Source of the DNA: a virus
Length of the DNA stretch: 64,000 nucleotides
Strand: one strand, 5' to 3'
IMG/VR virus record: IMGVR_UViG_3300049215_000529
Coordinates: 140,191 to 204,190 of that record
The stretch's first letter is position 1, and each line of letters opens with the position of its first letter. Shown here one piece after another: positions 1 through 64,000 of the stretch. The position numbers and the translations under genes were made by a program. The notes beneath the pieces were generated by a model. That model was not told the DNA's origin. It saw only the letters and a list, made by a program, of their open reading frames with translations, and did no database searches.

Positions 1-337
1 AATTTCTTTTTTAAGTAGTAGAAGAGAATGTCCACCATTCGCCAAAATTCCTACATTCATAAACTTAATATCACTCACGTGATCGAATTGTAGACAAATT
101 GGATTACTTTCACCGCAGTCTACACACGGATGAGATTTTTTATATTCCCATAAAAACTGTCTCTTCCTGCGACGAGACTTTTCTTTTTGCTTCAATCCAT
201 TTTTCTTGTCGCATTTTTTACAAAGATATTTAGTATAAATACCTTTACCGCCCTTATTTCTATTATCCTTAAAACAATAAAAAATCAGAAACAGATTTTT
301 CCTCTTTGCAGACGCCACATATTTTTGTATTTTTCAT
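1..337 (-). pseudogene. HNH homing endonuclease, 3'-truncated by window edge, frameshifted
   Basis: Translating the minus strand from the ATG at 335-337 gives a CxxC start (KICGVCKEEKSVSDF). A stop follows, but one frame over the protein continues (KDNRNKGGKGIYTKYLCKKC, then a Cys-pair/HNH-like segment HPCVDCGESNPICLQFDHV). The break lies in a run of six A on the plus strand (about 276-281). Five A would restore one open frame. The gene runs off the left edge. Phage HNH homing endonucleases of this zinc-finger type are common. Whether the frameshift is real or a homopolymer error cannot be decided here. Confidence 0.6.
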
Positions 338-375
338 GCCATCATACAGAAGTATTGATAGGCACGTTGATGATA

Positions 376-1608
376 TTAAAACTGATCTTTTTCAGTACTG
401 TCAGGAAGTGCTAAAGTAGAAGAGCTGCCTGAAGAAATTACAGTGGAAATTTGGTCAAAATAATTTGCACCAACCTCGCGTTGGTGTTTTACTGCTGTAT
501 ATCCCGCTGCGACATTTTCGAATTCAGCTTCTTGCAAAGATGAGTAGGCACTCATGCCACTTGTCTTATATGCCTGCGCTAAAGTAAACATTGAATGATT
601 TAGAGCATGAAATCCTGCCAAAGTGACGAATTGGAATTTATATCCTAATGCTCCTAGTTCATCTTGGAAAGAAGCAATTTGAGATTCTGATAAATTCTTT
701 TTCCAATTGAAAGAAGGAGAGCAATTATAAGCCAAGGGCATGTTTGGGAAATTTTTATGAATTTCATCTGCAAACTCTTTAGCTTGACCAATATCGGGCG
801 TAGAAGTTTCCATCCACAACATATCCGCATAAGGCGCATAAGCCAAGCCTCGGGCAATACAATACTCTACACCATTCTTAATTTTGAAAAAACCTTCGTC
901 GGTACGCTCAGAAGATACAATGAAGGGACGATCTCTTTCGTCAGCATCTGTAGTAATTAATTTGGCTGAATCGGCATCTGTACGGGCAATGATAATAGTT
1001 CTGGTACCGCAGATATCGGCAGCTAGGCGAGCAGCGACTAATGATTTTATAAATTGATTCATGGGGACTAATACCTTGCCGCCCATATGACCGCACTTCT
1101 TTTCAGAAGATAATTGATCCTCGAAATGTACGCCAGCAGCTCCCGCCTCAATCATACCCTTCATTAATTCAAAAGAATTAAGAGGTCCACCAAAGCCTGC
1201 CTCGGCATCAGCTACGATAGGAGCAAGCCAATATCTTTGAGGACATCCCTCCGCGCTCTCTATCTGATCAGCCCTAAGAAGTGCTGAGTTAATCTTTTTG
1301 ACAACACTTGGAACGCTATTAGCAGGATACAAAGATTGGTCAGGATACATTTGACCAGCTAGATTAGCATCTGCCGCTACTTGCCAGCCCGAAAGATAAA
1401 TCGCATGGAGCCCAGCTTTTACTTGTTGAACTGCCTGGTTACCAGTTAAAGCTCCCAAAGCTTTTACATATGGATCTACATTAAACAGAGTCCACAATCT
1501 TTCACAACCTAATTTTGCTATTGTATACTCGATTTGAAAGGAACCCCTTAATTTATCCACATCTTGCTTAGAGTAAACACGGAATTCATTAGGCTTATAG
1601 ACACTCAT
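376..1608 (-). CDS. aceA: isocitrate lyase
   Basis: 410 residues, close to full bacterial length (about 430). Isocitrate lyase splits isocitrate into glyoxylate and succinate, the first step of the glyoxylate shunt. The family signature KKCGHMGG is intact at residues 170-177, with the catalytic Cys at 172. Upstream, the metal-binding segment is present ([10 protein letters not shown] at 132-141, HFEDQ at 161-165), and so are the later R-T-D-A segment and NCSPSFNW. It starts at ATG 1608, one base from the stop of the SLOG gene (1609), so it is probably co-transcribed with the small genes upstream. No malate synthase is visible in the window. The call is very firm; its role in infection is inference (see findings). 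Confidence 0.96.
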
Positions 1609-2079
1609 TTATTCTCCATTAGGGTCGATAAAGATGATTTGCTTACCAATAGATTTCGCATAATTGATACAATTAGCAGTACCACCTGCTGTTCCGTCCC
1701 AAATTGCGATTAAGATATCGCAATGGTCCACCATCCATTGATTGCGAATCTGCATTTTTGCCGCAGAATATCCGCCAGGAGAAACAACAACTTTTTCAAT
1801 TGCGAATCTCAATAACATTCTGTAAATGTATTGTGAATGAAATGGCCAAGCATTATCTTGGTTTTCAAAAGGCACGGCTGCGGTAAAGGGAATATTTAAT
1901 TTAATAGCAATGAAAGCTGCCCATTGATCTATACCTAAAGCCATTCCAGAGATGACTCTATCAGGTTTTAGTTCACGGAGCTTGGCATCAATTTTCTTAC
2001 AAACACGAATATAAGTTGGATTGGGAATCTTATATCCGCCGAGTTTGTCAGGTCGATGTCCAGTAAATGCTATTATCAT
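1609..2079 (-). CDS. SLOG-family (DUF1273/YpsA-like) Rossmannoid protein
   Basis: 156 residues. It has the N-terminal FTGHRPDKLGGY motif, the glycine-rich SGMALGIDQWAA segment (about 44-55) and the C-terminal DILIAIWDGTAGGT loop. These are typical of the SLOG/DprA-like nucleotide-binding fold found in many phages. SLOG domains are proposed to bind NAD-, ADP-ribose- or nucleotide-type ligands; the actual ligand is unknown. Its ATG overlaps the TGA of the HExxH gene upstream. It is a candidate member of the window's NAD/ADP-ribose theme. Confidence 0.85.
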   Translation of the reverse strand: MIIAFTGHRPDKLGGYKIPNPTYIRVCKKIDAKLRELKPDRVISGMALGIDQWAAFIAIKLNIPFTAAVPFENQDNAWPFHSQYIYRMLLRFAIEKVVVSPGGYSAAKMQIRNQWMVDHCDILIAIWDGTAGGTANCINYAKSIGKQIIFIDPNGE

Positions 2080-2453
2080 TTAGGAGTTCGTTTTCTTGGT
2101 GAATAATCTTTGTATATGTATCGTTTGCAGTAAGACTTATATGATTGGTATGTGCCACCAATTGCCACAACAACTTCTCTCCATTTTTTACCATGATATG
2201 GAATATTATTAGAAGTACAGCTAATAATATGTGCAACCTCATGTAGCAGTGTAAATTTTTCTCTTAATTGCGTTTTACGGCGCAAACATATCCAACCAGG
2301 ATAATCATTATGATTGCAATGTGCATGTGCCGCATGATGCTTATTAATTTCACATTTTTCTACACATTCACCAATACAAATTCCCCTAACTTCTTTGAAG
2401 TGTCGAATACATTTAGGAAATTGTGAGCGTCTTCTAATTTTCACTCCAATCAT
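2076..2453 (-). CDS. SprT-like zinc metalloprotease domain protein
   Basis: 125 residues. It has the zinc-protease motif HEVAH (about residue 71-75), followed about 14 residues later by HGKKWREVV, as in SprT/WLM-type peptidases. The N-terminal half is rich in Cys and His. SprT-like proteases in other systems cut DNA-protein crosslinks; the substrate here is unknown. Start and stop overlap neighbours on both sides by four bases, indicating translational coupling. Confidence 0.65.
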   Translation of the reverse strand: MIGVKIRRRSQFPKCIRHFKEVRGICIGECVEKCEINKHHAAHAHCNHNDYPGWICLRRKTQLREKFTLLHEVAHIISCTSNNIPYHGKKWREVVVAIGGTYQSYKSYCKRYIYKDYSPRKRTPK

Positions 2454-2806
2454 TTTTTCGCTCTAAATCCTGGACATTCATCTACGCCACAGTATTTGCA
2501 GCCCACTGGAGCCATTTCATCATAACTATCAAAGTGGCGATAATATGGATGATCGCATTCACATGGAAGCTCATCACCATAGAAGGGATCATATTTGGAA
2601 GATAACTCTTCATCTAGGTTATCTTCCTCATCGTCTGCACCTTCTTCAGGAGGAGGCATACCTAGTTGCTCTTGCTCAATCATTTGCATAAACTGCTCAC
2701 TCAATTCTGTAAATTCGCCATTACGTTGTAGATAGAACATGCCGACAAATTGTCCGCCCAGCGTGCCCAATTCTTCTACTTTGACTCTTACTTTGCCATG
2801 AATCAA
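2450..2806 (-). CDS. acidic protein with C-terminal zinc-binding cluster
   Basis: 118 residues, not recognised. The middle is very acidic (EEGADDEEDNLDEE). The C-terminus carries paired Cys/His residues (CECDHPYYRH, CKYCGVDEC) that probably bind zinc. The open frame begins at a TTG (2804-2806) that overlaps the stop of the 36-residue gene upstream; no ATG is available nearby. It overlaps the protease gene downstream by four bases. Confidence 0.6.
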   Translation of the reverse strand: MIHGKVRVKVEELGTLGGQFVGMFYLQRNGEFTELSEQFMQMIEQEQLGMPPPEEGADDEEDNLDEELSSKYDPFYGDELPCECDHPYYRHFDSYDEMAPVGCKYCGVDECPGFRAKK

Positions 2807-2913
2807 TGTATTAATGTATTAATGTTCGATGCAAATTCGGCAATTTTGGTACCGTCATCGAACATTAATACAATTGGAAGATTAAGTAAGACTTCTTTCG
2901 GCTTGACTTTCAT
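2803..2913 (-). CDS. small hypothetical protein (36 aa)
   Basis: A short frame begins MKVKPKEVLLNLPIV and ends TLIH, sitting exactly between its neighbours. Its ATG overlaps the TGA of the gene upstream, and its TGA overlaps the TTG start of the gene downstream. Such coupling on both sides supports translation. No family recognised. Confidence 0.5.
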   Translation of the reverse strand: MKVKPKEVLLNLPIVLMFDDGTKIAEFASNINTLIH

Positions 2914-3059
2914 TCTACATGCTCTCTAGTAGTCAATACTTCTTTGATATTTTTATAAGCTTCCTGCCACGAAGGGTGGGACTTAGTAATCAGCTTATTC
3001 TTATAAGCCAACAATCTTGCAGTAGTAAGTCTTTCCATTTGAAATTTTGTTAAAAACAC
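2910..3059 (-). CDS. small hypothetical protein (49 aa)
   Basis: I place the start at GTG 3057-3059, directly after the stop of the phosphoesterase gene. The longer frame upstream only shadows that gene. The peptide is basic (TKFQMERLTTARLLAYKNK) and ends in an ATGA overlap with the next small gene. Function unknown. Confidence 0.45.
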   Translation of the reverse strand: MFLTKFQMERLTTARLLAYKNKLITKSHPSWQEAYKNIKEVLTTREHVE

Positions 3060-3060
3060 A

Positions 3061-3705
3061 TTACACCTCAATTGTAATCGGAGGGTTAGTTGGAGCATAT
3101 GCTTCGGTACAGCATGATGCATTAACAAATTGCACATTAGCAAGTTGCATTTTGCCATATCCATAGTGAATATGTCCACAGATATGAGCCTTTAGATTAG
3201 GCAACTCTGTAATACGCTTTGCTAACTCTTCACAGCCCACGTGCTCTACGTCAGCAACACCACGTGGAGCTGCATCCAATACATTCATAACTGGACCATG
3301 TGTAATCAGGACATTGGTATCCTCGGGAATCTTTGCCCAATGATGAGCAATATCCTTGCCCCTCATGGCATTGAAAGCCCAGTTATGAAACCAAGGCTGC
3401 CAAGGGCTTCCCCAAAAGTTAATGCCACCAATCTTGACACCACTGTCTTGAAGATAGGTGATTTCATTTTCTTCGCACAATCTGAGCGCAATATTTCGGC
3501 TATTGTTTTGGAAACACCAATCATGATTACCAGAGATGATAATCTTACTTTGGAAGTTTTGGGCACTCATCCAGCGCAAAAATTTGGATAGCTTGCCAAT
3601 ATCACCACGATAGGTAATGTCACCAGCATGAACAAGCACATCGCCTGGCGGCAAAAGAATTTTCTCTTCTTGCTCATGTGTGTCGGAAATACATACTATT
3701 TTCAT
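3061..3705 (-). CDS. calcineurin-like metallophosphoesterase
   Basis: 214 residues. The metal-binding motifs are in order: SDTHEQ (about 7-12), GDITY, GNHDW (about 59-63), ITHGP and CGHIHYG near the C-terminus. This is the MPPED/YkuE-like branch of the calcineurin superfamily. Substrates range from cyclic nucleotides to phosphoesters and cannot be predicted. A second, different phosphoesterase lies at 14116-14922. Confidence 0.88.
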   Translation of the reverse strand: MKIVCISDTHEQEEKILLPPGDVLVHAGDITYRGDIGKLSKFLRWMSAQNFQSKIIISGNHDWCFQNNSRNIALRLCEENEITYLQDSGVKIGGINFWGSPWQPWFHNWAFNAMRGKDIAHHWAKIPEDTNVLITHGPVMNVLDAAPRGVADVEHVGCEELAKRITELPNLKAHICGHIHYGYGKMQLANVQFVNASCCTEAYAPTNPPITIEV

Positions 3706-3710
3706 TTTCG

Positions 3711-3935
3711 TTACCTTTTCATATCATTCTTAACATACGCAACAATACCACCAAACAATGCCATCAAACGGTGTCCAGGTTTGACACAATTGTCAGTATT
3801 GCAGGTTGAACACTGTGCTTGCTTAAAATTGACGCCACGCGGAGTATTGCATGGGCAGCCGTCATCCACATACAAATTTTCTAACAATATAGGCTTTCCA
3901 CAGCCATTGCATTTTTCTGGAATGTTAGGATTCAT
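3711..3935 (-). CDS. small zinc-ribbon protein
   Basis: 74 residues. Cysteine pairs CNGCGK and CSTCNTDNC, plus a CPC, suggest a zinc-binding fold. No family recognised. The ATG overlaps the end of the next gene upstream, so it lies in the same run. Confidence 0.5.
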   Translation of the reverse strand: MNPNIPEKCNGCGKPILLENLYVDDGCPCNTPRGVNFKQAQCSTCNTDNCVKPGHRLMALFGGIVAYVKNDMKR

Positions 3936-4135
3936 TCTTGTTCTGTTCTTACACTAATTCCATCAATAACGGGCGGTATAATTTTTCTTGTTTTATTATC
4001 TAGCCGTTTAACTAGCACTACCACAGCATAACCATCATCATCAGAAATGACTGTGCTGGAACTATACCAAGAGTGTACTGAAAGTTGCATTTTAAGTTGC
4101 AAACGAACTTGATTGGCTTCTTTAAAGGTAGACAT
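3932..4135 (-). CDS. hypothetical protein (67 aa)
   Basis: Starts MSTFKEANQVRLQLKMQ. It has a beta-rich middle (YAVVVLVKRLDNKTRK). Four-base overlap with the zinc-ribbon gene downstream. Function unknown. Confidence 0.5.
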   Translation of the reverse strand: MSTFKEANQVRLQLKMQLSVHSWYSSSTVISDDDGYAVVVLVKRLDNKTRKIIPPVIDGISVRTEQE

Positions 4136-4142
4136 ATGAACC

Positions 4143-4751
4143 TCAACTAAATACTAACAATGTTTTGATTTTATTAACTACTTTACGTGGCTTTGAATAA
4201 TCAAAAGAAATTATTGGAAGAGTAAATGGTTTATTATCATCTATAATGCCACCATCATCATCTTGATAGCACTGAGAAATAATCATCTCTTTATCGAGAT
4301 ACATTGTGGTAATGTGAAATTTATCTTTTTGATTTAAAAGATAAACGCTATCTCGCTCGATTCCAACATTAGTAATTTTATGGTTTAAGAAATCAAATTC
4401 TAAATCGCCGCTATTCGAATAAGACGAATTGCATTTGCGGCAATCGCTATTGATTATGAAATAAAAATAAGCTGAAGATGCGCGAGTAACACTGCGCTCC
4501 GACAGCTCAGGTTCCGATATATCAAATGTAAAACTGTTATCCAAACAATTAATTTGATATTTGTTGAAAAACTTTCTATTACCCAAATTAAGTTGGCAAT
4601 GTAAGTGCAGGATATGATTATCCTTTTTGAAGGATTGTAGCTCTGTAGCTTCATCGGGACCAACTGAAATATAGATGGATCTCGTAATATCTTGACAGAC
4701 GGGACAGAATAGACAATGTGACCACAATTGTTGTAAAGTCAATATTTTCAT
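4143..4751 (-). CDS. hypothetical protein with N-terminal CxxC
   Basis: 202 residues, not recognised. It starts MKILTLQQLW, followed by a CLFCPVC motif (about 14-20) and a later CRKC, possibly one zinc site. The rest is beta-rich and acidic. Its ATG is only nine bases from the ATG of the oppositely oriented gene at 4761, so the two promoters must lie inside each other's coding sequence. Confidence 0.55.
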   Translation of the reverse strand: MKILTLQQLWSHCLFCPVCQDITRSIYISVGPDEATELQSFKKDNHILHLHCQLNLGNRKFFNKYQINCLDNSFTFDISEPELSERSVTRASSAYFYFIINSDCRKCNSSYSNSGDLEFDFLNHKITNVGIERDSVYLLNQKDKFHITTMYLDKEMIISQCYQDDDGGIIDDNKPFTLPIISFDYSKPRKVVNKIKTLLVFS

Positions 4752-4760
4752 ATTACTACT

Positions 4761-5360
4761 ATGTCCAGTAAAATCCTGCTCGCCCGAATCAAGAAATTAG
4801 CTGATACTTCTACTTTAGACAGAAACGAACAGTTTCGTCTTCAAAGAGAAAAGCTAGAGCAATTCTATCATGACTTGCACATGAAGTTTAGAGTTATGCT
4901 TAACGAGATGGAGGGAGATCTAAGGACATTAAAAGAGAAAGATTTCCCCAAAAACCTTTTGAAATCTTTCTTTCAAGTTTGGTACGATTTGATCGATATC
5001 TCCAAACAGTTGGATGTAAAAGATCCATATGTCGCCGCCGACAAGTTAGTGCAATATGTCAAGCAGCGCCCGCATCGTTCAATCATAGACAATCTAGATT
5101 TTCTAATCCAACATCATATGCAGAAGAATGAAATAGATACTCAGACCGGATCAATGTTGCAGCAAGTTCAAGTTAAAAGCCTAAAGTTGCTTAAAGAGCT
5201 AGCTAGCAGACTAGAACAGTACATGACGGAAAATCCGCTAATCACTGGACCAAGCGGGATACCAGAAGAACCAAAAGATCTAAAAACAGTTTCTCCTGTT
5301 TTCGTTCCATCGAATATTCCGCCGCAAGAAGACACTTACATTCCTCCGGTCAAAAAATAA
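4761..5360 (+). CDS. predicted helical/coiled-coil protein on the plus strand
   Basis: 199 residues. Mostly alpha-helical and charged, with a Pro-rich C-terminal tail ending in PPVKK. One of few plus-strand genes. It is divergent with the gene at 4143-4751 (nine-base gap) and convergent with 5361-5591, with the stop codons back to back. Plus-strand position could mark a virion or late gene, but that is a guess. Confidence 0.55.
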   Translation: MSSKILLARIKKLADTSTLDRNEQFRLQREKLEQFYHDLHMKFRVMLNEMEGDLRTLKEKDFPKNLLKSFFQVWYDLIDISKQLDVKDPYVAADKLVQYVKQRPHRSIIDNLDFLIQHHMQKNEIDTQTGSMLQQVQVKSLKLLKELASRLEQYMTENPLITGPSGIPEEPKDLKTVSPVFVPSNIPPQEDTYIPPVKK

Positions 5361-5591
5361 TTACTCTTCGCCTTCAAAAGATTCAGCAAAAGTAACTTCT
5401 ATTTTGATTTTCGAACCCATCCTAACGCCTTGAGCAGCCAATTTTTTGACTGTAAGGGTTCCCTCAATTGCAGCTGATTTAGCTGCAATGTTTTTGGTTT
5501 CTACGCTGCCATCATTGGTTTTGAATTCAATAGTAACGTCGCCACCATTAACTTTAAAGGAGTCAATCTCTCCTTTGAATGTGGCTCTCAT
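5361..5591 (-). CDS. small beta-rich hypothetical protein
   Basis: 76 residues with alternating polar/hydrophobic pattern (FKGEIDSFKVNGGDVTIEF) and an acidic end (FEGEE). No family recognised. Four-base overlap with the gene upstream. Confidence 0.55.
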   Translation of the reverse strand: MRATFKGEIDSFKVNGGDVTIEFKTNDGSVETKNIAAKSAAIEGTLTVKKLAAQGVRMGSKIKIEVTFAESFEGEE

Positions 5592-6064
5592 TTTCGTGGA
5601 AAGAGAGACGGTTGAGAGTTAAACATTTGATCCCAAAGGTCCTTAGCTGGCATAACAGCCGGTGGAGTAACCGTTGGAGCAGTCATGCTAACTGGAGGGT
5701 TAACACTTACAGTTCCATCAGAAGCAACACTTGCAGGAACTGGAACTGTAATTCTAGCCGAAACTTGAGTTCGTTTTTGGTCATCATATGCCGTATCCAA
5801 ATCCCAAGAGGCAGACAATGGATGATACAATAACGCTTCAACCTGCGAACCATCAGCCAAGGTCACAGTAATGGGACTTCGCGCCCAACCATGTGGCTCA
5901 ATGTGGCTAGTAAATTTGGAACGAACCATGTCTCTAACTTCACGGTGACGCGCATTTGGCATCGCCAGTTTCACTTTATTGCTGACATCCAGCGCAGTGA
6001 ACAAAACCTCATCCTGTACCAAACCTTCGAGCACATCATCAACAATATCTTCCAACGTTTGCAT
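5588..6064 (-). CDS. conserved phage hypothetical protein
   Basis: 158 residues. The N-terminal part (DEVLFTALDVSNKVK, then MPNARHREVRD) resembles a hypothetical family I have seen in other phages and bacteria. It continues with a beta-rich middle and a Pro/Val-rich linker before a short C-terminal motif (KDLWDQMF). The start has a clear AGGAGA site (CAGGAGATC) upstream. Function unknown. Confidence 0.55.
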   Translation of the reverse strand: MQTLEDIVDDVLEGLVQDEVLFTALDVSNKVKLAMPNARHREVRDMVRSKFTSHIEPHGWARSPITVTLADGSQVEALLYHPLSASWDLDTAYDDQKRTQVSARITVPVPASVASDGTVSVNPPVSMTAPTVTPPAVMPAKDLWDQMFNSQPSLFPRK

Positions 6065-6137
6065 TTTTCAGATCTCCTGTATTTTGTATAGTAAATTCTT
6101 TGAAATTAAAAGCAAGGGGTAGTAATTATAAAAATAA

Positions 6138-6314
6138 TCACAAGTGTTTATTTAGCCAATCAACTGAGAATCCGATTATGGCTATAACCGCAAATATTGG
6201 CCAAATTATGGCTGCCCAAAACATAAACCAAAAATCGTAATAGACACGCAAGAATTTTGTTAAAGCATGTCCCACAAATAATCCAATCAAAAGGTAAAGC
6301 AAGAAATAAATCAT
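6138..6314 (-). CDS. small membrane protein (58 aa, two TM segments)
   Basis: A short frame starts MIYFLLYLLIGLFVGHAL and ends SVDWLNKHL. It contains two hydrophobic stretches separated by a short basic loop (KFLRVYYD). The ATG overlaps the TAA of the NADAR gene (TAATG), supporting translation. Role unknown; small two-span proteins in phages include holins and inhibitors, but nothing identifies this one. Confidence 0.55.
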   Translation of the reverse strand: MIYFLLYLLIGLFVGHALTKFLRVYYDFWFMFWAAIIWPIFAVIAIIGFSVDWLNKHL

Positions 6315-6757
6315 TACTCTCCCTGTAATTCTTTACGGACCCTCATCAAAGTCTTGCCAAGCATATTTTTGCCTGTACCATCTTTGCCACATCCCCAGTA
6401 CCAGTCCACGGGCGAATCTTCAATAAGCTCTTCATTGCCAGTAGCCATTAGTTCGGCGCGCAAGTCTGCATGTTGTAGAAATTTAGCTAGAACACACTGA
6501 TACATAACATCATCTTTGACATGGTTCCAATCACCACGAAGTTTTATTTTCTGTCCAAGATCACGAGCTTCGCGAGGAGTCTTAGCTGCCCAAATCATTT
6601 CTTCGTCTTCTAGGATAACAGTTTTGGCAGCTTGATAAGCCGTTTCAACATTGTCACACCAGCGCCCGCCACCCGGACCAACTATAAACATTCTGGCTTT
6701 CTTGAAGTTATTCAGAAATCCATATGGTTCATTGGTCTTATAAAATTTAATAGCCAT
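6314..6757 (-). CDS. NADAR-domain protein (YbiA-like, DUF1768)
   Basis: 147 residues. Typical layout: FYKTNEPYGFLNNF near the N-terminus, the ETAYQAAK segment (about 38-45), AREARDLGQKIKLRGDW, and the C-terminal DWYWGCGKDGTGKNMLGK with VR. NADAR domains act on N-glycosidic or ADP-ribose-type substrates; some remove ADP-ribose from guanine in DNA. It sits one gene from a macrodomain protein and 3 kb from a PARP, which supports an ADP-ribose role. Confidence 0.88.
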   Translation of the reverse strand: MAIKFYKTNEPYGFLNNFKKARMFIVGPGGGRWCDNVETAYQAAKTVILEDEEMIWAAKTPREARDLGQKIKLRGDWNHVKDDVMYQCVLAKFLQHADLRAELMATGNEELIEDSPVDWYWGCGKDGTGKNMLGKTLMRVRKELQGE

Positions 6758-7106
6758 CGTATTCCCTGTTAATCAGTTTTGTAAAAGCTTCGTTTTCTTC
6801 AAACCCGCGTGCCAACATATCCTGCCTAATTTCTTCGACAGATCTATCGCCATCATTGTCCCAAACACTTTCCATACACTCAGAAAGATCGTTAGACTGA
6901 TCCCACATATTATTTTCTTTGTGAAAATACAATTTTGGTGTTATGAAAACCATAACAAAATTTTCCGGAGTATCACCTGGAGATTCAACAAACGAACTCT
7001 CGCCTTTAACTAAGAAATAAAAATCTGATGGAGTTGATGTTTCGCATAATTTTTGATATGCGTCTCTGTCGCCATATGGAGGATCTTCCCAAGATACATT
7101 ACTCAT
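6747..7106 (-). CDS. hypothetical protein
   Basis: 119 residues, acidic, not recognised. It lies between the NADAR and macrodomain genes, overlapping the first by 11 bases and the second by 4. Guilt by association suggests a link to ADP-ribose handling, but no motif supports that. Confidence 0.5.
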   Translation of the reverse strand: MSNVSWEDPPYGDRDAYQKLCETSTPSDFYFLVKGESSFVESPGDTPENFVMVFITPKLYFHKENNMWDQSNDLSECMESVWDNDGDRSVEEIRQDMLARGFEENEAFTKLINREYDGY

Positions 7107-7597
7107 TCATCACCTTCTCTGCGATAAATTACAACACGAACATTCTTATCTTCAAGATAATTTGCGAAGTTAGTTAGCGTGCCTAAATAGTGTTCCCAAA
7201 TACCACCACCAAGATTGCATCCAATTTTCCATGGGAATGCGATGCTTTCCAAATCAGGAATCTCTGCAATTCGCAACAAACACCTATGGAAACATTTGTC
7301 TCGAACTAATATGCCATCCAAAGTCGATTTGGGATACTTGGGCTTGCCAGGATAGTATTGAGCAAACATGTTGATGACATATCGCTGCTCTTGACCATCA
7401 CCCAATATTTTTATTGTTCCAAGAGCATCTGGTTCAGTCCTTGCGACATAAGTGTTAGCATGAGGAAACTTATCAAAAATAGCTTTGGCTGTTCCAGCAG
7501 AATTCTGTGTCAAACAATTGCATTGATGTGCAATATATTTTTCTTTAGAATTTAGCAAGTCACCTGTAACAATTTCAATCATGTGTCTATCTGTCAT
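7103..7597 (-). CDS. macrodomain (ADP-ribose-binding/processing) protein
   Basis: 164 residues. The macrodomain pattern is clear: IVTGDLLNSKEKYIAHQCNC, then GTAKAIFDKFPHAN, YVINMFAQ, and SIAFPWKIGCNLGGGIW with the ligand-binding glycine loop. The phage-type Appr-1''-phosphatase branch looks closest. Expected activity: binding free or protein-linked ADP-ribose, or removing phosphate or ADP-ribose. The ATG overlaps the TGA of the radical SAM gene. It is a candidate eraser for the PARP at 9529-11013. Confidence 0.86.
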   Translation of the reverse strand: MTDRHMIEIVTGDLLNSKEKYIAHQCNCLTQNSAGTAKAIFDKFPHANTYVARTEPDALGTIKILGDGQEQRYVINMFAQYYPGKPKYPKSTLDGILVRDKCFHRCLLRIAEIPDLESIAFPWKIGCNLGGGIWEHYLGTLTNFANYLEDKNVRVVIYRREGDE

Positions 7598-8532
7598 TTA
7601 GGAGTATGTATAACTGGTAATCCTCGACCTATTGAGGGTCTTGCAAACTGAGGATTATCTCTCATCCAAGATTGAGTCATCCATAATTGTCCGCACCCAC
7701 TCCCGACATCATCTTGTCCAGCAGGATCAAACATGCGCGTAGAGAAACCACGTTCCAATAATAGACTCTGGAAATTAGCAGCTAATTCACGTTGACGTGC
7801 ATTTGCAGCAGCAACCGTTTCCTCTCGTTCGCAGATAACTGAAATGGTAGCTTGCCAAATGCTTGGATCAAAAAGTTTCATGAGTCTATCAGCATCTTCA
7901 GCCGAAGAGTTTTTCTCATGAGCGCAGTAGTTGAAGAAGGGTTGGCGACCAACTTCCATTGCCCACAGAGTTCCTTGGCGAGCAATCTCTCCCAAAGTTA
8001 ATTTCTTTTGGAACGGAATGAGTTGATTGCGAGCTTCATCCGTGCTTTCATGAACGGAAAACTGCAAACCAACCTTATCCACTTCCTTGGAAATGTCAAT
8101 GACTGGTTGGTAATCGACACGCGGAGCTGAAGTTGAAATCAGCAGTGCGGCTTGTGGATACAATGAATGCAGCTTGCGAATTGCCGGATTCAGCTCCTTA
8201 AGATTGAGCATGGGCTCGCCCATGCTCATGAACATGATTTGCATACGCTGGACCTTGGTAGGGTCAATGCCTTTATCGGCAAACAGGTGTTCCGTTTGCG
8301 AAACAATCTCATCCGCTGTTAAAGAGCGGACGAAACTGTCACCAGCACCACAGAATCGGCATCCAATTGGACAACCGCTTTGAGTGGAACAGCAAACCAC
8401 TGTTCTGGCTTCAAAAGTTGGATATTTGTAGAGGACAGATTCCGCCACAGCATTATCCTTTTCGAAGACATATTTGAAAACATTTTCATCTATGCTAGGA
8501 ATACACCTGGTTTTATTCCATAATTGTTGCAT
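7594..8532 (-). CDS. RlmN/Cfr-family radical SAM RNA methyltransferase
   Basis: 312 residues. The radical-SAM Cys triad CPIGCRFCG is preceded by a Cys at the position of RlmN Cys118 (VVCCSTQSGC). A C-terminal Cys (VGSGCGQLW) matches the methyl-carrying Cys355. SAM-binding MSMGEPMLN is present. About 70 N-terminal residues of host RlmN are missing. RlmN methylates C2 of A2503 in 23S rRNA and A37 of some tRNAs. A phage copy could tune the ribosome or phage tRNAs; the target is not determinable. Confidence 0.88.
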   Translation of the reverse strand: MQQLWNKTRCIPSIDENVFKYVFEKDNAVAESVLYKYPTFEARTVVCCSTQSGCPIGCRFCGAGDSFVRSLTADEIVSQTEHLFADKGIDPTKVQRMQIMFMSMGEPMLNLKELNPAIRKLHSLYPQAALLISTSAPRVDYQPVIDISKEVDKVGLQFSVHESTDEARNQLIPFQKKLTLGEIARQGTLWAMEVGRQPFFNYCAHEKNSSAEDADRLMKLFDPSIWQATISVICEREETVAAANARQRELAANFQSLLLERGFSTRMFDPAGQDDVGSGCGQLWMTQSWMRDNPQFARPSIGRGLPVIHTPK

Positions 8533-8537
8533 TTATT

Positions 8538-8630
8538 TCATCTCAATGATTGAAACGGTTTTATTTCTTTGTTGGGCTGCCCATAATCGGGTTGTTCTAA
8601 AAAATACACAAACTCTTGATTGTTAAACAT
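8538..8630 (-). CDS. possible small protein (30 aa)
   Basis: Frame MFNNQEFVYFLEQPDYGQ.. is preceded by a good site (TTTTGAGGAAAT before ATG). It sits just upstream of the radical SAM gene, whose ATG follows seven bases after this stop. It may be a leader peptide coupled to that gene or a small protein in its own right. Confidence 0.4.
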   Translation of the reverse strand: MFNNQEFVYFLEQPDYGQPNKEIKPFQSLR

Positions 8631-8698
8631 ATTTCCTCAAAATCTACTAATTTGGTGATATAGATATACCATCACCATACATGATCACGGAGCATTAT

Positions 8699-9562
8699 AT
8701 GTCGCGACCAAAACGAATTATCACCGAGCAAGAAAAACAAAAAATTGTGGCAGACTACAAAGCTGGCGTATCACTCAAAAAATTGCAAAAAGAAACGAAG
8801 TTGCAGCAGAAGCAACTGAAATTCATTCTTGACCAATTTGATGTTCCAATTCTAACAGCATATGAAACGCAGAGACGAAAAGCGATGTTAGAAGAACGAA
8901 ACTATTTTGACGAGTTAGACGCGCTTCAATGCTATGTGTTAGGGTTGATATTCGGTGATGGATGCGTTCATTACAATCCTAAAAGATACAAATATGCTAC
9001 AACGATTGTTAGCAATGATATGGATATCTTAGAAAGTGCCAGACATTTATTAGGGACCAACTTTCCTATTACTAAGAGAAAGAAAGCCAAAGCTTATAAC
9101 CTTGTCATCAACTCCAAACATTTATGCCAAGAACTAATCAATAAGTTTCATCTACAAAGTCCCAAGAGTAGTAAATTGATTTTTCCTAACTTACCACAAG
9201 ATATGTATCAGTTCTTCGTTTCGGGACTGTTGAGCACCGATGGGTGTGTCAGAATTGACGACCGCAGAAAAAATCAATCATGTGGTATCGAGTTTTCCTA
9301 TTCTTCTAATTGTTTAGATTTCGTTCAAAAATTGCGTCATTATCTATCTAATACGCTTGATATCGCCGAAGATGGACATATCAAAACGATAAAGCGAAGT
9401 AAGAAACGAAAGAACCCCAACTACTCCTTGCGATACTCGGGAACCAATGCAACTAAGATATTAACTTGGATTTACGAAAATACCTCACCAATAACAAGAT
9501 GTCAAAGAAAATACGATATCTACCGTAATCATTTGGCTTGCGTTTCAAATTCTATAATATAG
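8699..9562 (+). CDS. LAGLIDADG-type homing endonuclease with N-terminal HTH
   Basis: 287 residues from the ATG at 8699, chosen over 8681 because GGAG lies six bases upstream. The N-terminus (TEQEKQKIVADYKAGVSLKK) looks like a helix-turn-helix. Then two LAGLIDADG-like segments occur: LGLIFGDGCVH (about 84-94) and SGLLSTDGCVR (about 174-184). It is on the plus strand against the local direction, and its end overlaps the PARP 3' end by 34 bases. It stops at TAG, rare in this window. A mobile, free-standing homing gene. Confidence 0.82.
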   Translation: MSRPKRIITEQEKQKIVADYKAGVSLKKLQKETKLQQKQLKFILDQFDVPILTAYETQRRKAMLEERNYFDELDALQCYVLGLIFGDGCVHYNPKRYKYATTIVSNDMDILESARHLLGTNFPITKRKKAKAYNLVINSKHLCQELINKFHLQSPKSSKLIFPNLPQDMYQFFVSGLLSTDGCVRIDDRRKNQSCGIEFSYSSNCLDFVQKLRHYLSNTLDIAEDGHIKTIKRSKKRKNPNYSLRYSGTNATKILTWIYENTSPITRCQRKYDIYRNHLACVSNSII

Positions 9563-11013
9563 CGGATACAATGTTGTTGTTCTGGTCCACTTGGCGTATA
9601 TGTAATCAATTCTTCATTATATAGTGACCCGCCTGTTTTAGCCCAAACACTATGTGCTGGGTTAATATTCTTCTTGGTATAGAAGTGAGACTGTTGCGTG
9701 ATCTTTTGATTTCCAAAAGCCACATCTGCTAAAAAGAGATATGCTGTTTTATTTGTTCCTTGAGCCCAGTAGCTACCTCTAACATCACAATAATTCATAC
9801 TCTTGGTAGAATTGGTTGCCCAGTAGATTCCATCCCCAAATGCAGACCCAGCATGGATAACGCCAGAAGGACGAATCAAAAGACCTTTGGTTGTGATACC
9901 AATCATGTTTGCACGACGAGTACCGTGCCATGCAGGAAGAACGTTTGCCTTCTTATAAAGGGCATCCATTTCTTTGGTAATGTCAATACGTTCTTTTACC
10001 CACTTAGCATATACTTCAGAAGGAGTGTATTTGCCACATTCCTTAGCAATCTTCTCGGAAGCTTCCATCCAATGCTTGTCTTCATCGTGACGAGCAACAC
10101 GGAAAACTTTATGAGTCTTTAGTTTGCCCAAGCCACCATGATTGCTTGCACGGGTACCATGTAGCATGTTATCAATCCACTTGAACACCGGATCGGAAGG
10201 ATCAACGTACTCCAAATCAGCTTTCAAAGTCGCATACTGCGAATCTACTGCGCTCTTCTTGGAGATAACTGCTTGAACGTTCTTTGCGTCAGCAAAGACG
10301 TCGAGAATGTCGAAAGCTTTATTGAGCTTATCGTCGTCGTCCAAACGTAATACGTCAGCATCAATCTTACGAGGGAGGACGTGAGGAATGTTAGAGTAGT
10401 ATTGGCTGGTAAGCTTATTCAACTCCTTGACGTCAGGCTTCTTGACGTGGATTTGCTTACGAGCTTCATCCAGAATTTGTTTGGCGAAATCAATTTGGGT
10501 TAACGACAATTGACCCAATGGACACTTGTTGGTATCAAGGTTCAATTCAACGAACTCTTGTGTAACGCCGAACCAAGTACGAACTAAGTCCTGCACTTGC
10601 GCATGAAGTTTACTAGCCGATTCGTCTTTCTCAGTGACAGTTGCGCCCAATCGTTTGAGAGCTTCCACAGAAACGGTAGAGTCTACTTTAGATTTACCCA
10701 TATCAGAGCCAACGTCAGCCTTAACCAACTTGACTTCAACATAGCCCTTTTTGGTTTTGGACTTGATAATCTTCTCGGCTTCTTTTTCGGCATCAGCCTT
10801 ATCTTCGCAGACACGATACTCTTTGGCGCCAGAAACACCAACACGCCCATACTGCGTATAGATATAGTACTTACCATCATTGGATTCAATCAACTCCAAG
10901 TTGTAATACTTGTTATTGTTATTGATGATGTCAGTAAAATTTAGAGTATAACGCTTAAAAACGTCTTTGATGGAAACTTGAAGTTCATCTTCTCTGATAA
11001 CAGGCTTAGCCAT
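9529..11013 (-). CDS. WGR-domain poly(ADP-ribose) polymerase-like ADP-ribosyltransferase
   Basis: 494 residues from MAKPVIRE (ATG at 11013). Domain order: a WGR-like domain (about 32-92, with YTQYGRVG), a helical PARP regulatory domain (about 130-265), then the catalytic domain. The H-Y-E triad is intact: HGTRRAN (His about 363), GDGIYWATNSTKSMNYC (Tyr about 397) and LYNEELITY (Glu about 467). This is the architecture of eukaryotic PARP2/3-like enzymes, which attach ADP-ribose from NAD+ to proteins or nucleic-acid ends, often at DNA breaks. The ATG overlaps the stop of the membrane gene upstream. Confidence 0.93.
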   Translation of the reverse strand: MAKPVIREDELQVSIKDVFKRYTLNFTDIINNNNKYYNLELIESNDGKYYIYTQYGRVGVSGAKEYRVCEDKADAEKEAEKIIKSKTKKGYVEVKLVKADVGSDMGKSKVDSTVSVEALKRLGATVTEKDESASKLHAQVQDLVRTWFGVTQEFVELNLDTNKCPLGQLSLTQIDFAKQILDEARKQIHVKKPDVKELNKLTSQYYSNIPHVLPRKIDADVLRLDDDDKLNKAFDILDVFADAKNVQAVISKKSAVDSQYATLKADLEYVDPSDPVFKWIDNMLHGTRASNHGGLGKLKTHKVFRVARHDEDKHWMEASEKIAKECGKYTPSEVYAKWVKERIDITKEMDALYKKANVLPAWHGTRRANMIGITTKGLLIRPSGVIHAGSAFGDGIYWATNSTKSMNYCDVRGSYWAQGTNKTAYLFLADVAFGNQKITQQSHFYTKKNINPAHSVWAKTGGSLYNEELITYTPSGPEQQHCIRYIIEFETQAK

Positions 11014-11377
11014 TTTTAACCTTGGTTCGTTTACGTGGTTGAGGTGCCTCAAGTGGAGGCTCGGGCTCTGACGCCAGTGGCGCCGTGAGCCTCGTCAAAA
11101 TCAAGTCCATTATAAGGCTGATCATGCCGCCAGCAAGACCCCAGCAAATTAATAAATTGAGGCTCCATATTTTTTCGTGCAATAAATAGACGAACCAACC
11201 ACAATGGAAACCAAGGCAGAAATAACAATCCAGTAATTTATAAAAGAATGTACCCACATGAGGGTTTTTAAAGAGTTCATTACGGGCTCTTGCCATCAAA
11301 CCCCAGGGACCGTCTGATTCTTTAATAAAGAAAGCTAGACCAAAAATGGCACCAACAACAATTATGAAATCCAACAT
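11006..11377 (-). CDS. membrane protein, DUF1360-like
   Basis: 123 residues. An N-terminal TM segment (IIVVGAIFGLAFF), a CYFCLGFHCGW motif (about 51-61) and another TM segment (LLICWGLAGGMISLIM) resemble DUF1360 proteins of phages and bacteria. The tail is Pro-rich and basic. Function unknown. It overlaps the PARP start by eight bases. Confidence 0.65.
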   Translation of the reverse strand: MLDFIIVVGAIFGLAFFIKESDGPWGLMARARNELFKNPHVGTFFYKLLDCYFCLGFHCGWFVYLLHEKIWSLNLLICWGLAGGMISLIMDLILTRLTAPLASEPEPPLEAPQPRKRTKVKNG

Positions 11378-11380
11378 TTA

Positions 11381-12034
11381 TTACACTCGATTCATGCAGT
11401 CAGTATAATCCAATACAGTGTCACCATATTGAACCTTTTGATACACATTAAAAGACTTCGCCGTGTATCCTCTGCCCTCTTGATCGCGAATAAAACTCCT
11501 CAATCGTGGAGAGGCTTTCATATCATACTTCTTCAATGCAACCAAAGATTTAGAAACACAAAGATACGGGTATGGATTGGGCTCGTAAACAATATCAAGA
11601 ACCCTTGATTCCATTGCTTTAGTAAAGCCTTTGTCCAAAATTGCTTTATCATCTAGGCAATAAGCAACAGCATCTACATTCAAGAAGACTGTCTGTGGAA
11701 TGGTCTCTAATTTTTTAGAGAATTTGGGATCATTTCCAAATGCCCAAGTAGAATCCAGATTCCAAATATCAAATTCAACCTTGTCAAGAGTTAACTTGTA
11801 GCCGCCAAAACGATTCTTTTTGGCTTTGTATTTAATCAAAGCATCTAAAGCCTGAGATGGACAGTCAACTACTACATCAATGTCACGAGGTTGATTACCA
11901 AAAGACCAATCTCTAACCGCACCACCGAAGACTGCTGCCTTCCCCCAACTCTTAACCTCTTCTAACAGCTGAGAAATTTTAGGATTCTCACAAAGCTTTA
12001 CCAAATTTGACTGAGTTGATTCTGCTAAATTCAT
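11381..12034 (-). CDS. nucleotidyltransferase of the CCA-adding/poly(A) polymerase type
   Basis: 217 residues. The head-domain motif GGAVRDWSFG..RDIDVVVD (about 36-53) supplies the two metal-binding aspartates of class II CCA-adding enzymes and poly(A) polymerases. The protein is much shorter than host CCA enzymes (about 400) and ends after a short helical part, so tail domains are missing. With many phage tRNAs here, one lacking encoded CCA (tRNA-Val GAC), CCA addition is plausible, but another NTP transfer role is possible. Confidence 0.75.
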   Translation of the reverse strand: MNLAESTQSNLVKLCENPKISQLLEEVKSWGKAAVFGGAVRDWSFGNQPRDIDVVVDCPSQALDALIKYKAKKNRFGGYKLTLDKVEFDIWNLDSTWAFGNDPKFSKKLETIPQTVFLNVDAVAYCLDDKAILDKGFTKAMESRVLDIVYEPNPYPYLCVSKSLVALKKYDMKASPRLRSFIRDQEGRGYTAKSFNVYQKVQYGDTVLDYTDCMNRV

Positions 12035-12372
12035 CTATGATGCCCTCCATGAAAGTTTCCTCGATATCCTCCACCACTACGACCATACCAACCACGATGA
12101 TAGTATTCGTGATATCTTGGAAAGCCTCCACGATAATAACTACCATGCCACCAATAACCGTGTGGTCCAATCCAAGCACTGAAATGCGTGTCCCAATAAA
12201 CAACTCCATCAGGAGTTTCATAATATTGTACATTACATAATTCGCGGCAACCATAATCATCGCAAATAGTAGTACAACCATATTGATATGCGATGTTTGG
12301 ATTGGATGGATCGATAACGTATTCCGCACATCCAGACAAAATCATAATCAAGCTAAACAAAAAATACTTCAT
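12031..12372 (-). CDS. lipoprotein, Gly/His/Tyr-rich
   Basis: 113 residues. Signal peptide with lipobox (LIMILSGC, lipidated Cys at 15), a few further Cys, then a Tyr/His/Gly-rich tail (HGYWWHGSYYRGG...GGHHR). It should be anchored in the host envelope. Phage lipoproteins of this kind can block superinfection; that role is inference. Confidence 0.65.
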   Translation of the reverse strand: MKYFLFSLIMILSGCAEYVIDPSNPNIAYQYGCTTICDDYGCRELCNVQYYETPDGVVYWDTHFSAWIGPHGYWWHGSYYRGGFPRYHEYYHRGWYGRSGGGYRGNFHGGHHR

Positions 12373-12373
12373 C

Positions 12374-13192
12374 TTAGCTCCCCATAGTAGAAAGAATGAT
12401 TAGTTCATTCTTATGTTTCCAATTTTCTTTCTTACCATTGATGCAATAGCGGGCGGCTAGGTCAATAACTTGCTTTGACTTATACATCTGCCGCGTCTCA
12501 TAACAGTCATCGTAAGAAAGAACCCAATTGGTTCTGTTTTCTAGAATCTTTGCCAGATTTTCATGCTCCTGGGGCTTCATAGTCTCATGATAAAGGATGT
12601 TTCCTTTGACGAAATATGGCGGGTCTAAGTAGACTGGCATGCTCATCTGAGTCAGCACAGGATAAGTCGCCACATCTTGATTGTCAACCGTAGTGCGCCC
12701 TGCTAATAATTTGTGGCAGTGCAGTATTTTTGCCTTTAGTTTCTTGTAGTTATAGCGACAGTCAACTGTATATTTCGATTTTTGATCTTTACCACCGATG
12801 GGTCCGCTATAAAAGATACCTGAAAAGGTGGTTCGATTGAAGAAGATAGCCTTGTAGGCACACTTAATTTCGTCCCGTGTATCCTCTTCACGTAATTTAT
12901 AAAATAGTTCTAGCGTCGGGACAGCCTCCATGAGCTTCAGCAGCTGGTCCAATTTATTGGTATCTGTGTCAGCCACGACCTTCCAGAAGCAATACATCCA
13001 ATAATCTTTGTCATTGGCATACAATTGAACCTTAGGATACTTACGAGCAACCTCTAGAAGTACCGAACCCCCACCCACAAACACATCTGCAAAAGAACTC
13101 TGACCTTCCATCATCTTATCCATATGTTCCATCAGTATCGGCAGTAGCTTATTTTTGGAACCAGGATATCGGAAGGGAGTTATAGTTGCCAT
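12374..13192 (-). CDS. D12-class adenine-N6 DNA methyltransferase (Dam-like)
   Basis: 272 residues. SAM-binding FRYPGSKNKLLP (about 7-18) and DVFVGGGSV, and the catalytic DPPY motif (YLDPPYF, about 188-194), identify a D12-class (Dam/MboIIA-type) methylase. It overlaps the next gene upstream by 13 bases. That gene looks like a PD-(D/E)XK nuclease, so the pair may form a restriction-modification unit. Alternatively it protects phage DNA from host restriction. Confidence 0.92.
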   Translation of the reverse strand: MATITPFRYPGSKNKLLPILMEHMDKMMEGQSSFADVFVGGGSVLLEVARKYPKVQLYANDKDYWMYCFWKVVADTDTNKLDQLLKLMEAVPTLELFYKLREEDTRDEIKCAYKAIFFNRTTFSGIFYSGPIGGKDQKSKYTVDCRYNYKKLKAKILHCHKLLAGRTTVDNQDVATYPVLTQMSMPVYLDPPYFVKGNILYHETMKPQEHENLAKILENRTNWVLSYDDCYETRQMYKSKQVIDLAARYCINGKKENWKHKNELIILSTMGS

Positions 13193-13800
13193 AATTCGTT
13201 AGGATGCTTTAATAGGTCGTCGCAATATACGGCGACTTTGTTTCCGCGCAAGGACTGCTTCTTCATTTCTTTGAAAAGCTTCTTATCGTGCAACCATTGC
13301 ACTTTAACAATAGCTCTGATTGTACCAAATCTTTTTGGTACATTCAAAGAAACAAACGCTACATAGTGATTTGGATCAACTTCTTTAAAGACTCCAGTAT
13401 CACAATCATATTTTCCGCCATTACCAAATTGAAAAACCCAAGACTCACCGAAGCTGAGGGCAGATTCAATGTCTTGGGACTTGACAGCAACACGAATAGA
13501 CGAGCCAGTATCACTCAAATCAGGTGACCATGACTTATCTCTCTTATCATAAATGTTATGATCGGGTTTAGATAAGTTGGGAAGCGTAGCTACTAGCTTT
13601 TCGTAGACACCCTCTTCACCAATCTTGCCGTTTCGAATATCTTTGACAATCTTTTCTACATCAAACTGATTGCGTCTAGCATATTTGTCAGCGCTCGTAT
13701 TGACCGAAGCCTTGGCAAAGGTAACACACCTATCATAAACACCAGCATTAATTAAAAATTTTGGATCACTTATCGTCATGGAAACATCCTCTGACGACAT
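13180..13800 (-). CDS. candidate PD-(D/E)XK restriction endonuclease
   Basis: 206 residues. A conserved-looking core, GEEGVYEKLV (about 56-65), then PDHNIYDKRDKSWSPDLSD and SIRVAVKSQD, fits a PD-(D/E)XK pattern (E...D...VKSQ). The following beta-rich part (VAFVSLNVPKRFG) would complete the fold. Position next to an adenine methylase, with overlapping frames, supports a type II restriction enzyme. I do not recognise the specific family. Confidence 0.55.
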   Translation of the reverse strand: MSSEDVSMTISDPKFLINAGVYDRCVTFAKASVNTSADKYARRNQFDVEKIVKDIRNGKIGEEGVYEKLVATLPNLSKPDHNIYDKRDKSWSPDLSDTGSSIRVAVKSQDIESALSFGESWVFQFGNGGKYDCDTGVFKEVDPNHYVAFVSLNVPKRFGTIRAIVKVQWLHDKKLFKEMKKQSLRGNKVAVYCDDLLKHPNELWQL

Positions 13801-13812
13801 ATACCGGCAGTC

Positions 13813-14073
13813 TTAGCCGTATTTTCTACAAGAATAACAAATCATAGAGCCATCTTTTTGATTAGGCTCAGCATATGGGTAAAGCTCTTTGCATTTTTTA
13901 CAAACACAACCTTCAGAATTCTTCTTTGGTTCCAAGTCTTTAATAAAATCAAAATCAAATGACTCTCCAAATGCCCAAGAATCATTGTCATCTTGACATT
14001 TTTGAACGTTCTGATGCATTGAACCAGAGTCAAGATCTATTAAATCCATTCCCATCATACATAAATAACACAT
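13813..14073 (-). CDS. zinc-ribbon protein
   Basis: 86 residues with Cys pairs CYLC, CVCKKC and CYSC, and an acidic centre (FDFDFIKDLE). Likely binds zinc. No function assigned. Confidence 0.5.
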   Translation of the reverse strand: MCYLCMMGMDLIDLDSGSMHQNVQKCQDDNDSWAFGESFDFDFIKDLEPKKNSEGCVCKKCKELYPYAEPNQKDGSMICYSCRKYG

Positions 14074-14115
14074 TAAGTTGTCCTTTGTCTAGGTTTATGT
14101 ATTGTAAGTAGCAGG

Positions 14116-14922
14116 TTAAATAAAGATATGTTCTTCATTCCTTACTGAATCATAGTACTTGGCGTTATTAACCTTGCATTCAATGTTACGAGAGACGTGA
14201 ATCCAGCAATCTGTATGAGTGTGTCCTGCCAAAACTGTAACATTTCTCTTCTTACGCTCACTCATAACCTTCTCAATAGCCTTTCCCAGCCTCAAATTGA
14301 CATTATAAGGCAAGAAATATGGTTCCAGCAACGTTCCTTCATCACGAGTTGCTTCCTTCCAAGGAGGAAAGTGAGTGAGAATGTAGATGGTTTTGTAGTC
14401 TTGCTCTAGAGCTTTCTCTAACTTGTCCGCTAAAATTTCACAGCTTTGGTCTGCAAGGCTGCGAAAACGGTCGATGCAAGCATTAAAATCGGGCAGTTTC
14501 CTAAAATCTTCAGTCAAAAACCAATCAAAAGAGACTCTAAGATAGTTTGGGTTGCCCATTTGGGCATCATACCATCCCTCAGTCCCAATGATTGCGACCT
14601 CTGGTGTCAATGAAATAACGTCAGAGCCGGTTAACCAAACTAGATTAGGATACTTTTTGCACAGCGCTCGGATCTTTTTATGCTGTTTAGAGATACTAGT
14701 GAAGTGATAATCGTGATTGCCAAGTACAAAATAGATTGGACACTTGATAAACCGGGCTAATAACTTCAAATGCCAACATGTTAGGATGCCATTCGAGATA
14801 TCTCCGGTAAGAAAAATTCCTTTGGGCTTTTCTTTCTTAATGTGTCTAATAAATTTAATCAGCGTCCAAGGCGCTACCTTATCAAGATGAGTGTCTGTGT
14901 ACCAAAGATATTTGTCCTTCAT
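14116..14922 (-). CDS. calcineurin-like metallophosphoesterase
   Basis: 268 residues. Motifs in order: YTDTHLDK (about 8-15), LTGDISNG, LGNHDYH (about 67-73), LTHFPPW and LAGHTHTD near the end. A different subfamily from the enzyme at 3061-3705. Substrate unknown. Confidence 0.88.
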   Translation of the reverse strand: MKDKYLWYTDTHLDKVAPWTLIKFIRHIKKEKPKGIFLTGDISNGILTCWHLKLLARFIKCPIYFVLGNHDYHFTSISKQHKKIRALCKKYPNLVWLTGSDVISLTPEVAIIGTEGWYDAQMGNPNYLRVSFDWFLTEDFRKLPDFNACIDRFRSLADQSCEILADKLEKALEQDYKTIYILTHFPPWKEATRDEGTLLEPYFLPYNVNLRLGKAIEKVMSERKKRNVTVLAGHTHTDCWIHVSRNIECKVNNAKYYDSVRNEEHIFI

Positions 14923-14975
14923 GCTTACACTCTATGCTGAAAACGGCAGATCACTACAAGAAAGTTACTTATTTG

Positions 14976-16850
14976 TTACTTGACCAAATCCAAAAACTCT
15001 TCTTCCGAAATCAAGTTAGTGCCCAGCTTACGTGCAGCTTGCGCCTTTGAACTTGTGCTGCTAGGGTCAGCAATTACCAAGTAGGTAAGTCCTTTGCCCA
15101 CAGAACTCTTAACATCAGCACCAGCCTCAGCCGCCATCTTCTCCAAGAGTGGGCGCTTGTTCTTCATAGCGCCAGTGAAACAGACTGACTTGCCAGTCAT
15201 ATTACCAATTATTTTGGCTTTGACCTCTACTCCATTGTTAAGTAAGTCCAAAATCAATTTCTGATTGTGTCGCAAACCATCTGCCAAGAACTTTGCCTTG
15301 GTCGGACCAACACCCGGCACTTGTTCAAAGGCTTCGGCATTGAGTTGCCCAAACTTCTCTAGTGTATCACAGCCCGCGTTCATGATTGCCTTGATTGTGC
15401 TTTGACCAATCATCGGAATACTAAGGGCTCCAAGCAAAACTTCCAGACCAATCTCTTTGTTAGCCCATAGAATGTCCAAACACTTCTGCGCGGTCTTGTC
15501 CCCCAAGCGATCTAGCTCAGAGATATCTGTTAGCTTCAAGGTGTATAGGTCAGCAACTGTAGTAACCTTCTTGGCATCCACTAGTTTCTCAACCAAAGAA
15601 TCGCCCCACTCAAGTAGATTAAGCTCTTTGACCCAGTTCTTGATACGACCAATGACCTGTGCACGGCAACGTTTAGTGTTGCCACACATCAAATTCTCAC
15701 CATCCATCTTGGTCAGACCGCCACATTCAGGGCAGAAGTGAGGCGCCTTGGCAACTTTGCCAGTACCCTTGACCAACTCTTCAATGCGAGGGATAACATC
15801 ATTGGCTCGGGCAACCAAAACAGTTGCGCCGATATCCAACTTCAACTCTTCAATGTATGACATATTGTAGATGCTAGCTCGGGTGACTGTCGCGCCCACT
15901 AGTTGCACAGGATCAACCACAGCAACCGGAGTAATACGTCCGCTGTTACCTACTTGCCAAATGATATCACGAATGACTGACTCGCGAGCTTCGTTATCAA
16001 ACTTGAAAGCAATAGCTCCCTTGGGTCGCATATCCTTGTCACCAAGTGCAAGTTGCTTCTCCATGTTGTCAACACGAATTACCAAGCCGTCGATATCGTA
16101 ATCCAACTTGTCACGCTTGTCATCTTGATACTCTCGCCAATGCTTATTGACCATATCAGCATTCTTCATTACCCACCAGTTGGGGGTATCGAGGTCTTGA
16201 TTGACGAGCCATACGAATTGCAACTGCTCATTACCAAAGTCTACATCGCCTAGCACCTGATAGAACATGATGTTGAGCTTATCAACACCTACGCCATCCA
16301 AGCGCTTGCTGGTACCAGAGGCTGCATTACGAGGATTAGCCTTGTCAGCAAAGTATTGCTTGTGGTTGCTCCTGGTCATGATAATTTCGCCACGCAAGGA
16401 ACCAGTAAACTTGTCTTTCAGATGAGACCGAACACCACCCATCTTAACAACGTTGACTGTAATGTCTTCACCAGTCTCGCCATCACCACGAGTAATGGCT
16501 TGTACGAGGCTACCCTTTTCGTAAATCAGCTCGATGGATAGACCGTCAAGCTTCTCAGTAACGAAAAGTTTGCCATCAGGGTAAGTATCTTCAACCCATT
16601 TGGACAGCTCGGCAGGTGTATTGACTTTATCCAATGAGCCCATGGGGATTTGATGCTTGGCTTTCTTCCATTCAGAAGGGACGATAGGAGCACCAATTGC
16701 AGTGACAGCCTTGCTGGTAGGGTCTAAAGTTCGCAATTCATCTACCCAGGCATCGTATACCTTATCCGAAACAGAGGGTTGATGGTTGTAATAATCAGTG
16801 CGGGCTTGGAAAATCTTGTTTTCTAGCTCTTTGATACGATCCTTCGTCAT
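14976..16850 (-). CDS. ligA: NAD+-dependent DNA ligase
   Basis: 624 residues, near full bacterial length (about 670). Adenylation-domain KLDG motif (TEKLDGLS, about 101-108) with the AMP-accepting Lys; GRITPVAVVDPV marks the OB region. A four-Cys zinc finger (CPECGG...CGNTKRC) is followed by helix-hairpin-helix repeats and a C-terminal BRCT domain (about 550-624). It seals nicks using NAD+, releasing NMN and AMP. It is therefore an NAD consumer, and the NMN it makes could be recycled by the phage NadM-like enzyme. It has its own strong sigma70-like promoter. Confidence 0.97.
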   Translation of the reverse strand: MTKDRIKELENKIFQARTDYYNHQPSVSDKVYDAWVDELRTLDPTSKAVTAIGAPIVPSEWKKAKHQIPMGSLDKVNTPAELSKWVEDTYPDGKLFVTEKLDGLSIELIYEKGSLVQAITRGDGETGEDITVNVVKMGGVRSHLKDKFTGSLRGEIIMTRSNHKQYFADKANPRNAASGTSKRLDGVGVDKLNIMFYQVLGDVDFGNEQLQFVWLVNQDLDTPNWWVMKNADMVNKHWREYQDDKRDKLDYDIDGLVIRVDNMEKQLALGDKDMRPKGAIAFKFDNEARESVIRDIIWQVGNSGRITPVAVVDPVQLVGATVTRASIYNMSYIEELKLDIGATVLVARANDVIPRIEELVKGTGKVAKAPHFCPECGGLTKMDGENLMCGNTKRCRAQVIGRIKNWVKELNLLEWGDSLVEKLVDAKKVTTVADLYTLKLTDISELDRLGDKTAQKCLDILWANKEIGLEVLLGALSIPMIGQSTIKAIMNAGCDTLEKFGQLNAEAFEQVPGVGPTKAKFLADGLRHNQKLILDLLNNGVEVKAKIIGNMTGKSVCFTGAMKNKRPLLEKMAAEAGADVKSSVGKGLTYLVIADPSSTSSKAQAARKLGTNLISEEEFLDLVK

Positions 16851-16929
16851 TTTCTATCACCTTTTAGAGGCGGGTAAGTGCAATCCAGGTAAAAATCAGG
16901 GCTTCGGATACACCTTCCCTCGCCCATCA

Positions 16930-16958
16930 AATATAGGCATTCGCAGCGTCCATGTCAA
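16930..16958 (-). promoter_or_regulatory. sigma70-like promoter of ligA
   Basis: On the minus strand: TTGACA (16953-16958), a 17-base spacer, and TATATT (16930-16935). This is a near-consensus host promoter about 80 bases before ligA. A GGCA/TGCC inverted repeat lies just upstream of the -35 box. Confidence 0.75.
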
Positions 16959-16978
16959 GTTGGCACGGATCTTGCCGG

Positions 16979-17518
16979 TTACTTTTCCTTGGGCTGCTTC
17001 ATGTACACGAATGGGGCTGCAACACCTGCACTAAAATGAGCGGCAGCCTCCAAAGCAACCTTCATTCTGTACTTGGGGTCCTTGCCTACAGTAGTATACA
17101 ATGAACCAAGAGCTAAATTAGAGCCACATCCAACTGCGGCATATTGATTGATTGGTTTGCCAACTTGGAAATCACTATCTACAGTATAGAGTGTACCCTT
17201 ATACCCCACTAAAAAGGAACCGCCAGAGGATTCTGTGCCATACCCATTTTCAACGAAACACTTAATGGCAGTATCGATGAAGTCAGTGACCATGTATTTC
17301 ATATCATCCATGTGCACCGTCTGTTTCGGCGGGCTAAGTTTGTATCTCAACAGTTGTCCCATACGAAATGAGGTTGTAAAGCCCATAATGAAAGGACCGT
17401 TGATAAATACCTTTTCGTCCGCTCTAAGAGTAATAGATAGCTCGCTTGCATTAACTCCAGCACTATCACCACCAATATACACGTTGCCTTTGTCTACTAA
17501 CCCAACAATACAAGTCAT
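16979..17518 (-). CDS. HslV/proteasome-beta-like Ntn hydrolase
   Basis: 179 residues. It begins MTCIVGLVDKG, then GGDSAG, matching HslV/beta-subunit proteins whose Thr2 becomes the N-terminal nucleophile after Met removal. GSGGSFLVGY and AAVGCGSNLALG match the later core. No HslU-type ATPase is visible in the window, so it may act alone, use the host unfoldase, or have another amide-bond role. Confidence 0.75.
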   Translation of the reverse strand: MTCIVGLVDKGNVYIGGDSAGVNASELSITLRADEKVFINGPFIMGFTTSFRMGQLLRYKLSPPKQTVHMDDMKYMVTDFIDTAIKCFVENGYGTESSGGSFLVGYKGTLYTVDSDFQVGKPINQYAAVGCGSNLALGSLYTTVGKDPKYRMKVALEAAAHFSAGVAAPFVYMKQPKEK

Positions 17519-17528
17519 GTAATTTCCT

Positions 17529-18164
17529 TTATCCTACGGTCGGCTCCTGTAGCTCGATAATGGTACTATATCGAGTAATCAGGTGCCTTATTTCATCTCT
17601 TACTACAGTGATATTTGACAAATACATCGGAGGACAAATTTGCATCATCTGATCAAACAATGGAAAATACTTTTCCTTGGTTTCTTTAACTTGCTTTTTC
17701 TGGAATTCGGGAGTCGTTCCAGGAATCATTAAAGAACGTAGGTTGTCTAGGCGGTCGCAAGCCTTGAGGGCAAGTGCCTTCCAATTTTTACAGTTGTTTA
17801 GACGGTCAAGATATCCCTCTTTAGGGACCTTGCTCAGGACCTTGACTAAGGATACTACTTCGGTTCCAAAGCAATGCTCTAATAGTTCTGGCGACAGGTC
17901 CTGACAATCCTCGATAGAGTCGTGAAGTAAAGCTGCAATAATCATGTCTTTATCCATGATTTTCATTTCATCCATTAGGACAATGGCAACTCGGCGAACG
18001 TGCTCGAAATATCGAGTAGGTTTTCCGTCCGTAAGTTCTTTTCTAGTCTGGGCACGATGCCCGAATTTGGCTAGAGTATATGCGAGTTTGACGTCAAGCT
18101 GATCCGAAGGGCTAAAGTAAGGTCTAATTCTGGATTGAAACGTTTCTTTATTTTCGGTTGCCAT
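17529..18164 (-). CDS. SpoT/MESH1-like HD hydrolase
   Basis: 211 residues from MATENKE. Features of the (p)ppGpp hydrolase domain: [18 protein letters not shown] (first His), LLHDSIED (HD motif, about 83-90), the segment after it, and [11 protein letters not shown]. No synthetase or TGS/ACT domains follow, so it is a stand-alone small alarmone hydrolase candidate. It could lower ppGpp to keep host metabolism running or remove a defence signal. The substrate is inferred. Confidence 0.8.
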
Positions 18165-18708
18165 ATAATTCAATTATCTCCTCAGCATATTTTAGTAAAT
18201 CTTCTATTCTTTTACCGCAGGGCTGTTTTGTGCTCCAAAGTTCAAGATTTTCTAGCCTGTTATCATCCCTGTTGCCATTTTTATGATGAACATTCTCACT
18301 TTTTAAAAGAGATCTGCCCAAATATTTTTCCATAACGTATCTGTGTTCAAGAATATATTTACCATCTCTATATACTTTTCGGTAACCACCAGATTTTATT
18401 GAGCCATCTCTACCAGATTTATCAAACCTTTTGGTTCCTCTTAAAGGAATATTGTGCTCTTTTAATACAATGTACAGCTGTTCAGAACAGATTTTGAACT
18501 TGTTTTTGATTTGATTTATAGTATTTTTCTTATCAAGATACAAATTAATCAATTTAGTTTTTTCACCTGGTTTCCACTGCCTTTGATTGTGAGCAATTCT
18601 AGTTGGCTTATCAGTAGTTCCGTGACGTTTCCAGCGCCTATAATGCAAATCACATAAATCTCGCGCTACAACTTTTTTATTACAATCTGGTATATTACAA
18701 AACCTCAT
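18148..18708 (-). CDS. HNH homing endonuclease (HNH_3 type)
   Basis: About 186 residues from the internal ATG MRFCN; a longer start at 18732 is also possible. An N-terminal Cys cluster (CNIPDCNKK...CDLHY), a helix-turn-helix-like segment, then the HNH core ([32 protein letters not shown]). Free-standing homing nuclease; its 3' end overlaps the SpoT-like gene start by 17 bases. Confidence 0.85.
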
Positions 18709-18795
18709 ACAAGTATGGGGCAATATTACCATAATTACGGACTATAATCCAGTCTCCATCTCTAGCCTATTTTTAATATAACCACTGCGCGCCCT

Positions 18796-19131
18796 TTAAT
18801 CAAGCTCGGTGGAGGCATCGCAATCTTTTTCGTCCTGCCATATTTTTAAAGCATCAGCACGTGATATCTTAAAGTGTCTAAGAAGAGCCTCTAATAAAAT
18901 ATAGTCATTTGCCTCTTCTTTACGACAAATACAACAGCTATATCTTGTGTTATCGTAATCATCATCGTTCTCATCATTATTTTCGTCCTCACCCTCTTCT
19001 TCGTCTAAGGGTTGTGGGTCAGCACATTTGTTTGAACAAAATTGATTGGAACATTCTTCGCAGAAATAGTAGTTTCCACAATCAGGAAAGTTACGACTAC
19101 AATTTGCACATGTATAAAAATCAACACCCAT
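18796..19131 (-). CDS. zinc-binding acidic protein
   Basis: 111 residues. Cysteines CANC, CGNYYFCEEC and CSNKC, then a long acidic run (EEEGEDENNDENDDDY) and CCICRK. Possibly a RING- or MYND-like zinc fold, but not identifiable. Its ATG overlaps the TAA of the PheRS gene's neighbour region, so it is the next gene in the same run. Confidence 0.5.
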   Translation of the reverse strand: MGVDFYTCANCSRNFPDCGNYYFCEECSNQFCSNKCADPQPLDEEEGEDENNDENDDDYDNTRYSCCICRKEEANDYILLEALLRHFKISRADALKIWQDEKDCDASTELD

Positions 19132-20198
19132 TATCTCATCTCCACTTCTAGTTCTGAAACGAGCCTTTTTCTAATGGCTCTTTGTATTTTTTCTACTTCT
19201 GAGTTTTTTAGAGTTGTATCAATAGAACGATAAGTCACTCTGTAGCAATGCGAGGTTTTATCCTTCTTTTTAAACTGATCGATTAGTTCAATGGACTCAA
19301 TGTAGTTGAGCTTATCTTCTTCACGGGCAATGCTACAGAAGTCATTGTATGTGAATTTAGGGCTAAGATAGAATGACACATCCTTATAGCACATCTCATA
19401 CTTAGAATAGGGCTTGAATTTGGTAATCTTGCCAGCCTTGAATTGATCTAAGAAACGCGGGTCAGTGCTCCAGAATAGTCGAATATCAGGGATATCGAAC
19501 ATAACCATTGCCAATCGCTCTAACCCAAGACCAAATGCCCAGGCTTGAGTACCTGGTAAACCAAGGTCTTTCATGATATCGGGGTGAACGGTACCCGCGC
19601 CAAGGATTTCTAGGTCTTTAGTTGACCCATCTTCCATCTTGAACTTGACCTCTACTTCCAAAGAATCAACTGTAAAAGGGAAGTAGATGTTTTTGTGCTC
19701 TGAATCCTCTAAAAATCGGAAGACACACTTATCACCGAATAGGTGTTTTACCAGTCCTGTTAATCTTTTACGCAAATCCTTCTTAACATCAGTGCCAGGA
19801 TCTACGATGTAGAAGGCATCCATCTGATGGAAAGCTGGATAATGGGTCGCATCAATGGCGTCTTTTCGATATACATCACCACAGGTAATATATCGAAGTC
19901 TACTTTGACCACTGTTAGTATGACCAAGTGGATACAAATAGCAAGTCATGTGTGTTCTTAATACAGTCTTTTCATCTAAATAGAATGTATCAGATGGGCT
20001 TCTAGATGGGTGATCTTCGGGAACACGTAATCTATCGAAATTATATTCGATAGGTACATATGGATTGTCAATATCGATTTTGGCTAAATCCGAAAAGTAC
20101 TCAAATACCTTCTCTTTAACAATGGCAATCGGATGATTTGGCTCATTGTACAGATTCTTACCAATTTTTTCGATAATACTGCTAGGGATGTTATTCAT
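19131..20198 (-). CDS. monomeric (mitochondrial-type) phenylalanyl-tRNA synthetase
   Basis: 355 residues from MNNIPSS, whose ATG overlaps the previous TGA. Catalytic core motif 2 (RLRYITCGDVYRKDAIDATH, FHQMDAFY) and motif 3 (WAFGLGLERLAMVMFDIPD) are intact. A C-terminal ferredoxin-like anticodon-binding domain follows (about 255-355, with KTSHCYRVTYRS). Bacterial PheRS is an (alpha-beta)2 enzyme in which this domain belongs to the beta chain. Fusion to the alpha-like core is the layout of mitochondrial FARS2. It should charge tRNA-Phe; no phage tRNA-Phe is visible here. Confidence 0.93.
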   Translation of the reverse strand: MNNIPSSIIEKIGKNLYNEPNHPIAIVKEKVFEYFSDLAKIDIDNPYVPIEYNFDRLRVPEDHPSRSPSDTFYLDEKTVLRTHMTCYLYPLGHTNSGQSRLRYITCGDVYRKDAIDATHYPAFHQMDAFYIVDPGTDVKKDLRKRLTGLVKHLFGDKCVFRFLEDSEHKNIYFPFTVDSLEVEVKFKMEDGSTKDLEILGAGTVHPDIMKDLGLPGTQAWAFGLGLERLAMVMFDIPDIRLFWSTDPRFLDQFKAGKITKFKPYSKYEMCYKDVSFYLSPKFTYNDFCSIAREEDKLNYIESIELIDQFKKKDKTSHCYRVTYRSIDTTLKNSEVEKIQRAIRKRLVSELEVEMR

Positions 20199-20764
20199 AA
20201 CGTACTTTTGACTTTCCAGATTTCCTTTAGCCATTTGACTGTGCCGTCCGGTGTGGGATGAACTCCATCACCCAGTGGTATGTTCAAGCTCTCTGTATCA
20301 ATGTAAGCACAAGTTGGAGTGACTTTATTTTTTAATAAAGTGTTGATGACATGTTTTTCGCCATGTACGGCGGTTGGTCCCACCCAAATACACTTGAGGT
20401 GACGGGCGGTAACTTCGTTTAATATTCGCTGTACACTTGGTAACCATGGAAAATTGAAATTAACCGTTCCCAAAAAGATGATTACCACATCAGTTCTAGG
20501 AGATTGATTCAGTGCTTCTGTGAAATGACCATCATTCCAATAGGTAATTGGCGTACCACCCTTGTAATGAACTGTAATTGTCTCATTAGGCTGCCTGACG
20601 TCATTAAGTTTCCAGCTGGCATAGCCAGCAGTAGAATCTCCCACTATTGTAATGTTTTGATGTGGAGGAGCAACATCGGTTCCGGCATCTTCTTCTGATA
20701 AATTAGATGAAGAGGCTACTGATTGGCACCCCAAAATCAATGGTAAAAGATAGTACAGTCTCAT
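20195..20764 (-). CDS. SGNH-family hydrolase, lipoprotein
   Basis: 189 residues. Signal peptide with lipobox (LPLILGC). Catalytic Ser in ITIVGDSTAGY, a GTVNFNF block (block III-like Asn) and the C-terminal DGVHPT with catalytic Asp/His. SGNH enzymes are esterases or lipases acting on envelope polysaccharides or lipids. Probably displayed in the host envelope. Confidence 0.8.
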   Translation of the reverse strand: MRLYYLLPLILGCQSVASSSNLSEEDAGTDVAPPHQNITIVGDSTAGYASWKLNDVRQPNETITVHYKGGTPITYWNDGHFTEALNQSPRTDVVIIFLGTVNFNFPWLPSVQRILNEVTARHLKCIWVGPTAVHGEKHVINTLLKNKVTPTCAYIDTESLNIPLGDGVHPTPDGTVKWLKEIWKVKSTL

Positions 20765-21315
20765 TCTTCACCCTCATCTATTTCAACAGGCGGGAGTGGA
20801 TTACTTGAATGCCATTTCAAGGCACAAGTAATCTTTTGCCTAGATTGCCAACTTTCACGGCAACGACCATCTGTATAACCAGAAAGCTTATCCAAAGGAT
20901 TAATTCTTGGATTTAGACTTGTACACCAATTGAAGCTTCTTTCAACAAAGTTCAAAGCAAACCCTGCTGCATCTGATAAATTATTGCAAGTTTGAGCCTT
21001 GCTGGTATGTGTTTGCCATGGACCAAAGGCGATACCATTATCACCATTTCGTTTACAGGTAACAGCATTTTTCTCGTATCCAGTTTCAGTAGAGGCAATG
21101 GAGGCTAACAGTAAGGCAGTTTTTACCTTTCCATCATCTCCGCTAAACACAGGAGTACGAGATTCGTCTAGGGCGACCGTCGCCATAGCAAGCGCAATTT
21201 CACAATACCTTAGCAAAGTAGAATCTTCTTTTTCATAATACGAGTGTTCTTTGAGTGGCACCCATGAAACCATGGCTGTCAGCAAGTAACTCGCTAACAT
21301 AATAACTTTAATCAT
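20761..21315 (-). CDS. secreted lytic-transglycosylase-like protein
   Basis: 184 residues. N-terminal signal or anchor (VIMLASYLLTAMVSW). The middle (LLASIASTETGYEKNAV...GIAFGPWQTHTS) has the Glu and GPWQ pattern of SLT-type lysozyme folds. Cysteines may form disulfides. Probable peptidoglycan cleavage; moderate confidence. Four-base overlap with the SGNH gene. Confidence 0.6.
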   Translation of the reverse strand: MIKVIMLASYLLTAMVSWVPLKEHSYYEKEDSTLLRYCEIALAMATVALDESRTPVFSGDDGKVKTALLLASIASTETGYEKNAVTCKRNGDNGIAFGPWQTHTSKAQTCNNLSDAAGFALNFVERSFNWCTSLNPRINPLDKLSGYTDGRCRESWQSRQKITCALKWHSSNPLPPVEIDEGEE

Positions 21316-21324
21316 GACATGTCC

Positions 21325-22425
21325 TTATTTTCCTGTTCCCAGGAATTTTTTAATGGATGGCAAGATTTCATTTCGGTTGTTAATTTCACTTAAAATCACC
21401 TTATCCTTTTGAGAAGTCCCAAGAAAGGAGGATTCTAATACTTTGAGGAAATTACCAGTTCCCGAATTAACCTGACCATAACAAAATAAATTGGAGTTAG
21501 GGATGATTTTCGACTCTAATAAAGAGACCGCAACTGCATCATCTGAATCTCCCCAATTGTCTCCGTCACTAAAGTGGAATGGATATACATTATATTCAGC
21601 AAATGGATATTCATTTTCCATCATAGTGGCACAGAATTTATACGCAGAAGAAATACTAGTACCACCTGATTCAGAGATAGTGAAAAACTGCTCACGATCT
21701 ACTTCTGATGCTACTGTATCATGGATAATGAATCGGGATTCAATATCCTTGTACTGATATTTCAGCCATAGATCAATCCAAAATACTTCAGATTTAACTA
21801 TGTGCTTTTGTTCGGCTCCCATTGAACCAGATACATCCATCATATAGATAACGACAGTATTGATATTTGGTTCTTCAATAGGAATAGCGGCACGATATCT
21901 CCTATCAGCCTTGATAGGAAACATCCCAGGTTTTCCTGGTTCATAAGTGCCAGAAGCGATATTTCGCTTCAGCATCTCTTTGTAGGTTCTTTTGAAGTGT
22001 TTGAGTCCTTCAGAACCTACCGTTCTAATTCCAGTATATTTGTTTTTACTGGAGGCAATTTTACCTTTGCCCTTCTCATCAACATTTGGAAGAGATAGTT
22101 CTTCGCTCAAAAGTTGAGCTAGTTCATCGGCAGTAAATTCGGCTTGATAGCCATGCTGACCCTCATCATTACCAGCCTTACCTTTTCCTTGACCAGGCTT
22201 GCCTTGACCGTCAATTGGATCACCGTCTTCACCTTCTCCTTGACCTGTACCACCACCATGACTGTGGGTAAAATGGGGCAGGTCAATACTATCAATTGGA
22301 ATTGAAACGCGCTTATTTCCCTGCTGTCCGATTAACTGATCGGAGCTTACATATTTGCCAAGGTTGTGCTTTACCTTATTTCGAACGATGTTTTTAAAAC
22401 GACCAACATCCTGATCTATTTTCAT
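21325..22425 (-). CDS. DUF444 (YeaH/YhbH-like) von Willebrand A protein
   Basis: 366 residues. N-terminal basic part, a Gly/Asp-rich linker (HGGGTGQGEGEDG...), then a VWA-like domain with MIDAS motif DVSGSMG (about 197-203) and a GGTSISSAY segment. In bacteria YeaH works with the kinase YeaG (PrkA) and SpoVR in stress responses. Neither partner is visible nearby, but a kinase/VWA pair sits at 52716-54678. Confidence 0.85.
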   Translation of the reverse strand: MKIDQDVGRFKNIVRNKVKHNLGKYVSSDQLIGQQGNKRVSIPIDSIDLPHFTHSHGGGTGQGEGEDGDPIDGQGKPGQGKGKAGNDEGQHGYQAEFTADELAQLLSEELSLPNVDEKGKGKIASSKNKYTGIRTVGSEGLKHFKRTYKEMLKRNIASGTYEPGKPGMFPIKADRRYRAAIPIEEPNINTVVIYMMDVSGSMGAEQKHIVKSEVFWIDLWLKYQYKDIESRFIIHDTVASEVDREQFFTISESGGTSISSAYKFCATMMENEYPFAEYNVYPFHFSDGDNWGDSDDAVAVSLLESKIIPNSNLFCYGQVNSGTGNFLKVLESSFLGTSQKDKVILSEINNRNEILPSIKKFLGTGK

Positions 22426-23306
22426 TTTGGTGGAATCCTTGTAGCAAGTACAGTCGTTTCCAGATCTCCCACAGCTTTCACCATGTCATTAAATCTTTTG
22501 CTTACGTAGACATGCTTTTCAATATAGCTTCTATCCTGTGAAAAGATAGGGATTTCGTTATCTACTACCCACTCAGTACGCTCTGCATTGAATACTTCAC
22601 CAGTTTTGGGGTTAGTGCCCTGTTTCATCACTTTGGTCTTGACAATACAGCGACCACGTTTTTGAGAGGTTGGACAGTCATTCCAGTTGATACCCTTTTG
22701 GAAACATAGTTCTTGTAGCTCAGAATTACCTTTACCCTCTAATTGTTTGTGAGAGTATAGAGTACAAGCTAGCATTTGAACTGAGTTTCGGGTGGCATCC
22801 TGTTGGCGCCATAGAAAATAGTTCACCACTTCTTCTTTCGGAACAATGAAGGCGCGGCTATCGAAATAAGCTGGTCTGTTGAAATCACACTCACTCATAG
22901 GATCGGCACCAGCATCAACTTCAGCGGAAGTTTTGGGCGCCCAAATTTGCCAAGAGTTCATTGTAAACGTAACCGATGCCATTGATGCAGAAATACTAAC
23001 CATCTTCTGTAGGTTATTATCAAACCATGATTGGGTGTCAACGTCTGTATAATTGTTTAGCAGCAATGAAATCTCATCAGATTGCACATAGGCAATTTGA
23101 CAGCCTTGAACATGCTCGCAAAGATACTTTGCGGTTTCGTTCATACAATCGATCAAACCTTGATCTAGAGGTCGCTTACAGCCCTTGGTGTAAGTATGAA
23201 ATGCTTTGCCGTCAATACGAAGAATAACGGGCATTCTAATGGGCAAATGTGTCCTATAAGCATCCTCATAGGATTTCATTCTGTCGCCTAGATTATCATT
23301 GCTCAT
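22422..23306 (-). CDS. Thg1-like 3'-5' nucleotide polymerase (tRNA-His guanylyltransferase family)
   Basis: 294 residues, full length for the family. LRIDGKAFHTYTKG (about 28-41, first catalytic Asp), AYVQSDEISLLL (second metal Asp), and YFDSRAF are typical. Thg1-like proteins add nucleotides in the 3'-5' direction and in bacteria repair 5'-damaged tRNAs. This would fit phage repair of tRNAs cut by host defence nucleases, together with the RNA ligase at 38309. Confidence 0.92.
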   Translation of the reverse strand: MSNDNLGDRMKSYEDAYRTHLPIRMPVILRIDGKAFHTYTKGCKRPLDQGLIDCMNETAKYLCEHVQGCQIAYVQSDEISLLLNNYTDVDTQSWFDNNLQKMVSISASMASVTFTMNSWQIWAPKTSAEVDAGADPMSECDFNRPAYFDSRAFIVPKEEVVNYFLWRQQDATRNSVQMLACTLYSHKQLEGKGNSELQELCFQKGINWNDCPTSQKRGRCIVKTKVMKQGTNPKTGEVFNAERTEWVVDNEIPIFSQDRSYIEKHVYVSKRFNDMVKAVGDLETTVLATRIPPK

Positions 23307-23310
23307 AATT

Positions 23311-23619
23311 TCACCACATCTTATCTATACGGGTTTTCATCTTGATACACAAATTGAACTTCTTGTTAAGTAGTACGCGTTCTTTTCTAATTCTTTTTAG
23401 ATACTTCACTCGTTGGCGAGCCTCTGTACCAGCGAAACCATATGTACTATGCGGAGGGTTTTCTTTAGCAAAAACTTGCTCATCCCTAATGGAATTATCT
23501 AATGTTTTTAAATCTTCTTGAAAAGAAAGAAGCAAATAATTTAGTATTTTTTCGTCCCCCAAACTATTAAGCATCTTGACAATTAACAAGTCTGTTTCTG
23601 CAGTTTTCTTATTTTTCAT
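23311..23619 (-). CDS. hypothetical helical protein (102 aa)
   Basis: Charged, mostly helical, with heptad-like Leu/Ile spacing (VKYLKRIRKERVLLNKKF). Starts at ATG overlapping the nuclease gene's stop. Not recognised. Confidence 0.5.
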   Translation of the reverse strand: MKNKKTAETDLLIVKMLNSLGDEKILNYLLLSFQEDLKTLDNSIRDEQVFAKENPPHSTYGFAGTEARQRVKYLKRIRKERVLLNKKFNLCIKMKTRIDKMW

Positions 23620-24191
23620 AGTGATTGCCTAGTTGAGTGTTCTTTGTGATGATCCCAATTTTGCTGATATGTTTCTGCAATTTTGGCATTAGTTAATTCG
23701 ATACTATTCTCTGCGTTGCTATGCTCGGCAGCATTGGTAAAGTTGAAAGATCCAGTGAAAACAGTCTTCTTGTCAATAATCATAATCTTGTTGTGAGCAA
23801 TAGCGTGCTTGTCATCAATGTAGGTAGTTATACCATGACCCACCAACATTGGCAAAACGCTTCCTTTGCCGGTCCTGTCGCTCTTATCAAGAATCACTTC
23901 GACATGCACACCTCGTTGATGGGCAGCCATCAAAGCTTGAGCAATTGGTACCGAAGTAAATGAATACGCTTGAACATAAACAGATTGTTGCGCTTTACCA
24001 AGTTCCTCCACTACATGAGTGGTGCAGCCACCATTGGGTGAGAAGTGAGCGTTCCACTGGATATCAGACGATTCTTGTACAGTGGTTGGGGCTGTGATAA
24101 CGGGATCACGTTTGATTGGTTTTTCATTGATATTGGGCATGTCATTACAGCCCACTAAAACAAATAGAATGACAAATAAAAGTTTATGCAT
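23616..24191 (-). CDS. phospholipase-D-family nuclease, lipoprotein
   Basis: 191 residues from MHKLLFV; lipobox LFVLVGC. One HKD motif (AHNKIMIID, with the following GSFNFTNAAE) as in bacterial Nuc-type PLD endonucleases that act as dimers. Anchored outside the cytoplasm, it might attack incoming rival DNA or phospholipid. The earlier in-frame starts lack signal-peptide character. Confidence 0.85.
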   Translation of the reverse strand: MHKLLFVILFVLVGCNDMPNINEKPIKRDPVITAPTTVQESSDIQWNAHFSPNGGCTTHVVEELGKAQQSVYVQAYSFTSVPIAQALMAAHQRGVHVEVILDKSDRTGKGSVLPMLVGHGITTYIDDKHAIAHNKIMIIDKKTVFTGSFNFTNAAEHSNAENSIELTNAKIAETYQQNWDHHKEHSTRQSL

Positions 24192-24831
24192 TGTAGTATT
24201 TATTGTAAAGTTCGATAAATGGTTTGTTTTCATTTTTAAGTTTGATATTGAATCCAGCAGGCACTCCAGTAGATAAATAAGCCTGACATTCATCCACGTA
24301 GACATGGGAAGTATATCCGATGCGTTTCAAGACTTTAAACATAGAGTTTCGAAAATTAGGCTTAAGTTCACTGACAAGAGTAGCCATTTCCTTTTTATAT
24401 TTCGGAATCAAATAAAACATACCATGAGCCACTTCATGCTTCATGGTAAATAGATTCTTTGTTTTATTGCCAGTAGAACCAATAAGGTAAAAATCGCCTC
24501 CAGCTTTTTGGCTGCAAGCGGCATGTACATCTAACATGACTTGATCATACTTGTTTTTATCTGGAATTCCCAAGCTATGAACCATGGTAATGACATTGCT
24601 TGGGACATTGAACCCCGCCCAATCTAGTGGATAAGTAAAAGAGCCATTGCCAAAAGTTTCAGAATACCACTCCATAAAATCTACCAAACTAAAAGCGTGA
24701 TTGCGAAATTTAGGATTGGGCGACTCATAATACTCTTGATATCGCAAGAAATGCATGGCGCATTGATATGGGTCTTTGAAATTCAGATGAAAAATCTTTG
24801 GCTTAACTTCTTTAACAGTAAAATGTCTCAT
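24184..24831 (-). CDS. putative zinc metallopeptidase (HEVAH)
   Basis: 215 residues. HEVAHGMFYLIP at about 136-147 gives the zinc motif, with a later ECQAYLS that could supply the third ligand. Not a family I can name. Overlaps the PLD-like gene by eight bases. Confidence 0.6.
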   Translation of the reverse strand: MRHFTVKEVKPKIFHLNFKDPYQCAMHFLRYQEYYESPNPKFRNHAFSLVDFMEWYSETFGNGSFTYPLDWAGFNVPSNVITMVHSLGIPDKNKYDQVMLDVHAACSQKAGGDFYLIGSTGNKTKNLFTMKHEVAHGMFYLIPKYKKEMATLVSELKPNFRNSMFKVLKRIGYTSHVYVDECQAYLSTGVPAGFNIKLKNENKPFIELYNKYYNA

Positions 24832-25280
24832 TTTAATACCTGTAGTTTTTTAATAACTTTGGGAACTTGGCTTTTCTTCATTGGCCAAAGTCCAATAACT
24901 GTTTCACTCATAGGAGCAATTTCAGTCAAACCAGCATCCACCACAAGAACAAACTTGTTTGGAAATTCAGCTTTGATCTTGTCCCATTCTTTATCATCAG
25001 CTTTTAAAACAACTTTACGAAAAGATTCATCAAGCCACGCTTTAAAAGACGTAACTAACGAAGGGTCATGCTCTGGCTCCCAACCACACAAATTGTTTGC
25101 TTCATTTTCCGAACGAAAAGTGTCGTACTTTAACTGAAGCATTTGGGAAGCATGCGCACACTGTGCTGCCGTTTTACCTATACCCATGCCTAATGACTCT
25201 CGTACGATTAGGTACATTACAATAGGGTCTTCTTGATTAGCTCGCTTTGCAGCTGCCTCTGATGAATCCAGTGGTTCCAT
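24828..25280 (-). CDS. peptidyl-tRNA hydrolase 2 (Pth2)
   Basis: 150 residues. YLIVRESLGMGIGKTAAQCAHAS (split signature; catalytic Lys/Gln/His region about 24-46) and the C-terminal VVDAGLTEIAPMSETVIGLWP identify the archaeal/eukaryotic Pth2 fold, unrelated to bacterial Pth. It frees tRNA from stalled peptidyl-tRNA. In infection it could recycle phage tRNAs. A weak TTGACT promoter lies just upstream. Confidence 0.92.
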   Translation of the reverse strand: MEPLDSSEAAAKRANQEDPIVMYLIVRESLGMGIGKTAAQCAHASQMLQLKYDTFRSENEANNLCGWEPEHDPSLVTSFKAWLDESFRKVVLKADDKEWDKIKAEFPNKFVLVVDAGLTEIAPMSETVIGLWPMKKSQVPKVIKKLQVLK

Positions 25281-25285
25281 ACAAA

Positions 25286-25314
25286 TATCTTAATCACTAA
25301 AATAAGGAAGTCAA
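25286..25314 (-). promoter_or_regulatory. possible sigma70-like promoter of pth2
   Basis: Minus strand TTGACT at 25309-25314; an AT-rich -10 candidate (AAGATA at 25286-25291) follows after 17 bases. The -10 match is weak. As with the other promoters, a GC-rich stretch precedes the -35 box. Confidence 0.4.
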
Positions 25315-25333
25315 GCCCCGCCAATCTGAAAAA

Positions 25334-26530
25334 TTAGGCGCCGTAATCAGTTTTCCAAGGAGGGAATCCGAGAACTACGAACAAATCCAGTTTGTTAGGA
25401 GTCGCATTGACTTGGGTTCGTGTAACTGAGCCGTAACTGACAGCAATCACATCGTCCAATTTGTATTTCAAAAGAGAATTGTTGGCAAAAACAATAGTAC
25501 TTCCATTGCCACCAAATAAGAATAATCGATCGTAAATAATCGCAAGTTGCGATTGAGAAACTTCTCCAGGAATAGATGTCTTTGTATCTATCCATGAAAA
25601 TGGATTAGACAATTGACATCTTAAGATTCTTGTTGGAGAAACATAACCATCAGTTGGAGTAAATAAAAATCCTTGATTACCTACTGTGGCAAACTGACCA
25701 TAAAAACATGGAAATGGTAAAAAGCTAGTAAAAGACCAAGTAGTTGGTGTATTAATCGGTGCTGAATAAATATTCTTGGTAGTAGTATTATTGGTCGTTA
25801 ATCCGCCAAATAATATCGCATATCCATCTACAATAGCTAGCTGTGAACCATATAAAGGATCTGGTAAAGTCTGTCCGGTATCACTCCACGATAGTGGGCT
25901 GCTAGTTGGGGCGCTTAGAATGGCTTTGCTTGGACCATATCCATCATAGCCGCCAAATAAATACATGTAACCATCAATAATGCCCAATTGGGAATGATGA
26001 AGATTTTTTGGCAGAATATAACCATCATTGGTCCAGTTTAATGGATTAGAGGTTGGAGCCGACAGAACTGCATTGGTTGGTGTTCCAAAGGTAGCATCTG
26101 TAGTTCCACCAAACAAATAGACAGAGTTGTTTACAATAGCTAATTGCGAGCCAGCAAGCGGTATTGGCAATTTAGCGCCAGTATCAGCCCAAACACCCGG
26201 ATTATTAACGGGGGCACGAAGAATCTTGGAACTGTTCTGTCCACCAAATAAATAGACATAACCATCAATAACAGCGGTTTGTGAATCACAGGTGTAGCAT
26301 GGAAGCACTCTTCTGGTAGTAGACCAGTCTTCTGCATTAGGTAAATTGAAATTAGCTACAACACTAGGATCAAGAATTTCATAAGCAGTAACATCCACTA
26401 ACGGACTAGGACCTGATTTATCGCCAGTATATAGCGCACCAGTGAAATCCGGCGTATCATTCACTACCCAAGTTCTATATTGTATTGGAGACGAATCAAC
26501 GTCTCTGCCAAGCATTTTGAAGCATACCAT
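25334..26530 (-). CDS. kelch-repeat beta-propeller protein
   Basis: 398 residues. Repeats of about 50-55 residues carry SQLAIVDGYAILFGG-type motifs and YLFGG, with Trp between. This predicts a kelch beta-propeller. In phages such proteins can be virion or adhesion parts; here this is inference. A related but distinct propeller is at 45833-46783. Confidence 0.75.
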   Translation of the reverse strand: MVCFKMLGRDVDSSPIQYRTWVVNDTPDFTGALYTGDKSGPSPLVDVTAYEILDPSVVANFNLPNAEDWSTTRRVLPCYTCDSQTAVIDGYVYLFGGQNSSKILRAPVNNPGVWADTGAKLPIPLAGSQLAIVNNSVYLFGGTTDATFGTPTNAVLSAPTSNPLNWTNDGYILPKNLHHSQLGIIDGYMYLFGGYDGYGPSKAILSAPTSSPLSWSDTGQTLPDPLYGSQLAIVDGYAILFGGLTTNNTTTKNIYSAPINTPTTWSFTSFLPFPCFYGQFATVGNQGFLFTPTDGYVSPTRILRCQLSNPFSWIDTKTSIPGEVSQSQLAIIYDRLFLFGGNGSTIVFANNSLLKYKLDDVIAVSYGSVTRTQVNATPNKLDLFVVLGFPPWKTDYGA

Positions 26531-26558
26531 ATCAACATAATGCTACATTATGACGATA

Positions 26559-28049
26559 TTAGATCTTGGCTAGTTTCTTCACCAAATATAGCTCAGATTT
26601 ACTACGAGTTACGGCAACATACCAAAGGTTATCTTCTTCTCCGCCCATTCCGCTTTTTCGATAGGTGCTGGTCAAAATAAAGACACGATCGCGTTCCAAA
26701 CCTTTGGCTTTATGAGTCGTAGAAAACATAACTTTAGCAGCATCATCAACATCATTAAACAGTTTCTCGATAGTCTCTTTGAGATCTTTAATCGTCAAAG
26801 TTCCTTCGCATAGGTTCAATAAACATTCCGCTTTATCGATACATACTGTCGTATCTCTCTTCTCCGACAATAATCTTCTAATTTCTTGCTCTTTCCATTC
26901 AACAACATAAGCAATGAAATCATTAATGGTTTTTGCCTTAGATTTTTTGATGAAGTACAATAGGTTAGCACCAACATCTCGACCCTGAATATTAGCTGGG
27001 ACACCCGCTTTGAGCAAAGCCATGCAGTGTTTTACCAATGGGGCATTAGTTCTTGATAGAACGAAATCTCCTGCCTTAACTGATTTTTGCAAATCTTCCA
27101 CAGGCATTTCAACAACAAATCCATCTGGAGCATTGTCGTGAGCCTGAATATCGGGAACTATCTCTTGTGCCAGTTTCACCACCTTTTTAGGGCAGCGGTA
27201 TGTGACTGAAAGCGGCAACGTCTTAGCTTTCAACTTATTAATGAAATTAGGAATAGCTTCACTGTCGGCTCCGCGAAACTGATAAATGCTTTGAGCAGGG
27301 TCACCTACCGCAATGATTCTACCACCTGGCTTGATTGCCGACATTACCATAGCAATTTGGGCAGCATTCAAATCCTGAGCCTCATCAACGAATACTACAT
27401 CCCATTTGCCAACATTGAGACGATACACGAATGGAAACCAAATCATATCATCAAAGTCCACAACTTGCTTTTGAGACTTGCACAATCCTAGTGTTTTGAT
27501 GACGTACTCAATAAATTTGGGTCGTTCTAAATCTAGAGGATCGATATCAAATCGGTCCATCAACTCATCGATTTTGGTTGGAGTGTCAAATAAAAAGCCT
27601 TTGCATAAAGAAACGCATTTGCAAATACTTTGATTAAGCTCCCACAAATCATAGTCGTCACCAATCAAAGTGGCGACCAATGCTCTGCATTTATCGTTCT
27701 CTAGGATGACATTGCCAAAATTCTGTTTGATGGCGCGAAAGCCCAAACTGTGAAGGGTTAGAGTGTCTACGTAGGATGGTGCTCGTTGCTTTAGCTCTTC
27801 AGCGATGCTTTTGTTGAAAGCAACCATGAGAGTCTTTTTACCTCTCGGAATGTACTTGAATCCCTCTACGATAGTGGATGTTTTACCAGAACCTGCGCGG
27901 GCAATTACCACAGTATGATCTGATGCTTTGGCAATATCTTTGAAGATATTCTTCTGAAAGTCAGACCACTCTCTCTTGGGATTGAACTTGACGAGGTGTG
28001 AATTATCTGGTCTTTTGGGTGGAAACTTACTGACCTTTTTTGAGGACAT
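26559..28049 (-). CDS. superfamily I DNA helicase (UvrD/PcrA-like)
   Basis: 496 residues. Walker A ARAGSGKTST (about 50-59), DEAQDLN (motif II, about 221-227), GDPAQSIYQFRGAD (motif III), TYRCP (motif IV), THKAKGLE (motif V) and YVAVTRSK (motif VI). Short for UvrD (about 720), closer to phage Dda-like or F-box-type helicases. It probably acts in DNA repair, recombination or replication. Starts inside the previous gene by 23 bases. Confidence 0.92.
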   Translation of the reverse strand: MSSKKVSKFPPKRPDNSHLVKFNPKREWSDFQKNIFKDIAKASDHTVVIARAGSGKTSTIVEGFKYIPRGKKTLMVAFNKSIAEELKQRAPSYVDTLTLHSLGFRAIKQNFGNVILENDKCRALVATLIGDDYDLWELNQSICKCVSLCKGFLFDTPTKIDELMDRFDIDPLDLERPKFIEYVIKTLGLCKSQKQVVDFDDMIWFPFVYRLNVGKWDVVFVDEAQDLNAAQIAMVMSAIKPGGRIIAVGDPAQSIYQFRGADSEAIPNFINKLKAKTLPLSVTYRCPKKVVKLAQEIVPDIQAHDNAPDGFVVEMPVEDLQKSVKAGDFVLSRTNAPLVKHCMALLKAGVPANIQGRDVGANLLYFIKKSKAKTINDFIAYVVEWKEQEIRRLLSEKRDTTVCIDKAECLLNLCEGTLTIKDLKETIEKLFNDVDDAAKVMFSTTHKAKGLERDRVFILTSTYRKSGMGGEEDNLWYVAVTRSKSELYLVKKLAKI

Positions 28050-28863
28050 GAGGAAATCTTCTTTCTAAATCAGAAACCACTTGGACGCCAATTTTCCTGT
28101 TTTCTTCCTGGCGAGCGTGATCATCTTCTCCGCTACTATATCGTGATTTGACCTGAGGAACGCCACTTTTATCTCGCAACAATAAGGCAGCTTCATAAGC
28201 TAAAGCTAACCAATCTGGCTTCACATCATCCGGTACCTTGCAAATATCGGAATAATCTTTGGAGACAGGATAAAAGCTATAAACACCAGATGTCCAATAT
28301 TTGGATTGTGGATCGCTATAATCGTCGTATTCGTTTAGAATCTCTTCATATCCATATTTTTTGAGAAGTTTCTTGACCTCTGCGGCTGCCTCAAATACTT
28401 CTTTATTTTCTTCGCGACGAGCTAAAGAATCAAGATAACTATCTGGGCTTGTATTCATAAGGCTACCATCTAACCAATCATATCCATTACCAATAGTAAA
28501 GAACCAATGATCAAGATAGGAAACTCTAGTCGGATAAATGTCTGACCAGTATTTGGCGCAGTACTCAAAAGACTCCTCAACTGTGGGCGGACCTTTCTTT
28601 TTAAACTCATCAATCCAATCAAGACAAGTCTTCATTGCTACGTCACGTGTTTTACCAGGACGTAAACAAATGCCAACGTACGGTCTTGATAATGGAGCAT
28701 CATGAGTTTTTCCGTCAATTTTTAAGTCGTAATCTACCAGAATTTTAGCCTGATGAATAGATCCAAATTTCCAAGTATTAACGACAAATCTGTCAATTGT
28801 AGTGTACCATGTCTCATGATTTTGTTCCCAATCATGACCGAAACAATGTAATTTCTTGGACAT
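28027..28863 (-). CDS. hypothetical protein (278 aa)
   Basis: Aromatic-rich protein, no family recognised. N-terminal HCFGHDWEQNHETWYTT, central DWIDEFKKKGPPTVEESFEY, C-terminal basic end. It lies between the DraG-like gene and the helicase and overlaps the helicase start. Confidence 0.55.
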   Translation of the reverse strand: MSKKLHCFGHDWEQNHETWYTTIDRFVVNTWKFGSIHQAKILVDYDLKIDGKTHDAPLSRPYVGICLRPGKTRDVAMKTCLDWIDEFKKKGPPTVEESFEYCAKYWSDIYPTRVSYLDHWFFTIGNGYDWLDGSLMNTSPDSYLDSLARREENKEVFEAAAEVKKLLKKYGYEEILNEYDDYSDPQSKYWTSGVYSFYPVSKDYSDICKVPDDVKPDWLALAYEAALLLRDKSGVPQVKSRYSSGEDDHARQEENRKIGVQVVSDLERRFPHVLKKGQ

Positions 28864-28864
28864 G

Positions 28865-29779
28865 TTACCCTCTTGGAAAGAATGAAGAATCAGATCTGTT
28901 GAATAATTGACTGTCTAAAGCAATAAGCTTATCGAAGTCTTCTACCGCATAGAAAGCAGGATCAATGGCTTTCATGCCATATTTTGCGCCAAATAAGGCG
29001 CCGACAATAGCGGCAGTCGTGTCAGTATCTCCACCAGCCTTGATAGCAGTTACCACTGCATCATAGTAGTTATCAAACTTCAAGAAGCAATATAGTGCTG
29101 CTGGAACTGTTTCTTGAACGTTAGCCTTGGTACCAAGTACCTTGAGAGCTTGCCGTGGGCTAATGTGGTCAGAGCTAATCAAAGCATCTAAACTATAGAC
29201 AGTATTCTTTACCTTACTATCTGGCAAGTGAGCCCAAATCTTTTCTAACAAATTGTCAGAATCATCATTGACAGCGTAATAAGCTGCCACTGCAATAGCA
29301 ATCGAACCAGCCTCAGCATCTGGTGATACGTGGGTGATAGCACTATCAACTTTACAGATATCGACTAATGATTTGAGGTCATTGCGGAAATAGACTCCAA
29401 ATGGTGCGGAGCGCATAGCGGTACCATTGCCAAGAGAGCCAACAATACCAGATTCACTCCAATGTTTGCCAGAAGTCAAATTCTGAATTGCCATCAAGGT
29501 AGTTTTGCCCCAACCTCTAGCTCGACCAGAAGTCATCCAATCTACGTACCTAGCAGACAAATCGTCTGGATTGAAACCACGATTCTCAATTAGAGATTCG
29601 GCAACCATCAAACTCATTTGAGTATCATCTGAGTATTGTCCTGGTTGTAGCTTATGGTGTTCACTACCCAAGAAACTTTTGCCATCCCATTCCAATAAGG
29701 CTGGGTTGTTTATTAGCTTAGTTTCAAACGGAACGCCAAGTGCATCTGCAACAGCTGTTCCTAATAGTACGTTACTCAT
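28865..29779 (-). CDS. ADP-ribosylglycohydrolase (DraG family), copy 1
   Basis: 304 residues. DraG signatures: ADALGVPFE (about 10-18), YSDDTQMSL (metal-binding Asp pair, about 48-56), GNGTAMRSAP, HVSPDAE and GGDTDTTAAIVGA near the end. DraG-type enzymes remove ADP-ribose from Arg or other acceptors. It overlaps the DUF6939-like gene by eight bases and lies in one run with nadV, so it is linked to NAD metabolism. A second copy is at 59477-60418. Confidence 0.92.
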   Translation of the reverse strand: MSNVLLGTAVADALGVPFETKLINNPALLEWDGKSFLGSEHHKLQPGQYSDDTQMSLMVAESLIENRGFNPDDLSARYVDWMTSGRARGWGKTTLMAIQNLTSGKHWSESGIVGSLGNGTAMRSAPFGVYFRNDLKSLVDICKVDSAITHVSPDAEAGSIAIAVAAYYAVNDDSDNLLEKIWAHLPDSKVKNTVYSLDALISSDHISPRQALKVLGTKANVQETVPAALYCFLKFDNYYDAVVTAIKAGGDTDTTAAIVGALFGAKYGMKAIDPAFYAVEDFDKLIALDSQLFNRSDSSFFPRG

Positions 29780-30341
29780 GTATTATTCCTTCTAATAGCA
29801 TTGCCAACACATATGCATGTCCCACTTTTAGATTTGGATTGTTAACTAGTTCCCAGTAATCAAACGTACCAGGTTCCAAATTATGCGCATCAAAATCTAA
29901 AAGAAATACTTTTTCGTTAGCTTTAGCTAGATCTTTTAATTTTTCAAAAGCAAACGTTCGCTGTACTGCACGAGCATATAGCGGGATGTATATTTTCTTT
30001 CTTGCTTCTACATAAGAAAATTTTTCACCGTCCCAATAAGAATACAAAGGTTTTGCTTCTTTGCCCATTGGATAACGATCGGCTCTGATTTTGTTCCAAC
30101 CGCTCTATGCCCAATCGAAATATCTTTTGCCCACAGTTCCATTATCTTCTAGATAATATTCATAGACCTTGCTATATTGCCAAGCATTTTCCATATTTTG
30201 GGAAACATAACCATTATACAACTCACATGGTCCACAAAAGAATGGGCTTAAGGACTGGCTCCAATCTTTTGATCGAGAAGTTGCATTGACCACCAAATCA
30301 CCAGGTTGGGACTTGTAGTGGTAGTTGATGACTTTAATCAT
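29772..30341 (-). CDS. DUF6939-like protein interrupted by an in-frame amber codon
   Basis: Read from ATG 30341 (MIKVINYHYKSQPGD), the frame is open to TAG at 30105-30107, then continues in the same frame for 111 more codons to TAA at 29772. Both halves belong together: GPCELYNGYVSQNMENAWQ...YFDWA before the TAG, and GWNKIRADRYPMGKEAKP...YSYWDGEKF after it, match one continuous family that I recall as DUF6939. With a phage amber-suppressor tRNA at 59139, readthrough (Ser insertion) is likely. Otherwise the gene is broken. The function of the family is unknown. Confidence 0.75.
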
Positions 30342-30516
30342 AAATATCCTTCCAAAATCATACACAAAGCAAATGCTTGTCCTACTGGGCGGTCAGGATC
30401 ATTAACCACCTGATCCCAGGATTTCTCTAGGTAACGATGATTATATCCTTCAAAATCGATCAAGTAACACAAGTATGTTTGTATGTCCAATTGCTAATAT
30501 CTTGTTTTTTAAGCAC
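30338..30516 (-). pseudogene. short DUF6939-like C-terminal paralogue, frameshifted
   Basis: Starts GTG overlapping the nadV stop (VLKKQDISNWTYKHT), then the frame breaks. One frame over it continues LIDFEGYNHRYLEKSWDQ and ends CMILEGYL. That end matches the DFDAHN...VNNPNLKVGHAYVLAMLLEG end of the next gene. One extra T in a TT run would restore about 60 codons. Either a small duplicate or a decayed gene. Its TGA overlaps the ATG of the intact relative. Confidence 0.55.
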
Positions 30517-31909
30517 CTTCATGACGAACTCTCTTTCTAATTTCTTCGAAATTATCGTCCACCAAAATCTCACCATTCTCATATACCGTCTTCATAACAG
30601 TGCGTTTATGAGAAACCTCATCTTCAAACAAAGGAACGGTTTCATAACCGCCGCGTTCATTGAAGCACAAATCCAAACGTCCTGCTTTGCTTGCCTTGCC
30701 CTTGTCAGTCACTGGATCTTTGAATACATCCACCGATTTGTCTCCGATGAAAATATGGCTGCACTTCATAGCAAATTTTTCAGTATCACGGTTGAGTTGT
30801 TGTAGCAAAGCGCCACCCATACCAAAAGCAATGTTCGTGGCACTGTAACCATTGTCCATCAAAGTGTCTAGGATCAGCTGGATAGACCTTTCATTGATGC
30901 CGTCGCCCTGAATGATACGGACATTTTTCAAGACCTTATAGCCCCTCTTGTTAATGGTCGTTCCAAACTTTTCTTCCAATAGTTTAACGGTCTTTAGCAC
31001 TACCGTAGGAGGATGACCAGAGTCGGGGCGAATGATGACCACTGCACCAGAATCAATCACTTCCTGCTTCAACTGATCACCCCACAAGTGAGAACAAGCA
31101 TTCCACAAGTCGTAAGAGTCCGATACACAGGCAACCAAGGCGCCCGGCTTAGCGAATTGCTTTAGCATATTACGATATGCTTCAACTTCATTTTCTTTGC
31201 CCCAAGAAGTAATGGAGCTATGTTCTGCTGCCGGAATGCTGAATCCAGCCATTGGAATATTGTAGTACTCATTGGCACATAACACTCCCACAACCGTATC
31301 ACTTCCCATAAAATTGACCAAGTGGGCTGCGCCACCAATCATAGCAGACTCTTGGCTACTAACTCCACGCGAGCCAAAGTCATGAAGCTTAAAGCTGATT
31401 TCTGCTTGCGGATCATCCGAAGATGCTTGCAATGCACGCAAAATAATACCACGAATTGTACGACTGCGGCTAGCTACCGTGATAGGATACCAAACCCTAA
31501 GCAACATGGTTTCAATCCAAGAAACAATCCAAAACACTTTCGGATCAGTAGATTCAATACTGACAAGAATATTATGGGTTGGAACCACAGTTCCTTCTGG
31601 TACGGCGCGAATACGAATGGGGAGCTTGCCTTTCAAATCTTTGGCAATGTACATCCAGCCGTCATAGTTGAATGGCTCGCCATGTGCCGCAAAGAGTACC
31701 TTGGCTTTCTCAACCTCTTCTACTGTAACTCGATGAGTCAAATATTCCTTCAAGTAGTATTGCAATCCAAAGAAAACAGTTTCACTGTATTCTCCGCCTC
31801 GGCTTTCGATGTAGGAGAACATACTTGTGGTACCAGGAGGATACTGCAAGTAGTGGGAAACTTTGTAGCTGTCTGTATCAAACAAGTAACTAAAACGATT
31901 GGTTTTCAT
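30509..31909 (-). CDS. nadV: nicotinamide phosphoribosyltransferase
   Basis: 466 residues, full length for NadV/NAMPT. Starts in the typical DSYKVSHYLQYPPG, then SYIESRGG, HDFGSRGVSSQESA, a MAGFSIPAAEHS segment, RPDSGHPP (about 292-299) and a C-terminal GMGGALLQQLNRDT. It makes NMN from nicotinamide and PRPP. Together with the NMN adenylyltransferase upstream it rebuilds NAD+ from nicotinamide, the product left by NAD-degrading defence enzymes. The leader carries two small hairpins (see findings). Confidence 0.97.
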   Translation of the reverse strand: MKTNRFSYLFDTDSYKVSHYLQYPPGTTSMFSYIESRGGEYSETVFFGLQYYLKEYLTHRVTVEEVEKAKVLFAAHGEPFNYDGWMYIAKDLKGKLPIRIRAVPEGTVVPTHNILVSIESTDPKVFWIVSWIETMLLRVWYPITVASRSRTIRGIILRALQASSDDPQAEISFKLHDFGSRGVSSQESAMIGGAAHLVNFMGSDTVVGVLCANEYYNIPMAGFSIPAAEHSSITSWGKENEVEAYRNMLKQFAKPGALVACVSDSYDLWNACSHLWGDQLKQEVIDSGAVVIIRPDSGHPPTVVLKTVKLLEEKFGTTINKRGYKVLKNVRIIQGDGINERSIQLILDTLMDNGYSATNIAFGMGGALLQQLNRDTEKFAMKCSHIFIGDKSVDVFKDPVTDKGKASKAGRLDLCFNERGGYETVPLFEDEVSHKRTVMKTVYENGEILVDDNFEEIRKRVRHEGA

Positions 31910-31910
31910 T

Positions 31911-31951
31911 ATACTCTCCGTATGTTTGCCATTCGTTCTCTCAGTGAGAAC
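31911..31951 (-). promoter_or_regulatory. paired leader hairpins before nadV
   Basis: In RNA sense: GTTCTC-ACTGA-GAGAAC (31935-31951), then ATAC-GGAGA-GTAT (31911-31923), whose loop is the Shine-Dalgarno sequence. Loops match the pattern R-N-(T/A)-G-A found in seven of eight leader hairpins in this block, with different stems. Confidence 0.55.
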
Positions 31952-31956
31952 TTGGC

Positions 31957-32970
31957 TCAGAACTTGGAAACAAAATACTTTATTATATGGTAGTGGTCCT
32001 CGAAAAATTCATTCTCCATCGAATGAAATTCGCCCAAAGGTAACCAAAACGCTCTCTCTGCATCGTCAGCTCCTTTTACTTGAGGGAGTGGACCTATCCC
32101 CAAATCAATTAGGTATGCATTAGTAATAGTACGACCGCGAGCAGAACGCAAGGGGTCATCAAATACTTTAAAGTCGGCTATCGATTTTTTTAAATCTGGA
32201 GTATTAATTTTGATACCGGTTTCCTCTTTTAATTCTCTGAGGGCGGCGTCTTGCAATTTCTCTTTTTGATTGACGAAACCACCAGGCAGAGCCAGCAAAC
32301 CCTTACCAGGATTAGACCTTCTAGTCACAATCAATACGTGACCAGACTTCACAACTATTGTATCAACAGTTACAAATATGGGTGGAAATGGGGCTCCTCG
32401 CCATTGTTCTTTGTAATTGTCTATAAAATACTTTTCTTGCTTTATGTTCACGAATTCTTTGGTTTGCTTAAAATTTTCTAAATATTCAGCAACACCATTT
32501 GGTACCATTGTTTTGTAAGATGCGTTATGTGAAAAATATAAATCTCTAACTTGGGTGGCATGAAAATTATATTCTGTCCCGCATTGAATATATTTATATT
32601 GGGGAAAAAGTTTCAAATAATATGATGATTCATCACTTTCGTATCCTATTAGGGATACTTTTTCGGAATAATCCGTGGCTTCACTCACTTTTTGTTGAAG
32701 TGTTGATATCCACAAATTATCATTGTAAGTATAATCCTTCATTGAAATAAATATCACTCTATCTTTTTCTTCCGAAGAGAGACACCGCCTAATCATTTCT
32801 TGACGCTCATCGCCAGACCACGGATTTCTTATGGTGCGGGGCGAACCACAACTTCCCACCACCACAATCACCTTTTCTGCTATGGTAAGAGCTTTGTCCA
32901 AAATAAATTTGTGAGCTTTCTGAAGGGGAGAAAAACGCCCAATGAATACACAAAAATCAAATTTTTCCAT
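31957..32970 (-). CDS. bifunctional NMN adenylyltransferase / Nudix hydrolase
   Basis: 337 residues from MEKFDFCVFIGRF, chosen because a GCGAGG site precedes it. N-terminal half: nucleotidyltransferase with GRFSPLQKAHKFILDK (HxGH-like) and VIFISMKDY region, forming NAD+ from NMN and ATP. C-terminal half: Nudix box GGFVNQKEKLQDAALRELKEETG (split: G5xE...REL.EETG), likely an ADP-ribose or NADH pyrophosphatase. Same layout as cyanobacterial NadM-Nudix proteins. Pairs with nadV in a nicotinamide-to-NAD+ route. Confidence 0.94.
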   Translation of the reverse strand: MEKFDFCVFIGRFSPLQKAHKFILDKALTIAEKVIVVVGSCGSPRTIRNPWSGDERQEMIRRCLSSEEKDRVIFISMKDYTYNDNLWISTLQQKVSEATDYSEKVSLIGYESDESSYYLKLFPQYKYIQCGTEYNFHATQVRDLYFSHNASYKTMVPNGVAEYLENFKQTKEFVNIKQEKYFIDNYKEQWRGAPFPPIFVTVDTIVVKSGHVLIVTRRSNPGKGLLALPGGFVNQKEKLQDAALRELKEETGIKINTPDLKKSIADFKVFDDPLRSARGRTITNAYLIDLGIGPLPQVKGADDAERAFWLPLGEFHSMENEFFEDHYHIIKYFVSKF

Positions 32971-32979
32971 ATTAACCTC

Positions 32980-33019
32980 GCTCTTCTTTAGAGCATGCAT
33001 TCGTCCTCTCAATGAGAAC
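32980..33019 (-). promoter_or_regulatory. paired leader hairpins before nadM-Nudix
   Basis: RNA sense: GTTCTC-ATTGA-GAGGAC (33003-33019; the G-U pair preserves the stem) and GCTCT-AAAGA-AGAGC (32980-32994) just before the ribosome site. The first shares AAGTTCTCA.TGAGAG.ACGAATG with the nadV leader. Confidence 0.55.
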
Positions 33020-33025
33020 TTGCAT

Positions 33026-33790
33026 TCAAACATATATCACGATATTAGTAGCACAATTGGTTTGAAATTTAATAAGTTGGTCTATCCATTTTACCCACGC
33101 CGAATATGACATATCTAATTTGGCACGATTACAGACCCAGCAACAAGTTACACAATTCTGTATGGTATAATCGCTATTGCTATCCAACCTATCTATGCCA
33201 TTATAATTAAATATGATTGTGTTATCGGTTCTTTTAATAACTACAGTTTTATTGGGAGATACGCCACAATAATGGCAATCTTTAGATATTAGAGATGAGA
33301 ATTCATCATACGATAATTTCCACTCAATATTTCTGCGCTTAGCATTTCTTTTATATGAATTCAAAATTCTTTTGGTTGCTCTATCATCTTCTGATAATAA
33401 ACCAATTGTTGAGTTTTTATTTTGAGCACGCTTGCATCCGCAACTTTTTGATGCACCAGCGATTAAGTTTTTCGAAGGAATATAACAAATTGTTCCACAA
33501 ATACATTTGCATTCCCATATAATTGAGCCATTATTCGATCTTTCATCAGTGATTTTCAATACTGACAAAAATCCAAATCTCATTCCCAAAAGACATGAAT
33601 AATCTGCAAAACATACTCTTTTTCCACAAGAGCGGGAGCGACCTGTTACCAAGTCGGCTGTTCTAATTGATTTTTCAAAACCACAAATACATCTAACTAA
33701 GGTGCGAGATTTTGGCTTATTTATTTCGATTACTGTCCAAGAACCAAATTGATCATTACAAAAAACATGATATTTAGATTTTAAAGGCAT
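33026..33790 (-). CDS. HNH endonuclease with zinc-finger/AP2-like N-terminus
   Basis: 254 residues. N-terminal repeats with paired Cys (VRCICGFEKSI, WECKCICGT, KSCGCKRAQN) are typical of phage HNH/AP2-type homing nucleases. HNH core: CHYCGVSPN, then GIDRLDSNSDYTIQNCVTCCWVCN. Its 3' end carries the likely nadM promoter (CGTGATATATG). Confidence 0.85.
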   Translation of the reverse strand: MPLKSKYHVFCNDQFGSWTVIEINKPKSRTLVRCICGFEKSIRTADLVTGRSRSCGKRVCFADYSCLLGMRFGFLSVLKITDERSNNGSIIWECKCICGTICYIPSKNLIAGASKSCGCKRAQNKNSTIGLLSEDDRATKRILNSYKRNAKRRNIEWKLSYDEFSSLISKDCHYCGVSPNKTVVIKRTDNTIIFNYNGIDRLDSNSDYTIQNCVTCCWVCNRAKLDMSYSAWVKWIDQLIKFQTNCATNIVIYV

Positions 33791-33811
33791 AACTATTCCG
33801 ATAGAAGTTAC

Positions 33812-33853
33812 CTCCTCACCGGAGCATAAGTTTTTGTATTTCCTCTCTGGAAA
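33812..33853 (-). promoter_or_regulatory. paired leader hairpins before HNH gene
   Basis: RNA sense: TTTCC-AGAGA-GGAAA (33839-33853) and CTCC-GGTGA-GGAG (33812-33824). The second hairpin recurs exactly in the next leader upstream (34259-34271). Confidence 0.5.
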
Positions 33854-33900
33854 CTTTATAGATTTTGATGAAAGAACTAACCTTCATCAAAATTGACTAA

Positions 33901-34227
33901 TTAATTGGGTTTTGACTCTGGTGGAGTTTGTGGATTGGAGACATCATCTACATGATTTCCGTCCTCATCCATATGAGCCCCACAATCCTTGCAGGTATGT
34001 GGTCTCTTATCCCATTCGTCCCAAAACTCATTCTCTGTCCACCCAACAGAAACCAAAAATAATTTCCAGAAAGATATAAACCTGACATCAAACTCATCAG
34101 GTGACTCATTGGGATGGAAAGTATCATGTAGTACATCAAAAAACGCGTCTATGCGCTCAAAATCCATTCTTTCGATGATAGTTAACCCGGTTGATTGTTC
34201 GTCCAATACAATATTTGCTTTTTTCAT
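33901..34227 (-). CDS. hypothetical protein (108 aa)
   Basis: Acidic, no known family. Contains FDVRFISFWKLFLVSVGWTENEFWDEW and a CKDCGAHMDEDG zinc-like pair near the end. The leader has two hairpins and an ATAGGAG site. Confidence 0.5.
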   Translation of the reverse strand: MKKANIVLDEQSTGLTIIERMDFERIDAFFDVLHDTFHPNESPDEFDVRFISFWKLFLVSVGWTENEFWDEWDKRPHTCKDCGAHMDEDGNHVDDVSNPQTPPESKPN

Positions 34228-34258
34228 AGTATACTCCTATAATTTCGGTCTGTTAAAC

Positions 34259-34305
34259 CTCCTCACCGGAGAACTATGTGAAAAATTAAAATCCCTCACT
34301 GGGAT
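34259..34305 (-). promoter_or_regulatory. paired leader hairpins before 33901-34227
   Basis: RNA sense: ATCCC-AGTGA-GGGAT (34291-34305) and CTCC-GGTGA-GGAG (34259-34271). Same pentaloop class as the nadV and nadM leaders. Confidence 0.5.
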
Positions 34306-34317
34306 ATAAATAATGAT

Positions 34318-34431
34318 TCACTCAAATTGAAATATAACCATGCACTGCGTGATGTCAAACCAACCGTTATTTTTAAATAAAACGAGCAGCCTTGGACCAT
34401 TCCAGACTGCCCGCTTCACTTTGAACGTCAT
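34318..34431 (-). CDS. possible small protein (37 aa)
   Basis: Frame MTFKVKRAVWNGPRLLVLF.. starting 11 bases after the stop of the gene upstream; weak ribosome site. The peptide is basic and hydrophobic. Could be real or chance. Confidence 0.35.
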   Translation of the reverse strand: MTFKVKRAVWNGPRLLVLFKNNGWFDITQCMVIFQFE

Positions 34432-34441
34432 GTCGCGTTGC

Positions 34442-35404
34442 TCAAATCCTACTGTACATTGGTTCAGCCTGCTCTCGTGGGAAAGCTCGACTAAAAGAAC
34501 CAATTCTTGGAGTATTACCCAAGCTCATAATGTGTTGTTTCTTGTCGCCAGGAAAACCGGAAGCATGAGGGGCTGGAACATTGCGTTCCTTCAACTTGGC
34601 AACCAAATCGTCCCACCACATGTAACGGACTCTAACAGTTTCAGATAGAGTTGGCTTAATCAAACCTGTTACATAAGTAATCTTTTGATCAACATGTTCT
34701 CCTGCACCAACTGCAGCTAAACTCTCTAGTTCTTTAGGAGGAGAAGCATCGCATGTATAAATTCCACTAGCATCACCAATATTTATACTATTGGAAACAA
34801 CTGAATCAAAAGATTGACTGTTTCTTAATACATTGGAAGAATTGAAAGTTGCATTGCCTGAACCAAGTCCACCAGTATTGCCGCCGATGGTATTGTACCA
34901 AATGACAGGATAATAAAATGGATTACTATAATGCTTAGGATAGTGATGATGGTGATGCTCTTCAGTAACAATAACAGGAGGGCTCAATCTAACTGGTTCC
35001 ACATGACCTTCTGTAAAAACGGCTGCAGCGATAATTCCTCTGCTAGATAGATCGCCATGAGTATGAACGGCTACACTATTGTTCGCACTAGTAAATATTA
35101 ATTGCGCACCGCCATTACTGGTTTCTGGCCAAGCTTTTATATTTAAGGTGCCATATCCATTTACAACCCACATATCATCGGAGACTTTTGTATCAGCCTT
35201 ATCTCCAGTAAGAATGTCAGTTCCATCAATAGATAATTTTACTTGAACTTTCTGCCAAGAATGATTTTTGAATACAATTTCAAATGGTTCATCTCCCCAA
35301 GCTCCAACAGTATTGATGCCATCTACGTAATATTGACGGAGGCTCTTCTTATCGAACTTTGGGTGGTGTGAAATGATTTCTAGTGTGTAATTTGGGTTAG
35401 ACAT
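34442..35404 (-). CDS. hypothetical protein, possible virion component
   Basis: 320 residues. N-terminal YTLEIISHHPKFDK, a beta-rich first half (VQVKLSIDGTDILTGDKA), a stretch of five His (EEHHHHHYP, about 148-156), a Gly/Asn/Ser-rich centre and a C-terminal PGDKKQHIMSLGNTPR. Good CAGGAGA site. This low-complexity, beta-rich make-up recalls phage structural proteins, but nothing proves it. Confidence 0.55.
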   Translation of the reverse strand: MSNPNYTLEIISHHPKFDKKSLRQYYVDGINTVGAWGDEPFEIVFKNHSWQKVQVKLSIDGTDILTGDKADTKVSDDMWVVNGYGTLNIKAWPETSNGGAQLIFTSANNSVAVHTHGDLSSRGIIAAAVFTEGHVEPVRLSPPVIVTEEHHHHHYPKHYSNPFYYPVIWYNTIGGNTGGLGSGNATFNSSNVLRNSQSFDSVVSNSINIGDASGIYTCDASPPKELESLAAVGAGEHVDQKITYVTGLIKPTLSETVRVRYMWWDDLVAKLKERNVPAPHASGFPGDKKQHIMSLGNTPRIGSFSRAFPREQAEPMYSRI

Positions 35405-35487
35405 AATATCTCCTGTGTTAGTTAACCTTCAACACCGTATATATCATATCTTTCATAGAAATTATCACTTTTTATCATTAATTTCAG

Positions 35488-36780
35488 TTAGCAACCCATT
35501 TCGAACAATAAAATGTAACGTGAAGCGATATTTTCCCAAGTATTTTCATTTAGGTAATCAATTTGTTTCTTAACTTGAGCTTCACGAGCGGCAGGGTTAG
35601 TAAACAGTTGTTCTAGTGCTTTAGCAATATCTTCAGAGGTATCAGCCTTAATCGTGGGCAAATCTGAGAAGTGATTGACTGAAGATGTAACTACAGGCAA
35701 TGCCTTTGACATTGCAATTCTTGCTGCGCCGGATGCGCCATATACTTCATGGGCAGGATGAGATACATAAGGAAATAAAGTTGCCTGATTCGTTCTCATA
35801 TAGCTATCTAAAGTTTCATCTGACTGAAAACCACGAATCAGCGCCACATTTTCTTGGATATCAAGCTGTTCTATTAGGTCAGTTAGCTCATGGTAATAAA
35901 CATCATGCTCTGTCTTGCTTTGTGCTGACTCGGAAAATAATCCAGTGAAGAAGACATCTGGAAACTTTTTCTTAAGTTCTGCAGTCGCCCGAATTGAATT
36001 TTCCCATCCTTTATATCTAAATCCAAATCCAAACTGCATAAAAGTTCGCTCTGACTTATACATGTTCCAAAGTCGTTCTTTGCTAGTACAAGGGAAACAA
36101 CCATGAGGTATTACATATACTTTGCCAGGAACTTTCTTTTCATTCTTTAAAACTTCATAACCGCCCTGTAAGTGCACCACGATCTCTGGTATAGCAGCTT
36201 CACAAATCGTTTTGTCTTTGTGATGAAAGACTGAGTGCATAGTAACGATGACCCTATAATCTGATAGCTGACTCATCAAAGATAGCCAATGGCGAGCATC
36301 AGGAAATAATCCAAACTCATGCTGAATCCACACGATATCCGGATCATATTCCTTAATAGCTTTAGCCAAATCAGATGTTGGTTGTCCGCGCTTCCAGCAA
36401 ACTTTAACTTTGTCATCTGGAATTATTTGCCCACCAATCTCATTTAGATTTCCAATAACCGAATTATCTTCGATGAATAATTTAAAATCTCCCACATGCT
36501 TTACGACTTCTGGCCATAAATTTTGGGAGTAAGTGGCAATTCCACATTGCATTTTCCAATTTCCAACCAAAGCCACTTTCAAATCTTTAGCTGACTTTTT
36601 GATATGCTTGTATTTAATTTTGCCGTTGCAAACGACGCAAGAAGTAATGAGTTCTGTAGGTGAGACATGTGAAAGCTCGGGCGGGATTTCAATTATCTCC
36701 AAGCCCTCATTGCTAAAACTTTTGTCTGACACCACACATATGCGGTTGTGCCTAACTCCAACAAATCTCGCCATATCCAC
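35488..36780 (-). CDS. GT4-like glycosyltransferase
   Basis: 430 residues. N-terminal unknown part (about 1-65), then a Rossmann GT-B pattern: LVGNWKMQCGIATYSQNLW, WIQHEFGLFPDARHW, VYVIPHGCFP, MQFGFGFRYKGWENSIRA, and a donor-site E in YVSHPAHEVYGASGAARIAMSKALPVV. It probably transfers a sugar to a phage or host surface glycan or to DNA. The next gene, a pyruvyltransferase-like protein, overlaps none of it but is only six bases away. Confidence 0.88.
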   Translation of the reverse strand: MDMARFVGVRHNRICVVSDKSFSNEGLEIIEIPPELSHVSPTELITSCVVCNGKIKYKHIKKSAKDLKVALVGNWKMQCGIATYSQNLWPEVVKHVGDFKLFIEDNSVIGNLNEIGGQIIPDDKVKVCWKRGQPTSDLAKAIKEYDPDIVWIQHEFGLFPDARHWLSLMSQLSDYRVIVTMHSVFHHKDKTICEAAIPEIVVHLQGGYEVLKNEKKVPGKVYVIPHGCFPCTSKERLWNMYKSERTFMQFGFGFRYKGWENSIRATAELKKKFPDVFFTGLFSESAQSKTEHDVYYHELTDLIEQLDIQENVALIRGFQSDETLDSYMRTNQATLFPYVSHPAHEVYGASGAARIAMSKALPVVTSSVNHFSDLPTIKADTSEDIAKALEQLFTNPAAREAQVKKQIDYLNENTWENIASRYILLFEMGC

Positions 36781-36786
36781 CAGCCA

Positions 36787-37752
36787 TTAGGTAAGACTTA
36801 ACACATCTTTACTTAATGCCTCAAATATAGTGGATTCTGTTGGAAAACTATTTTGAAATTTCATTTTCATTGATTGCTCGAAAGAGTCAATCAATTTTCT
36901 CTTGGAACTATTATAGTAGTTTATGAAAACTCCATCGTTTGGCTGTACAAACCTGAGCTTATCATGATGGTGAATAGCTAGGTATGGAGTTCTGGTCATT
37001 TCAGATAGTATGATACCGTGAAATCTTTGTGTAATAACTGTTTCATATTTGGAAACAAGAGCGGTGACTGACCTGATACCTACTGGTAAACCATTTAAGA
37101 TAAAGGTCTTGTCGCCCTTATCCATTGAACTAAGAAGCTCAGCTATTGCCCAATCATCATTATCTTTGTTACCTTGACACATAGACAAAAAGTTAATGCG
37201 ATAACCTTCAGTAACAAGATAATCTAAAAACTGACTAAATTCCGACTTGAAGTAGGTCCAAGCCGCATGTTTCCAGTGCGGTTCAGAATTTTTCGGTACC
37301 ACAGCAATATTAGGCATTATCAAAACTGATTTATTAAATTTTGACAATTTAACCACTTTGGATTGAAGGGAATAAACTAAATCAGGAATCCATCTAGTAT
37401 TAGGATTTATTTCCTTTAACCTATCAACTTGATCAGGAGAACGTGTAGCTATTAGTTTTGCCGCCCTCATTAGGTCAAGATGAGTTGGATGAATGTCAAT
37501 CTCGACACCAACACCAATGTAAAATATTTTTTTAGATTTCAATAGCTGCAATACTTCGGCAGGAATATTTGGCGGGCTGTAAAGAAAAGAGCCGCCTCCA
37601 AAGAAGACGGCATCAATATTTTCTAATTTTTTAGTAGTAATGGCGTCACAAAAAACAAACTGACAGTTGGGAAATAGTTGTTGAAATGCTTCAACAAACA
37701 AATCATCACCAATGTTTGATTGGTTATACCAACCATATACTAAAACTTTCAT
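36787..37752 (-). CDS. polysaccharide pyruvyltransferase-like protein
   Basis: 321 residues. VYGWYNQSNIGDDLFVEA (about 4-21), DAVFFGGGSFLY, IGVGVEI and ITQRFHGIILSEMTRTPYLAI are hallmarks of the CsaB/WcaK pyruvyltransferase family, which adds pyruvate ketals to surface sugars. With the glycosyltransferase next door it suggests modification of the host surface or of a phage glycan. Confidence 0.88.
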   Translation of the reverse strand: MKVLVYGWYNQSNIGDDLFVEAFQQLFPNCQFVFCDAITTKKLENIDAVFFGGGSFLYSPPNIPAEVLQLLKSKKIFYIGVGVEIDIHPTHLDLMRAAKLIATRSPDQVDRLKEINPNTRWIPDLVYSLQSKVVKLSKFNKSVLIMPNIAVVPKNSEPHWKHAAWTYFKSEFSQFLDYLVTEGYRINFLSMCQGNKDNDDWAIAELLSSMDKGDKTFILNGLPVGIRSVTALVSKYETVITQRFHGIILSEMTRTPYLAIHHHDKLRFVQPNDGVFINYYNSSKRKLIDSFEQSMKMKFQNSFPTESTIFEALSKDVLSLT

Positions 37753-37757
37753 TTAAC

Positions 37758-38036
37758 TTAATAGATTACAAACCAGTCAATCTCTCTCACACCAAATACT
37801 TCCCATTCTATATATAAGAAGAATTGGCGATCATGATGGTGATGAATAACTTTTCTGTGTTCATGTTGGTCTTCATCCACATGAATAATTTCCCAATCTA
37901 AATGATCGTGGTGATGTGGATTGCAAGGATGAGGTTCTTTTTCATGTCTGAAACGAACACTTACCTCTCTTGGTCTGCCAGATAGGAGAATTCTTGTTGA
38001 ATTTTCTCCAGTTACAGTTAAAGCGCCTGAATGCAT
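37758..38036 (-). CDS. small beta-rich protein, His-rich (paralogue of 38049-38282)
   Basis: 92 residues starting MHSGALTVTGENSTRILL. It shares the pattern of its neighbour (SGxLxVTG...CNPxHxDxLxxE...V.GVREIDW) but has a His-rich insert (HEHRKVIHHHHDRQ). Tandem duplication is evident. Possibly metal-binding or virion protein; unknown. Confidence 0.6.
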   Translation of the reverse strand: MHSGALTVTGENSTRILLSGRPREVSVRFRHEKEPHPCNPHHHDHLDWEIIHVDEDQHEHRKVIHHHHDRQFFLYIEWEVFGVREIDWFVIY

Positions 38037-38048
38037 GTGCTTATCCTT

Positions 38049-38282
38049 TTAGTAGGCAACATGCCATTTAACTTCACGAACACCAGTTACATTCCAAGTA
38101 ACAACTAAGACTACACCAGTTGCAGTGGTTTGTACCTCATATTCCAAAGTGTCTACATGCTGAGGGTTGCAGGGTACCAGCTCAAGGTCATTTATGAATT
38201 TAACTTTGACTTCTCCTGGGAAGTTGCGCAATTGAATTATTGCTTCACCTGCGCCTGTCACAATTAGTTCACCTGATTGCAT
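38049..38282 (-). CDS. small beta-rich protein (paralogue of 37758-38036)
   Basis: 77 residues, MQSGELIVTGAGEAIIQL.., ends NVTGVREVKWHVAY. The leader/ATG region forms GCATAG-GAGATA-CTATGC, a hairpin with the ribosome site in its loop and the ATG in its stem. Confidence 0.6.
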   Translation of the reverse strand: MQSGELIVTGAGEAIIQLRNFPGEVKVKFINDLELVPCNPQHVDTLEYEVQTTATGVVLVVTWNVTGVREVKWHVAY

Positions 38283-38308
38283 AGTATCTCCTATGCCCTA
38301 ATGTCTAA

Positions 38309-38926
38309 TTATTCCAGCATTGCATACAGTTTTTCATTGCCATTGCAATATGTTTTTAATTTTTGTAACCATGCTTGCGATTTTATCTTAAACATTACGG
38401 GCATACGAGCTTTACTGTCGGACGCACCCTTACAAACTACACCCTCAAAAGTCATGCCGGGCAAGGTGGATTGCTTGACCTCATCAAACAATTCTGTATT
38501 AACTTTCCCCTCATATAGTACCTTTGGGGTGTCTAGGTGTCCAAAGTATTTAATAAATTCTTTGGGCTCCAGGATGCCCTGTTTATAGGGGTTCACGTCG
38601 ATCAGCGTTACAGTCAAGTTCTCTTGGAAGTTATGGTTGCCTGCAAACGAACTTGGTCCCCACAACTCAAAGAAGCAAATGACGTCACGCCACCTTTGCT
38701 CTTTGAATACCATTTCCAGATCAGCCGCATATTTGTCCCTCAACAAATTAATCGCGCACCCAAATGGTTTATTGGTTTCATCGATTAATTGGTTCTTGGT
38801 TCCGAACTTATAGAAGCCCCTTTTGGCGTTCCACTCGGCACGGATGTTTGACCCATCTAGCTTGTCAAAAGCATAAATGTAAACTCCGTGTCTAACTTCT
38901 TTTGTAATTGATGGATATGATTTCAT
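38309..38926 (-). CDS. small RNA ligase (Rnl family)
   Basis: 205 residues. Nucleotidyltransferase motif I AFDKLDGSNIR (about 19-29, Lys nucleophile), motif III-like CFFELWGP, motif IV EGVVCKG and motif V MFKIKSQ are in order. T4-type RNA ligases reseal cut tRNAs. Short for T4 Rnl1 or Rnl2 and lacking extra domains. Fits the tRNA repair theme with the Thg1-like enzyme. Confidence 0.85.
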   Translation of the reverse strand: MKSYPSITKEVRHGVYIYAFDKLDGSNIRAEWNAKRGFYKFGTKNQLIDETNKPFGCAINLLRDKYAADLEMVFKEQRWRDVICFFELWGPSSFAGNHNFQENLTVTLIDVNPYKQGILEPKEFIKYFGHLDTPKVLYEGKVNTELFDEVKQSTLPGMTFEGVVCKGASDSKARMPVMFKIKSQAWLQKLKTYCNGNEKLYAMLE

Positions 38927-39205
38927 ATAAATGTTTTTAATGTATTAGAAATAAATGGAACTAATCGGGCATTGATTGCCAGTTCTCGGTAAGCTTTGTG
39001 TTCTTCGCAGCAGCATTCTTCACTAAACAGACGCTCTTCACTATAGAGTACAGTGTATTTGGCGTCATTGGGGCAATCTTTACTGGTATTACATTTTTTT
39101 ATTTAAAAAGGCTTGGTGAGCCCCACCATTAGCTACCCATTGATTAAATTCATAGGCGCGGGCGTCACGCTCCCAACTATCTTCTTTTAAAATGCCGCCA
39201 CCCAT
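38923..39205 (-). pseudogene. zinc-binding protein gene with a single frameshift
   Basis: ATG at 39203-39205 opens MGGGILKEDSWERDARAYEF...HQAFLNKK, then stops. One frame over it continues CNTSKDCPNDAKYTVLYSEE and CCCEEHKAYRELAI to TGA at 38923, which overlaps the RNA ligase ATG. The break is at a run of seven T on the plus strand; six would restore about 93 codons. Function unknown. Confidence 0.6.
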
Positions 39206-39237
39206 ATTTACCTGAAAAATGTCTGGTTTTATTTTAC

Positions 39238-39693
39238 ATTGATAGAATATCGAAACAGATTATACAGAGCCTAAACGCTGGCGACACTATTGTTTTGGAA
39301 GACCTTACTGGTATTCGCAATAGGCGCCTACATAAACCACAACGCACTCTCATCAATAGCTGGTCATACTTCCAGCTTGGTCAATTCTTGACCTATAAGG
39401 CAATGATGAAAGGTATCAGTATCGAATACATCGATGCTCGTTATACCAGCCAAAGATGTAGTGAGTGCGGTTGTATATGTCGAAGCAATCGCAAGCAGCA
39501 CTCTTTCGAGTGCAAGCAATGTGGATTTAGGCTCAATTCAGACTTGAATGCAAGTAGAAATATTTGCAACAAGCATCTTGAAAGCTATAAGCTTTCGGAT
39601 CGGGCTGATGTCAATCAGCCTAACGGCAGCAATGCCAATGTAGGAGCAGCAATGCTACTTACAAGCCACCAGCCTCGTGCTGGTGGTAATTGA
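39238..39693 (+). pseudogene. TnpB remnant (IS605-type RNA-guided nuclease), N-terminus missing
   Basis: The frame, open through a non-ATG start, encodes IDRISKQIIQSLNAGDTIVLEDLTGIRN (split; RuvC-II Glu), then SYFQLGQFLTYKAMMKG, a zinc finger (CSECGCICRSN...CKQCG) and RuvC-III DLNASRNI. The RuvC-I half, with the first catalytic Asp, is absent. A degraded plus-strand insertion between minus-strand genes. The downstream hairpins match an IS605-type right end. Confidence 0.75.
39600..39692 (+). other. hairpins at TnpB 3' end (candidate omega-RNA/right-end region)
   Basis: GGCTGAT-GTCA-ATCAGCC (about 39602-39619) and CCACCAGC-CTC-GTGCTGGTGG (about 39667-39686) lie inside or at the end of tnpB, where IS605 elements carry the end hairpins and guide RNA. 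Confidence 0.45.
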
Positions 39694-39699
39694 CAGGAA

Positions 39700-39734
39700 A
39701 TACAAAAGCCGCCTCATCATTACAATGGGCGGCT
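39700..39734 (-). terminator. rho-independent terminator after groES
   Basis: Minus strand: AGCCGCC, 14-base loop, GGCGGCT followed by TTTGTATTT. The GC-rich stem and T-rich tail lie 25 bases past the groES stop. Confidence 0.65.
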
Positions 39735-39758
39735 AAAAATTGTTTGAGTTTAATTTTT

Positions 39759-40046
39759 TCAGTCTCTGAGAACGCAGGTAACGTTGTCTTCTCTTAAGAC
39801 GAAGACAGTTTCTCCGCCATGAGAAACTTCAGTAGCCATATTCTTGTTAAACTTTACTTCATCGCCAACAACAACATCTAATGGTATAATCGCGCCCTGT
39901 TGTGTAACACGACCAGAGCCAACTCTAACTACCTTACCAGTAACTAGCTTCTCTTCGATAGTATCTGGTCTAATAATAAGTCCCTCTTGCTTCTTAGCAG
40001 TGACAACAGTAACAACAATTTGATCTCTAATTGGATGAACGCTCAT
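39759..40046 (-). CDS. groES: GroES co-chaperonin
   Basis: 95 residues from MSVHPIRD. Matches GroES: PIRDQIVV, GLIIRPDT, GKVVRVGSG (about 39-47), PLDVVVGDEVKF and a YGG-less but similar C-terminal part. It lids GroEL; phages such as T4 (gp31) carry their own version to fold capsid protein. Leader TGTGTA-GGAGAT-TACACA puts the ribosome site in a hairpin loop. Confidence 0.9.
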   Translation of the reverse strand: MSVHPIRDQIVVTVVTAKKQEGLIIRPDTIEEKLVTGKVVRVGSGRVTQQGAIIPLDVVVGDEVKFNKNMATEVSHGGETVFVLREDNVTCVLRD

Positions 40047-40070
40047 GTGTAATCTCCTACACAAAATATA

Positions 40071-40589
40071 TCAGCCACAATCAGATTCTATTATTCTAAT
40101 CAATTGCTCGAAACAAAATTTGATGCGACGACGCTCACACATTTCAGTAAAATTAATATCAAACTGATAAATACTCATATAATCGGCAAATGTCATGGGT
40201 CTAATTTTTAGAACTTGGCACGCCTGCTGAATGATGGTATTGGGGACCGCAATGTCGGTTTTAAGACATTCCTCTTTGGCTATATTCAATACTTTGATTC
40301 TAAGATTGTTGTAATATAATTTTTTATATTTTTCAATCTTATCTTCCGAGAAATTAAATTGCTTACAATAATCAAAGAAAGGTTTATTTCCCCTCTTATT
40401 ATTACAATAAGAGCATGATACGGTTAGATTTGTACTATTGAATGTACCCTTCTTACTGTCTGGAACAATATGTTCCATGGTAACAGTTTCGTCTGTTAAT
40501 ACTTTATCACAGTAGCAACAAATCATCCCATCACGATCAATAACATGTTCTTTAATTCTTTTTTGTCGTTTTCTTTCTTGTGCGCCCAT
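40071..40589 (-). CDS. HNH endonuclease
   Basis: 172 residues. HVIDRDGMICCYCDKVL, MEHIVPDSKKGTFNSTNL and CSYCNNKRGN form the HNH/McrA-type core; basic N-terminus. The helical C-terminal part is not recognised. Probably a mobile homing nuclease. Confidence 0.82.
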   Translation of the reverse strand: MGAQERKRQKRIKEHVIDRDGMICCYCDKVLTDETVTMEHIVPDSKKGTFNSTNLTVSCSYCNNKRGNKPFFDYCKQFNFSEDKIEKYKKLYYNNLRIKVLNIAKEECLKTDIAVPNTIIQQACQVLKIRPMTFADYMSIYQFDINFTEMCERRRIKFCFEQLIRIIESDCG

Positions 40590-40590
40590 A

Positions 40591-41268
40591 TTAACTCTTT
40601 ACTAGTAAGTGAGAACAGTCATTAATACTAATCAGTCTCCAACCTTCTTTTCCAAAAGAAAGCTTTGATACTGAAGTATTGTCTATAGTTACCTTCCAAG
40701 TAAAATTTCTTTCAAAACCCATTACATAATGTAATAGGCACTTTATAGTCATGCCATGACTGAAGCAAGCAATGTTGAGTGGAGGGTGTTCGTTCTCTTT
40801 TTTCCAGGCAGAAAGCTCTGCCATTTCTTTATTGTATAAAATTGTTTCTTCCAACCATCTAGAAGCTCGACGCTCTACCTGAGTCATTGATTCACCACTG
40901 GGTGGCAAGAATCCATGATGAAGGTAGCCCATTCTTAACTTCATTTGGTCATTAAGTGTTTCTTTTCTGCTGGCATTAGTCCAATCGCCCGCGTCATATT
41001 CTCGCAGCGGCTCAGCCAAAATAATTTCTTGGGACGACTCTCCGCGAACAATCTGTGCAGTATTGAGTGCGCGAGTGTAATCAGAAGAATATATTTTATC
41101 GAAATAATTTCCATCCAGCACAAACTTATTATGTAATGCTCTTGCTTGCCGCCTACCTACATCGGTTAACTGGACATCTGCCCGTTGCCCCATAATATCT
41201 GGCTTGATGTTAATCTCAGATTGTCCGTGTCGAATAAGGCTAAGCGTAAATTGAATGTCAGCGAGCAT
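40591..41268 (-). CDS. histidine phosphatase (phosphoglycerate-mutase-like)
   Basis: 225 residues. SLIRHGQSEIN (catalytic His about 14), YSSDYTRALNTAQIV and SHGMTIKCLLHYVMG (second His). Typical of the broad histidine phosphatase family. Substrate unknown. Overlaps the 2H phosphoesterase gene by 11 bases. Confidence 0.88.
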   Translation of the reverse strand: MLADIQFTLSLIRHGQSEINIKPDIMGQRADVQLTDVGRRQARALHNKFVLDGNYFDKIYSSDYTRALNTAQIVRGESSQEIILAEPLREYDAGDWTNASRKETLNDQMKLRMGYLHHGFLPPSGESMTQVERRASRWLEETILYNKEMAELSAWKKENEHPPLNIACFSHGMTIKCLLHYVMGFERNFTWKVTIDNTSVSKLSFGKEGWRLISINDCSHLLVKS

Positions 41269-41671
41269 CCTCGGTGGTCCTTCCGATAGTTAAGTGGAAT
41301 CCAAAGCGTGGCTCTCTAGATAGTCCATATTTCTCTCTGAGTTCAGAAAGATACGGACATTTAGCTTTGAGCCAATAGTATTCCTTGTTGTCTATAACAC
41401 CACCATCATATTCGAATTCAACAAGTTTATTAGCATCTAAACCCCACAGTTTTATGTTGGGGATGAACTCGCCTCGTATTACGGAGACGTGAGTGCCCCA
41501 TACAGGACGGGTTAATTTACCAATTCGCTCACCGTTTAGGTAAGGGTAATCCTTGGTAAACAGGTGCCTGTAGTATTTGGAAATCTCATCATCGCACATC
41601 AATACTAGCCACTTTTCAGAGGAAGACAAGTGGGTGCGCGGAGAATACACCAATTTACCAACAGACTTCAT
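41258..41671 (-). CDS. 2H phosphoesterase (LigT/CPDase-like)
   Basis: 137 residues. Two HxS/T motifs: HVSVIRGE (about 61-68) and FHLTIGRT (about 124-131). Such enzymes cut 2',3'-cyclic phosphates or related RNA ends (and 2'-5' oligoadenylate). It may act in RNA repair or in removing cyclic-nucleotide defence signals. Confidence 0.78.
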   Translation of the reverse strand: MKSVGKLVYSPRTHLSSSEKWLVLMCDDEISKYYRHLFTKDYPYLNGERIGKLTRPVWGTHVSVIRGEFIPNIKLWGLDANKLVEFEYDGGVIDNKEYYWLKAKCPYLSELREKYGLSREPRFGFHLTIGRTTEDAR

Positions 41672-42072
41672 AAAAATACTTTCAATCGATTAATCTTGTG
41701 AACAACTTTTAGAATGTGACAAATTTTATCAACAATCTCATTAGGAGAGTTAGAGTCAAATGTGGCTTCGTAATGATCAATAACAAATATTTTTTTGATT
41801 TCTTCTATCTCTTGAAACCTGTTATCAATAAGTGGTACAATAGTTTTCTCTGCGATGATTTCGCCCTCTTTGTCACGCGTCAATTCAGTTAGACTAAGTG
41901 TGACAGTGCGCCCGGTTTGGCTTCCTTCCGGTCTAACTACTTCTGCTATGACCTTGTAGTGCGGTAAGACTAGATAGTAATTGACCTGAGGAAGCGTACT
42001 TATATAGAACGCTGCCTGCTTTCTAAACTTAGAAAGGTCTAATTTTTCACCAAAATCTAATCGTAATTTCAT
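41668..42072 (-). CDS. hypothetical protein (134 aa)
   Basis: From MKLRLDFGEKLD. Beta-rich first half (YYLVLPHYKVIAEVV), then helical end with HILKVVHKINRLKVFL. The ATG begins exactly at the last base of the encoded CCA of tRNA-Arg (42072), so start codon and tRNA tail overlap. Confidence 0.55.
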   Translation of the reverse strand: MKLRLDFGEKLDLSKFRKQAAFYISTLPQVNYYLVLPHYKVIAEVVRPEGSQTGRTVTLSLTELTRDKEGEIIAEKTIVPLIDNRFQEIEEIKKIFVIDHYEATFDSNSPNEIVDKICHILKVVHKINRLKVFL

Positions 42073-42145
42073 GGTTCCGGGGTTGGGGATCGAACCCAAA
42101 TCAGATCATTCGGAATAACCTATCCTGCCATTAGACGAACCCGGA
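42072..42145 (-). tRNA. tRNA-Arg (anticodon CCG)
   Basis: Cloverleaf on minus strand with loop TTCCGAA, anticodon CCG (reads CGG), T-arm TTCGATC and encoded CCA. One mismatch at the base of the acceptor stem. Directly abuts tRNA-Gln. Confidence 0.88.
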
Positions 42146-42219
42146 TGGCTGGGATACTAGGATTCGAACCTAGATAAAAGGATTCAGAGACCTTTGTCCT
42201 GCCGTTAGACGATATCCCA
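42146..42219 (-). tRNA. tRNA-Gln (anticodon CTG)
   Basis: Acceptor TGGGATA/TATCCCA, discriminator G, encoded CCA; loop CTCTGAA, anticodon CTG (reads CAG). U1-A72 and G73 are Gln identity features. Confidence 0.88.
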
Positions 42220-42246
42220 ATCAACATAATGTAAACTTATTACCAG

Positions 42247-42447
42247 TCACTTCTTTAATACAACCGGTTGTCTAGAAGAGCAGTAACGCTTGCAATTTTC
42301 CAAAAACTCTTCTTCTGGAGACAATTTTTTAATCATGTCTCCCGGCTTAGTTTCCACTGTTCCATCACGAACTTTACTTGGCATTTGTCTGCTGAGCCAC
42401 CAATAAGAGGCGTCAACTAGCTTGAGAAAAACATCGACAGCTTTCAT
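42247..42447 (-). CDS. hypothetical protein (66 aa)
   Basis: MKAVDVFLKLVDASYWW.., ends SSRQPVVLKK. Not recognised. Overlaps its neighbour by four bases. Confidence 0.5.
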   Translation of the reverse strand: MKAVDVFLKLVDASYWWLSRQMPSKVRDGTVETKPGDMIKKLSPEEEFLENCKRYCSSRQPVVLKK

Positions 42448-42809
42448 TCAGCATAATCCAAGAAGGGATGCCACCCAAGTGTATCCAACCAAAAATTGCA
42501 GAACGTATGGTAATCCTGAGTAACTACGTCTTCAGCGAAAGCTTTCTTTAGTTTGGTAAGCTCATCAAAATAAGTATCCTTATCTTGCCTTAAAACGTCC
42601 ACTTGCTTTGCAAGCATATCAGATGCAACACGCGGCTCCCAATTAATAGCGAGAGCTGTGTTGGTTTTAACCTTACGAAGCTCTATCTCTACTTCATCAA
42701 GACGATCAAATAACAAATCAAATGCATCAACCATCTTTGCAAAGAACTCAATCGGATCTTTATTTCCAATCATGTGCTTCATATCTTTTAATACATCTTC
42801 ACGTTTCAT
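42444..42809 (-). CDS. hypothetical helical protein
   Basis: 121 residues from MKREDVLKDM, whose ATG overlaps the previous stop. Acidic, heptad-like (FDRLDEVEIELRKV), probable coiled coil. C-terminus with Trp/Phe cluster (FCNFWLDTLGWHPFLDY). Confidence 0.5.
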   Translation of the reverse strand: MKREDVLKDMKHMIGNKDPIEFFAKMVDAFDLLFDRLDEVEIELRKVKTNTALAINWEPRVASDMLAKQVDVLRQDKDTYFDELTKLKKAFAEDVVTQDYHTFCNFWLDTLGWHPFLDYAE

Positions 42810-43162
42810 GTTATGCTTTCTCGCTCTCGTTTTGATTTTTCCCAAAATTCTTTGTATTCCTTGATATCCCGCTCTAATTCGGAAGGCAGATTATTCATGC
42901 GCAACCAAAACTCTTTAATGAGTGAACCAGACATATCATCTGCATGAGTAAACCCTAAGGAAGTCATTTGGGCGGCTAAGGGTCCACCACTCCAAAGTCC
43001 CCAGTTGTTACGCATCCACCTACCCAAACCATGATGATATCTATACAGATCTTCTCTAGTACCCTTGGTCAACTCAATTTGTTCCTCAGGAGATAATATC
43101 TTGGTTAGAGCCACCATCGCCTCTTCAAAAGTGGTGGGGACTTCAGCATTTTTTGAATTCAT
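42806..43162 (-). CDS. DUF6794-like protein
   Basis: 118 residues. The core GLGRWMRNNWGLWSGGPLAAQ (split for length) and HADDMSGSLIKEFWLRMN fit the small family I recall as DUF6794, seen in bacteria and phages; function unknown. Confidence 0.65.
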   Translation of the reverse strand: MNSKNAEVPTTFEEAMVALTKILSPEEQIELTKGTREDLYRYHHGLGRWMRNNWGLWSGGPLAAQMTSLGFTHADDMSGSLIKEFWLRMNNLPSELERDIKEYKEFWEKSKRERESIT

Positions 43163-43458
43163 TGGCTAACCAAGTCGCCTAACTCTTGAACTGGATCTTT
43201 TGGTTGCACGGTCATGGCAACAAACTTGTTAGCAAGTTCCTTTAATGCCGAAGGAAGATCGCTTCCCTGAGCCTTGCAAACTACCAACTTATCCTTGGCG
43301 AATGCACCAGTATAACGAACCACAGAGCAATAATAGCCCTTCTTGAGAGCAGAGACTGTAACTCCTGGAGACGTCTTGTCGTCGCGAAACCTAAAGCTAA
43401 CCGCCTTAGTTAGTTTGTCCATCAATTGATCGGTTGTAACATTCATATTCTTCTTCAT
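43159..43458 (-). CDS. hypothetical protein (99 aa)
   Basis: MNVTTDQLMDKLTKAVSF.. and YYCSVVRYTGAFAKDKLVV. Alpha/beta pattern like a small single-domain protein. Four-base overlap with the DUF6794-like gene. Confidence 0.5.
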   Translation of the reverse strand: MKKNMNVTTDQLMDKLTKAVSFRFRDDKTSPGVTVSALKKGYYCSVVRYTGAFAKDKLVVCKAQGSDLPSALKELANKFVAMTVQPKDPVQELGDLVSQ

Positions 43459-43473
43459 AGTATACCTTTATTG

Positions 43474-44331
43474 TTATGCACCAACTTGGCAACGGATAAA
43501 TCCAACTACTTGAATGTCTCCGCCCAGTTTGGCGCTCATATTTTTCACGACCTGTTGAACTGAAGTCTTAGGCTGAACCACTGACTCCTGCTCTAACAAA
43601 CAGACTTCAGTATGCCACTTCTTGAACTTTCCTTCTAAAATCTTTGCCCAAGCAGCCTGAGGTTTGTTCATTTCCTTCAGTTGCGCTTCAAAGATTCCCC
43701 TTTGTCTTTCAACTACCTCGGCTGGTAAAGAGTCAACAGAAACTGCAACTGAACTCATGGCTGCCACTTGCATTGCTAATTCCTCTCCAAGAGTTTTGAA
43801 ATCTTCAGTATTAGCCGCCTCTACCGAGGGAGCTACCATGGAAAGCAAGACACCAATCTTATTATTGGAGTGTATGTAGTGACACACTCTGCCAGCCTCT
43901 GGCATCACTTGCTCAACCCACCAACGACGAATGACAATGTTCTCTTTAGTTTTAGAGATTAAGTCCTTTCGTGCATTTTCCAAGACGTCGCAATCATGAT
44001 AGAATGGATTAGACTGAGCTACATCGGATCCAAGTTGGAAAGATACTAGATCCACAAACTTATTAAAGTCAGGACTATTAGCAACAAAATCAGTCTGGCA
44101 ATTGACCTCGACCATACTCTTGGTTCGATTATCTCCAACATGACCAATGCGAACAATACCTTCCGTAGCAACATTATTGCTGGTGCGGGAGACTACATTA
44201 AGACCTTTGATCTTTACGATATCCACTGCCTTTTGCAAGTCCCATGCGGCTTCTTCGAGGGCATCTTTGCAGTCCTTCATGCCAGCTTGAGTAAGTGCTC
44301 GTAACTCTTTGATCAGATCAGTGTTGTTCAT
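43474..44331 (-). CDS. tsf: translation elongation factor Ts
   Basis: 285 residues from MNNTDLIKEL, matching bacterial EF-Ts length. N-terminal UBA-like domain with LRALTQAGMKDCKDAL, then the core TDFVANSPDF (about 81-90) and GVLLSMVAPS, IAMQVAA-like EELAMQVAAMS. EF-Ts recharges EF-Tu with GTP. The N-terminal half is closest; the C-terminus is diverged. It suggests the phage supports translation late in infection. Confidence 0.92.
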   Translation of the reverse strand: MNNTDLIKELRALTQAGMKDCKDALEEAAWDLQKAVDIVKIKGLNVVSRTSNNVATEGIVRIGHVGDNRTKSMVEVNCQTDFVANSPDFNKFVDLVSFQLGSDVAQSNPFYHDCDVLENARKDLISKTKENIVIRRWWVEQVMPEAGRVCHYIHSNNKIGVLLSMVAPSVEAANTEDFKTLGEELAMQVAAMSSVAVSVDSLPAEVVERQRGIFEAQLKEMNKPQAAWAKILEGKFKKWHTEVCLLEQESVVQPKTSVQQVVKNMSAKLGGDIQVVGFIRCQVGA

Positions 44332-44347
44332 AGTAATACCTTTGCGC

Positions 44348-44375
44348 AAAGTAAATCTTAAAAATTGTAAGTCAA
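44348..44375 (-). promoter_or_regulatory. sigma70-like promoter of tsf
   Basis: Minus strand TTGACT (44370-44375), 16-base spacer, TACTTT (44348-44353). A GCCGCC/GGCGGC inverted repeat lies immediately upstream of the -35 box. Confidence 0.5.
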
Positions 44376-44508
44376 GGGCGGCAAATTTTTAATATAATCC
44401 AAATATCTTGAGCCGCCTCGACTCATATAACGATTCCTGCCTCTTTTTAATTTATAAACTTAATGTGAATAATAGATCATACTGATAATAGAATTAGAGA
44501 GGAACAAT

Positions 44509-45249
44509 ATGCTTATTGCTGTTATTAATCAATCTACAATGGTAAATAATATTGATGTAAATACCATGTGCCAAGCCATTCAAATTCAGCTTAGTCTGCA
44601 TGTACTACCTGCTTATAATATGAAGGCAGCTACTGTTACTTTCTATGCCGATAAAACTAAAGTCCCAGGCTATGCTTGGGTAATTAGCGTGCTTGATAAC
44701 TCTACACAAGCTGGCGCTCTTGGTTATCACTCCGAAGACAATGATAAGGTTGATGGATACATCTTTGCTCAACCAGTTTTAAGTAATGCTGGGGTGGTAT
44801 TGTATGATACAAACAATCCACAAAATGTCAGCGTTGCTTCTGTATTGAGTCATGAAATTTGTGAAATGGTTGGTGATCGCTTTGCCAATGCATGGGTCGA
44901 TGGTCCAGCCATCGCTCAAGGTAGCGAATATGCTCAAGAATTATGCGATCCAGTAGAAGGCGATTCTTATGCCATTACTGTTAATGGTGCAAAGGTTTCA
45001 GTATCTAACTTCATCTTTCCTTCTTGGTTCAATCCAGAAGCAACGACAGTTAACTTGCCATTTGATTATCTAGGAAAACTCAAAGCACCATTTACCATGA
45101 CTCCTGGCGGCTACATGATCGTTCGTCAGTCTGGTACGGTCTCTCAAGTATTTGGTGAAGAGATGCCAGAATGGAAGAGAGAAGTTAAGCGTGCCAAAGC
45201 AGCTAAGCGTCCTTCTAAGACTAGAAAAAAGTTTCTAGGAATATTCTAA
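44509..45249 (+). CDS. hypothetical protein with SHEICEMVGD motif
   Basis: 246 residues on the plus strand, with a GAGAGGAAC site. An HExxE-like SHEICEMVGD (about 123-132) sits before DPVEGDSYAI; resembles proteins of unknown function in bacteria with a metallopeptidase-like site. C-terminal basic tail (KAAKRPSKTRKK). May be a structural or secreted protein. Confidence 0.6.
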   Translation: MLIAVINQSTMVNNIDVNTMCQAIQIQLSLHVLPAYNMKAATVTFYADKTKVPGYAWVISVLDNSTQAGALGYHSEDNDKVDGYIFAQPVLSNAGVVLYDTNNPQNVSVASVLSHEICEMVGDRFANAWVDGPAIAQGSEYAQELCDPVEGDSYAITVNGAKVSVSNFIFPSWFNPEATTVNLPFDYLGKLKAPFTMTPGGYMIVRQSGTVSQVFGEEMPEWKREVKRAKAAKRPSKTRKKFLGIF

Positions 45250-45253
45250 ATAA

Positions 45254-45331
45254 TGGAGCGGGTGATGGGACTCGAACCCATGATGATGTCTGCTTGGAAG
45301 GCAGATGCCGTCGCCACTGAGCCACACCCGC
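45254..45331 (-). tRNA. tRNA-Gly (anticodon TCC)
   Basis: Acceptor GCGGGTG/CACCCGC, loop CTTCCAA, anticodon TCC, encoded CCA. Confidence 0.93.
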
Positions 45332-45354
45332 ATTTTAACAGCTTTGCACTTACT

Positions 45355-45428
45355 TGGAGCGGTTAACGAGAATCGAACTCGTGTCCCTAGAATGGCAATC
45401 TAGGATTCTACCATTGGACCATAACCGC
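45355..45428 (-). tRNA. tRNA-Gly (anticodon GCC)
   Basis: Acceptor GCGGTTA/TAACCGC, loop TTGCCAT, anticodon GCC, encoded CCA. Confidence 0.92.
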
Positions 45429-45431
45429 TTA

Positions 45432-45554
45432 ATAGACGACTAAAATTGATGAGATCTTTTTCCAATCTCTTACGAGAAAGGTTGATGGGTTTGAACCATC
45501 TATTCTAAAGTTTCCCTTAGAAATTTACCATGTAATCACATCAGCATTCGTCTG
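45432..45554 (-). ncRNA. structured region, possible tRNA relic
   Basis: Between two tRNA-Gly genes. A tRNA-like T-arm (GATGG-TTCAAAC-CCATC) and a TGTGATTACA hairpin occur, and AGACGA/TCGTCT pair across the ends, but no standard acceptor stem or T33 anticodon loop can be fitted. Possibly a decayed tRNA or another small RNA. Confidence 0.3.
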
Positions 45555-45629
45555 TGGAGCGGATGACGGGGCTCGAACCCGTGACATTCTGCTTGGCAAG
45601 CAGACATTCTACCACTGAATTACATCCGC
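45555..45629 (-). tRNA. tRNA-Gly (anticodon GCC)
   Basis: Acceptor GCGGATG/CATCCGC, loop TTGCCAA, anticodon GCC, encoded CCA. Second GCC copy. Confidence 0.93.
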
Positions 45630-45635
45630 ATGGTA

Positions 45636-45709
45636 TGGAGCGGGCAACCGGAATCGAACCGGTATAGCTAGCTTGGAAGGCTAGAGCACAACCATTATGC
45701 CATGCCCGC
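45636..45709 (-). tRNA. tRNA-Gly (anticodon TCC)
   Basis: Acceptor GCGGGCA/TGCCCGC, loop CTTCCAA, anticodon TCC, encoded CCA. Second TCC copy; first gene after the promoter. Confidence 0.93.
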
Positions 45710-45718
45710 GTATTCATT

Positions 45719-45746
45719 ATTATATCACGTTATGCCCTATTGTCAA
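45719..45746 (-). promoter_or_regulatory. consensus sigma70-like promoter of tRNA-Gly array
   Basis: Minus strand TTGACA (45741-45746), 16-base spacer, TATAAT (45719-45724), nine bases before the first tRNA. Confidence 0.8.
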
Positions 45747-45832
45747 TCCCGACTATTGTTAAAAATTCTATCACTTATCTGTCATAGAATTAAGTTAAAT
45801 TAAGTTTTGGCTCTACTTAAAAAGAGGATAAT

Positions 45833-46783
45833 ATGACTGCTCACTCACCATTTGCTTGTGCTTTCGCTGGTATGGCACGTTTGCCAGGAGCAACCAATAA
45901 GGTTGTGCTTCTTGATTCAGGATCGTACCCAGCATTTTCTAACTATGTAAATGCAACTTGGACCTGGAACGGTACCGACTGGACTGCCGTTACTACTGCT
46001 GCTAACGGTATTGACTCTGCTGGTCCATTACCTAGCCGCCAAAATTTTGCGATGACTTATGATGGAACTAACATCATGATGTATGGTGGTCAGGCAGGTT
46101 CTGAAACTGGCGGTTCCTTAAATGATACTTGGACTTGGAACGGAACCGTTTGGGCTAAGGCAACAGGTACCGCACCATTCGCACGTACTTATGCTGAAGC
46201 TTGTCAGTTTAATACTGGTGCTACTTCTGCTATTATGTTCGGCGGATTCGGTGGTGGTGGCGGTGGTACGTTCCTAAATGAAACATGGTCTTGGAACGGT
46301 GCATCTAAGCAATGGTCCCAAATAACCACAGCTGCATCTCCTCCTGCTAGAATCGGACACTGTATGGACGGTGGACCTTCTTACACCATTATGTTTGGTG
46401 GTCAAGGAACCAACTCTCTTCTAAACGATACCTGGAAATATGATGGTACCAACTGGACCCAACTAAACCCAGCAACAGTTCCTTCTGTAAGAACTGGCGC
46501 TCAAATGTGTTATGACCAAACTCGTAACGTATGGGTTATGTTCGGCGGACAAAACACCGCAGGTCGTTTGGCAGAAACCTGGATCTTTGACGGAACCAAC
46601 TGGACACTATGTGGTCCTCAAAACTCCCCAGCTGGAGTTACTTGGGGTCAAATGTGCTGGGACGGTCATACAAACAGAGTTATGATGTTTGGTGGCTTTA
46701 ACTCAGGTGACAGTTCAATTTCTACTGGCGCAGTTACATCTCAAACCTGGGCTTGGTCTGGAACTACCTGGTCTCAACTATAA
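45833..46783 (+). CDS. Gly-rich kelch-type beta-propeller protein
   Basis: 316 residues on the plus strand. About six repeats with ETWTWNGT...W...P.AR..H.M.YDG...MFGG motifs (for example MMYGGQAG, IMFGGFGG, VMFGGQN). It is rich in Gly, Thr and Trp and lacks a clear signal peptide. Plausibly a virion or adhesion protein. It sits next to the tRNA-Gly array. Preceded by an AAAGAGGA site. Confidence 0.78.
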   Translation: MTAHSPFACAFAGMARLPGATNKVVLLDSGSYPAFSNYVNATWTWNGTDWTAVTTAANGIDSAGPLPSRQNFAMTYDGTNIMMYGGQAGSETGGSLNDTWTWNGTVWAKATGTAPFARTYAEACQFNTGATSAIMFGGFGGGGGGTFLNETWSWNGASKQWSQITTAASPPARIGHCMDGGPSYTIMFGGQGTNSLLNDTWKYDGTNWTQLNPATVPSVRTGAQMCYDQTRNVWVMFGGQNTAGRLAETWIFDGTNWTLCGPQNSPAGVTWGQMCWDGHTNRVMMFGGFNSGDSSISTGAVTSQTWAWSGTTWSQL

Positions 46784-47043
46784 CCTTTGAGCTTGCCCCA
46801 GGCAAGCCAAATGTTTGCAATGTCTTCGTGAACTCCCCGCGATTCCTCTGGAACGTGGGGATGTTCTTTTGTGGGAACTAAATCAAACAAGAGATGATGA
46901 ATAGTCCAACTAGGATCAATCTTATCTGCCTCTAACAAAAAGCCTACAATTACATCAGGCTCTGCTTTCCCCCCAATGTAACATTGCTTGATAATATGGG
47001 TGTTTTGTTTCAGTGAAGGAAAGAAACTTAGTCTCTTCCTCAA
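46774..47043 (-). CDS. hypothetical protein (89 aa)
   Basis: MRKRLSFFPSLKQ.., C-terminal HEDIANIWLAWGKLKG. No family recognised. Convergent overlap of 10 bases with the kelch gene. Confidence 0.5.
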   Translation of the reverse strand: MRKRLSFFPSLKQNTHIIKQCYIGGKAEPDVIVGFLLEADKIDPSWTIHHLLFDLVPTKEHPHVPEESRGVHEDIANIWLAWGKLKGYS

Positions 47044-47082
47044 ATGAAGAGAGTAGAAATTTGAATATTTCTTTCTTGTTAA

Positions 47083-47358
47083 TCATGGACAAATAGCCTC
47101 ATCGTGCCCACTACAGGCACCAGTAGATGTGCAGTGATCAGTTACCCAATGTACTGTGCATTGTTTGCCGTCCACCATGATATGGCGGACAGGCGCTTTA
47201 GCTTGACCACAAACTACAATTACAAGTACCAGTGCTGCTAATCCTAAAAGGATAAGTGGAACTAACCAGCGATCATCCGTTGGTCGATGACAGTCACATT
47301 TACCTCCGCACGGACAAGGCGGTCCTGGTCGTGAGCGCTTTCTCATTTGACCAAACAT
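47083..47358 (-). CDS. small membrane protein with Cys-rich ends
   Basis: 91 residues. N-terminal CPCGGKCDCH, a TM segment (LVPLILLGLAALVLVIVVCG, about 33-52), then a short outer part with Cys pairs. Function unknown. Confidence 0.55.
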   Translation of the reverse strand: MFGQMRKRSRPGPPCPCGGKCDCHRPTDDRWLVPLILLGLAALVLVIVVCGQAKAPVRHIMVDGKQCTVHWVTDHCTSTGACSGHDEAICP

Positions 47359-47367
47359 GGGATTACC

Positions 47368-47568
47368 TTAGCAGGTAACGCCCCAACCTTGACCATAGCA
47401 AAAACATGTATTGCCAACTGGTGTCCAGTTCTCTAGAACACAACGGACATTTCCGCCAGCATCACAACACTTACGACTCAATAAAACCTGAGCTTCAGCT
47501 GGTTGAGAAGGAGCCAACACACCAACTAAAATCATACCAACAACTAAAATTGAGATAAATTTCTTCAT
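47368..47568 (-). CDS. small secreted Cys-rich protein
   Basis: 66 residues from MKKFISIL. Signal peptide with cleavage after AEA (about 26-28), mature part with six Cys (CCDAG, CVLEN, CFCYG, C-terminal C), probably disulfide-bonded. Exported; role unknown. Confidence 0.6.
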   Translation of the reverse strand: MKKFISILVVGMILVGVLAPSQPAEAQVLLSRKCCDAGGNVRCVLENWTPVGNTCFCYGQGWGVTC

Positions 47569-47629
47569 AATACTTTCCTTTATTTTTAAATAGTAGGCGA
47601 TTAAGTTTATGAATGATATATAACCTACC

Positions 47630-48112
47630 ATGGAACAAGTGACTAAAAAATGTGAATGGTGCCAAAAAGATTTTAGTGTTGACTCATATACTCATAAAAG
47701 AGGTAATGGCAAATTTTGCTCACTAGTTTGTGTTGGATTTCATACTGCTAATAAAAATAAACCCAAGCCTAATACTTTTTGTGCTTTTTGTAAAAAGGCA
47801 CTTTATAGAAATAAAACGGCTATTAAAAATTCAAAAACAGAACTTTTCTTTTGTTGCATGGAACACAAAGTATTAGCTCAATCTTTCGGTGGTCCATTAT
47901 ACAATGACGTGGTGACGAAAGATCATCGACTCATTGTATTTAGAAGTGGTAGACCTTTAATTTGTGCAAATCCTAACTGCAAAATTGATGACGTAGATCT
48001 ATTAGAAATTCATCACAAAGACATGAATCACTCGAATAATGTGCTTACGAATTTAGAAATACTTTGCGCTAACTGTCATACAAAAGAGCACAGACGCGCT
48101 TGTCTCCAGTGA
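47630..48112 (+). CDS. HNH endonuclease next to tRNA-Val
   Basis: 160 residues. Zinc pairs CEWCQKDF and CAFCKKAL, then CANPNCKIDDVDLLEIHHKD and NLEILCANCHTKEH (HNH core). The last 10 bases overlap the 3' end of tRNA-Val(GAC), which lacks an encoded CCA. Typical of a homing gene lodged in a tRNA region. Confidence 0.85.
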   Translation: MEQVTKKCEWCQKDFSVDSYTHKRGNGKFCSLVCVGFHTANKNKPKPNTFCAFCKKALYRNKTAIKNSKTELFFCCMEHKVLAQSFGGPLYNDVVTKDHRLIVFRSGRPLICANPNCKIDDVDLLEIHHKDMNHSNNVLTNLEILCANCHTKEHRRACLQ

Positions 48113-48173
48113 AAGAATCGAACTTTCATATTCTGCAAGTCAAGCAGATGCTTTACCACCAAGCTAACCAGAG
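48103..48173 (-). tRNA. tRNA-Val (anticodon GAC)
   Basis: Acceptor CTCTGGT/ACTGGAG, loop TTGACTT, anticodon GAC; discriminator A is followed by CAA, so CCA is not encoded. Overlaps the HNH gene's end. Confidence 0.82.
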
Positions 48174-48179
48174 ATAGTT

Positions 48180-48253
48180 TGGTAGGCAGTAAGGGAATCG
48201 AACCCCTGAATCCTCGGTGTAAACGAGGTGTTATACCATTTAACTAACCGCCC
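48180..48253 (-). tRNA. tRNA-Val (anticodon TAC)
   Basis: Stem CCTCG-TTTACAC-CGAGG, anticodon TAC, T-loop TTCGATT, encoded CCA. Confidence 0.9.
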
Positions 48254-48261
48254 ATGGTATC

Positions 48262-48336
48262 TGGTACGCGATGTAGGGCTCGAACCTACGACTTCCAGCT
48301 TGTAAAGCTAGCACTCTACCACTGAGTTAATCGCGC
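48262..48336 (-). tRNA. tRNA-Val (anticodon TAC)
   Basis: Acceptor GCGCGAT/ATCGCGT, loop TTTACAA, anticodon TAC, encoded CCA. Confidence 0.9.
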
Positions 48337-48374
48337 ATTGGTATTTTATATGCCGCTAAAATCATATATCAGGT

Positions 48375-48797
48375 ATGAAAAAATCTCAACGCCATCTACT
48401 TGTTTTAGCTAAGAAATTCGAAAAGTATGCCAACCGTAATGCCGAAGATTACCGTTCTGAGATTGAATCTGATATCTGGACCAACCTAAGAAACGCTGCA
48501 GGTCAAAGACAATATGGCATCATCCCATTTCCACAAATGGCTACTACTGATGGCATCAATCTATCATTTGATGTTACCAACAATGATAGAACCATTACAG
48601 TTTCCAATTTGAACATTGCTCCAGCAGAGAAAAATAATCTGCTGCCAAAATATCAACCATTAACAACTCAAATCAAAGCCTTCTTAGAAAAGTATTGGGA
48701 AATCTATCCTACCAAAAGAAATGGTGAAGAATTAGATTACAGTAACTTCACCGTTCACTTGAGTTATCCAAACGAACCTCAAGTAGCTCAGAAATAA
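48375..48797 (+). CDS. hypothetical protein (140 aa)
   Basis: Plus strand. MKKSQRHLLVLAKKFEKY.., then IIPFPQMATTDGINLSFDVT and DYSNFTVHLSYPNE. Not recognised. Its stop is two bases from tRNA-Met. Confidence 0.55.
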   Translation: MKKSQRHLLVLAKKFEKYANRNAEDYRSEIESDIWTNLRNAAGQRQYGIIPFPQMATTDGINLSFDVTNNDRTITVSNLNIAPAEKNNLLPKYQPLTTQIKAFLEKYWEIYPTKRNGEELDYSNFTVHLSYPNEPQVAQK

Positions 48798-48798
48798 G

Positions 48799-48872
48799 TG
48801 GTGGTAATTAAGAGAATCGAACTCTTGTATTCCGCGTATGAAACGGACGTTCTACCATTGAACTAAACTACC
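48799..48872 (-). tRNA. tRNA-Met (anticodon CAT)
   Basis: Acceptor GGTAGTT/AATTACC, loop TTCATAC, anticodon CAT, encoded CCA. Elongator-like; an Ile(CAT) role after modification cannot be excluded. Confidence 0.85.
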
Positions 48873-48969
48873 GTAAACATATGTACTATTATTTGAGTAG
48901 CAGATTGCATTTTCGAAATTTGAAATTCTATGCATACAATTATATATCTGTATTAAACCGCTATTTGAC

Positions 48970-49624
48970 GTGTCCAAAATTAATGAATTCCAAGATAAGA
49001 CATTGCCACTGGAATGTGAATTTTGCCAAAATTCTTTTTATAAAGAAACCAAACAAATTCGAAGTGATCTAAAATTGGGTAAAAATAAATGTCGCTTCTG
49101 CAGCCCAAAATGTTTTAATGCATCAAGAGAGGTAAGAATACTGGCAACCTGTGCTAATTGCGAAAAAACATTTGCCATTAGATTGAGCACTAAAAAACAA
49201 TCAAAAAGTGGAAATAATTTTTGTAGTAAGAGCTGTGCTGGCACCTATAATAACACACATAAAACAAAAGGTAATAGGCGTTCCAAACTAGAAGCATGGC
49301 TTGAAAAACAATTAACTAATAAGTATCCGCTACTGAACATACTTTACAATCATAAAGAAATCATAAATTCTGAACTCGATATCTATATTCCTTCATTGAA
49401 GATTGCTTTTGAGCTAAATGGAATTTTTTCACTACGAACCTATTTTTGGTTCAAAAAAATTATCATCGATCCAAAATAATGATAACAGAAAATTTCAAGC
49501 TTGTTTGGAACGTGGTATTGAATTAGTGATATTAGATGTTTCTGCCCTCAAATATTTCAAACAACAAAATGCTGAAAAATATCTTCGCATTGTTTGTGAA
49601 ATCATTGATCTAAAATTAGAATAG
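48970..49624 (+). pseudogene. zinc-finger/EDxHD-type nuclease with a homopolymer frameshift
   Basis: First frame (GTG start) carries Cys pairs CEFCQNSFYK, CRFCSPKC, CANCEK and CSKSC, then YIPSLKIAFELNGI. The second frame carries on (HYEPIFGSKKLSSIQNNDNRK and the rest), the sequence seen in VSR-like homing endonucleases. The break is a run of six T (about 49424); five would give FELNGIFHYEP. Real decay or sequencing error. Confidence 0.65.
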
Positions 49625-49630
49625 ATTTAA

Positions 49631-50233
49631 CTATCTGGTATCTTCAATTTTCATATTCTTCATTGGAGCATAGGACATGCGATGCAAAGGAGAAGGTCCG
49701 AACTTCTCAATGGCAGCCAAGTGATCCTTTGAACCATAACCGGCATTTGAATCCCAACCGTATTCGGGATATTGTTTATGCAATAATTGCATCTTCTTAT
49801 CTCGATACACCTTGGCAAAAATGCTAGCAGCCATCACCGTTGGATACTTGCTATCCGCCTTGATGACGCTCTGGATACGATAATCATCCACGCCCAAGTT
49901 GTCAAACTTTAAAATTCCATCCACAATGATCGTTGACTCTTCGTCGTACAACCGCTTGAAGCATTCTACGTAGCAATCCTTTAAGGCAACAGCTACTCCT
50001 ACCTTATCAATCTGAACGTTGCTTCTTTCAGCAAGAGCGAACCTAATGGATGCATTGGCAATCAAATCGTTCAGCTTGTCACAGACGGATTCCCTTTTCT
50101 TAGCTGACAACTTCTTGCTATCATTGAGTCCATCGATTTTCCAATCGGCAGGAGCACGAATTGCACAAACTACCACGGGTCCAGCTAATGGACCATACCC
50201 TACCTCATCCGCCCCAATAGTATATTGTATCAT
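49631..50233 (-). CDS. rnhB: ribonuclease HII
   Basis: 200 residues. GADEVGYGPLAGPVV (about 7-21, catalytic Asp-Glu), DSKKLSAKKRE, IVDGILKF and ADSKYPTVMAASIFAKVYRD are typical. Removes RNA from RNA-DNA hybrids. It ends in TAG, rare here; a TAA follows four codons later. Confidence 0.95.
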   Translation of the reverse strand: MIQYTIGADEVGYGPLAGPVVVCAIRAPADWKIDGLNDSKKLSAKKRESVCDKLNDLIANASIRFALAERSNVQIDKVGVAVALKDCYVECFKRLYDEESTIIVDGILKFDNLGVDDYRIQSVIKADSKYPTVMAASIFAKVYRDKKMQLLHKQYPEYGWDSNAGYGSKDHLAAIEKFGPSPLHRMSYAPMKNMKIEDTR

Positions 50234-50516
50234 GTTGACCTCTACAGGAATGCCATGTTTTTAACCACTCTATCGCAATAATCACGAACTTCATCTGGAA
50301 CCACTGATTATCTGTAACTCCCCACATAATCTTTTTTTGAATGATTTGTTTACTAAGAAGGGGCAAATGATAATTACCAGTCAAGTCTAATAAAAATTCT
50401 TTAAATGGTTTGCCATATATCTCAATAAAGATATTGGAAATGTTTTTATTCTTTTTGGTAACAAACTCAATTCTATAAGTTAAATCTTCCGGCTTATAAT
50501 GATATTCTAGGGACAT
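50205..50516 (-). CDS. hypothetical protein (103 aa)
   Basis: From MSLEYHYKPEDL. Beta-rich with IFIEIYGKPFKEF. Its last 29 bases overlap the rnhB start. Not recognised. Confidence 0.5.
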   Translation of the reverse strand: MSLEYHYKPEDLTYRIEFVTKKNKNISNIFIEIYGKPFKEFLLDLTGNYHLPLLSKQIIQKKIMWGVTDNQWFQMKFVIIAIEWLKTWHSCRGQHDTIYYWGG

Positions 50517-50538
50517 ATTACTAACCAAGTATAATGAT

Positions 50539-50877
50539 ATGAGTTTTGATAAAGTAGCCGATCTGGCAGATGATTACCTAGCTAAAATTGCCGCACGTCA
50601 TTATGAGGACAATGCCCCTCTAGATGTGAAGTCTGAAGATTTAACTTGGTTAGACCCAGGTGAGCGCTGGCTTATCAAACAAAATGGTACTAATGATAAG
50701 TACTTGCCTCATAATCCTCCAGGCGTTGTTGCTAGCGAGAAAACCTGGGACAGAGCCAAGAAGTCCGTCAAGAAGTACTGGAAAAAGTATGATGAGCCTT
50801 GGGCAGTTGTCTATGACGTATATCGTAAAATGGGCGGCAAGCTAAAGAAAAAGAAGTCTAAGAAAAAGAAAAAGTAA
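50539..50877 (+). CDS. small basic protein with Lys-rich tail
   Basis: 112 residues on the plus strand. Acidic helical N-terminus, a central GERWLIKQNGTN, and a C-terminal Lys run (KKKKSKKKKK). Nucleic-acid-binding tail likely. A TATAAT lies three bases before the ATG, so no leader is apparent for that box. Back-to-back stops with the next gene. Confidence 0.5.
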   Translation: MSFDKVADLADDYLAKIAARHYEDNAPLDVKSEDLTWLDPGERWLIKQNGTNDKYLPHNPPGVVASEKTWDRAKKSVKKYWKKYDEPWAVVYDVYRKMGGKLKKKKSKKKKK

Positions 50878-51294
50878 TTATTTTAGACTCAGGAGGATAG
50901 CTCCACCAATCATTGCCACTACACCAAGTATTTTGGTGACGGTCATTTGCTCATTCAAAATAAACATAGACAGCATCATTGTGATGACTGGATACAACGA
51001 AATCAACATGGCGGAGGCACCAGAGTTTTGATTTCCCTTCAAACCACTATACAACAGTACGTTGCCACCAATAGAGATGAGAGTAGCAATAGAGGTAAGT
51101 ATAATACTATTGGTGTTCCATTTGGGGCTTGGTCCAGCCAACTTATAAGCAAAGGGGATAAAGAAGACGTAAGCTACTGCCGCCACTATCTGCATTAGGA
51201 ATGGAGATAACTTCTCAGCTGACATCCTTTGGATGAAGGTGCTAACGCCCCAAAACATTACCGCCAATAGAATTAGTAGTGAGCCAGCATTCAC
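50878..51294 (-). CDS. EamA-like small multidrug/metabolite transporter
   Basis: 138 residues with four TM segments (SLLILLAVMFWGVSTFI, VAAVAYVFFIPF, LTSIATLISIGGNVLLY, VTKILGVVAMIGGAILL). One EamA repeat, half of a usual ten-TM transporter; such halves can act as dimers. Substrate unknown. Confidence 0.75.
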   Translation of the reverse strand: MNAGSLLILLAVMFWGVSTFIQRMSAEKLSPFLMQIVAAVAYVFFIPFAYKLAGPSPKWNTNSIILTSIATLISIGGNVLLYSGLKGNQNSGASAMLISLYPVITMMLSMFILNEQMTVTKILGVVAMIGGAILLSLK

Positions 51295-51785
51295 GGCTTT
51301 GGTCCGCTTAACCAGCCGGGAGCCCCAAAAGCTTTCATATTGTCCCAGTAATTACCAGCTGTACGCCGTCCGGTAACTAGACGAGCAATTCTTTCTTCAG
51401 ATTCGCCCAGCTCTCTAAGACGTGCTTCTATTCGATCACAAAGCCCCGCATGATTTGTAACTTGCTTATCATATTTAAAAGTTTGAGTTATAAACCCAAC
51501 CATGAGAGTTGTATCTATTTGAGTAACATCTAATTTTGCCAGGATATCATTCATAATATCAAAGCGATCATACAACTGCCAGAATACATCAAAGACAAGA
51601 TCTAATCCTTCACCCTCATCTTTTTTCCTTTTTTGTAAAGAATAGACTCGGTTAAGAAATTGATCAACATCCAATCTCAACTCTCCCCCTTTATTGCCAC
51701 AAGAACATTTGCCATTCTCGGCGGGGAACTCAACACCACAATCACATTTGACTGTAAATAATCCGTCTGATAAATCTTCGCACAT
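51291..51785 (-). CDS. hypothetical protein with N-terminal zinc ribbon
   Basis: 164 residues from MCEDLSDG. CDCGVEF...CSCGNKG zinc pairs, then a helical domain with VFWQLYDRFDIMNDIL and a Gly/Pro-rich C-terminus. Not recognised. Confidence 0.5.
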   Translation of the reverse strand: MCEDLSDGLFTVKCDCGVEFPAENGKCSCGNKGGELRLDVDQFLNRVYSLQKRKKDEGEGLDLVFDVFWQLYDRFDIMNDILAKLDVTQIDTTLMVGFITQTFKYDKQVTNHAGLCDRIEARLRELGESEERIARLVTGRRTAGNYWDNMKAFGAPGWLSGPKP

Positions 51786-51792
51786 ATTATCC

Positions 51793-52719
51793 TCACAACT
51801 CTCGCTTGACACCATCAAAAACGGCTACTGCCGTGGCTAATAGGTTTTCTTTAAGACAAAGCTCGTCACATAGTAGCATGCGACGGAAGCCAATATCATT
51901 TAGCCAAGCAATCTCAATTAGGTCGGCACACGATGGAACTGGGCTATCAATGACTGAAAGCAAGATGCGAGACCCAACACAAGCCTCGGGGTCTGCTTTA
52001 ATAATTGCACGCAAAGCATGAATCATATGGTGTGGTTTGTCAAGCTCAACGAACAAATCTCCACGAGCTGCCACCAAAACCAGGTTGTCTTTCTTCTTAA
52101 ATGTGTTGATGGCATACTTCATGCCAGCAAGGCTTTCAATCTTCAACCAGACCTCAGCATCACGACCAACCAGTTCCAAAAACTGATCCACATCACTTTG
52201 CTGCTCCACATAAGACAGATAGTATTTGTTGAAGCCCGCTGCACGAACCTTCTCAATCTTCTGAATCTCTTGGGGAGTAAAGATGTTTCCTCGAACTTCT
52301 AGGCTCTTATCTCTAATGTGTAGTGACTCTCCAGCAATTACATTGTATCGTGGTCCACCCTCGAAGATAAGCCTTTGACCATCCTCTTCTAGGCGATCCA
52401 ATAAGGCTACGTCAGCCCCAGCCTTGAACAAGACTACGCTAGGCGTCTTAACACTGATAGGATGATTGAGTCTGATATCTAAGTAATCTTTATTAGGGAT
52501 TACCTCAGTTACCCTCAATTGACGTCCTTTAACGTCAAAGAAGAGGGGATTAGAGCTAGTCATGCCTTTAACAATCTCTAGCTCTTTATCCAGCTCAGGA
52601 TTGCTCATCATAGCACTATTGAGTCGAATACCATCCACTCGGCTATCATGAGCAAAACGTTTAAAGTGTGGAAAGCTTGGCCATAATGTAACTGATAGTT
52701 CTGGAACTTTATTTTTCAT
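51793..52719 (-). CDS. pyruvate-kinase-like TIM-barrel protein
   Basis: 308 residues. Similar to the pyruvate kinase barrel: DVKGRQLRV (like DTKGPEIR), GNIFTPQEIQKIEKVRAAGFN (split), VWLKIESLAGM (catalytic KIE), LVAARGDLFVEL (metal/phosphate loop) and MLLCDELCL. The C-terminal regulatory domain is missing. Whether it catalyses the PEP/ADP reaction is uncertain. It overlaps the VWA gene by four bases, hence in an operon with the kinase. Confidence 0.72.
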   Translation of the reverse strand: MKNKVPELSVTLWPSFPHFKRFAHDSRVDGIRLNSAMMSNPELDKELEIVKGMTSSNPLFFDVKGRQLRVTEVIPNKDYLDIRLNHPISVKTPSVVLFKAGADVALLDRLEEDGQRLIFEGGPRYNVIAGESLHIRDKSLEVRGNIFTPQEIQKIEKVRAAGFNKYYLSYVEQQSDVDQFLELVGRDAEVWLKIESLAGMKYAINTFKKKDNLVLVAARGDLFVELDKPHHMIHALRAIIKADPEACVGSRILLSVIDSPVPSCADLIEIAWLNDIGFRRMLLCDELCLKENLLATAVAVFDGVKREL

Positions 52720-53666
52720 GGCAGTAATCGCTTAGTTTTGCTACCTTTCATATGAGTATGTAATACTGATTTGCCACCACTGTCAGTAACCTTAGCAGGA
52801 ATAGCGTGGATGGTCTTAAGAGCCTTGTAAACTGTATCTACTTGGTCTTCACGTTGACGTTCTTCAATTTCTTCCTTGAAGTAATGAACCTTGTTCTTCT
52901 CTTGCGCCAAGATGCCGAAGATGACGTCTACCACTCGATCAGCCGAAGGAAGGATGGCGATGTGCTCTTTGCCCACCAAGTCTTCCCACTTCTTCTGAAT
53001 ATACTTATCATCACCAGAGTCATAAGGTTTGCGGATCAAATAGACCGAAAACTTTTCCTTCAACTCCTTGAAGATGTCTTTGGTAGAAATATCATTGCCT
53101 TCTAACTTGACTTGAGCTAGAGCGGCATGTTTCTTGATGACGTGATCATAATAACCTTCATCACCAATGATAATCATAATAGGACGTTTTGCATTAGGCA
53201 TTTCAGCATTACGAGCATAGTATAAGGCTGTTAGCTCATAGCTCTCATGGCACTGACCACCACCGTTGCCTTCGATGACTAGCTCCTTGAGTTGCTTCTC
53301 CATATCACGACCTTTAGCAAAAGGACGAACTTGAATTGGATATTGATCAGAGTTAGCATCACCAACTGCACCAAAGCTTAGCTCAAAGTTCTCTCCCAAA
53401 TACTCCTTACACTCATTATCCATATAAGGAAGCTTGGAAAACATAACGGCTGGCCAATCTCCCATTGAACCAGTTACGTCAACTAAAATTACTAGAGGAG
53501 CTTCACTCTCAGTCTTAATAGAGGCTGGAACTAAGTCCGCTGTCCTCTTGTTGTCTGCCTTTGCGTCGCTATAGCTGCGCCCTACATGCTTATCGTAGGA
53601 CTTACGAGCTGCGTCGAAGTCATAACCTTTCCAATCGCCGGGACTATAATTTGATGATTCTGACAT
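52716..53666 (-). CDS. von Willebrand factor A domain protein
   Basis: 316 residues. MIDAS motif DVTGSMGDW (about 62-70); GGQCHESYELTALYYA (about 133-148) and IIIGDEGYYD follow. A Lys-rich C-terminal end. It lies between a Ser/Thr kinase and a pyruvate-kinase-like gene, with an AACAGGAGAA site. The layout recalls bacterial VWA-kinase signalling clusters. Confidence 0.82.
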   Translation of the reverse strand: MSESSNYSPGDWKGYDFDAARKSYDKHVGRSYSDAKADNKRTADLVPASIKTESEAPLVILVDVTGSMGDWPAVMFSKLPYMDNECKEYLGENFELSFGAVGDANSDQYPIQVRPFAKGRDMEKQLKELVIEGNGGGQCHESYELTALYYARNAEMPNAKRPIMIIIGDEGYYDHVIKKHAALAQVKLEGNDISTKDIFKELKEKFSVYLIRKPYDSGDDKYIQKKWEDLVGKEHIAILPSADRVVDVIFGILAQEKNKVHYFKEEIEERQREDQVDTVYKALKTIHAIPAKVTDSGGKSVLHTHMKGSKTKRLLP

Positions 53667-53679
53667 GATAATTCTCCTG

Positions 53680-54678
53680 TTAACTATTAAACCCTGGGAT
53701 ATTCTTCATTCCTGAACGGGAACGACCGAAAGACTTGTGGCGAACTTCAACGAACTCATCGAAGAGATCGCGTTGCGGTCTTTGTAAGATATCCTTCTTT
53801 GTAATCTTCTGAATGAAATCGCACATGGGATCAGGCACGTTAGATGGTACCTCTTTTTTATCCATACGCTTACCACCATTGAGGGCATATACCATTAGCA
53901 TTCCGAGGCTATAGTAATCGCTCGCTGGTAATAAAGCCTTGCCATCAATTTGCTCGGGGGAGGCAAATACTGGTGTGTATCCTAGTGACTTGTCCGAACT
54001 TCCTGGCTTAACCATTGCTAAACCGAAGTCTACCAAAACTACTGAGTGGGTATCAGGTTGAATGATAACGTTCTGTGGCTTGATATCTCCATGAATAACA
54101 CCATGGTGATGAAGGTAAAGTAGAGCATTAAGGATTCGCTCAACGATCCATGCTGTGCTCTCTGGCTCAATCTTTCCAGCCTTCTCTACAATCTGTTCCA
54201 AGGTAGGACCCTTGATGTAGCTCATAATGAGTGCCAAGCTACCATCATCTAGTCTCTGAAGGTCACGCATTACTGGAAGCGCGTAGTGACGCAAATCCCA
54301 GATGGATTTCATCTCTTGGATGAGAATCTTGTCATGAGCGGCTGATACCATGGAACAGTGCTTGATGCATACTGGATCCTTGGTGATAACATGCTCTCCC
54401 TTGTAGGTAACACCGAAACCACCCTCAGCAATGTCTTCTAGAACCTTATAGTTCCCAATGACAGTTCCACCTTTAGGGTTCTTGGTCTTGTCATATTGCT
54501 TACGCTTGACGGTATCCGAGAGCAATTCGTAAGCTTCGTTCAATTCTTGGGCTTGTTCTTTGGTGCCGCCATGGTCTGGATGATGTTTCTTCATCAGAGC
54601 TTGGTAGGCGGCTTTAATAACTAATTGACTAGCCCTAGAACTAACTTCTAGCGTTTTATACGGATCAAAATCAATCAT
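53680..54678 (-). CDS. J-domain/Ser-Thr protein kinase fusion
   Basis: 332 residues from MIDFDPYK; the earlier ATG falls in the promoter -10 box. N-terminal J-domain with HPD (KKHHPDHGGT, about 28-37) and YDKTKN. Then a Ser/Thr kinase: GGFGVTYKGE (P-loop), the Lys in VCIKHC, HGDIKPQN (catalytic loop) and DFGLA. J-domains recruit Hsp70; fused kinases of this kind are unusual. It probably phosphorylates host proteins, perhaps chaperone-linked. Confidence 0.9.
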   Translation of the reverse strand: MIDFDPYKTLEVSSRASQLVIKAAYQALMKKHHPDHGGTKEQAQELNEAYELLSDTVKRKQYDKTKNPKGGTVIGNYKVLEDIAEGGFGVTYKGEHVITKDPVCIKHCSMVSAAHDKILIQEMKSIWDLRHYALPVMRDLQRLDDGSLALIMSYIKGPTLEQIVEKAGKIEPESTAWIVERILNALLYLHHHGVIHGDIKPQNVIIQPDTHSVVLVDFGLAMVKPGSSDKSLGYTPVFASPEQIDGKALLPASDYYSLGMLMVYALNGGKRMDKKEVPSNVPDPMCDFIQKITKKDILQRPQRDLFDEFVEVRHKSFGRSRSGMKNIPGFNS

Positions 54679-54700
54679 GAATAAATCTATCTTAGTACTC

Positions 54701-54729
54701 AATGTAACCATTTAGAGGGCTCGTGTCAA
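54701..54729 (-). promoter_or_regulatory. sigma70-like promoter of kinase-VWA operon
   Basis: Minus strand TTGACA (54724-54729), 17-base spacer, TACATT (54701-54706), about 23 bases before the kinase ATG. GGCGCC precedes the -35 box. Confidence 0.7.
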
Positions 54730-55437
54730 GTGGCGCCCATTATTTCGTCCCATCTTGCCTCAATTATGTCAGTATAAATCAAACTGTTCAAACCATAATT
54801 GCCTAATGCAAAAGCATCATTCACTTCCACTAATAAAGAACGTCCCTTGTCATCAACACCAAAATCAATGGAATAGGCGACTGGGGCGCCCTTATAAGCG
54901 GCGATAGCCTGTTTGATGACCGCCACGTCAGGCACCAAGCCAAAGTCGCCCTTATAGTGTTTTAAGCCCACTAAATCGCCTCGTAGGACGAATCCTCGAT
55001 ACTCTGTTACGAATTCAACGGGCTCGGAGATTTGAATCTCCATATCCATTTTCTGAGATGAGGTTTTGATTAAATCTCGGAACTGGGACACCACATGACC
55101 AACAAATTGCTTCTGAATGTAGCGCGGCTTAATGAAGACAGGCTTAACATCATAGTCTTGCTGGTGAATCTCTGCCAGAGTTCCATACCTAATATGCCTT
55201 CCACAGAAGGGTGATAGCTAGCCTATCAAATACTTTCCTTACAATAGGGATGTAACCACAAACGATATCGTCTTTGGTTAAGGGAATGTTGTCTAATTCT
55301 TCGGATTCAAACTCACCTTCAAAGAAAAGAGTTTGATATCCTTTCAATCGGAAACCTTCCCAGGCATAGTAAGTATTGGTGGTAATCAGCTCGCCATTCT
55401 TCTTTTGGCAATAAACTTTCCTCATGCTGATATACAA
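54726..55437 (-). pseudogene. ATP-grasp (DUF4343-like) protein, one-base frameshift
   Basis: The first frame codes MRKVYCQKKNGELIT...KVFDRLAIT; then one base over, RYGTLAEIHQQDYDVKPVFI, ...DMEIQISEPVEFVTEYRGFV and VNDAFALGNYG. These are consecutive pieces of the ATP-grasp/DUF4343 family. The shift is at ACCC near 55207; one C fewer restores the frame. Either broken or a +1 slip or a sequencing error. Confidence 0.65.
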
Positions 55438-55442
55438 CTTTC

Positions 55443-55946
55443 TTATTTAGTGTCTTGAAATGTTTTGAATAAACGGTCCCAGTGGAAGGCGAAGATGCCG
55501 TAGTTCTTGCTCATATCCACATGGTGGATGTAATGGAGCTTGGTCCACCTAGCGAATATAACACGCAGCCCAGGCACGCGGGTCATCCAATGATTGTTAA
55601 TATGGAAGGCATCATGAATACGATCGCTCAATAATCCTATTAGTCCTTCCATAGCCAATACGATTATCACTAAGTGTAATGGTAAGAATCCTAGAATGCC
55701 TAAAACAATTGGAGCTATGATAACTGGTAGGGCAACCAAGGCAAAGTACCTTGGGCTACTGCTAGAACCAGCATGTCTATAAACATCTGAAGTGAAGTCC
55801 TCAGGAGGATACATCTTCAAATGATGTGACATATGGGCTTGATTTAAGAATCCGGTCCAAGACTGATGTAGCGCCCAATGGATGAGATGACCCGTCAGAC
55901 TGGCAACGATGTAACTGATGAGAATTGTAAGAAGAATGGCTACCAT
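55443..55946 (-). CDS. fatty acid hydroxylase/sterol desaturase-like membrane protein
   Basis: 167 residues. Four hydrophobic segments and the diiron-type histidine clusters HLIHWALH, HMSHHLK, HDAFHINNH and HYIHHVD. Matches the fatty-acid-hydroxylase superfamily. It may modify host membrane lipids; unusual in phages. Confidence 0.8.
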   Translation of the reverse strand: MVAILLTILISYIVASLTGHLIHWALHQSWTGFLNQAHMSHHLKMYPPEDFTSDVYRHAGSSSSPRYFALVALPVIIAPIVLGILGFLPLHLVIIVLAMEGLIGLLSDRIHDAFHINNHWMTRVPGLRVIFARWTKLHYIHHVDMSKNYGIFAFHWDRLFKTFQDTK

Positions 55947-55978
55947 ACTAATATGCAGTATGATAGCCCTAGTTTATC

Positions 55979-56161
55979 TCACAAAAGTTCCAAGTGATGG
56001 GCGACAATGCTCATTTCTTTTACCATGCCAGACTCCCCAGCATTTAAATCAACTAGCTCATCTATCTGATCATTGATTACTTCGGTTAGTGTGTCTAAGA
56101 CATCCCGAATAGGATAATTCTTTATAATCTCTGCCAATGCCTTTTTGTCTTCTGCGTTCAT
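55979..56161 (-). CDS. hypothetical small acidic protein (60 aa)
   Basis: From MNAEDKKALAEII with GAGGAATATC before the ATG. Helical, acidic. Not recognised. Confidence 0.5.
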   Translation of the reverse strand: MNAEDKKALAEIIKNYPIRDVLDTLTEVINDQIDELVDLNAGESGMVKEMSIVAHHLELL

Positions 56162-56169
56162 GATATTCC

Positions 56170-56628
56170 TCAAAAGAAAACTGCTAGATTAGATAAACGA
56201 TGTAAATACTTAATTAATTCGCACAAGTTGATAATGGGCATGCTATCGCCCGTTCTTGAGCCCCACTTATCGCCATGTTTAATGGGCTCATAGTTACAAA
56301 AACGAGAATCAAAATCCATATTAATGAAAGCCTCATAGACAGTATGTCCGGGACCCTTCTTATTTTCATAAAGCTGAACGTCCACATCTTTGTGTTTCGT
56401 GATGCAATCGTCCAATGACTTATCAACACTATGAGTTCCATCTGGATTAATAATCCAGTTAGACATAATGTCAATGGTGCCAGCTTCTTGAATCTTATGG
56501 GTAAAGATTTTGACAATGAAGCCTCCAACATAGTAATGAAAACAAGAATCCGATTTGTGTTTCTTTAGCTCACCAAGTCTGTGCTTGATAGCATAAATGT
56601 TTTTCGGATTGTCTTCAAATACTTTCAT
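56170..56628 (-). CDS. hypothetical protein (152 aa)
   Basis: MKVFEDNPKNIYAIKHRL.., beta-rich, not recognised. Upstream end overlaps the HNH gene stop. Confidence 0.5.
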   Translation of the reverse strand: MKVFEDNPKNIYAIKHRLGELKKHKSDSCFHYYVGGFIVKIFTHKIQEAGTIDIMSNWIINPDGTHSVDKSLDDCITKHKDVDVQLYENKKGPGHTVYEAFINMDFDSRFCNYEPIKHGDKWGSRTGDSMPIINLCELIKYLHRLSNLAVFF

Positions 56629-57207
56629 AATTAACATTAATAAAGTTGTCGTAAATCTCTTCTATGATAGATTTAAAATCGTTAATGGGCAACTCTCCTT
56701 TAAGATAATTGATGGAGTTACGACATAGAACTACATTATCTCGTGTATACCCTCTTGAAGAATCTAAACGATCAATAGATACTTTATTAGTATTATTAAT
56801 TTCCAATGATAGAGGTTTCTTTGTATAATAACATAATCCATTTTGCTGTTCCCAAAGCTGGAGCAAGAACTGTAAATCAATATCTAATGATAGATTTTTA
56901 TTAGATGCCCTGATCGTAGAAACATATAAACGATCTGCCAACACATCCCTTAAAGATGTTTTAACAAAATGTCTATCATTAAAATGTCTTTTGCTTCGAC
57001 AGCCTTGACATTCTTTGTTGAAAGAAAGATATCCTGCTTGTTCAAACTTTTTAAGGCAAGGAGTAAAATTATCTTTCAAGGGTAAAATTTTGTGACAAAC
57101 TCGACATTCAAGCTCACCACTCTCTACTCTCTACTATTCGTTTCCAGTAGAGTAGTGGCTTTATCTTTTTTATCTTGTTCACGTCTTTGTTGTGCAGGTG
57201 TTAGCAT
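56615..57207 (-). pseudogene. HNH endonuclease, start in another frame
   Basis: ATG 57207 opens MLTPAQQRREQDKKDKATTLLE and ends in TAG at 57124 after a 7-base tandem repeat (AGTAGAG twice). The HNH body, in another frame, starts GELECRVCHKILPL and runs to TGA at 56615 with LCYYTKKPLSLEI, SIDRLDSSRGYTRDN and VLCRNSINYLKGEL. No usable ATG exists in the body frame. Frame disruption likely at the repeat. Confidence 0.6.
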
Positions 57208-57237
57208 GCATATAATATATTGCATGCTCACAATATT

Positions 57238-57588
57238 TTAGTTTTTAACTGAAAATATTATATCTTTTTCACAATATGAGTTTATTAAAAAGATACATTC
57301 TTTGGCTTGCACAATGGCATCCCCAAAATAAGCGTTCTTGCAAATACTTTCCAAAAAGGACTTGATATGGGGCAATGATTCTCTTTTTACATTACCGCTT
57401 CTAATGGATTCTTCGACGCCGACTTCTAGGATATTTTCGACTTGATTCTGTATTTGCCAGCCAAGCTTATTGAACTCTCTGCAAATTGAAATGATGTCAG
57501 AGATATCTAGGGGGATGCTGTATTCGTCATCCTGGTCGTTAGAGTTTGTTTCGGAAACAGTTAAAACTTCTAAGTCTTGTGCAGTCAT
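57238..57588 (-). CDS. hypothetical protein (116 aa)
   Basis: Acidic N-terminus (ETNSNDQDDEYSIPLD), then a helical part with NQVENILEVGVEESIRSGN. Not recognised. ATGGAGTTGCAATG leader. Confidence 0.5.
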   Translation of the reverse strand: MTAQDLEVLTVSETNSNDQDDEYSIPLDISDIISICREFNKLGWQIQNQVENILEVGVEESIRSGNVKRESLPHIKSFLESICKNAYFGDAIVQAKECIFLINSYCEKDIIFSVKN

Positions 57589-57724
57589 TGCAACTCCATT
57601 TTATGAAAATCAATCAGTAAGCGGTTTTGGGAAATTCAGAATTCAATTACCTCCTCAAGTTGGTTACATAAGATATTCCATTTTATTAATATCTATCTAC
57701 TATATAACGCCTAAAACAAGGTAT

Positions 57725-58054
57725 TTATTGACTTAATTTCTTACTCGCTTCTACTGCTTTCTCATAATTGGAATTGATCTTTCTGTATAGATCGTCCGGT
57801 GCATATCCGGGGTGAGCCACTCCAGTTGAGTGAAACTCTTCAGCTTTTTTATGGCACTCCTCACACAAGGAGATACCGTTTTCTTTGACGTATCCACCGT
57901 TAGGCATAATCTTTCTGGTCACATGATGAGCGTCAAGCTCCTGCTCCGATTTCTCCTTAGAAGACTTCATGTTACACATGGCGCAACGGAAGCCGTCACG
58001 CTTGTAGCAGGCGTCTCGAAAGGCTTTTCTAATTAGTTTCTTTTCGGAGCCCAT
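57725..58054 (-). CDS. HNH endonuclease (110 aa)
   Basis: From MGSEKKLIRKAFRD. YKRDGFRCAMCNMKSS, LDAHHVTRKIMPNGGYVKENGI (split) and CEECHKKAEEFH form the HNH motif. Overlaps the next gene's 3' end by 22 bases. Confidence 0.82.
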   Translation of the reverse strand: MGSEKKLIRKAFRDACYKRDGFRCAMCNMKSSKEKSEQELDAHHVTRKIMPNGGYVKENGISLCEECHKKAEEFHSTGVAHPGYAPDDLYRKINSNYEKAVEASKKLSQ

Positions 58055-58329
58055 AGCGATTTCACACAAATAAATTTGGCATTAACAGTGTCAGTGTCAT
58101 GCTGCTCTTCAAAACTTTCTTGCCAATCAATAAACGCGTACTGCTTATCTCGGACTGCGCAAAAATGTTTAACATGAGCTATTACATCATCTCGTACCGC
58201 AATGATTGGATACCCAGATTCTGATATGACAAATGACATATCCTCATAAGAAGCATTAGGTCTGATAGTATAACTCTCTGCGCTACATCCTATAGTCACG
58301 GCGCACATGATCACTAATAGATTTTTCAT
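58033..58329 (-). CDS. lipoprotein (98 aa)
   Basis: Signal with lipobox (IMCAVTIGC). The mature part has two Cys and a beta-rich pattern. Envelope-anchored; unknown role. Confidence 0.6.
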   Translation of the reverse strand: MKNLLVIMCAVTIGCSAESYTIRPNASYEDMSFVISESGYPIIAVRDDVIAHVKHFCAVRDKQYAFIDWQESFEEQHDTDTVNAKFICVKSLWAPKRN

Positions 58330-58332
58330 AGC

Positions 58333-58902
58333 TCAACCGTCCATTTCTTCATAGATGACATCGAAACCGTATTCTTCGTACAACTCTTTCAAAGAATCAC
58401 GAACATCAGTATATCTTGCTGACAGATTGGTGACAGCATTCTTGCCATCATGAATCTCATAAAAAATGTCTTGCAGAATATTGCTGCCGCAAATTCGTTC
58501 CAAGCGATCTAACTCTCTGGCAAGGACGCCAATATCGCTGACCAAGAAGCTAGAGGGCAACTCTTCCAGTTCGTCTTCCTCTTGACCAATGTACTCAGCT
58601 TCCTGAGAAATGTCCACTACCTTGGGAACTTCGCGTTTGACTATCATATAGTCTGGATTCTGAATCACCAACCTGGACGAAGGTGAAGCAACGAAGTCTT
58701 CTTTACGAGCGGTCACGCTGCCAGCAAAGTGAACCAATACTTGAATACCATCGGCTGTATCTGGAATATGACGAATGGTTTCTTCACAGGCGTACTTGAC
58801 GTACACTACCAGTCTTCCATACGGGTCTACTCCAACATCATGGAACCAGTCTTTACCTTTGAACATTTCACTGAGTTGGTGCATGCCTTTAGTCGTATTC
58901 AT
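58333..58902 (-). CDS. hypothetical acidic protein (189 aa)
   Basis: MNTTKGMHQLSEMFKGKDWFH.., acidic stretch EEDELEELPSSF, helical C-terminus. No family recognised. Read from a sigma70-like promoter. Confidence 0.55.
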   Translation of the reverse strand: MNTTKGMHQLSEMFKGKDWFHDVGVDPYGRLVVYVKYACEETIRHIPDTADGIQVLVHFAGSVTARKEDFVASPSSRLVIQNPDYMIVKREVPKVVDISQEAEYIGQEEDELEELPSSFLVSDIGVLARELDRLERICGSNILQDIFYEIHDGKNAVTNLSARYTDVRDSLKELYEEYGFDVIYEEMDG

Positions 58903-58927
58903 TTGATAGCTTCCTCAATTTTGAATC

Positions 58928-58955
58928 AATATAATCATGCCAAATAAAAAGTCAA
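58928..58955 (-). promoter_or_regulatory. sigma70-like promoter
   Basis: Minus strand TTGACT (58950-58955), 16-base spacer, TATATT (58928-58933). The -35 box is immediately downstream of the terminator stem. Confidence 0.7.
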
Positions 58956-58990
58956 GGCGCCCCGAATCTTAAAGATTGGGAGCGCCTTAC
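58953..58990 (-). terminator. rho-independent terminator after tRNA-Trp
   Basis: Minus strand AAGGCGC.CCCAATC - TTTAA - GATTCGGGGCGCCTT, then GACTTTTTATTT. Strong stem with T-rich tail. Confidence 0.7.
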
Positions 58991-58999
58991 ATTCTACAG

Positions 59000-59073
59000 T
59001 GGCAGGGGCAGTAGGAATCGAACCCACGTAGGAGGTGTTGGAAGCCTCAGTCTTACCATTAGACGATACCCCT
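59000..59073 (-). tRNA. tRNA-Trp (anticodon CCA)
   Basis: AGGGGTA/TGCCCCT acceptor, discriminator G and encoded CCA match bacterial tRNA-Trp; anticodon CCA in GGC-TTCCAAC-ACC (closing pair C-A mismatched). Confidence 0.82.
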
Positions 59074-59138
59074 GTATCTTATCCTTTTTGTTGATTCCAA
59101 AGCATTGTATAGCTCAACAAGGCGATAATATTCCCAAG

Positions 59139-59230
59139 TGGCGGAAAAGGAAGGATTCGAACCTTCGGACCACCGTTAGGCGGTCTCTTGTTTTAGAGAC
59201 AAGCGGTATAATCCACTCACCCACATTTCC
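59139..59230 (-). tRNA. amber-suppressor tRNA, Ser-type (anticodon CTA)
   Basis: Acceptor GGAAATG/CTTTTCC (one mismatch), anticodon stem CTTGT-CTCTAAA-ACAAG with anticodon CTA (reads UAG), long variable arm (ACCGCC-TAAC-GGTGGT), T-loop TTCGAAT, discriminator G, encoded CCA. Long arm plus G73 indicate charging by SerRS, which ignores the anticodon. Confidence 0.9.
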
Positions 59231-59240
59231 ATCTTACGTG

Positions 59241-59372
59241 TCAGCCAACACAATAGACTATCTCTTTAAAAGCACAACGAGAACAAACACTTTCATAGGT
59301 ACCAGCTCGTTGTATCTTATTGTTGAAGATCAACTTATGATAGCCTAGCCAACACAAAACCTTATCTATCAT
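59241..59372 (-). CDS. small zinc-type protein (43 aa)
   Basis: MIDKVLCWLGYHKLIFNNK.., then CSRCAFKEIVYC. ATG follows the encoded CCA of tRNA-Ser(GCT) without a gap. Cys pairs suggest zinc binding. Confidence 0.5.
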   Translation of the reverse strand: MIDKVLCWLGYHKLIFNNKIQRAGTYESVCSRCAFKEIVYCVG

Positions 59373-59464
59373 TGGCGGAAGGTGAGGGATTCGAACCCAC
59401 GGAGGGCTTTTACACCCTCTTCAATTTAGCAAACTGACACGATAAGCCTCTCTGCCAACCTTCC
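59373..59464 (-). tRNA. tRNA-Ser (anticodon GCT)
   Basis: Acceptor GGAAGGT/ACCTTCC, loop TTGCTAA, anticodon GCT, long variable arm, G73, encoded CCA. Confidence 0.9.
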
Positions 59465-59475
59465 GTATTGTATGT

Positions 59476-59500
59476 ATTATATCTCGATATTGATAAGTTC
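59476..59500 (-). promoter_or_regulatory. tRNA promoter block (TATAAT)
   Basis: Minus strand TATCAATATCGAGATATAAT followed by ACATAC; -10 TATAAT (59476-59481), 11 bases before tRNA-Ser. Shares 19 of 20 bases with the block at 61467-61491. Confidence 0.55.
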
Positions 59501-60418
59501 GTCAGTCAAATCCTGCAATAATTCGAAGTTTTCAACGCTCTTATACTCTTCTGGAATGCCCTCTAAACCATACAGCGTGCCAGCCATAGCGCCCACTATA
59601 GCAGCCGTTGTGTCCGTATCGCCTCCACCCTTGACTGCCATCACAACACAATCTTTAAAATTATCTGTGGCGGCGAGACAATAGAAAGCGGCGGCTACCG
59701 TCTCAGGAACATAACCCCTGGTCCCGATTTCGGCAAGTGCCTCTTCTGCCGGAACCTCATCTTTCCAAAGTTCATATGCCAATTTCAATTTGGCAACAAC
59801 AATACAATCGTTAACCGAAAGGACATTAATCACTCCCGGAAGAACTCCAAGAGATGAATGTTTGACTGCTGGAACATCTCCCATAGCCAATAAAGCAGTT
59901 CCCAATGCAACTGCAATGGATCCCATTTTAGGTTCATCCGAATTGTGAGTAATGGAAGCATCTTCCACTGCAACCGACAATAGCTTGCTTAAATCATGAC
60001 GATAAGCCAAACCAATTGGTGAAGCTCTCATTGCAGTACCATTGCCACCAACAGGAGTGCCATCATTGTTAAGTGATAATCCACTTTCCAAGTAAGACAT
60101 TCCGTTCTTGATATTATGAAGAGCAGCCGCAGTAGTCCCACCAATACCTCGGGTATTACCAGACTCCATCCAAGCCAAATATCTCTGAGCAACGTCCTCA
60201 GCATTGAAGCCATTGTGTTCTACTAGGCTAGTTGCCAATGCAATACTCATTAGGGTATCGTCGGTGTATTGACCTGGTTCACCAACCCAAAACGTACCAC
60301 CAGCTTGGAACTGCCCATCCCAAGCAACTAGCTTTGGATTGTCAGCAGGCTTTGTTTCAAATGGGTTACCAAGGGCATCACCAATGGCGCAACCAACTAA
60401 TGTAGCAATCTTCTTCAT
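59477..60418 (-). CDS. ADP-ribosylglycohydrolase (DraG family), copy 2
   Basis: 313 residues from MKKIATLVGC. CAIGDALGNPFETKP, YTDDTLMSIAL, GNGTAMRASP, THNSDEPKMGS and GGGDTDTTAAIVGAM match DraG. About a third of positions resemble copy 1, so an old duplication or separate gain. The earlier start lies in a tRNA-Ser. Removes ADP-ribose; the target is unknown. Confidence 0.9.
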   Translation of the reverse strand: MKKIATLVGCAIGDALGNPFETKPADNPKLVAWDGQFQAGGTFWVGEPGQYTDDTLMSIALATSLVEHNGFNAEDVAQRYLAWMESGNTRGIGGTTAAALHNIKNGMSYLESGLSLNNDGTPVGGNGTAMRASPIGLAYRHDLSKLLSVAVEDASITHNSDEPKMGSIAVALGTALLAMGDVPAVKHSSLGVLPGVINVLSVNDCIVVAKLKLAYELWKDEVPAEEALAEIGTRGYVPETVAAAFYCLAATDNFKDCVVMAVKGGGDTDTTAAIVGAMAGTLYGLEGIPEEYKSVENFELLQDLTDELINIEI

Positions 60419-60438
60419 TGAATACCTAATAAAATAAC

Positions 60439-60529
60439 TGGAGGAAGTAGTAGGATTCGAACCCACGGAAGGCTATTAACCCCCTTTCGCTTTCAAGGCG
60501 AACGCGATAAACCACTCTGCCATACTTCC
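60439..60529 (-). tRNA. tRNA-Ser (anticodon TGA)
   Basis: Acceptor GGAAGTA/TACTTCC, loop CTTGAAA, anticodon TGA, long variable arm, encoded CCA, discriminator T (not the usual G). Confidence 0.88.
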
Positions 60530-60610
60530 CTAATTGCTTCTACTCTCTTCTTCTCTTTAACCAAAATTTTGTCGTATTTCTTTACAAGATCCGCCATACA
60601 ACTAAGTAAC

Positions 60611-60718
60611 CTACTTTAATGATTCATCTTCATCCACTTTCTTGAAAAGCTTTTCAACCTTAAGTTGGACATCAAGAATCTCACGACCAACTGCTCTTTT
60701 AATGCACTTATCACACAT
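60611..60718 (-). CDS. possible small protein (35 aa)
   Basis: MCDKCIKRAVGREILDVQLK.. to TAG. CxxC at the start; preceded by AAGAGTTAAC. One of few TAG-ended frames. The 200-base stretch around it (60530-60734) otherwise shows nothing beyond another short frame (MADLVKKYD..) running into the tRNA. Confidence 0.4.
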   Translation of the reverse strand: MCDKCIKRAVGREILDVQLKVEKLFKKVDEDESLK

Positions 60719-60734
60719 TGTTAACTCTTAATAT

Positions 60735-60822
60735 TGGAGGAAATGGTGGGATTCGAACCCACGGAACCTTTCGGTTCTCTTGTTTAGTAGACAAGCCTTA
60801 TAAACCACTCTAGCACATTTCC
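60735..60822 (-). tRNA. tRNA-Ser-like (anticodon ACT)
   Basis: Acceptor GGAAATG/CATTTCC; anticodon stem CTTGT-CTACTAA-ACAAG, identical stem to the suppressor; anticodon ACT (reads AGT, unusual A34). Long variable arm, discriminator T, encoded CCA. Confidence 0.8.
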
Positions 60823-60825
60823 ACT

Positions 60826-60915
60826 TGGAGGAATGGGAGGGATTCGAACCCTCGGACGTCTTGCGACGCCACAACCTTTCCAGGGTTGCCAGTTAAGCCA
60901 CTCCTGCACCATTCC
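60826..60915 (-). tRNA. tRNA-Ser (anticodon GGA)
   Basis: Acceptor GGAATGG/CCATTCC, loop CTGGAAA, anticodon GGA, long variable arm, discriminator T, encoded CCA. Its 5' 23 bases overlap the HNH gene end. Confidence 0.88.
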
Positions 60916-61378
60916 CTATTCTCCTTAAGTAATGCTCTTCCGCATGACATAAGGGGCATATTAATTCTAGATTATTGATATCGTCCGGACCACCTTTTGA
61001 TTTTTCTATTATATGATGAATGTGTAATATTGGATACTTATTGTATCCGCATCTTTTACATTCATTACCATGTAATGAAATTAGCCTATTTCTAAGAGCT
61101 TCTAAATCTTTTACCTTATCTTTTACTGGTCTACCAAGCTGTTTATATCTCAAACCAATTTTTTGTTTATTGGCACATTTTCGACTACATGTCTTTTTAT
61201 GTTGACGTGACAAAATCATATTGTCACACATAGTACATTTATTAAGCTTCTGTTGCGACTTTCCTTTGCATTCATGTGAACAAAAGATTACTGTCGTTTT
61301 TGCTAACTGAGCAGGTCGTCTATAGATTGGTTTATTGCAAATCGAACCTGGAATATATGCCAAATTCATCTTACTCAT
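60893..61378 (-). CDS. HNH endonuclease between tRNA-Cys and tRNA-Ser
   Basis: 161 residues from MSKMNLAYIP, whose ATG is immediately after the CCA of tRNA-Cys. Cys pairs (CSHECKGK, CTMCDN, CSRKCANK), then CKRCGYNKYPILHIHHIIEK and ICPLCHAEEH. Its stop lies inside tRNA-Ser(GGA). A homing gene fitted exactly into the tRNA array. Confidence 0.85.
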   Translation of the reverse strand: MSKMNLAYIPGSICNKPIYRRPAQLAKTTVIFCSHECKGKSQQKLNKCTMCDNMILSRQHKKTCSRKCANKQKIGLRYKQLGRPVKDKVKDLEALRNRLISLHGNECKRCGYNKYPILHIHHIIEKSKGGPDDINNLELICPLCHAEEHYLRRIGNGAGVA

Positions 61379-61455
61379 TGGAGTCGTAGGCGAGATTCGA
61401 ACTCGCAACCAACAGTTTTGCAGACTGTGCCCAATTCCAATATGGGATCTACGAC
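61379..61455 (-). tRNA. tRNA-Cys (anticodon GCA)
   Basis: Acceptor GTCGTAG/CTACGAC, loop CTGCAAA, anticodon GCA, U73 (normal for Cys), encoded CCA. Confidence 0.9.
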
Positions 61456-61466
61456 TTAGTGTATGT

Positions 61467-61491
61467 ATTATATCGCGATATTGATAGCTTA
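61467..61491 (-). promoter_or_regulatory. tRNA promoter block (TATAAT)
   Basis: Minus strand TATCAATATCGCGATATAAT followed by ACATAC; -10 TATAAT (61467-61472), 11 bases before tRNA-Cys. Confidence 0.55.
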
Positions 61492-61794
61492 AATGAATGC
61501 TTTTAGCTTGATAATTTTAAGCATTTCTTCTTCTGTAACCCACTTATCCACGCCCCAATATAACCATTTGTCAGGAGGACAATTTTCCCATAATTTGGCG
61601 TAAACTCTCGGTTCATCTTCGAGCCATTTGAGTTCTGCCGCACTTATAGCTATGCTATGACCATGAATATCACCATTAGGTGTGAGGAAAACCATTTCAG
61701 GAGTTTCTTCGTCATCCAATTTAAGCTTCCCCGCTCTTTCAAAGAAAGCCCTAATTTTAGGATGCATATCTTCAATTCTGAGATATTTTATCAT
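61489..61794 (-). CDS. hypothetical protein (101 aa)
   Basis: MIKYLRIEDMHPKIRAFF.., with PPDKWLYWGVDKWVTEEEMLK near the end. Not recognised. Four-base overlap with the CYTH gene. Confidence 0.5.
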   Translation of the reverse strand: MIKYLRIEDMHPKIRAFFERAGKLKLDDEETPEMVFLTPNGDIHGHSIAISAAELKWLEDEPRVYAKLWENCPPDKWLYWGVDKWVTEEEMLKIIKLKAFI

Positions 61795-62321
61795 TCCTTG
61801 AGGACTTTATCCGCCAAACTGAAATTGGTAAATCTTTTATCTTTTGTTACTTCCTTCATGACTTTGAGGAACGGAGGTAACTCCACAGTGTCATCCTTGT
61901 CCTTCAATTCAATCTCAAGAATAGCCAAGCCTCTTAGATGTTCTTTGAACAAATCTAACTCAAATATCTGATCATGGTAATTGAAAACGAATCTGGTCTT
62001 ACTTATGGTACACTTGGATGGATTTGATTTCTTCAAGAATTTCTCATATTCTTTTTCGGAAATCTCGTGCTCCGTCTCTTCATGAACTCCGGTATCGCCA
62101 GTCGGCTTCTTCTGATTGAAATGGAAAACCGTATCGGTATCTCCACTCAAACCCTCAACTGTCTTCCTAACACGAGCGGCTGGCTCATCCCCTTTGGGAG
62201 TTAGATAGGTTTGACTGATTCGTTTGACATCCACGATTCCATCAAAAAGTTCGGCTAATGCTGACCACGACTTTGGAAATTTTACTAAGAATTTACGCTC
62301 AATTTCTAGCTTAGTACTCAT
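61791..62321 (-). CDS. CYTH-domain phosphohydrolase
   Basis: 176 residues from MSTKLEIERKF. EIERKFLVKF (about 5-14) is the CYTH signature, then RISQTYLTP, AARVRKTVE and LAILEIELKD. CYTH enzymes hydrolyse triphosphates (inorganic, thiamine) or make cAMP. The ATG overlaps the TGA of the GIY-YIG gene. Confidence 0.88.
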   Translation of the reverse strand: MSTKLEIERKFLVKFPKSWSALAELFDGIVDVKRISQTYLTPKGDEPAARVRKTVEGLSGDTDTVFHFNQKKPTGDTGVHEETEHEISEKEYEKFLKKSNPSKCTISKTRFVFNYHDQIFELDLFKEHLRGLAILEIELKDKDDTVELPPFLKVMKEVTKDKRFTNFSLADKVLKE

Positions 62322-62850
62322 TGCCAAGCCTGATCTTTTACGATCTCAAATATAGTGGAAATTCCTACATCATATTTTTTAGATAACATTGTTATCGCTC
62401 CATATTTTGAGCCAGTCTTAGGGTTTTTGAAATCATTATATTCTGTTCTAATTTGATTAACTTGCCATAGTGTTAAAACAGAATTAGCATTACCGCCACC
62501 CCTACGACTAACGGACATATGCTTTTTAGTTTTAGAAGAATGTTTGGTTCCTTTTCGAGAAAATCCTCCACCTTCTAATGTATTGTAACCATGTTTTATG
62601 CTATCAAACTTATGTATAAAGTAAGTTTCCCAATAATCAGACTTCTCTTGAGTATGACAAATGGTTAGTAGCTCAATCCAAAAATTTTCACTACCATACT
62701 TTTTAAGTGCTCTTCTTAGTTTTATGCAGTGATTATATGTACTAGGCAGCAAGTGGGCGTGCCATCTAACGGCAAGTGAACGCCAAGTTTGTCCAACATA
62801 GACTTTGTTGTTGATAGTATTTTAACCACATAGATAAGACAGAAAGTCAT
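62318..62850 (-). pseudogene. GIY-YIG endonuclease with a homopolymer frameshift
   Basis: ATG 62850 opens MTFCLIYVVK, then the frame breaks at a run of four A. With five A it continues NTINNKVYVGQTWRSLAVRW, giving a normal GIY-YIG start (LIYVVK...KVYVG). The rest (LKKYGSENFWIELL, YWETYFIHKFDS, KHGYNTLEGG) is intact. Homing nuclease, disrupted or mis-sequenced. Confidence 0.72.
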
Positions 62851-62875
62851 ATTTGACTATATAACTTTCGTTCAA

Positions 62876-63199
62876 TCACTCTATTGGCATGGGAATGGTG
62901 GCATTGTGAATTTTGATGCCAAGGGAGGGCAAATGTAACCACGATAGCAGCTGCATCAAGGGGTGACCGACCAAATTGTGGACCGCCCATCGATGACGAA
63001 GGTACTTCATTCGCTTACCTTCCAAAGCCTCTGGGCACAGCCTCATGACCAAATTTAACGCCTCTACCCCACTAACAACCTCGTCTACATGCCCAATTCT
63101 TTTAACCACAACTCTACCTTTAGTAGGTAAATCTTCATAAGAAACTAAGGTAATGTCTTGGCTGTTAACTATATTTCCATTATAATGTACAAAAGTCAT
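62876..63199 (-). CDS. hypothetical protein (107 aa)
   Basis: MTFVHYNGNIVNSQDITLVS.., C-terminus WAVHNLVGHPLMQLLSWL. Not recognised. Four-base overlap with the aldolase-like gene. Confidence 0.5.
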   Translation of the reverse strand: MTFVHYNGNIVNSQDITLVSYEDLPTKGRVVVKRIGHVDEVVSGVEALNLVMRLCPEALEGKRMKYLRHRWAVHNLVGHPLMQLLSWLHLPSLGIKIHNATIPMPIE

Positions 63200-64000
63200 T
63201 TGACTTCCACCACATTACGATTTACTTGGTCAGTAGACTTGGACAGATCAAAATTTCTCTCAATGAAGTCAATTACCTTCTTAGGATCGATGCTATGATT
63301 GAAAACGATGTTTGGTCCATGCTGGTCTAGAAAGACGCATTTGACACCCGGAACCTCTTCCCTAAGACCAATGCTAGTGTTCTTTCCACACTCATGACTA
63401 CCACACTCGAAATACTTCTGTTCCCTAACTGACAGCTTAGCTTCTGGCTTAGGCGGGCAATGGAAGTGAACAATGCAGTCTGTTTCAGGATGATCCTTGA
63501 ATACAATCCTTTGAGACTGTCCACCAACAGATGGCTTGGCTCCATGGGCAATCACCGAATTATCGCCATCAGCTTCACACAAAACCACTCCAACCTTGCT
63601 TAGGTTGTTGAAGTCTGTCTTACGCATAGACGTAATGAACTTAGAGTCACTGACCTTGAATGCGAAGTGACCAACGGTAGATCCATTGAAAGGTTTGTAT
63701 GCTCCCTTGGCAATGCAGTGATCAACAACCGCCTTCAAAGAATGGGGAATGTTGTCCATATCCCATGGAACTAGGTAGCCGGGAACCACAGTAGAGCGAG
63801 TAAACTTAGCATCTGCTCTATGGATTGTCATCTTAGCCAAATTCTCAAGAGCTTCCTTGCGATTAGTGGTAACACAGTAGCGAGCCTGCTCAGGAGTAAT
63901 GATCATGTTGACGCGAGTCTTAGTATCATTAGCCAAAACAAGGTTACAGCTGGAGGATTTGAGCAAGTGCAATCCAGTTAAAAACTGCTCATCTGCTGTA
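63196..64000 (-). CDS. class II aldolase/adducin-like protein with CoaB-like N-terminus (5' partial)
   Basis: The frame is open to the window edge, so the true start is outside. The visible N-terminus (NLVLANDTKTRVNMIITPEQ) resembles the CoaB/phosphopantothenate-type Rossmann segment. The main part is class II aldolase-like: YKPFNGSTVGHFAFKVSDS, QSQRIVFKDHPETDCIVHFHCPP (His metal ligands, split), and VFLDQHGPN. Such proteins cleave or bind sugar phosphates. Exact role unknown. Confidence 0.65.
   Translation of the reverse strand, partial: TADEQFLTGLHLLKSSSCNLVLANDTKTRVNMIITPEQARYCVTTNRKEALENLAKMTIHRADAKFTRSTVVPGYLVPWDMDNIPHSLKAVVDHCIAKGAYKPFNGSTVGHFAFKVSDSKFITSMRKTDFNNLSKVGVVLCEADGDNSVIAHGAKPSVGGQSQRIVFKDHPETDCIVHFHCPPKPEAKLSVREQKYFECGSHECGKNTSIGLREEVPGVKCVFLDQHGPNIVFNHSIDPKKVIDFIERNFDLSKSTDQVNRNVVEVK

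Follow-up and report, generated by a model that had tools for sequence, protein, structure and literature searches.

Three adjoining genes of a large phage, encoding a J-domain Ser/Thr protein kinase, a VWA protein with an intact MIDAS and a pyruvate-kinase-like protein (PKL), form a real and conserved triad that, as far as we searched, is undescribed: in the open-access literature, neither the triad nor the related VWA-PurA module discussed below was found described. Our tentative reading is that of a kinase- and chaperone-controlled three-gene module, common to phage and cellular genomes, that acts on nucleotide or NAD supply. This reading draws on the conserved gene order, on intact residues in the kinase, the J-domain, the MIDAS and the PEP site, and on recurrent linkage to NAD and purine-nucleotide genes. 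The window analyzed here, 64,000 bases in length, comprises bases 140191-204190 of a 204,190-base IMG/VR virus record.

Gene layout of the locus

All three ORFs are present on the minus strand, in the order kinase, VWA, PKL. The kinase ORF runs from an alternative ATG in the ORF list (53680-54711, 343 aa), and a start at 54678 (53680..54678, 332 aa) is favored because the proteins of relatives begin at that residue (aligned N-termini MIDFDPYKTLEV, MSSFDPYKTLEI and MKDIDPYKTL). The VWA gene (52716..53666, 316 aa) and the PKL gene (51793..52719, 308 aa) follow, with the VWA stop and the PKL start sharing four bases (52716..52719), an overlap through which translation of the two genes is likely coupled. 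The operon layout and four-base overlap proposed in a preliminary description of this DNA are therefore borne out by the ORF coordinates. The single consensus-like promoter proposed alongside them fared less well. A sigma-70-like match (TTGACA-17-TACATT, 10/12 positions) does exist at 54701..54729 on the same strand, but the region holds 18 similar sites, as compared to 10.7 +/- 3.7 in shuffled sequence, and against so promoter-rich a background one such match is weak evidence. Substitution patterns between the window and three relatives (pN 0.09-0.24, pS 0.72-0.85) were near saturation at synonymous sites and low at nonsynonymous sites in all three genes, indicating that these are real genes under purifying selection.

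Predicted properties of the three proteins

Pfam identified only DnaJ and kinase-type domains in the first protein (DnaJ, 3e-16; Pkinase, 6e-35). The J-domain (PF00226, residues 16-74 of the 343-aa ORF, 54490..54666, minus strand) retains the HPD motif that marks a J-domain protein. The catalytic domain (PF00069, residues 88-290 of the same ORF, 53842..54450, minus strand) retains the VAIK-type catalytic Lys, the Glu, the HxD motif (within HGDIKPQN) and DFG, as expected of a Hanks-type Ser/Thr kinase. The second protein belongs to the phrog_2971 family (2.3e-27) and has no strong match in Pfam, no match in PADLOC and no relevant match in NCBIfam. Its MIDAS residues, D63-x-T65-G66-S67 (DVTGS, residues 63-67, 53466..53480, minus strand) and D169, are invariant among aligned relatives, the first four being so in A1, A5 and A7. 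The AlphaFold2 model (pLDDT 85) found its best PDB matches by Foldseek in integrin beta VWA/I-like domains; sequence and predicted structure thus both correspond to a MIDAS VWA protein (DxTxS...D with a VWA fold).

The third protein was recognized by the NCBIfam profile pyruv_kin (3.6e-7), with scores under the curated cut-offs (Pfam, 20.8 bits for a cut-off of 30; NCBIfam, 29 for a cut-off of 306). Its AlphaFold2 model (pLDDT 91) was matched by pyruvate kinases in all 50 of the PDB entries listed by Foldseek, at TM scores of about 0.7-0.8, and is predicted to consist of a complete A-domain barrel with an inserted B domain and no C domain. The earlier term "truncated" is consequently apt for the missing C domain but not for the A and B domains, which are complete. 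Residues are numbered by the rabbit M1 pyruvate kinase scheme. Compared with genuine pyruvate kinases, R73, N75, D113, R120, K270, E272, A293 and D296 are kept in 21/21 PKL sequences, and T328 is replaced by Ser and Q329 by Arg, again in 21/21. The PEP/metal catalytic residues (R73, N75, D113, K270, E272, D296 and T328) are therefore all present, save for the conservative T328S change. The K+-site residues S77 and T114 are not retained and, together with the missing C domain, make classical pyruvate kinase activity uncertain, while the universal T328S and Q329R changes and a DxKGRQxR signature define PKL as a distinct subfamily. Profiles, motifs and AlphaFold2 models together uphold the original assignment of all three proteins.

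Recurrence in phages and cellular genomes

Relatives of the triad were sought by tblastn and by degenerate-pattern scans. The same order was found at 80-85% identity in L002 and at 41-45% identity in LR745208.1, a 485-kb uncultured phage, and is kept in 11/11 distinct viral PKL lineages after removal of duplicates (the window, L002, L003, L008, L009, L010, L011, L013, L014, L018 and L019), with the kinase of L008 lying two small ORFs upstream of VWA-PKL. In L022, a twelfth lineage of the viral kinase, the VWA ORF is interrupted and PKL does not adjoin it. The preliminary description had listed a lack of co-occurrence in other phages among the grounds for refuting it; on the contrary, each of the PKL phages found carries the triad.

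The same-order triad is also present in genomes of Patescibacteria and DPANN archaea, with PKL encoded in Patescibacteria and Woesearchaeota MAGs. Read from sequence, the neighbors of cellular PKL genes look chromosomal (for example, ligA/gatA-like in L098; ruvA- and ileS-like in L096). In the PKL tree, cellular and viral branches are interleaved, the deepest branches are cellular, and PKL of LR745208.1 forms a divergent branch (98/98 support). The tree requires several virus-cell changes, but with several of its forks open, it fixes neither a single viral origin nor which way the gene was transferred.

A wider VWA-PurA module

The VWA family extends well beyond the triad, with 162 viral relatives in one IMG/VR scan and 207 phage records in a separate search. 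In samples of cellular genomes, the family occurs in 6/380 from the phylum of G003 and 8/279 from that of G004. The scan of viral contigs retained 80 of the 162 relatives, counted as 73 distinct loci, and in 65/73 the VWA gene is coupled to a divergent adenylosuccinate-synthetase-like (PurA-like) gene. Specifically, 56 loci have PurA-like just downstream, nine have PurA-like plus an upstream kinase homologue, five have PKL plus the kinase, and three have neither. This VWA component, common in phages and annotated as hypothetical, is thus almost always found beside one of two divergent nucleotide enzymes at the viral loci examined.

Among 72 distinct PurA-like proteins (residue numbers and roles following the E. 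coli enzyme), catalytic D13 and H41 are kept, N38 is changed to Gln in 71/72 and T301 to Gln in 71/72, and the amino-acid-binding loop is shortened, being changed in 71/72. These proteins form a coherent divergent subfamily, one member of which matches PF00709 at 7e-70. The rest of the window's record yielded no PurA-like gene; of six records of PKL phages, only that of the L018 phage has one, at ~74 kb and not adjoining the triad. Both enzymes do meet in Patescibacteria, where L173 and L174 have four-gene kinase-VWA-PKL-PurA operons and L169 has a VWA-PurA set followed directly by a kinase-VWA-PKL set.

About 190 mycobacteriophages match both the kinase and the VWA protein, and the two that were inspected have a PurA-like gene after the pair. 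The Bixzunavirus mycobacteriophages provide a cultured example of this arrangement of J-domain kinase homologue, VWA and PurA-like genes. The combination described as new is accordingly unusual in its full kinase-VWA-barrel form, but its kinase-VWA pair is not unique.

The state of the kinase differs with the third gene. In PKL-linked kinases without PurA, the Lys, Glu, HxD and DFG-type residues are intact in 26/26 lineages (L022 counted), whereas PurA-linked kinases have lost at least one key catalytic residue in 15/15 lineages (about 15 after merging near-duplicates, members of four-gene operons included). In the L165 kinase, Gln replaces Asn203. HPD is retained in every viral J-domain examined, and J-domains are absent or degenerate in several cellular copies. 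The J-domain is thus the feature that phages keep even when the kinase looks dead. A search of three phage records for a partner HSP70 gene found none. The pairing of an active kinase with PKL and a pseudokinase with PurA offers clear predictions, for which Bixzunavirus in Mycobacterium smegmatis would be one culturable system.

NAD and nucleotide genes near the module

The window's phage encodes NAMPT, an NMNAT-Nudix fusion, a WGR-PARP and two ADP-ribosylglycohydrolases. The NAD-salvage genes for NAMPT (30509..31909; PF18127, PF04095) and NMNAT-Nudix (31957..33033; PF01467, PF00293) are on the minus strand, NAMPT lying about 20 kb from the triad. One ADP-ribosylglycohydrolase gene (59477..60466, minus strand; PF03747, 6.6e-71) is 6.8 kb from PKL and is a possible functional neighbor of it. 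In six PKL phage records, which represent three lineages, the distance between such a gene and PKL is 4.4-7.3 kb. Its presence in 7/12 PKL records vs 3/24 PurA records gave a one-sided Fisher value of 0.007, uncorrected for relatedness and with one of the 12 PKL records duplicating the window's genome.

The link is most direct in an archaeal subfamily typified by L131 (L131 and L162-L167), in which NAD-related neighbors occur at 7/7 loci, usually as an NAD-salvage operon. In L131, L162, L163, L164 and L167, NadE, Nudix and NMNAT genes lie directly upstream of kinase-VWA-PKL, and some of these five loci also have nicotinamidase-like and NAPRT genes further upstream, or an ADP-ribosylglycohydrolase or NAD-kinase-like gene downstream. 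L166 has NMNAT alone upstream; L165, near a contig edge, has PRPP synthetase and NAD-kinase-like genes downstream. Strong profile matches were obtained for NAPRT in L163 and NadE in L131 and L163; those for NMNAT (L131, L162, L163 and L174) and nicotinamidase (L163, L164, L167 and L174) scored under curated cut-offs. NAD kinase was profiled in L164, and the remaining NAD-gene names in L131-type loci follow from sequence resemblance to profiled members. Elsewhere, NMNAT and nicotinamidase-like genes flank the four-gene form in L174 (Patescibacteria), and a Ham1-type nucleotide pyrophosphatase gene adjoins PKL in L132.

Among VWA-PurA phages, 6/10 of those having a NAPRT-family gene carry it <8 kb from the VWA gene (expected 0.9, P = 7e-5), a figure to be read with the 8-kb and other proximity limits having been chosen after inspection and the phages counted not being independent. 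NAMPT/NAPRT was not supported as a marker specific to PKL phages, as its frequency is about equal in the two groups (6/12 PKL vs 10/24 PurA), which leaves only proximity informative. L096-L100 and L161, the nearest cellular relatives of the window's genes, lie outside NAD operons; one branch therefore has a strong NAD link, and the window an indirect one.

Proposed function and alternative explanations

In the module that we propose, the VWA protein would act as a constant, Mg-dependent adaptor by which the complex, or its client, is held, and the J-domain of the kinase would recruit host DnaK. The kinase may phosphorylate the VWA protein, PKL or a client enzyme, and PKL might carry out PEP-dependent phosphoryl transfer or enolization on a nucleotide-type substrate. 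In the infected cell, nucleotide or NAD pools could in this way be kept up alongside the phage NAMPT, NMNAT-Nudix, PARP and ADP-ribosylglycohydrolases. It is possible, though we put this forward with some reserve, that the triad and the VWA-PurA loci belong to one undescribed NAD+/purine-nucleotide control system of large phages, Patescibacteria and DPANN archaea. In such a system, a constant VWA protein and a J-domain kinase or pseudokinase would govern an exchangeable PKL or PurA-like enzyme, whose role would be to produce or to sense a metabolite derived from nucleotides, and phages would use the system to sustain NAD or nucleotide pools in the infected cell. If the module does control NAD or nucleotide pools, protein phosphorylation and the recruitment of chaperones would both be tied to NAD metabolism, in phages as well as in little-understood ultra-small bacteria and archaea.

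PKL and PurA-like could instead be ligand sensors, devoid of meaningful catalysis, that signal to the kinase-VWA complex how much PEP or nucleotide is present. The altered active sites of both proteins (T328S and Q329R in PKL; the amino-acid loop in 71/72 PurA-like proteins), the exchangeability of the third gene and the loss of kinase residues where PurA is present all speak for such a role. We nevertheless consider it unlikely, as PKL strictly retains its catalytic Lys, Glu, Asp and Arg, which is unusual for a pure sensor, and D13 and H41 are kept in PurA-like.

A TerY-P-like conflict module, in which PKL is the metabolic effector of a kinase-VWA phosphorylation switch that serves defense, counter-defense or the exclusion of rival phages, appears rather unlikely. 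TerY-P combines a TerY-like VWA, a PP2C and a kinase with a C-terminal zinc ribbon, with an OB fold in its stand-alone antiphage form (PMC11090510), and is active against T7-like phages (PMC7699616). Membership of the triad in TerY-P was rejected, as none of these distinguishing features was found in the window. The VWA protein has no PADLOC match and no VWA or TerY match in NCBIfam, falling in phrog_2971 instead; Pfam detected neither a zinc ribbon nor an OB fold at the C-terminus of the kinase; and PP2C (PF13672) has no match in the 204-kb record, which may be incomplete. A PP2C gene does lie beside the kinase in one relative, L098, and two PKL phages carry PP2C elsewhere. The best PADLOC matches of the kinase, mad6 and PD-T4-6, would also suit a conflict role, but they cover the generic kinase domain only, and the genomic context is one of purine-nucleotide and NAD metabolism rather than of restriction or ter genes. 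The tellurite or stress link that was initially suggested is consequently not upheld.

PKL might also be nothing more than an auxiliary metabolic gene whose product, a functional pyruvate kinase, supplies the phage with ATP or other NTPs, with the kinase and VWA protein merely regulating or folding it. The conserved PEP- and metal-site residues and complete A + B fold are compatible with this, and the J-domain could aid folding via DnaK. We regard it as improbable, given the subfamily-defining T328S, Q329R and DxKGRQxR signature and the normal-length pyruvate kinases already encoded by many Patescibacteria and by archaeon G004; it also leaves unexplained why PurA-like replaces PKL beside the same VWA family. 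Finally, chance joining of unrelated neighbors in one phage, conceivable given the mosaicism of phage genomes, is so improbable that it can be ruled out, since an unrelated huge phage keeps the order at 41-45% identity, and cellular genomes keep it as well.

Comparison with known systems

Among the closest counterparts of the window's locus is the uncharacterized triad of LR745208.1, which shares the three genes, their order and a nearby ADP-ribosylglycohydrolase gene and differs in its divergent PKL branch. Bixzunavirus (C1 mycobacteriophage) likewise has adjacent J-domain kinase and VWA homologues, ordered as in the window, and a nucleotide enzyme after them; however, its kinase lacks the catalytic Asp and DFG, its third enzyme is PurA-like, and identity is about 25-30%. 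PKL resembles pyruvate kinase in its A and B domains, PEP/metal catalytic residues and structural similarity (TM about 0.7-0.8), but departs from it in the absent C domain, T328S, Q329R, the K+-site changes and sub-cut-off Pfam and NCBIfam scores.

Other kinase-PP2C-VWA sets and a DnaJ fusion have been described in different systems (PMC7159879). With TerY-P the triad shares adjoining kinase and MIDAS VWA genes and, in L098, a PP2C gene beside the kinase, and it may work like a kinase-VWA switch. It differs in the N-terminal J-domain of its kinase, the phrog_2971 family of its VWA protein and its pyruvate-kinase-like third gene. NARP1 and NARP2 are NAD-replenishing counter-defense systems of phages (PMC11984713). 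The window's phage resembles them in having NAMPT and NMNAT-Nudix, and relatives of the module are NAD-linked, but the triad proteins are not among the named enzymes of NARP1, Adps and Namat.

Genes neighboring the triad and its relatives

Just upstream of the triad kinase lies an R2K-type ATP-grasp gene (54726-55437, minus strand), which looks to be split into two parts in different frames, a C-terminal part at 54726-55094 and an apparent N-terminal part at 55189-55437, both on the minus strand. In L002, a relative locus carrying the viral triad, the same kind of ATP-grasp ORF is unbroken (252 aa, 11218-11976). An EF-G-like gene (8884-11028 of L002), a putative translation factor by its resemblance, adjoins the pyruvate-kinase-like protein (PKL) gene there on the downstream side. 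The viral kinase lineage L022 holds a relative (6001-6787) with an intact kinase and a broken VWA ORF, downstream of which PKL is absent.

Other genes of the window and of viral VWA loci

The window phage encodes a rich NAD/ADP-ribose set comprising a WGR-PARP, two ADP-ribosylglycohydrolases, NAMPT and NMNAT-Nudix (9529-11052, 28865-29779, 30509-33033 and 59477-60466), as well as an isocitrate lyase family protein (376-1608; PF00463, 2.2e-102). Among 17 tRNA genes, ARAGORN called one with a CUA anticodon (tRNA-Pyl type, 59139-59230), possibly an amber suppressor. Judged by sequence, an EF-Ts-like gene (43474-44349) may likewise encode a translation factor.

A further protein of the window (21325-22425) carries a VWA-like 'DVSGSM' motif and belongs to the DUF444 family (5.5e-81). 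Across the viral VWA loci (L004, L005 and L023-L095), VWA (phrog_2971) and a divergent adenylosuccinate-synthetase-like (PurA-like) protein make up a pair found very widely in phages; in many cases an unknown protein of ~200 aa comes before it. In this PurA-like partner, N38Q and T301Q (E. coli numbering) are fixed, each occurring in 71 of 72 distinct proteins.
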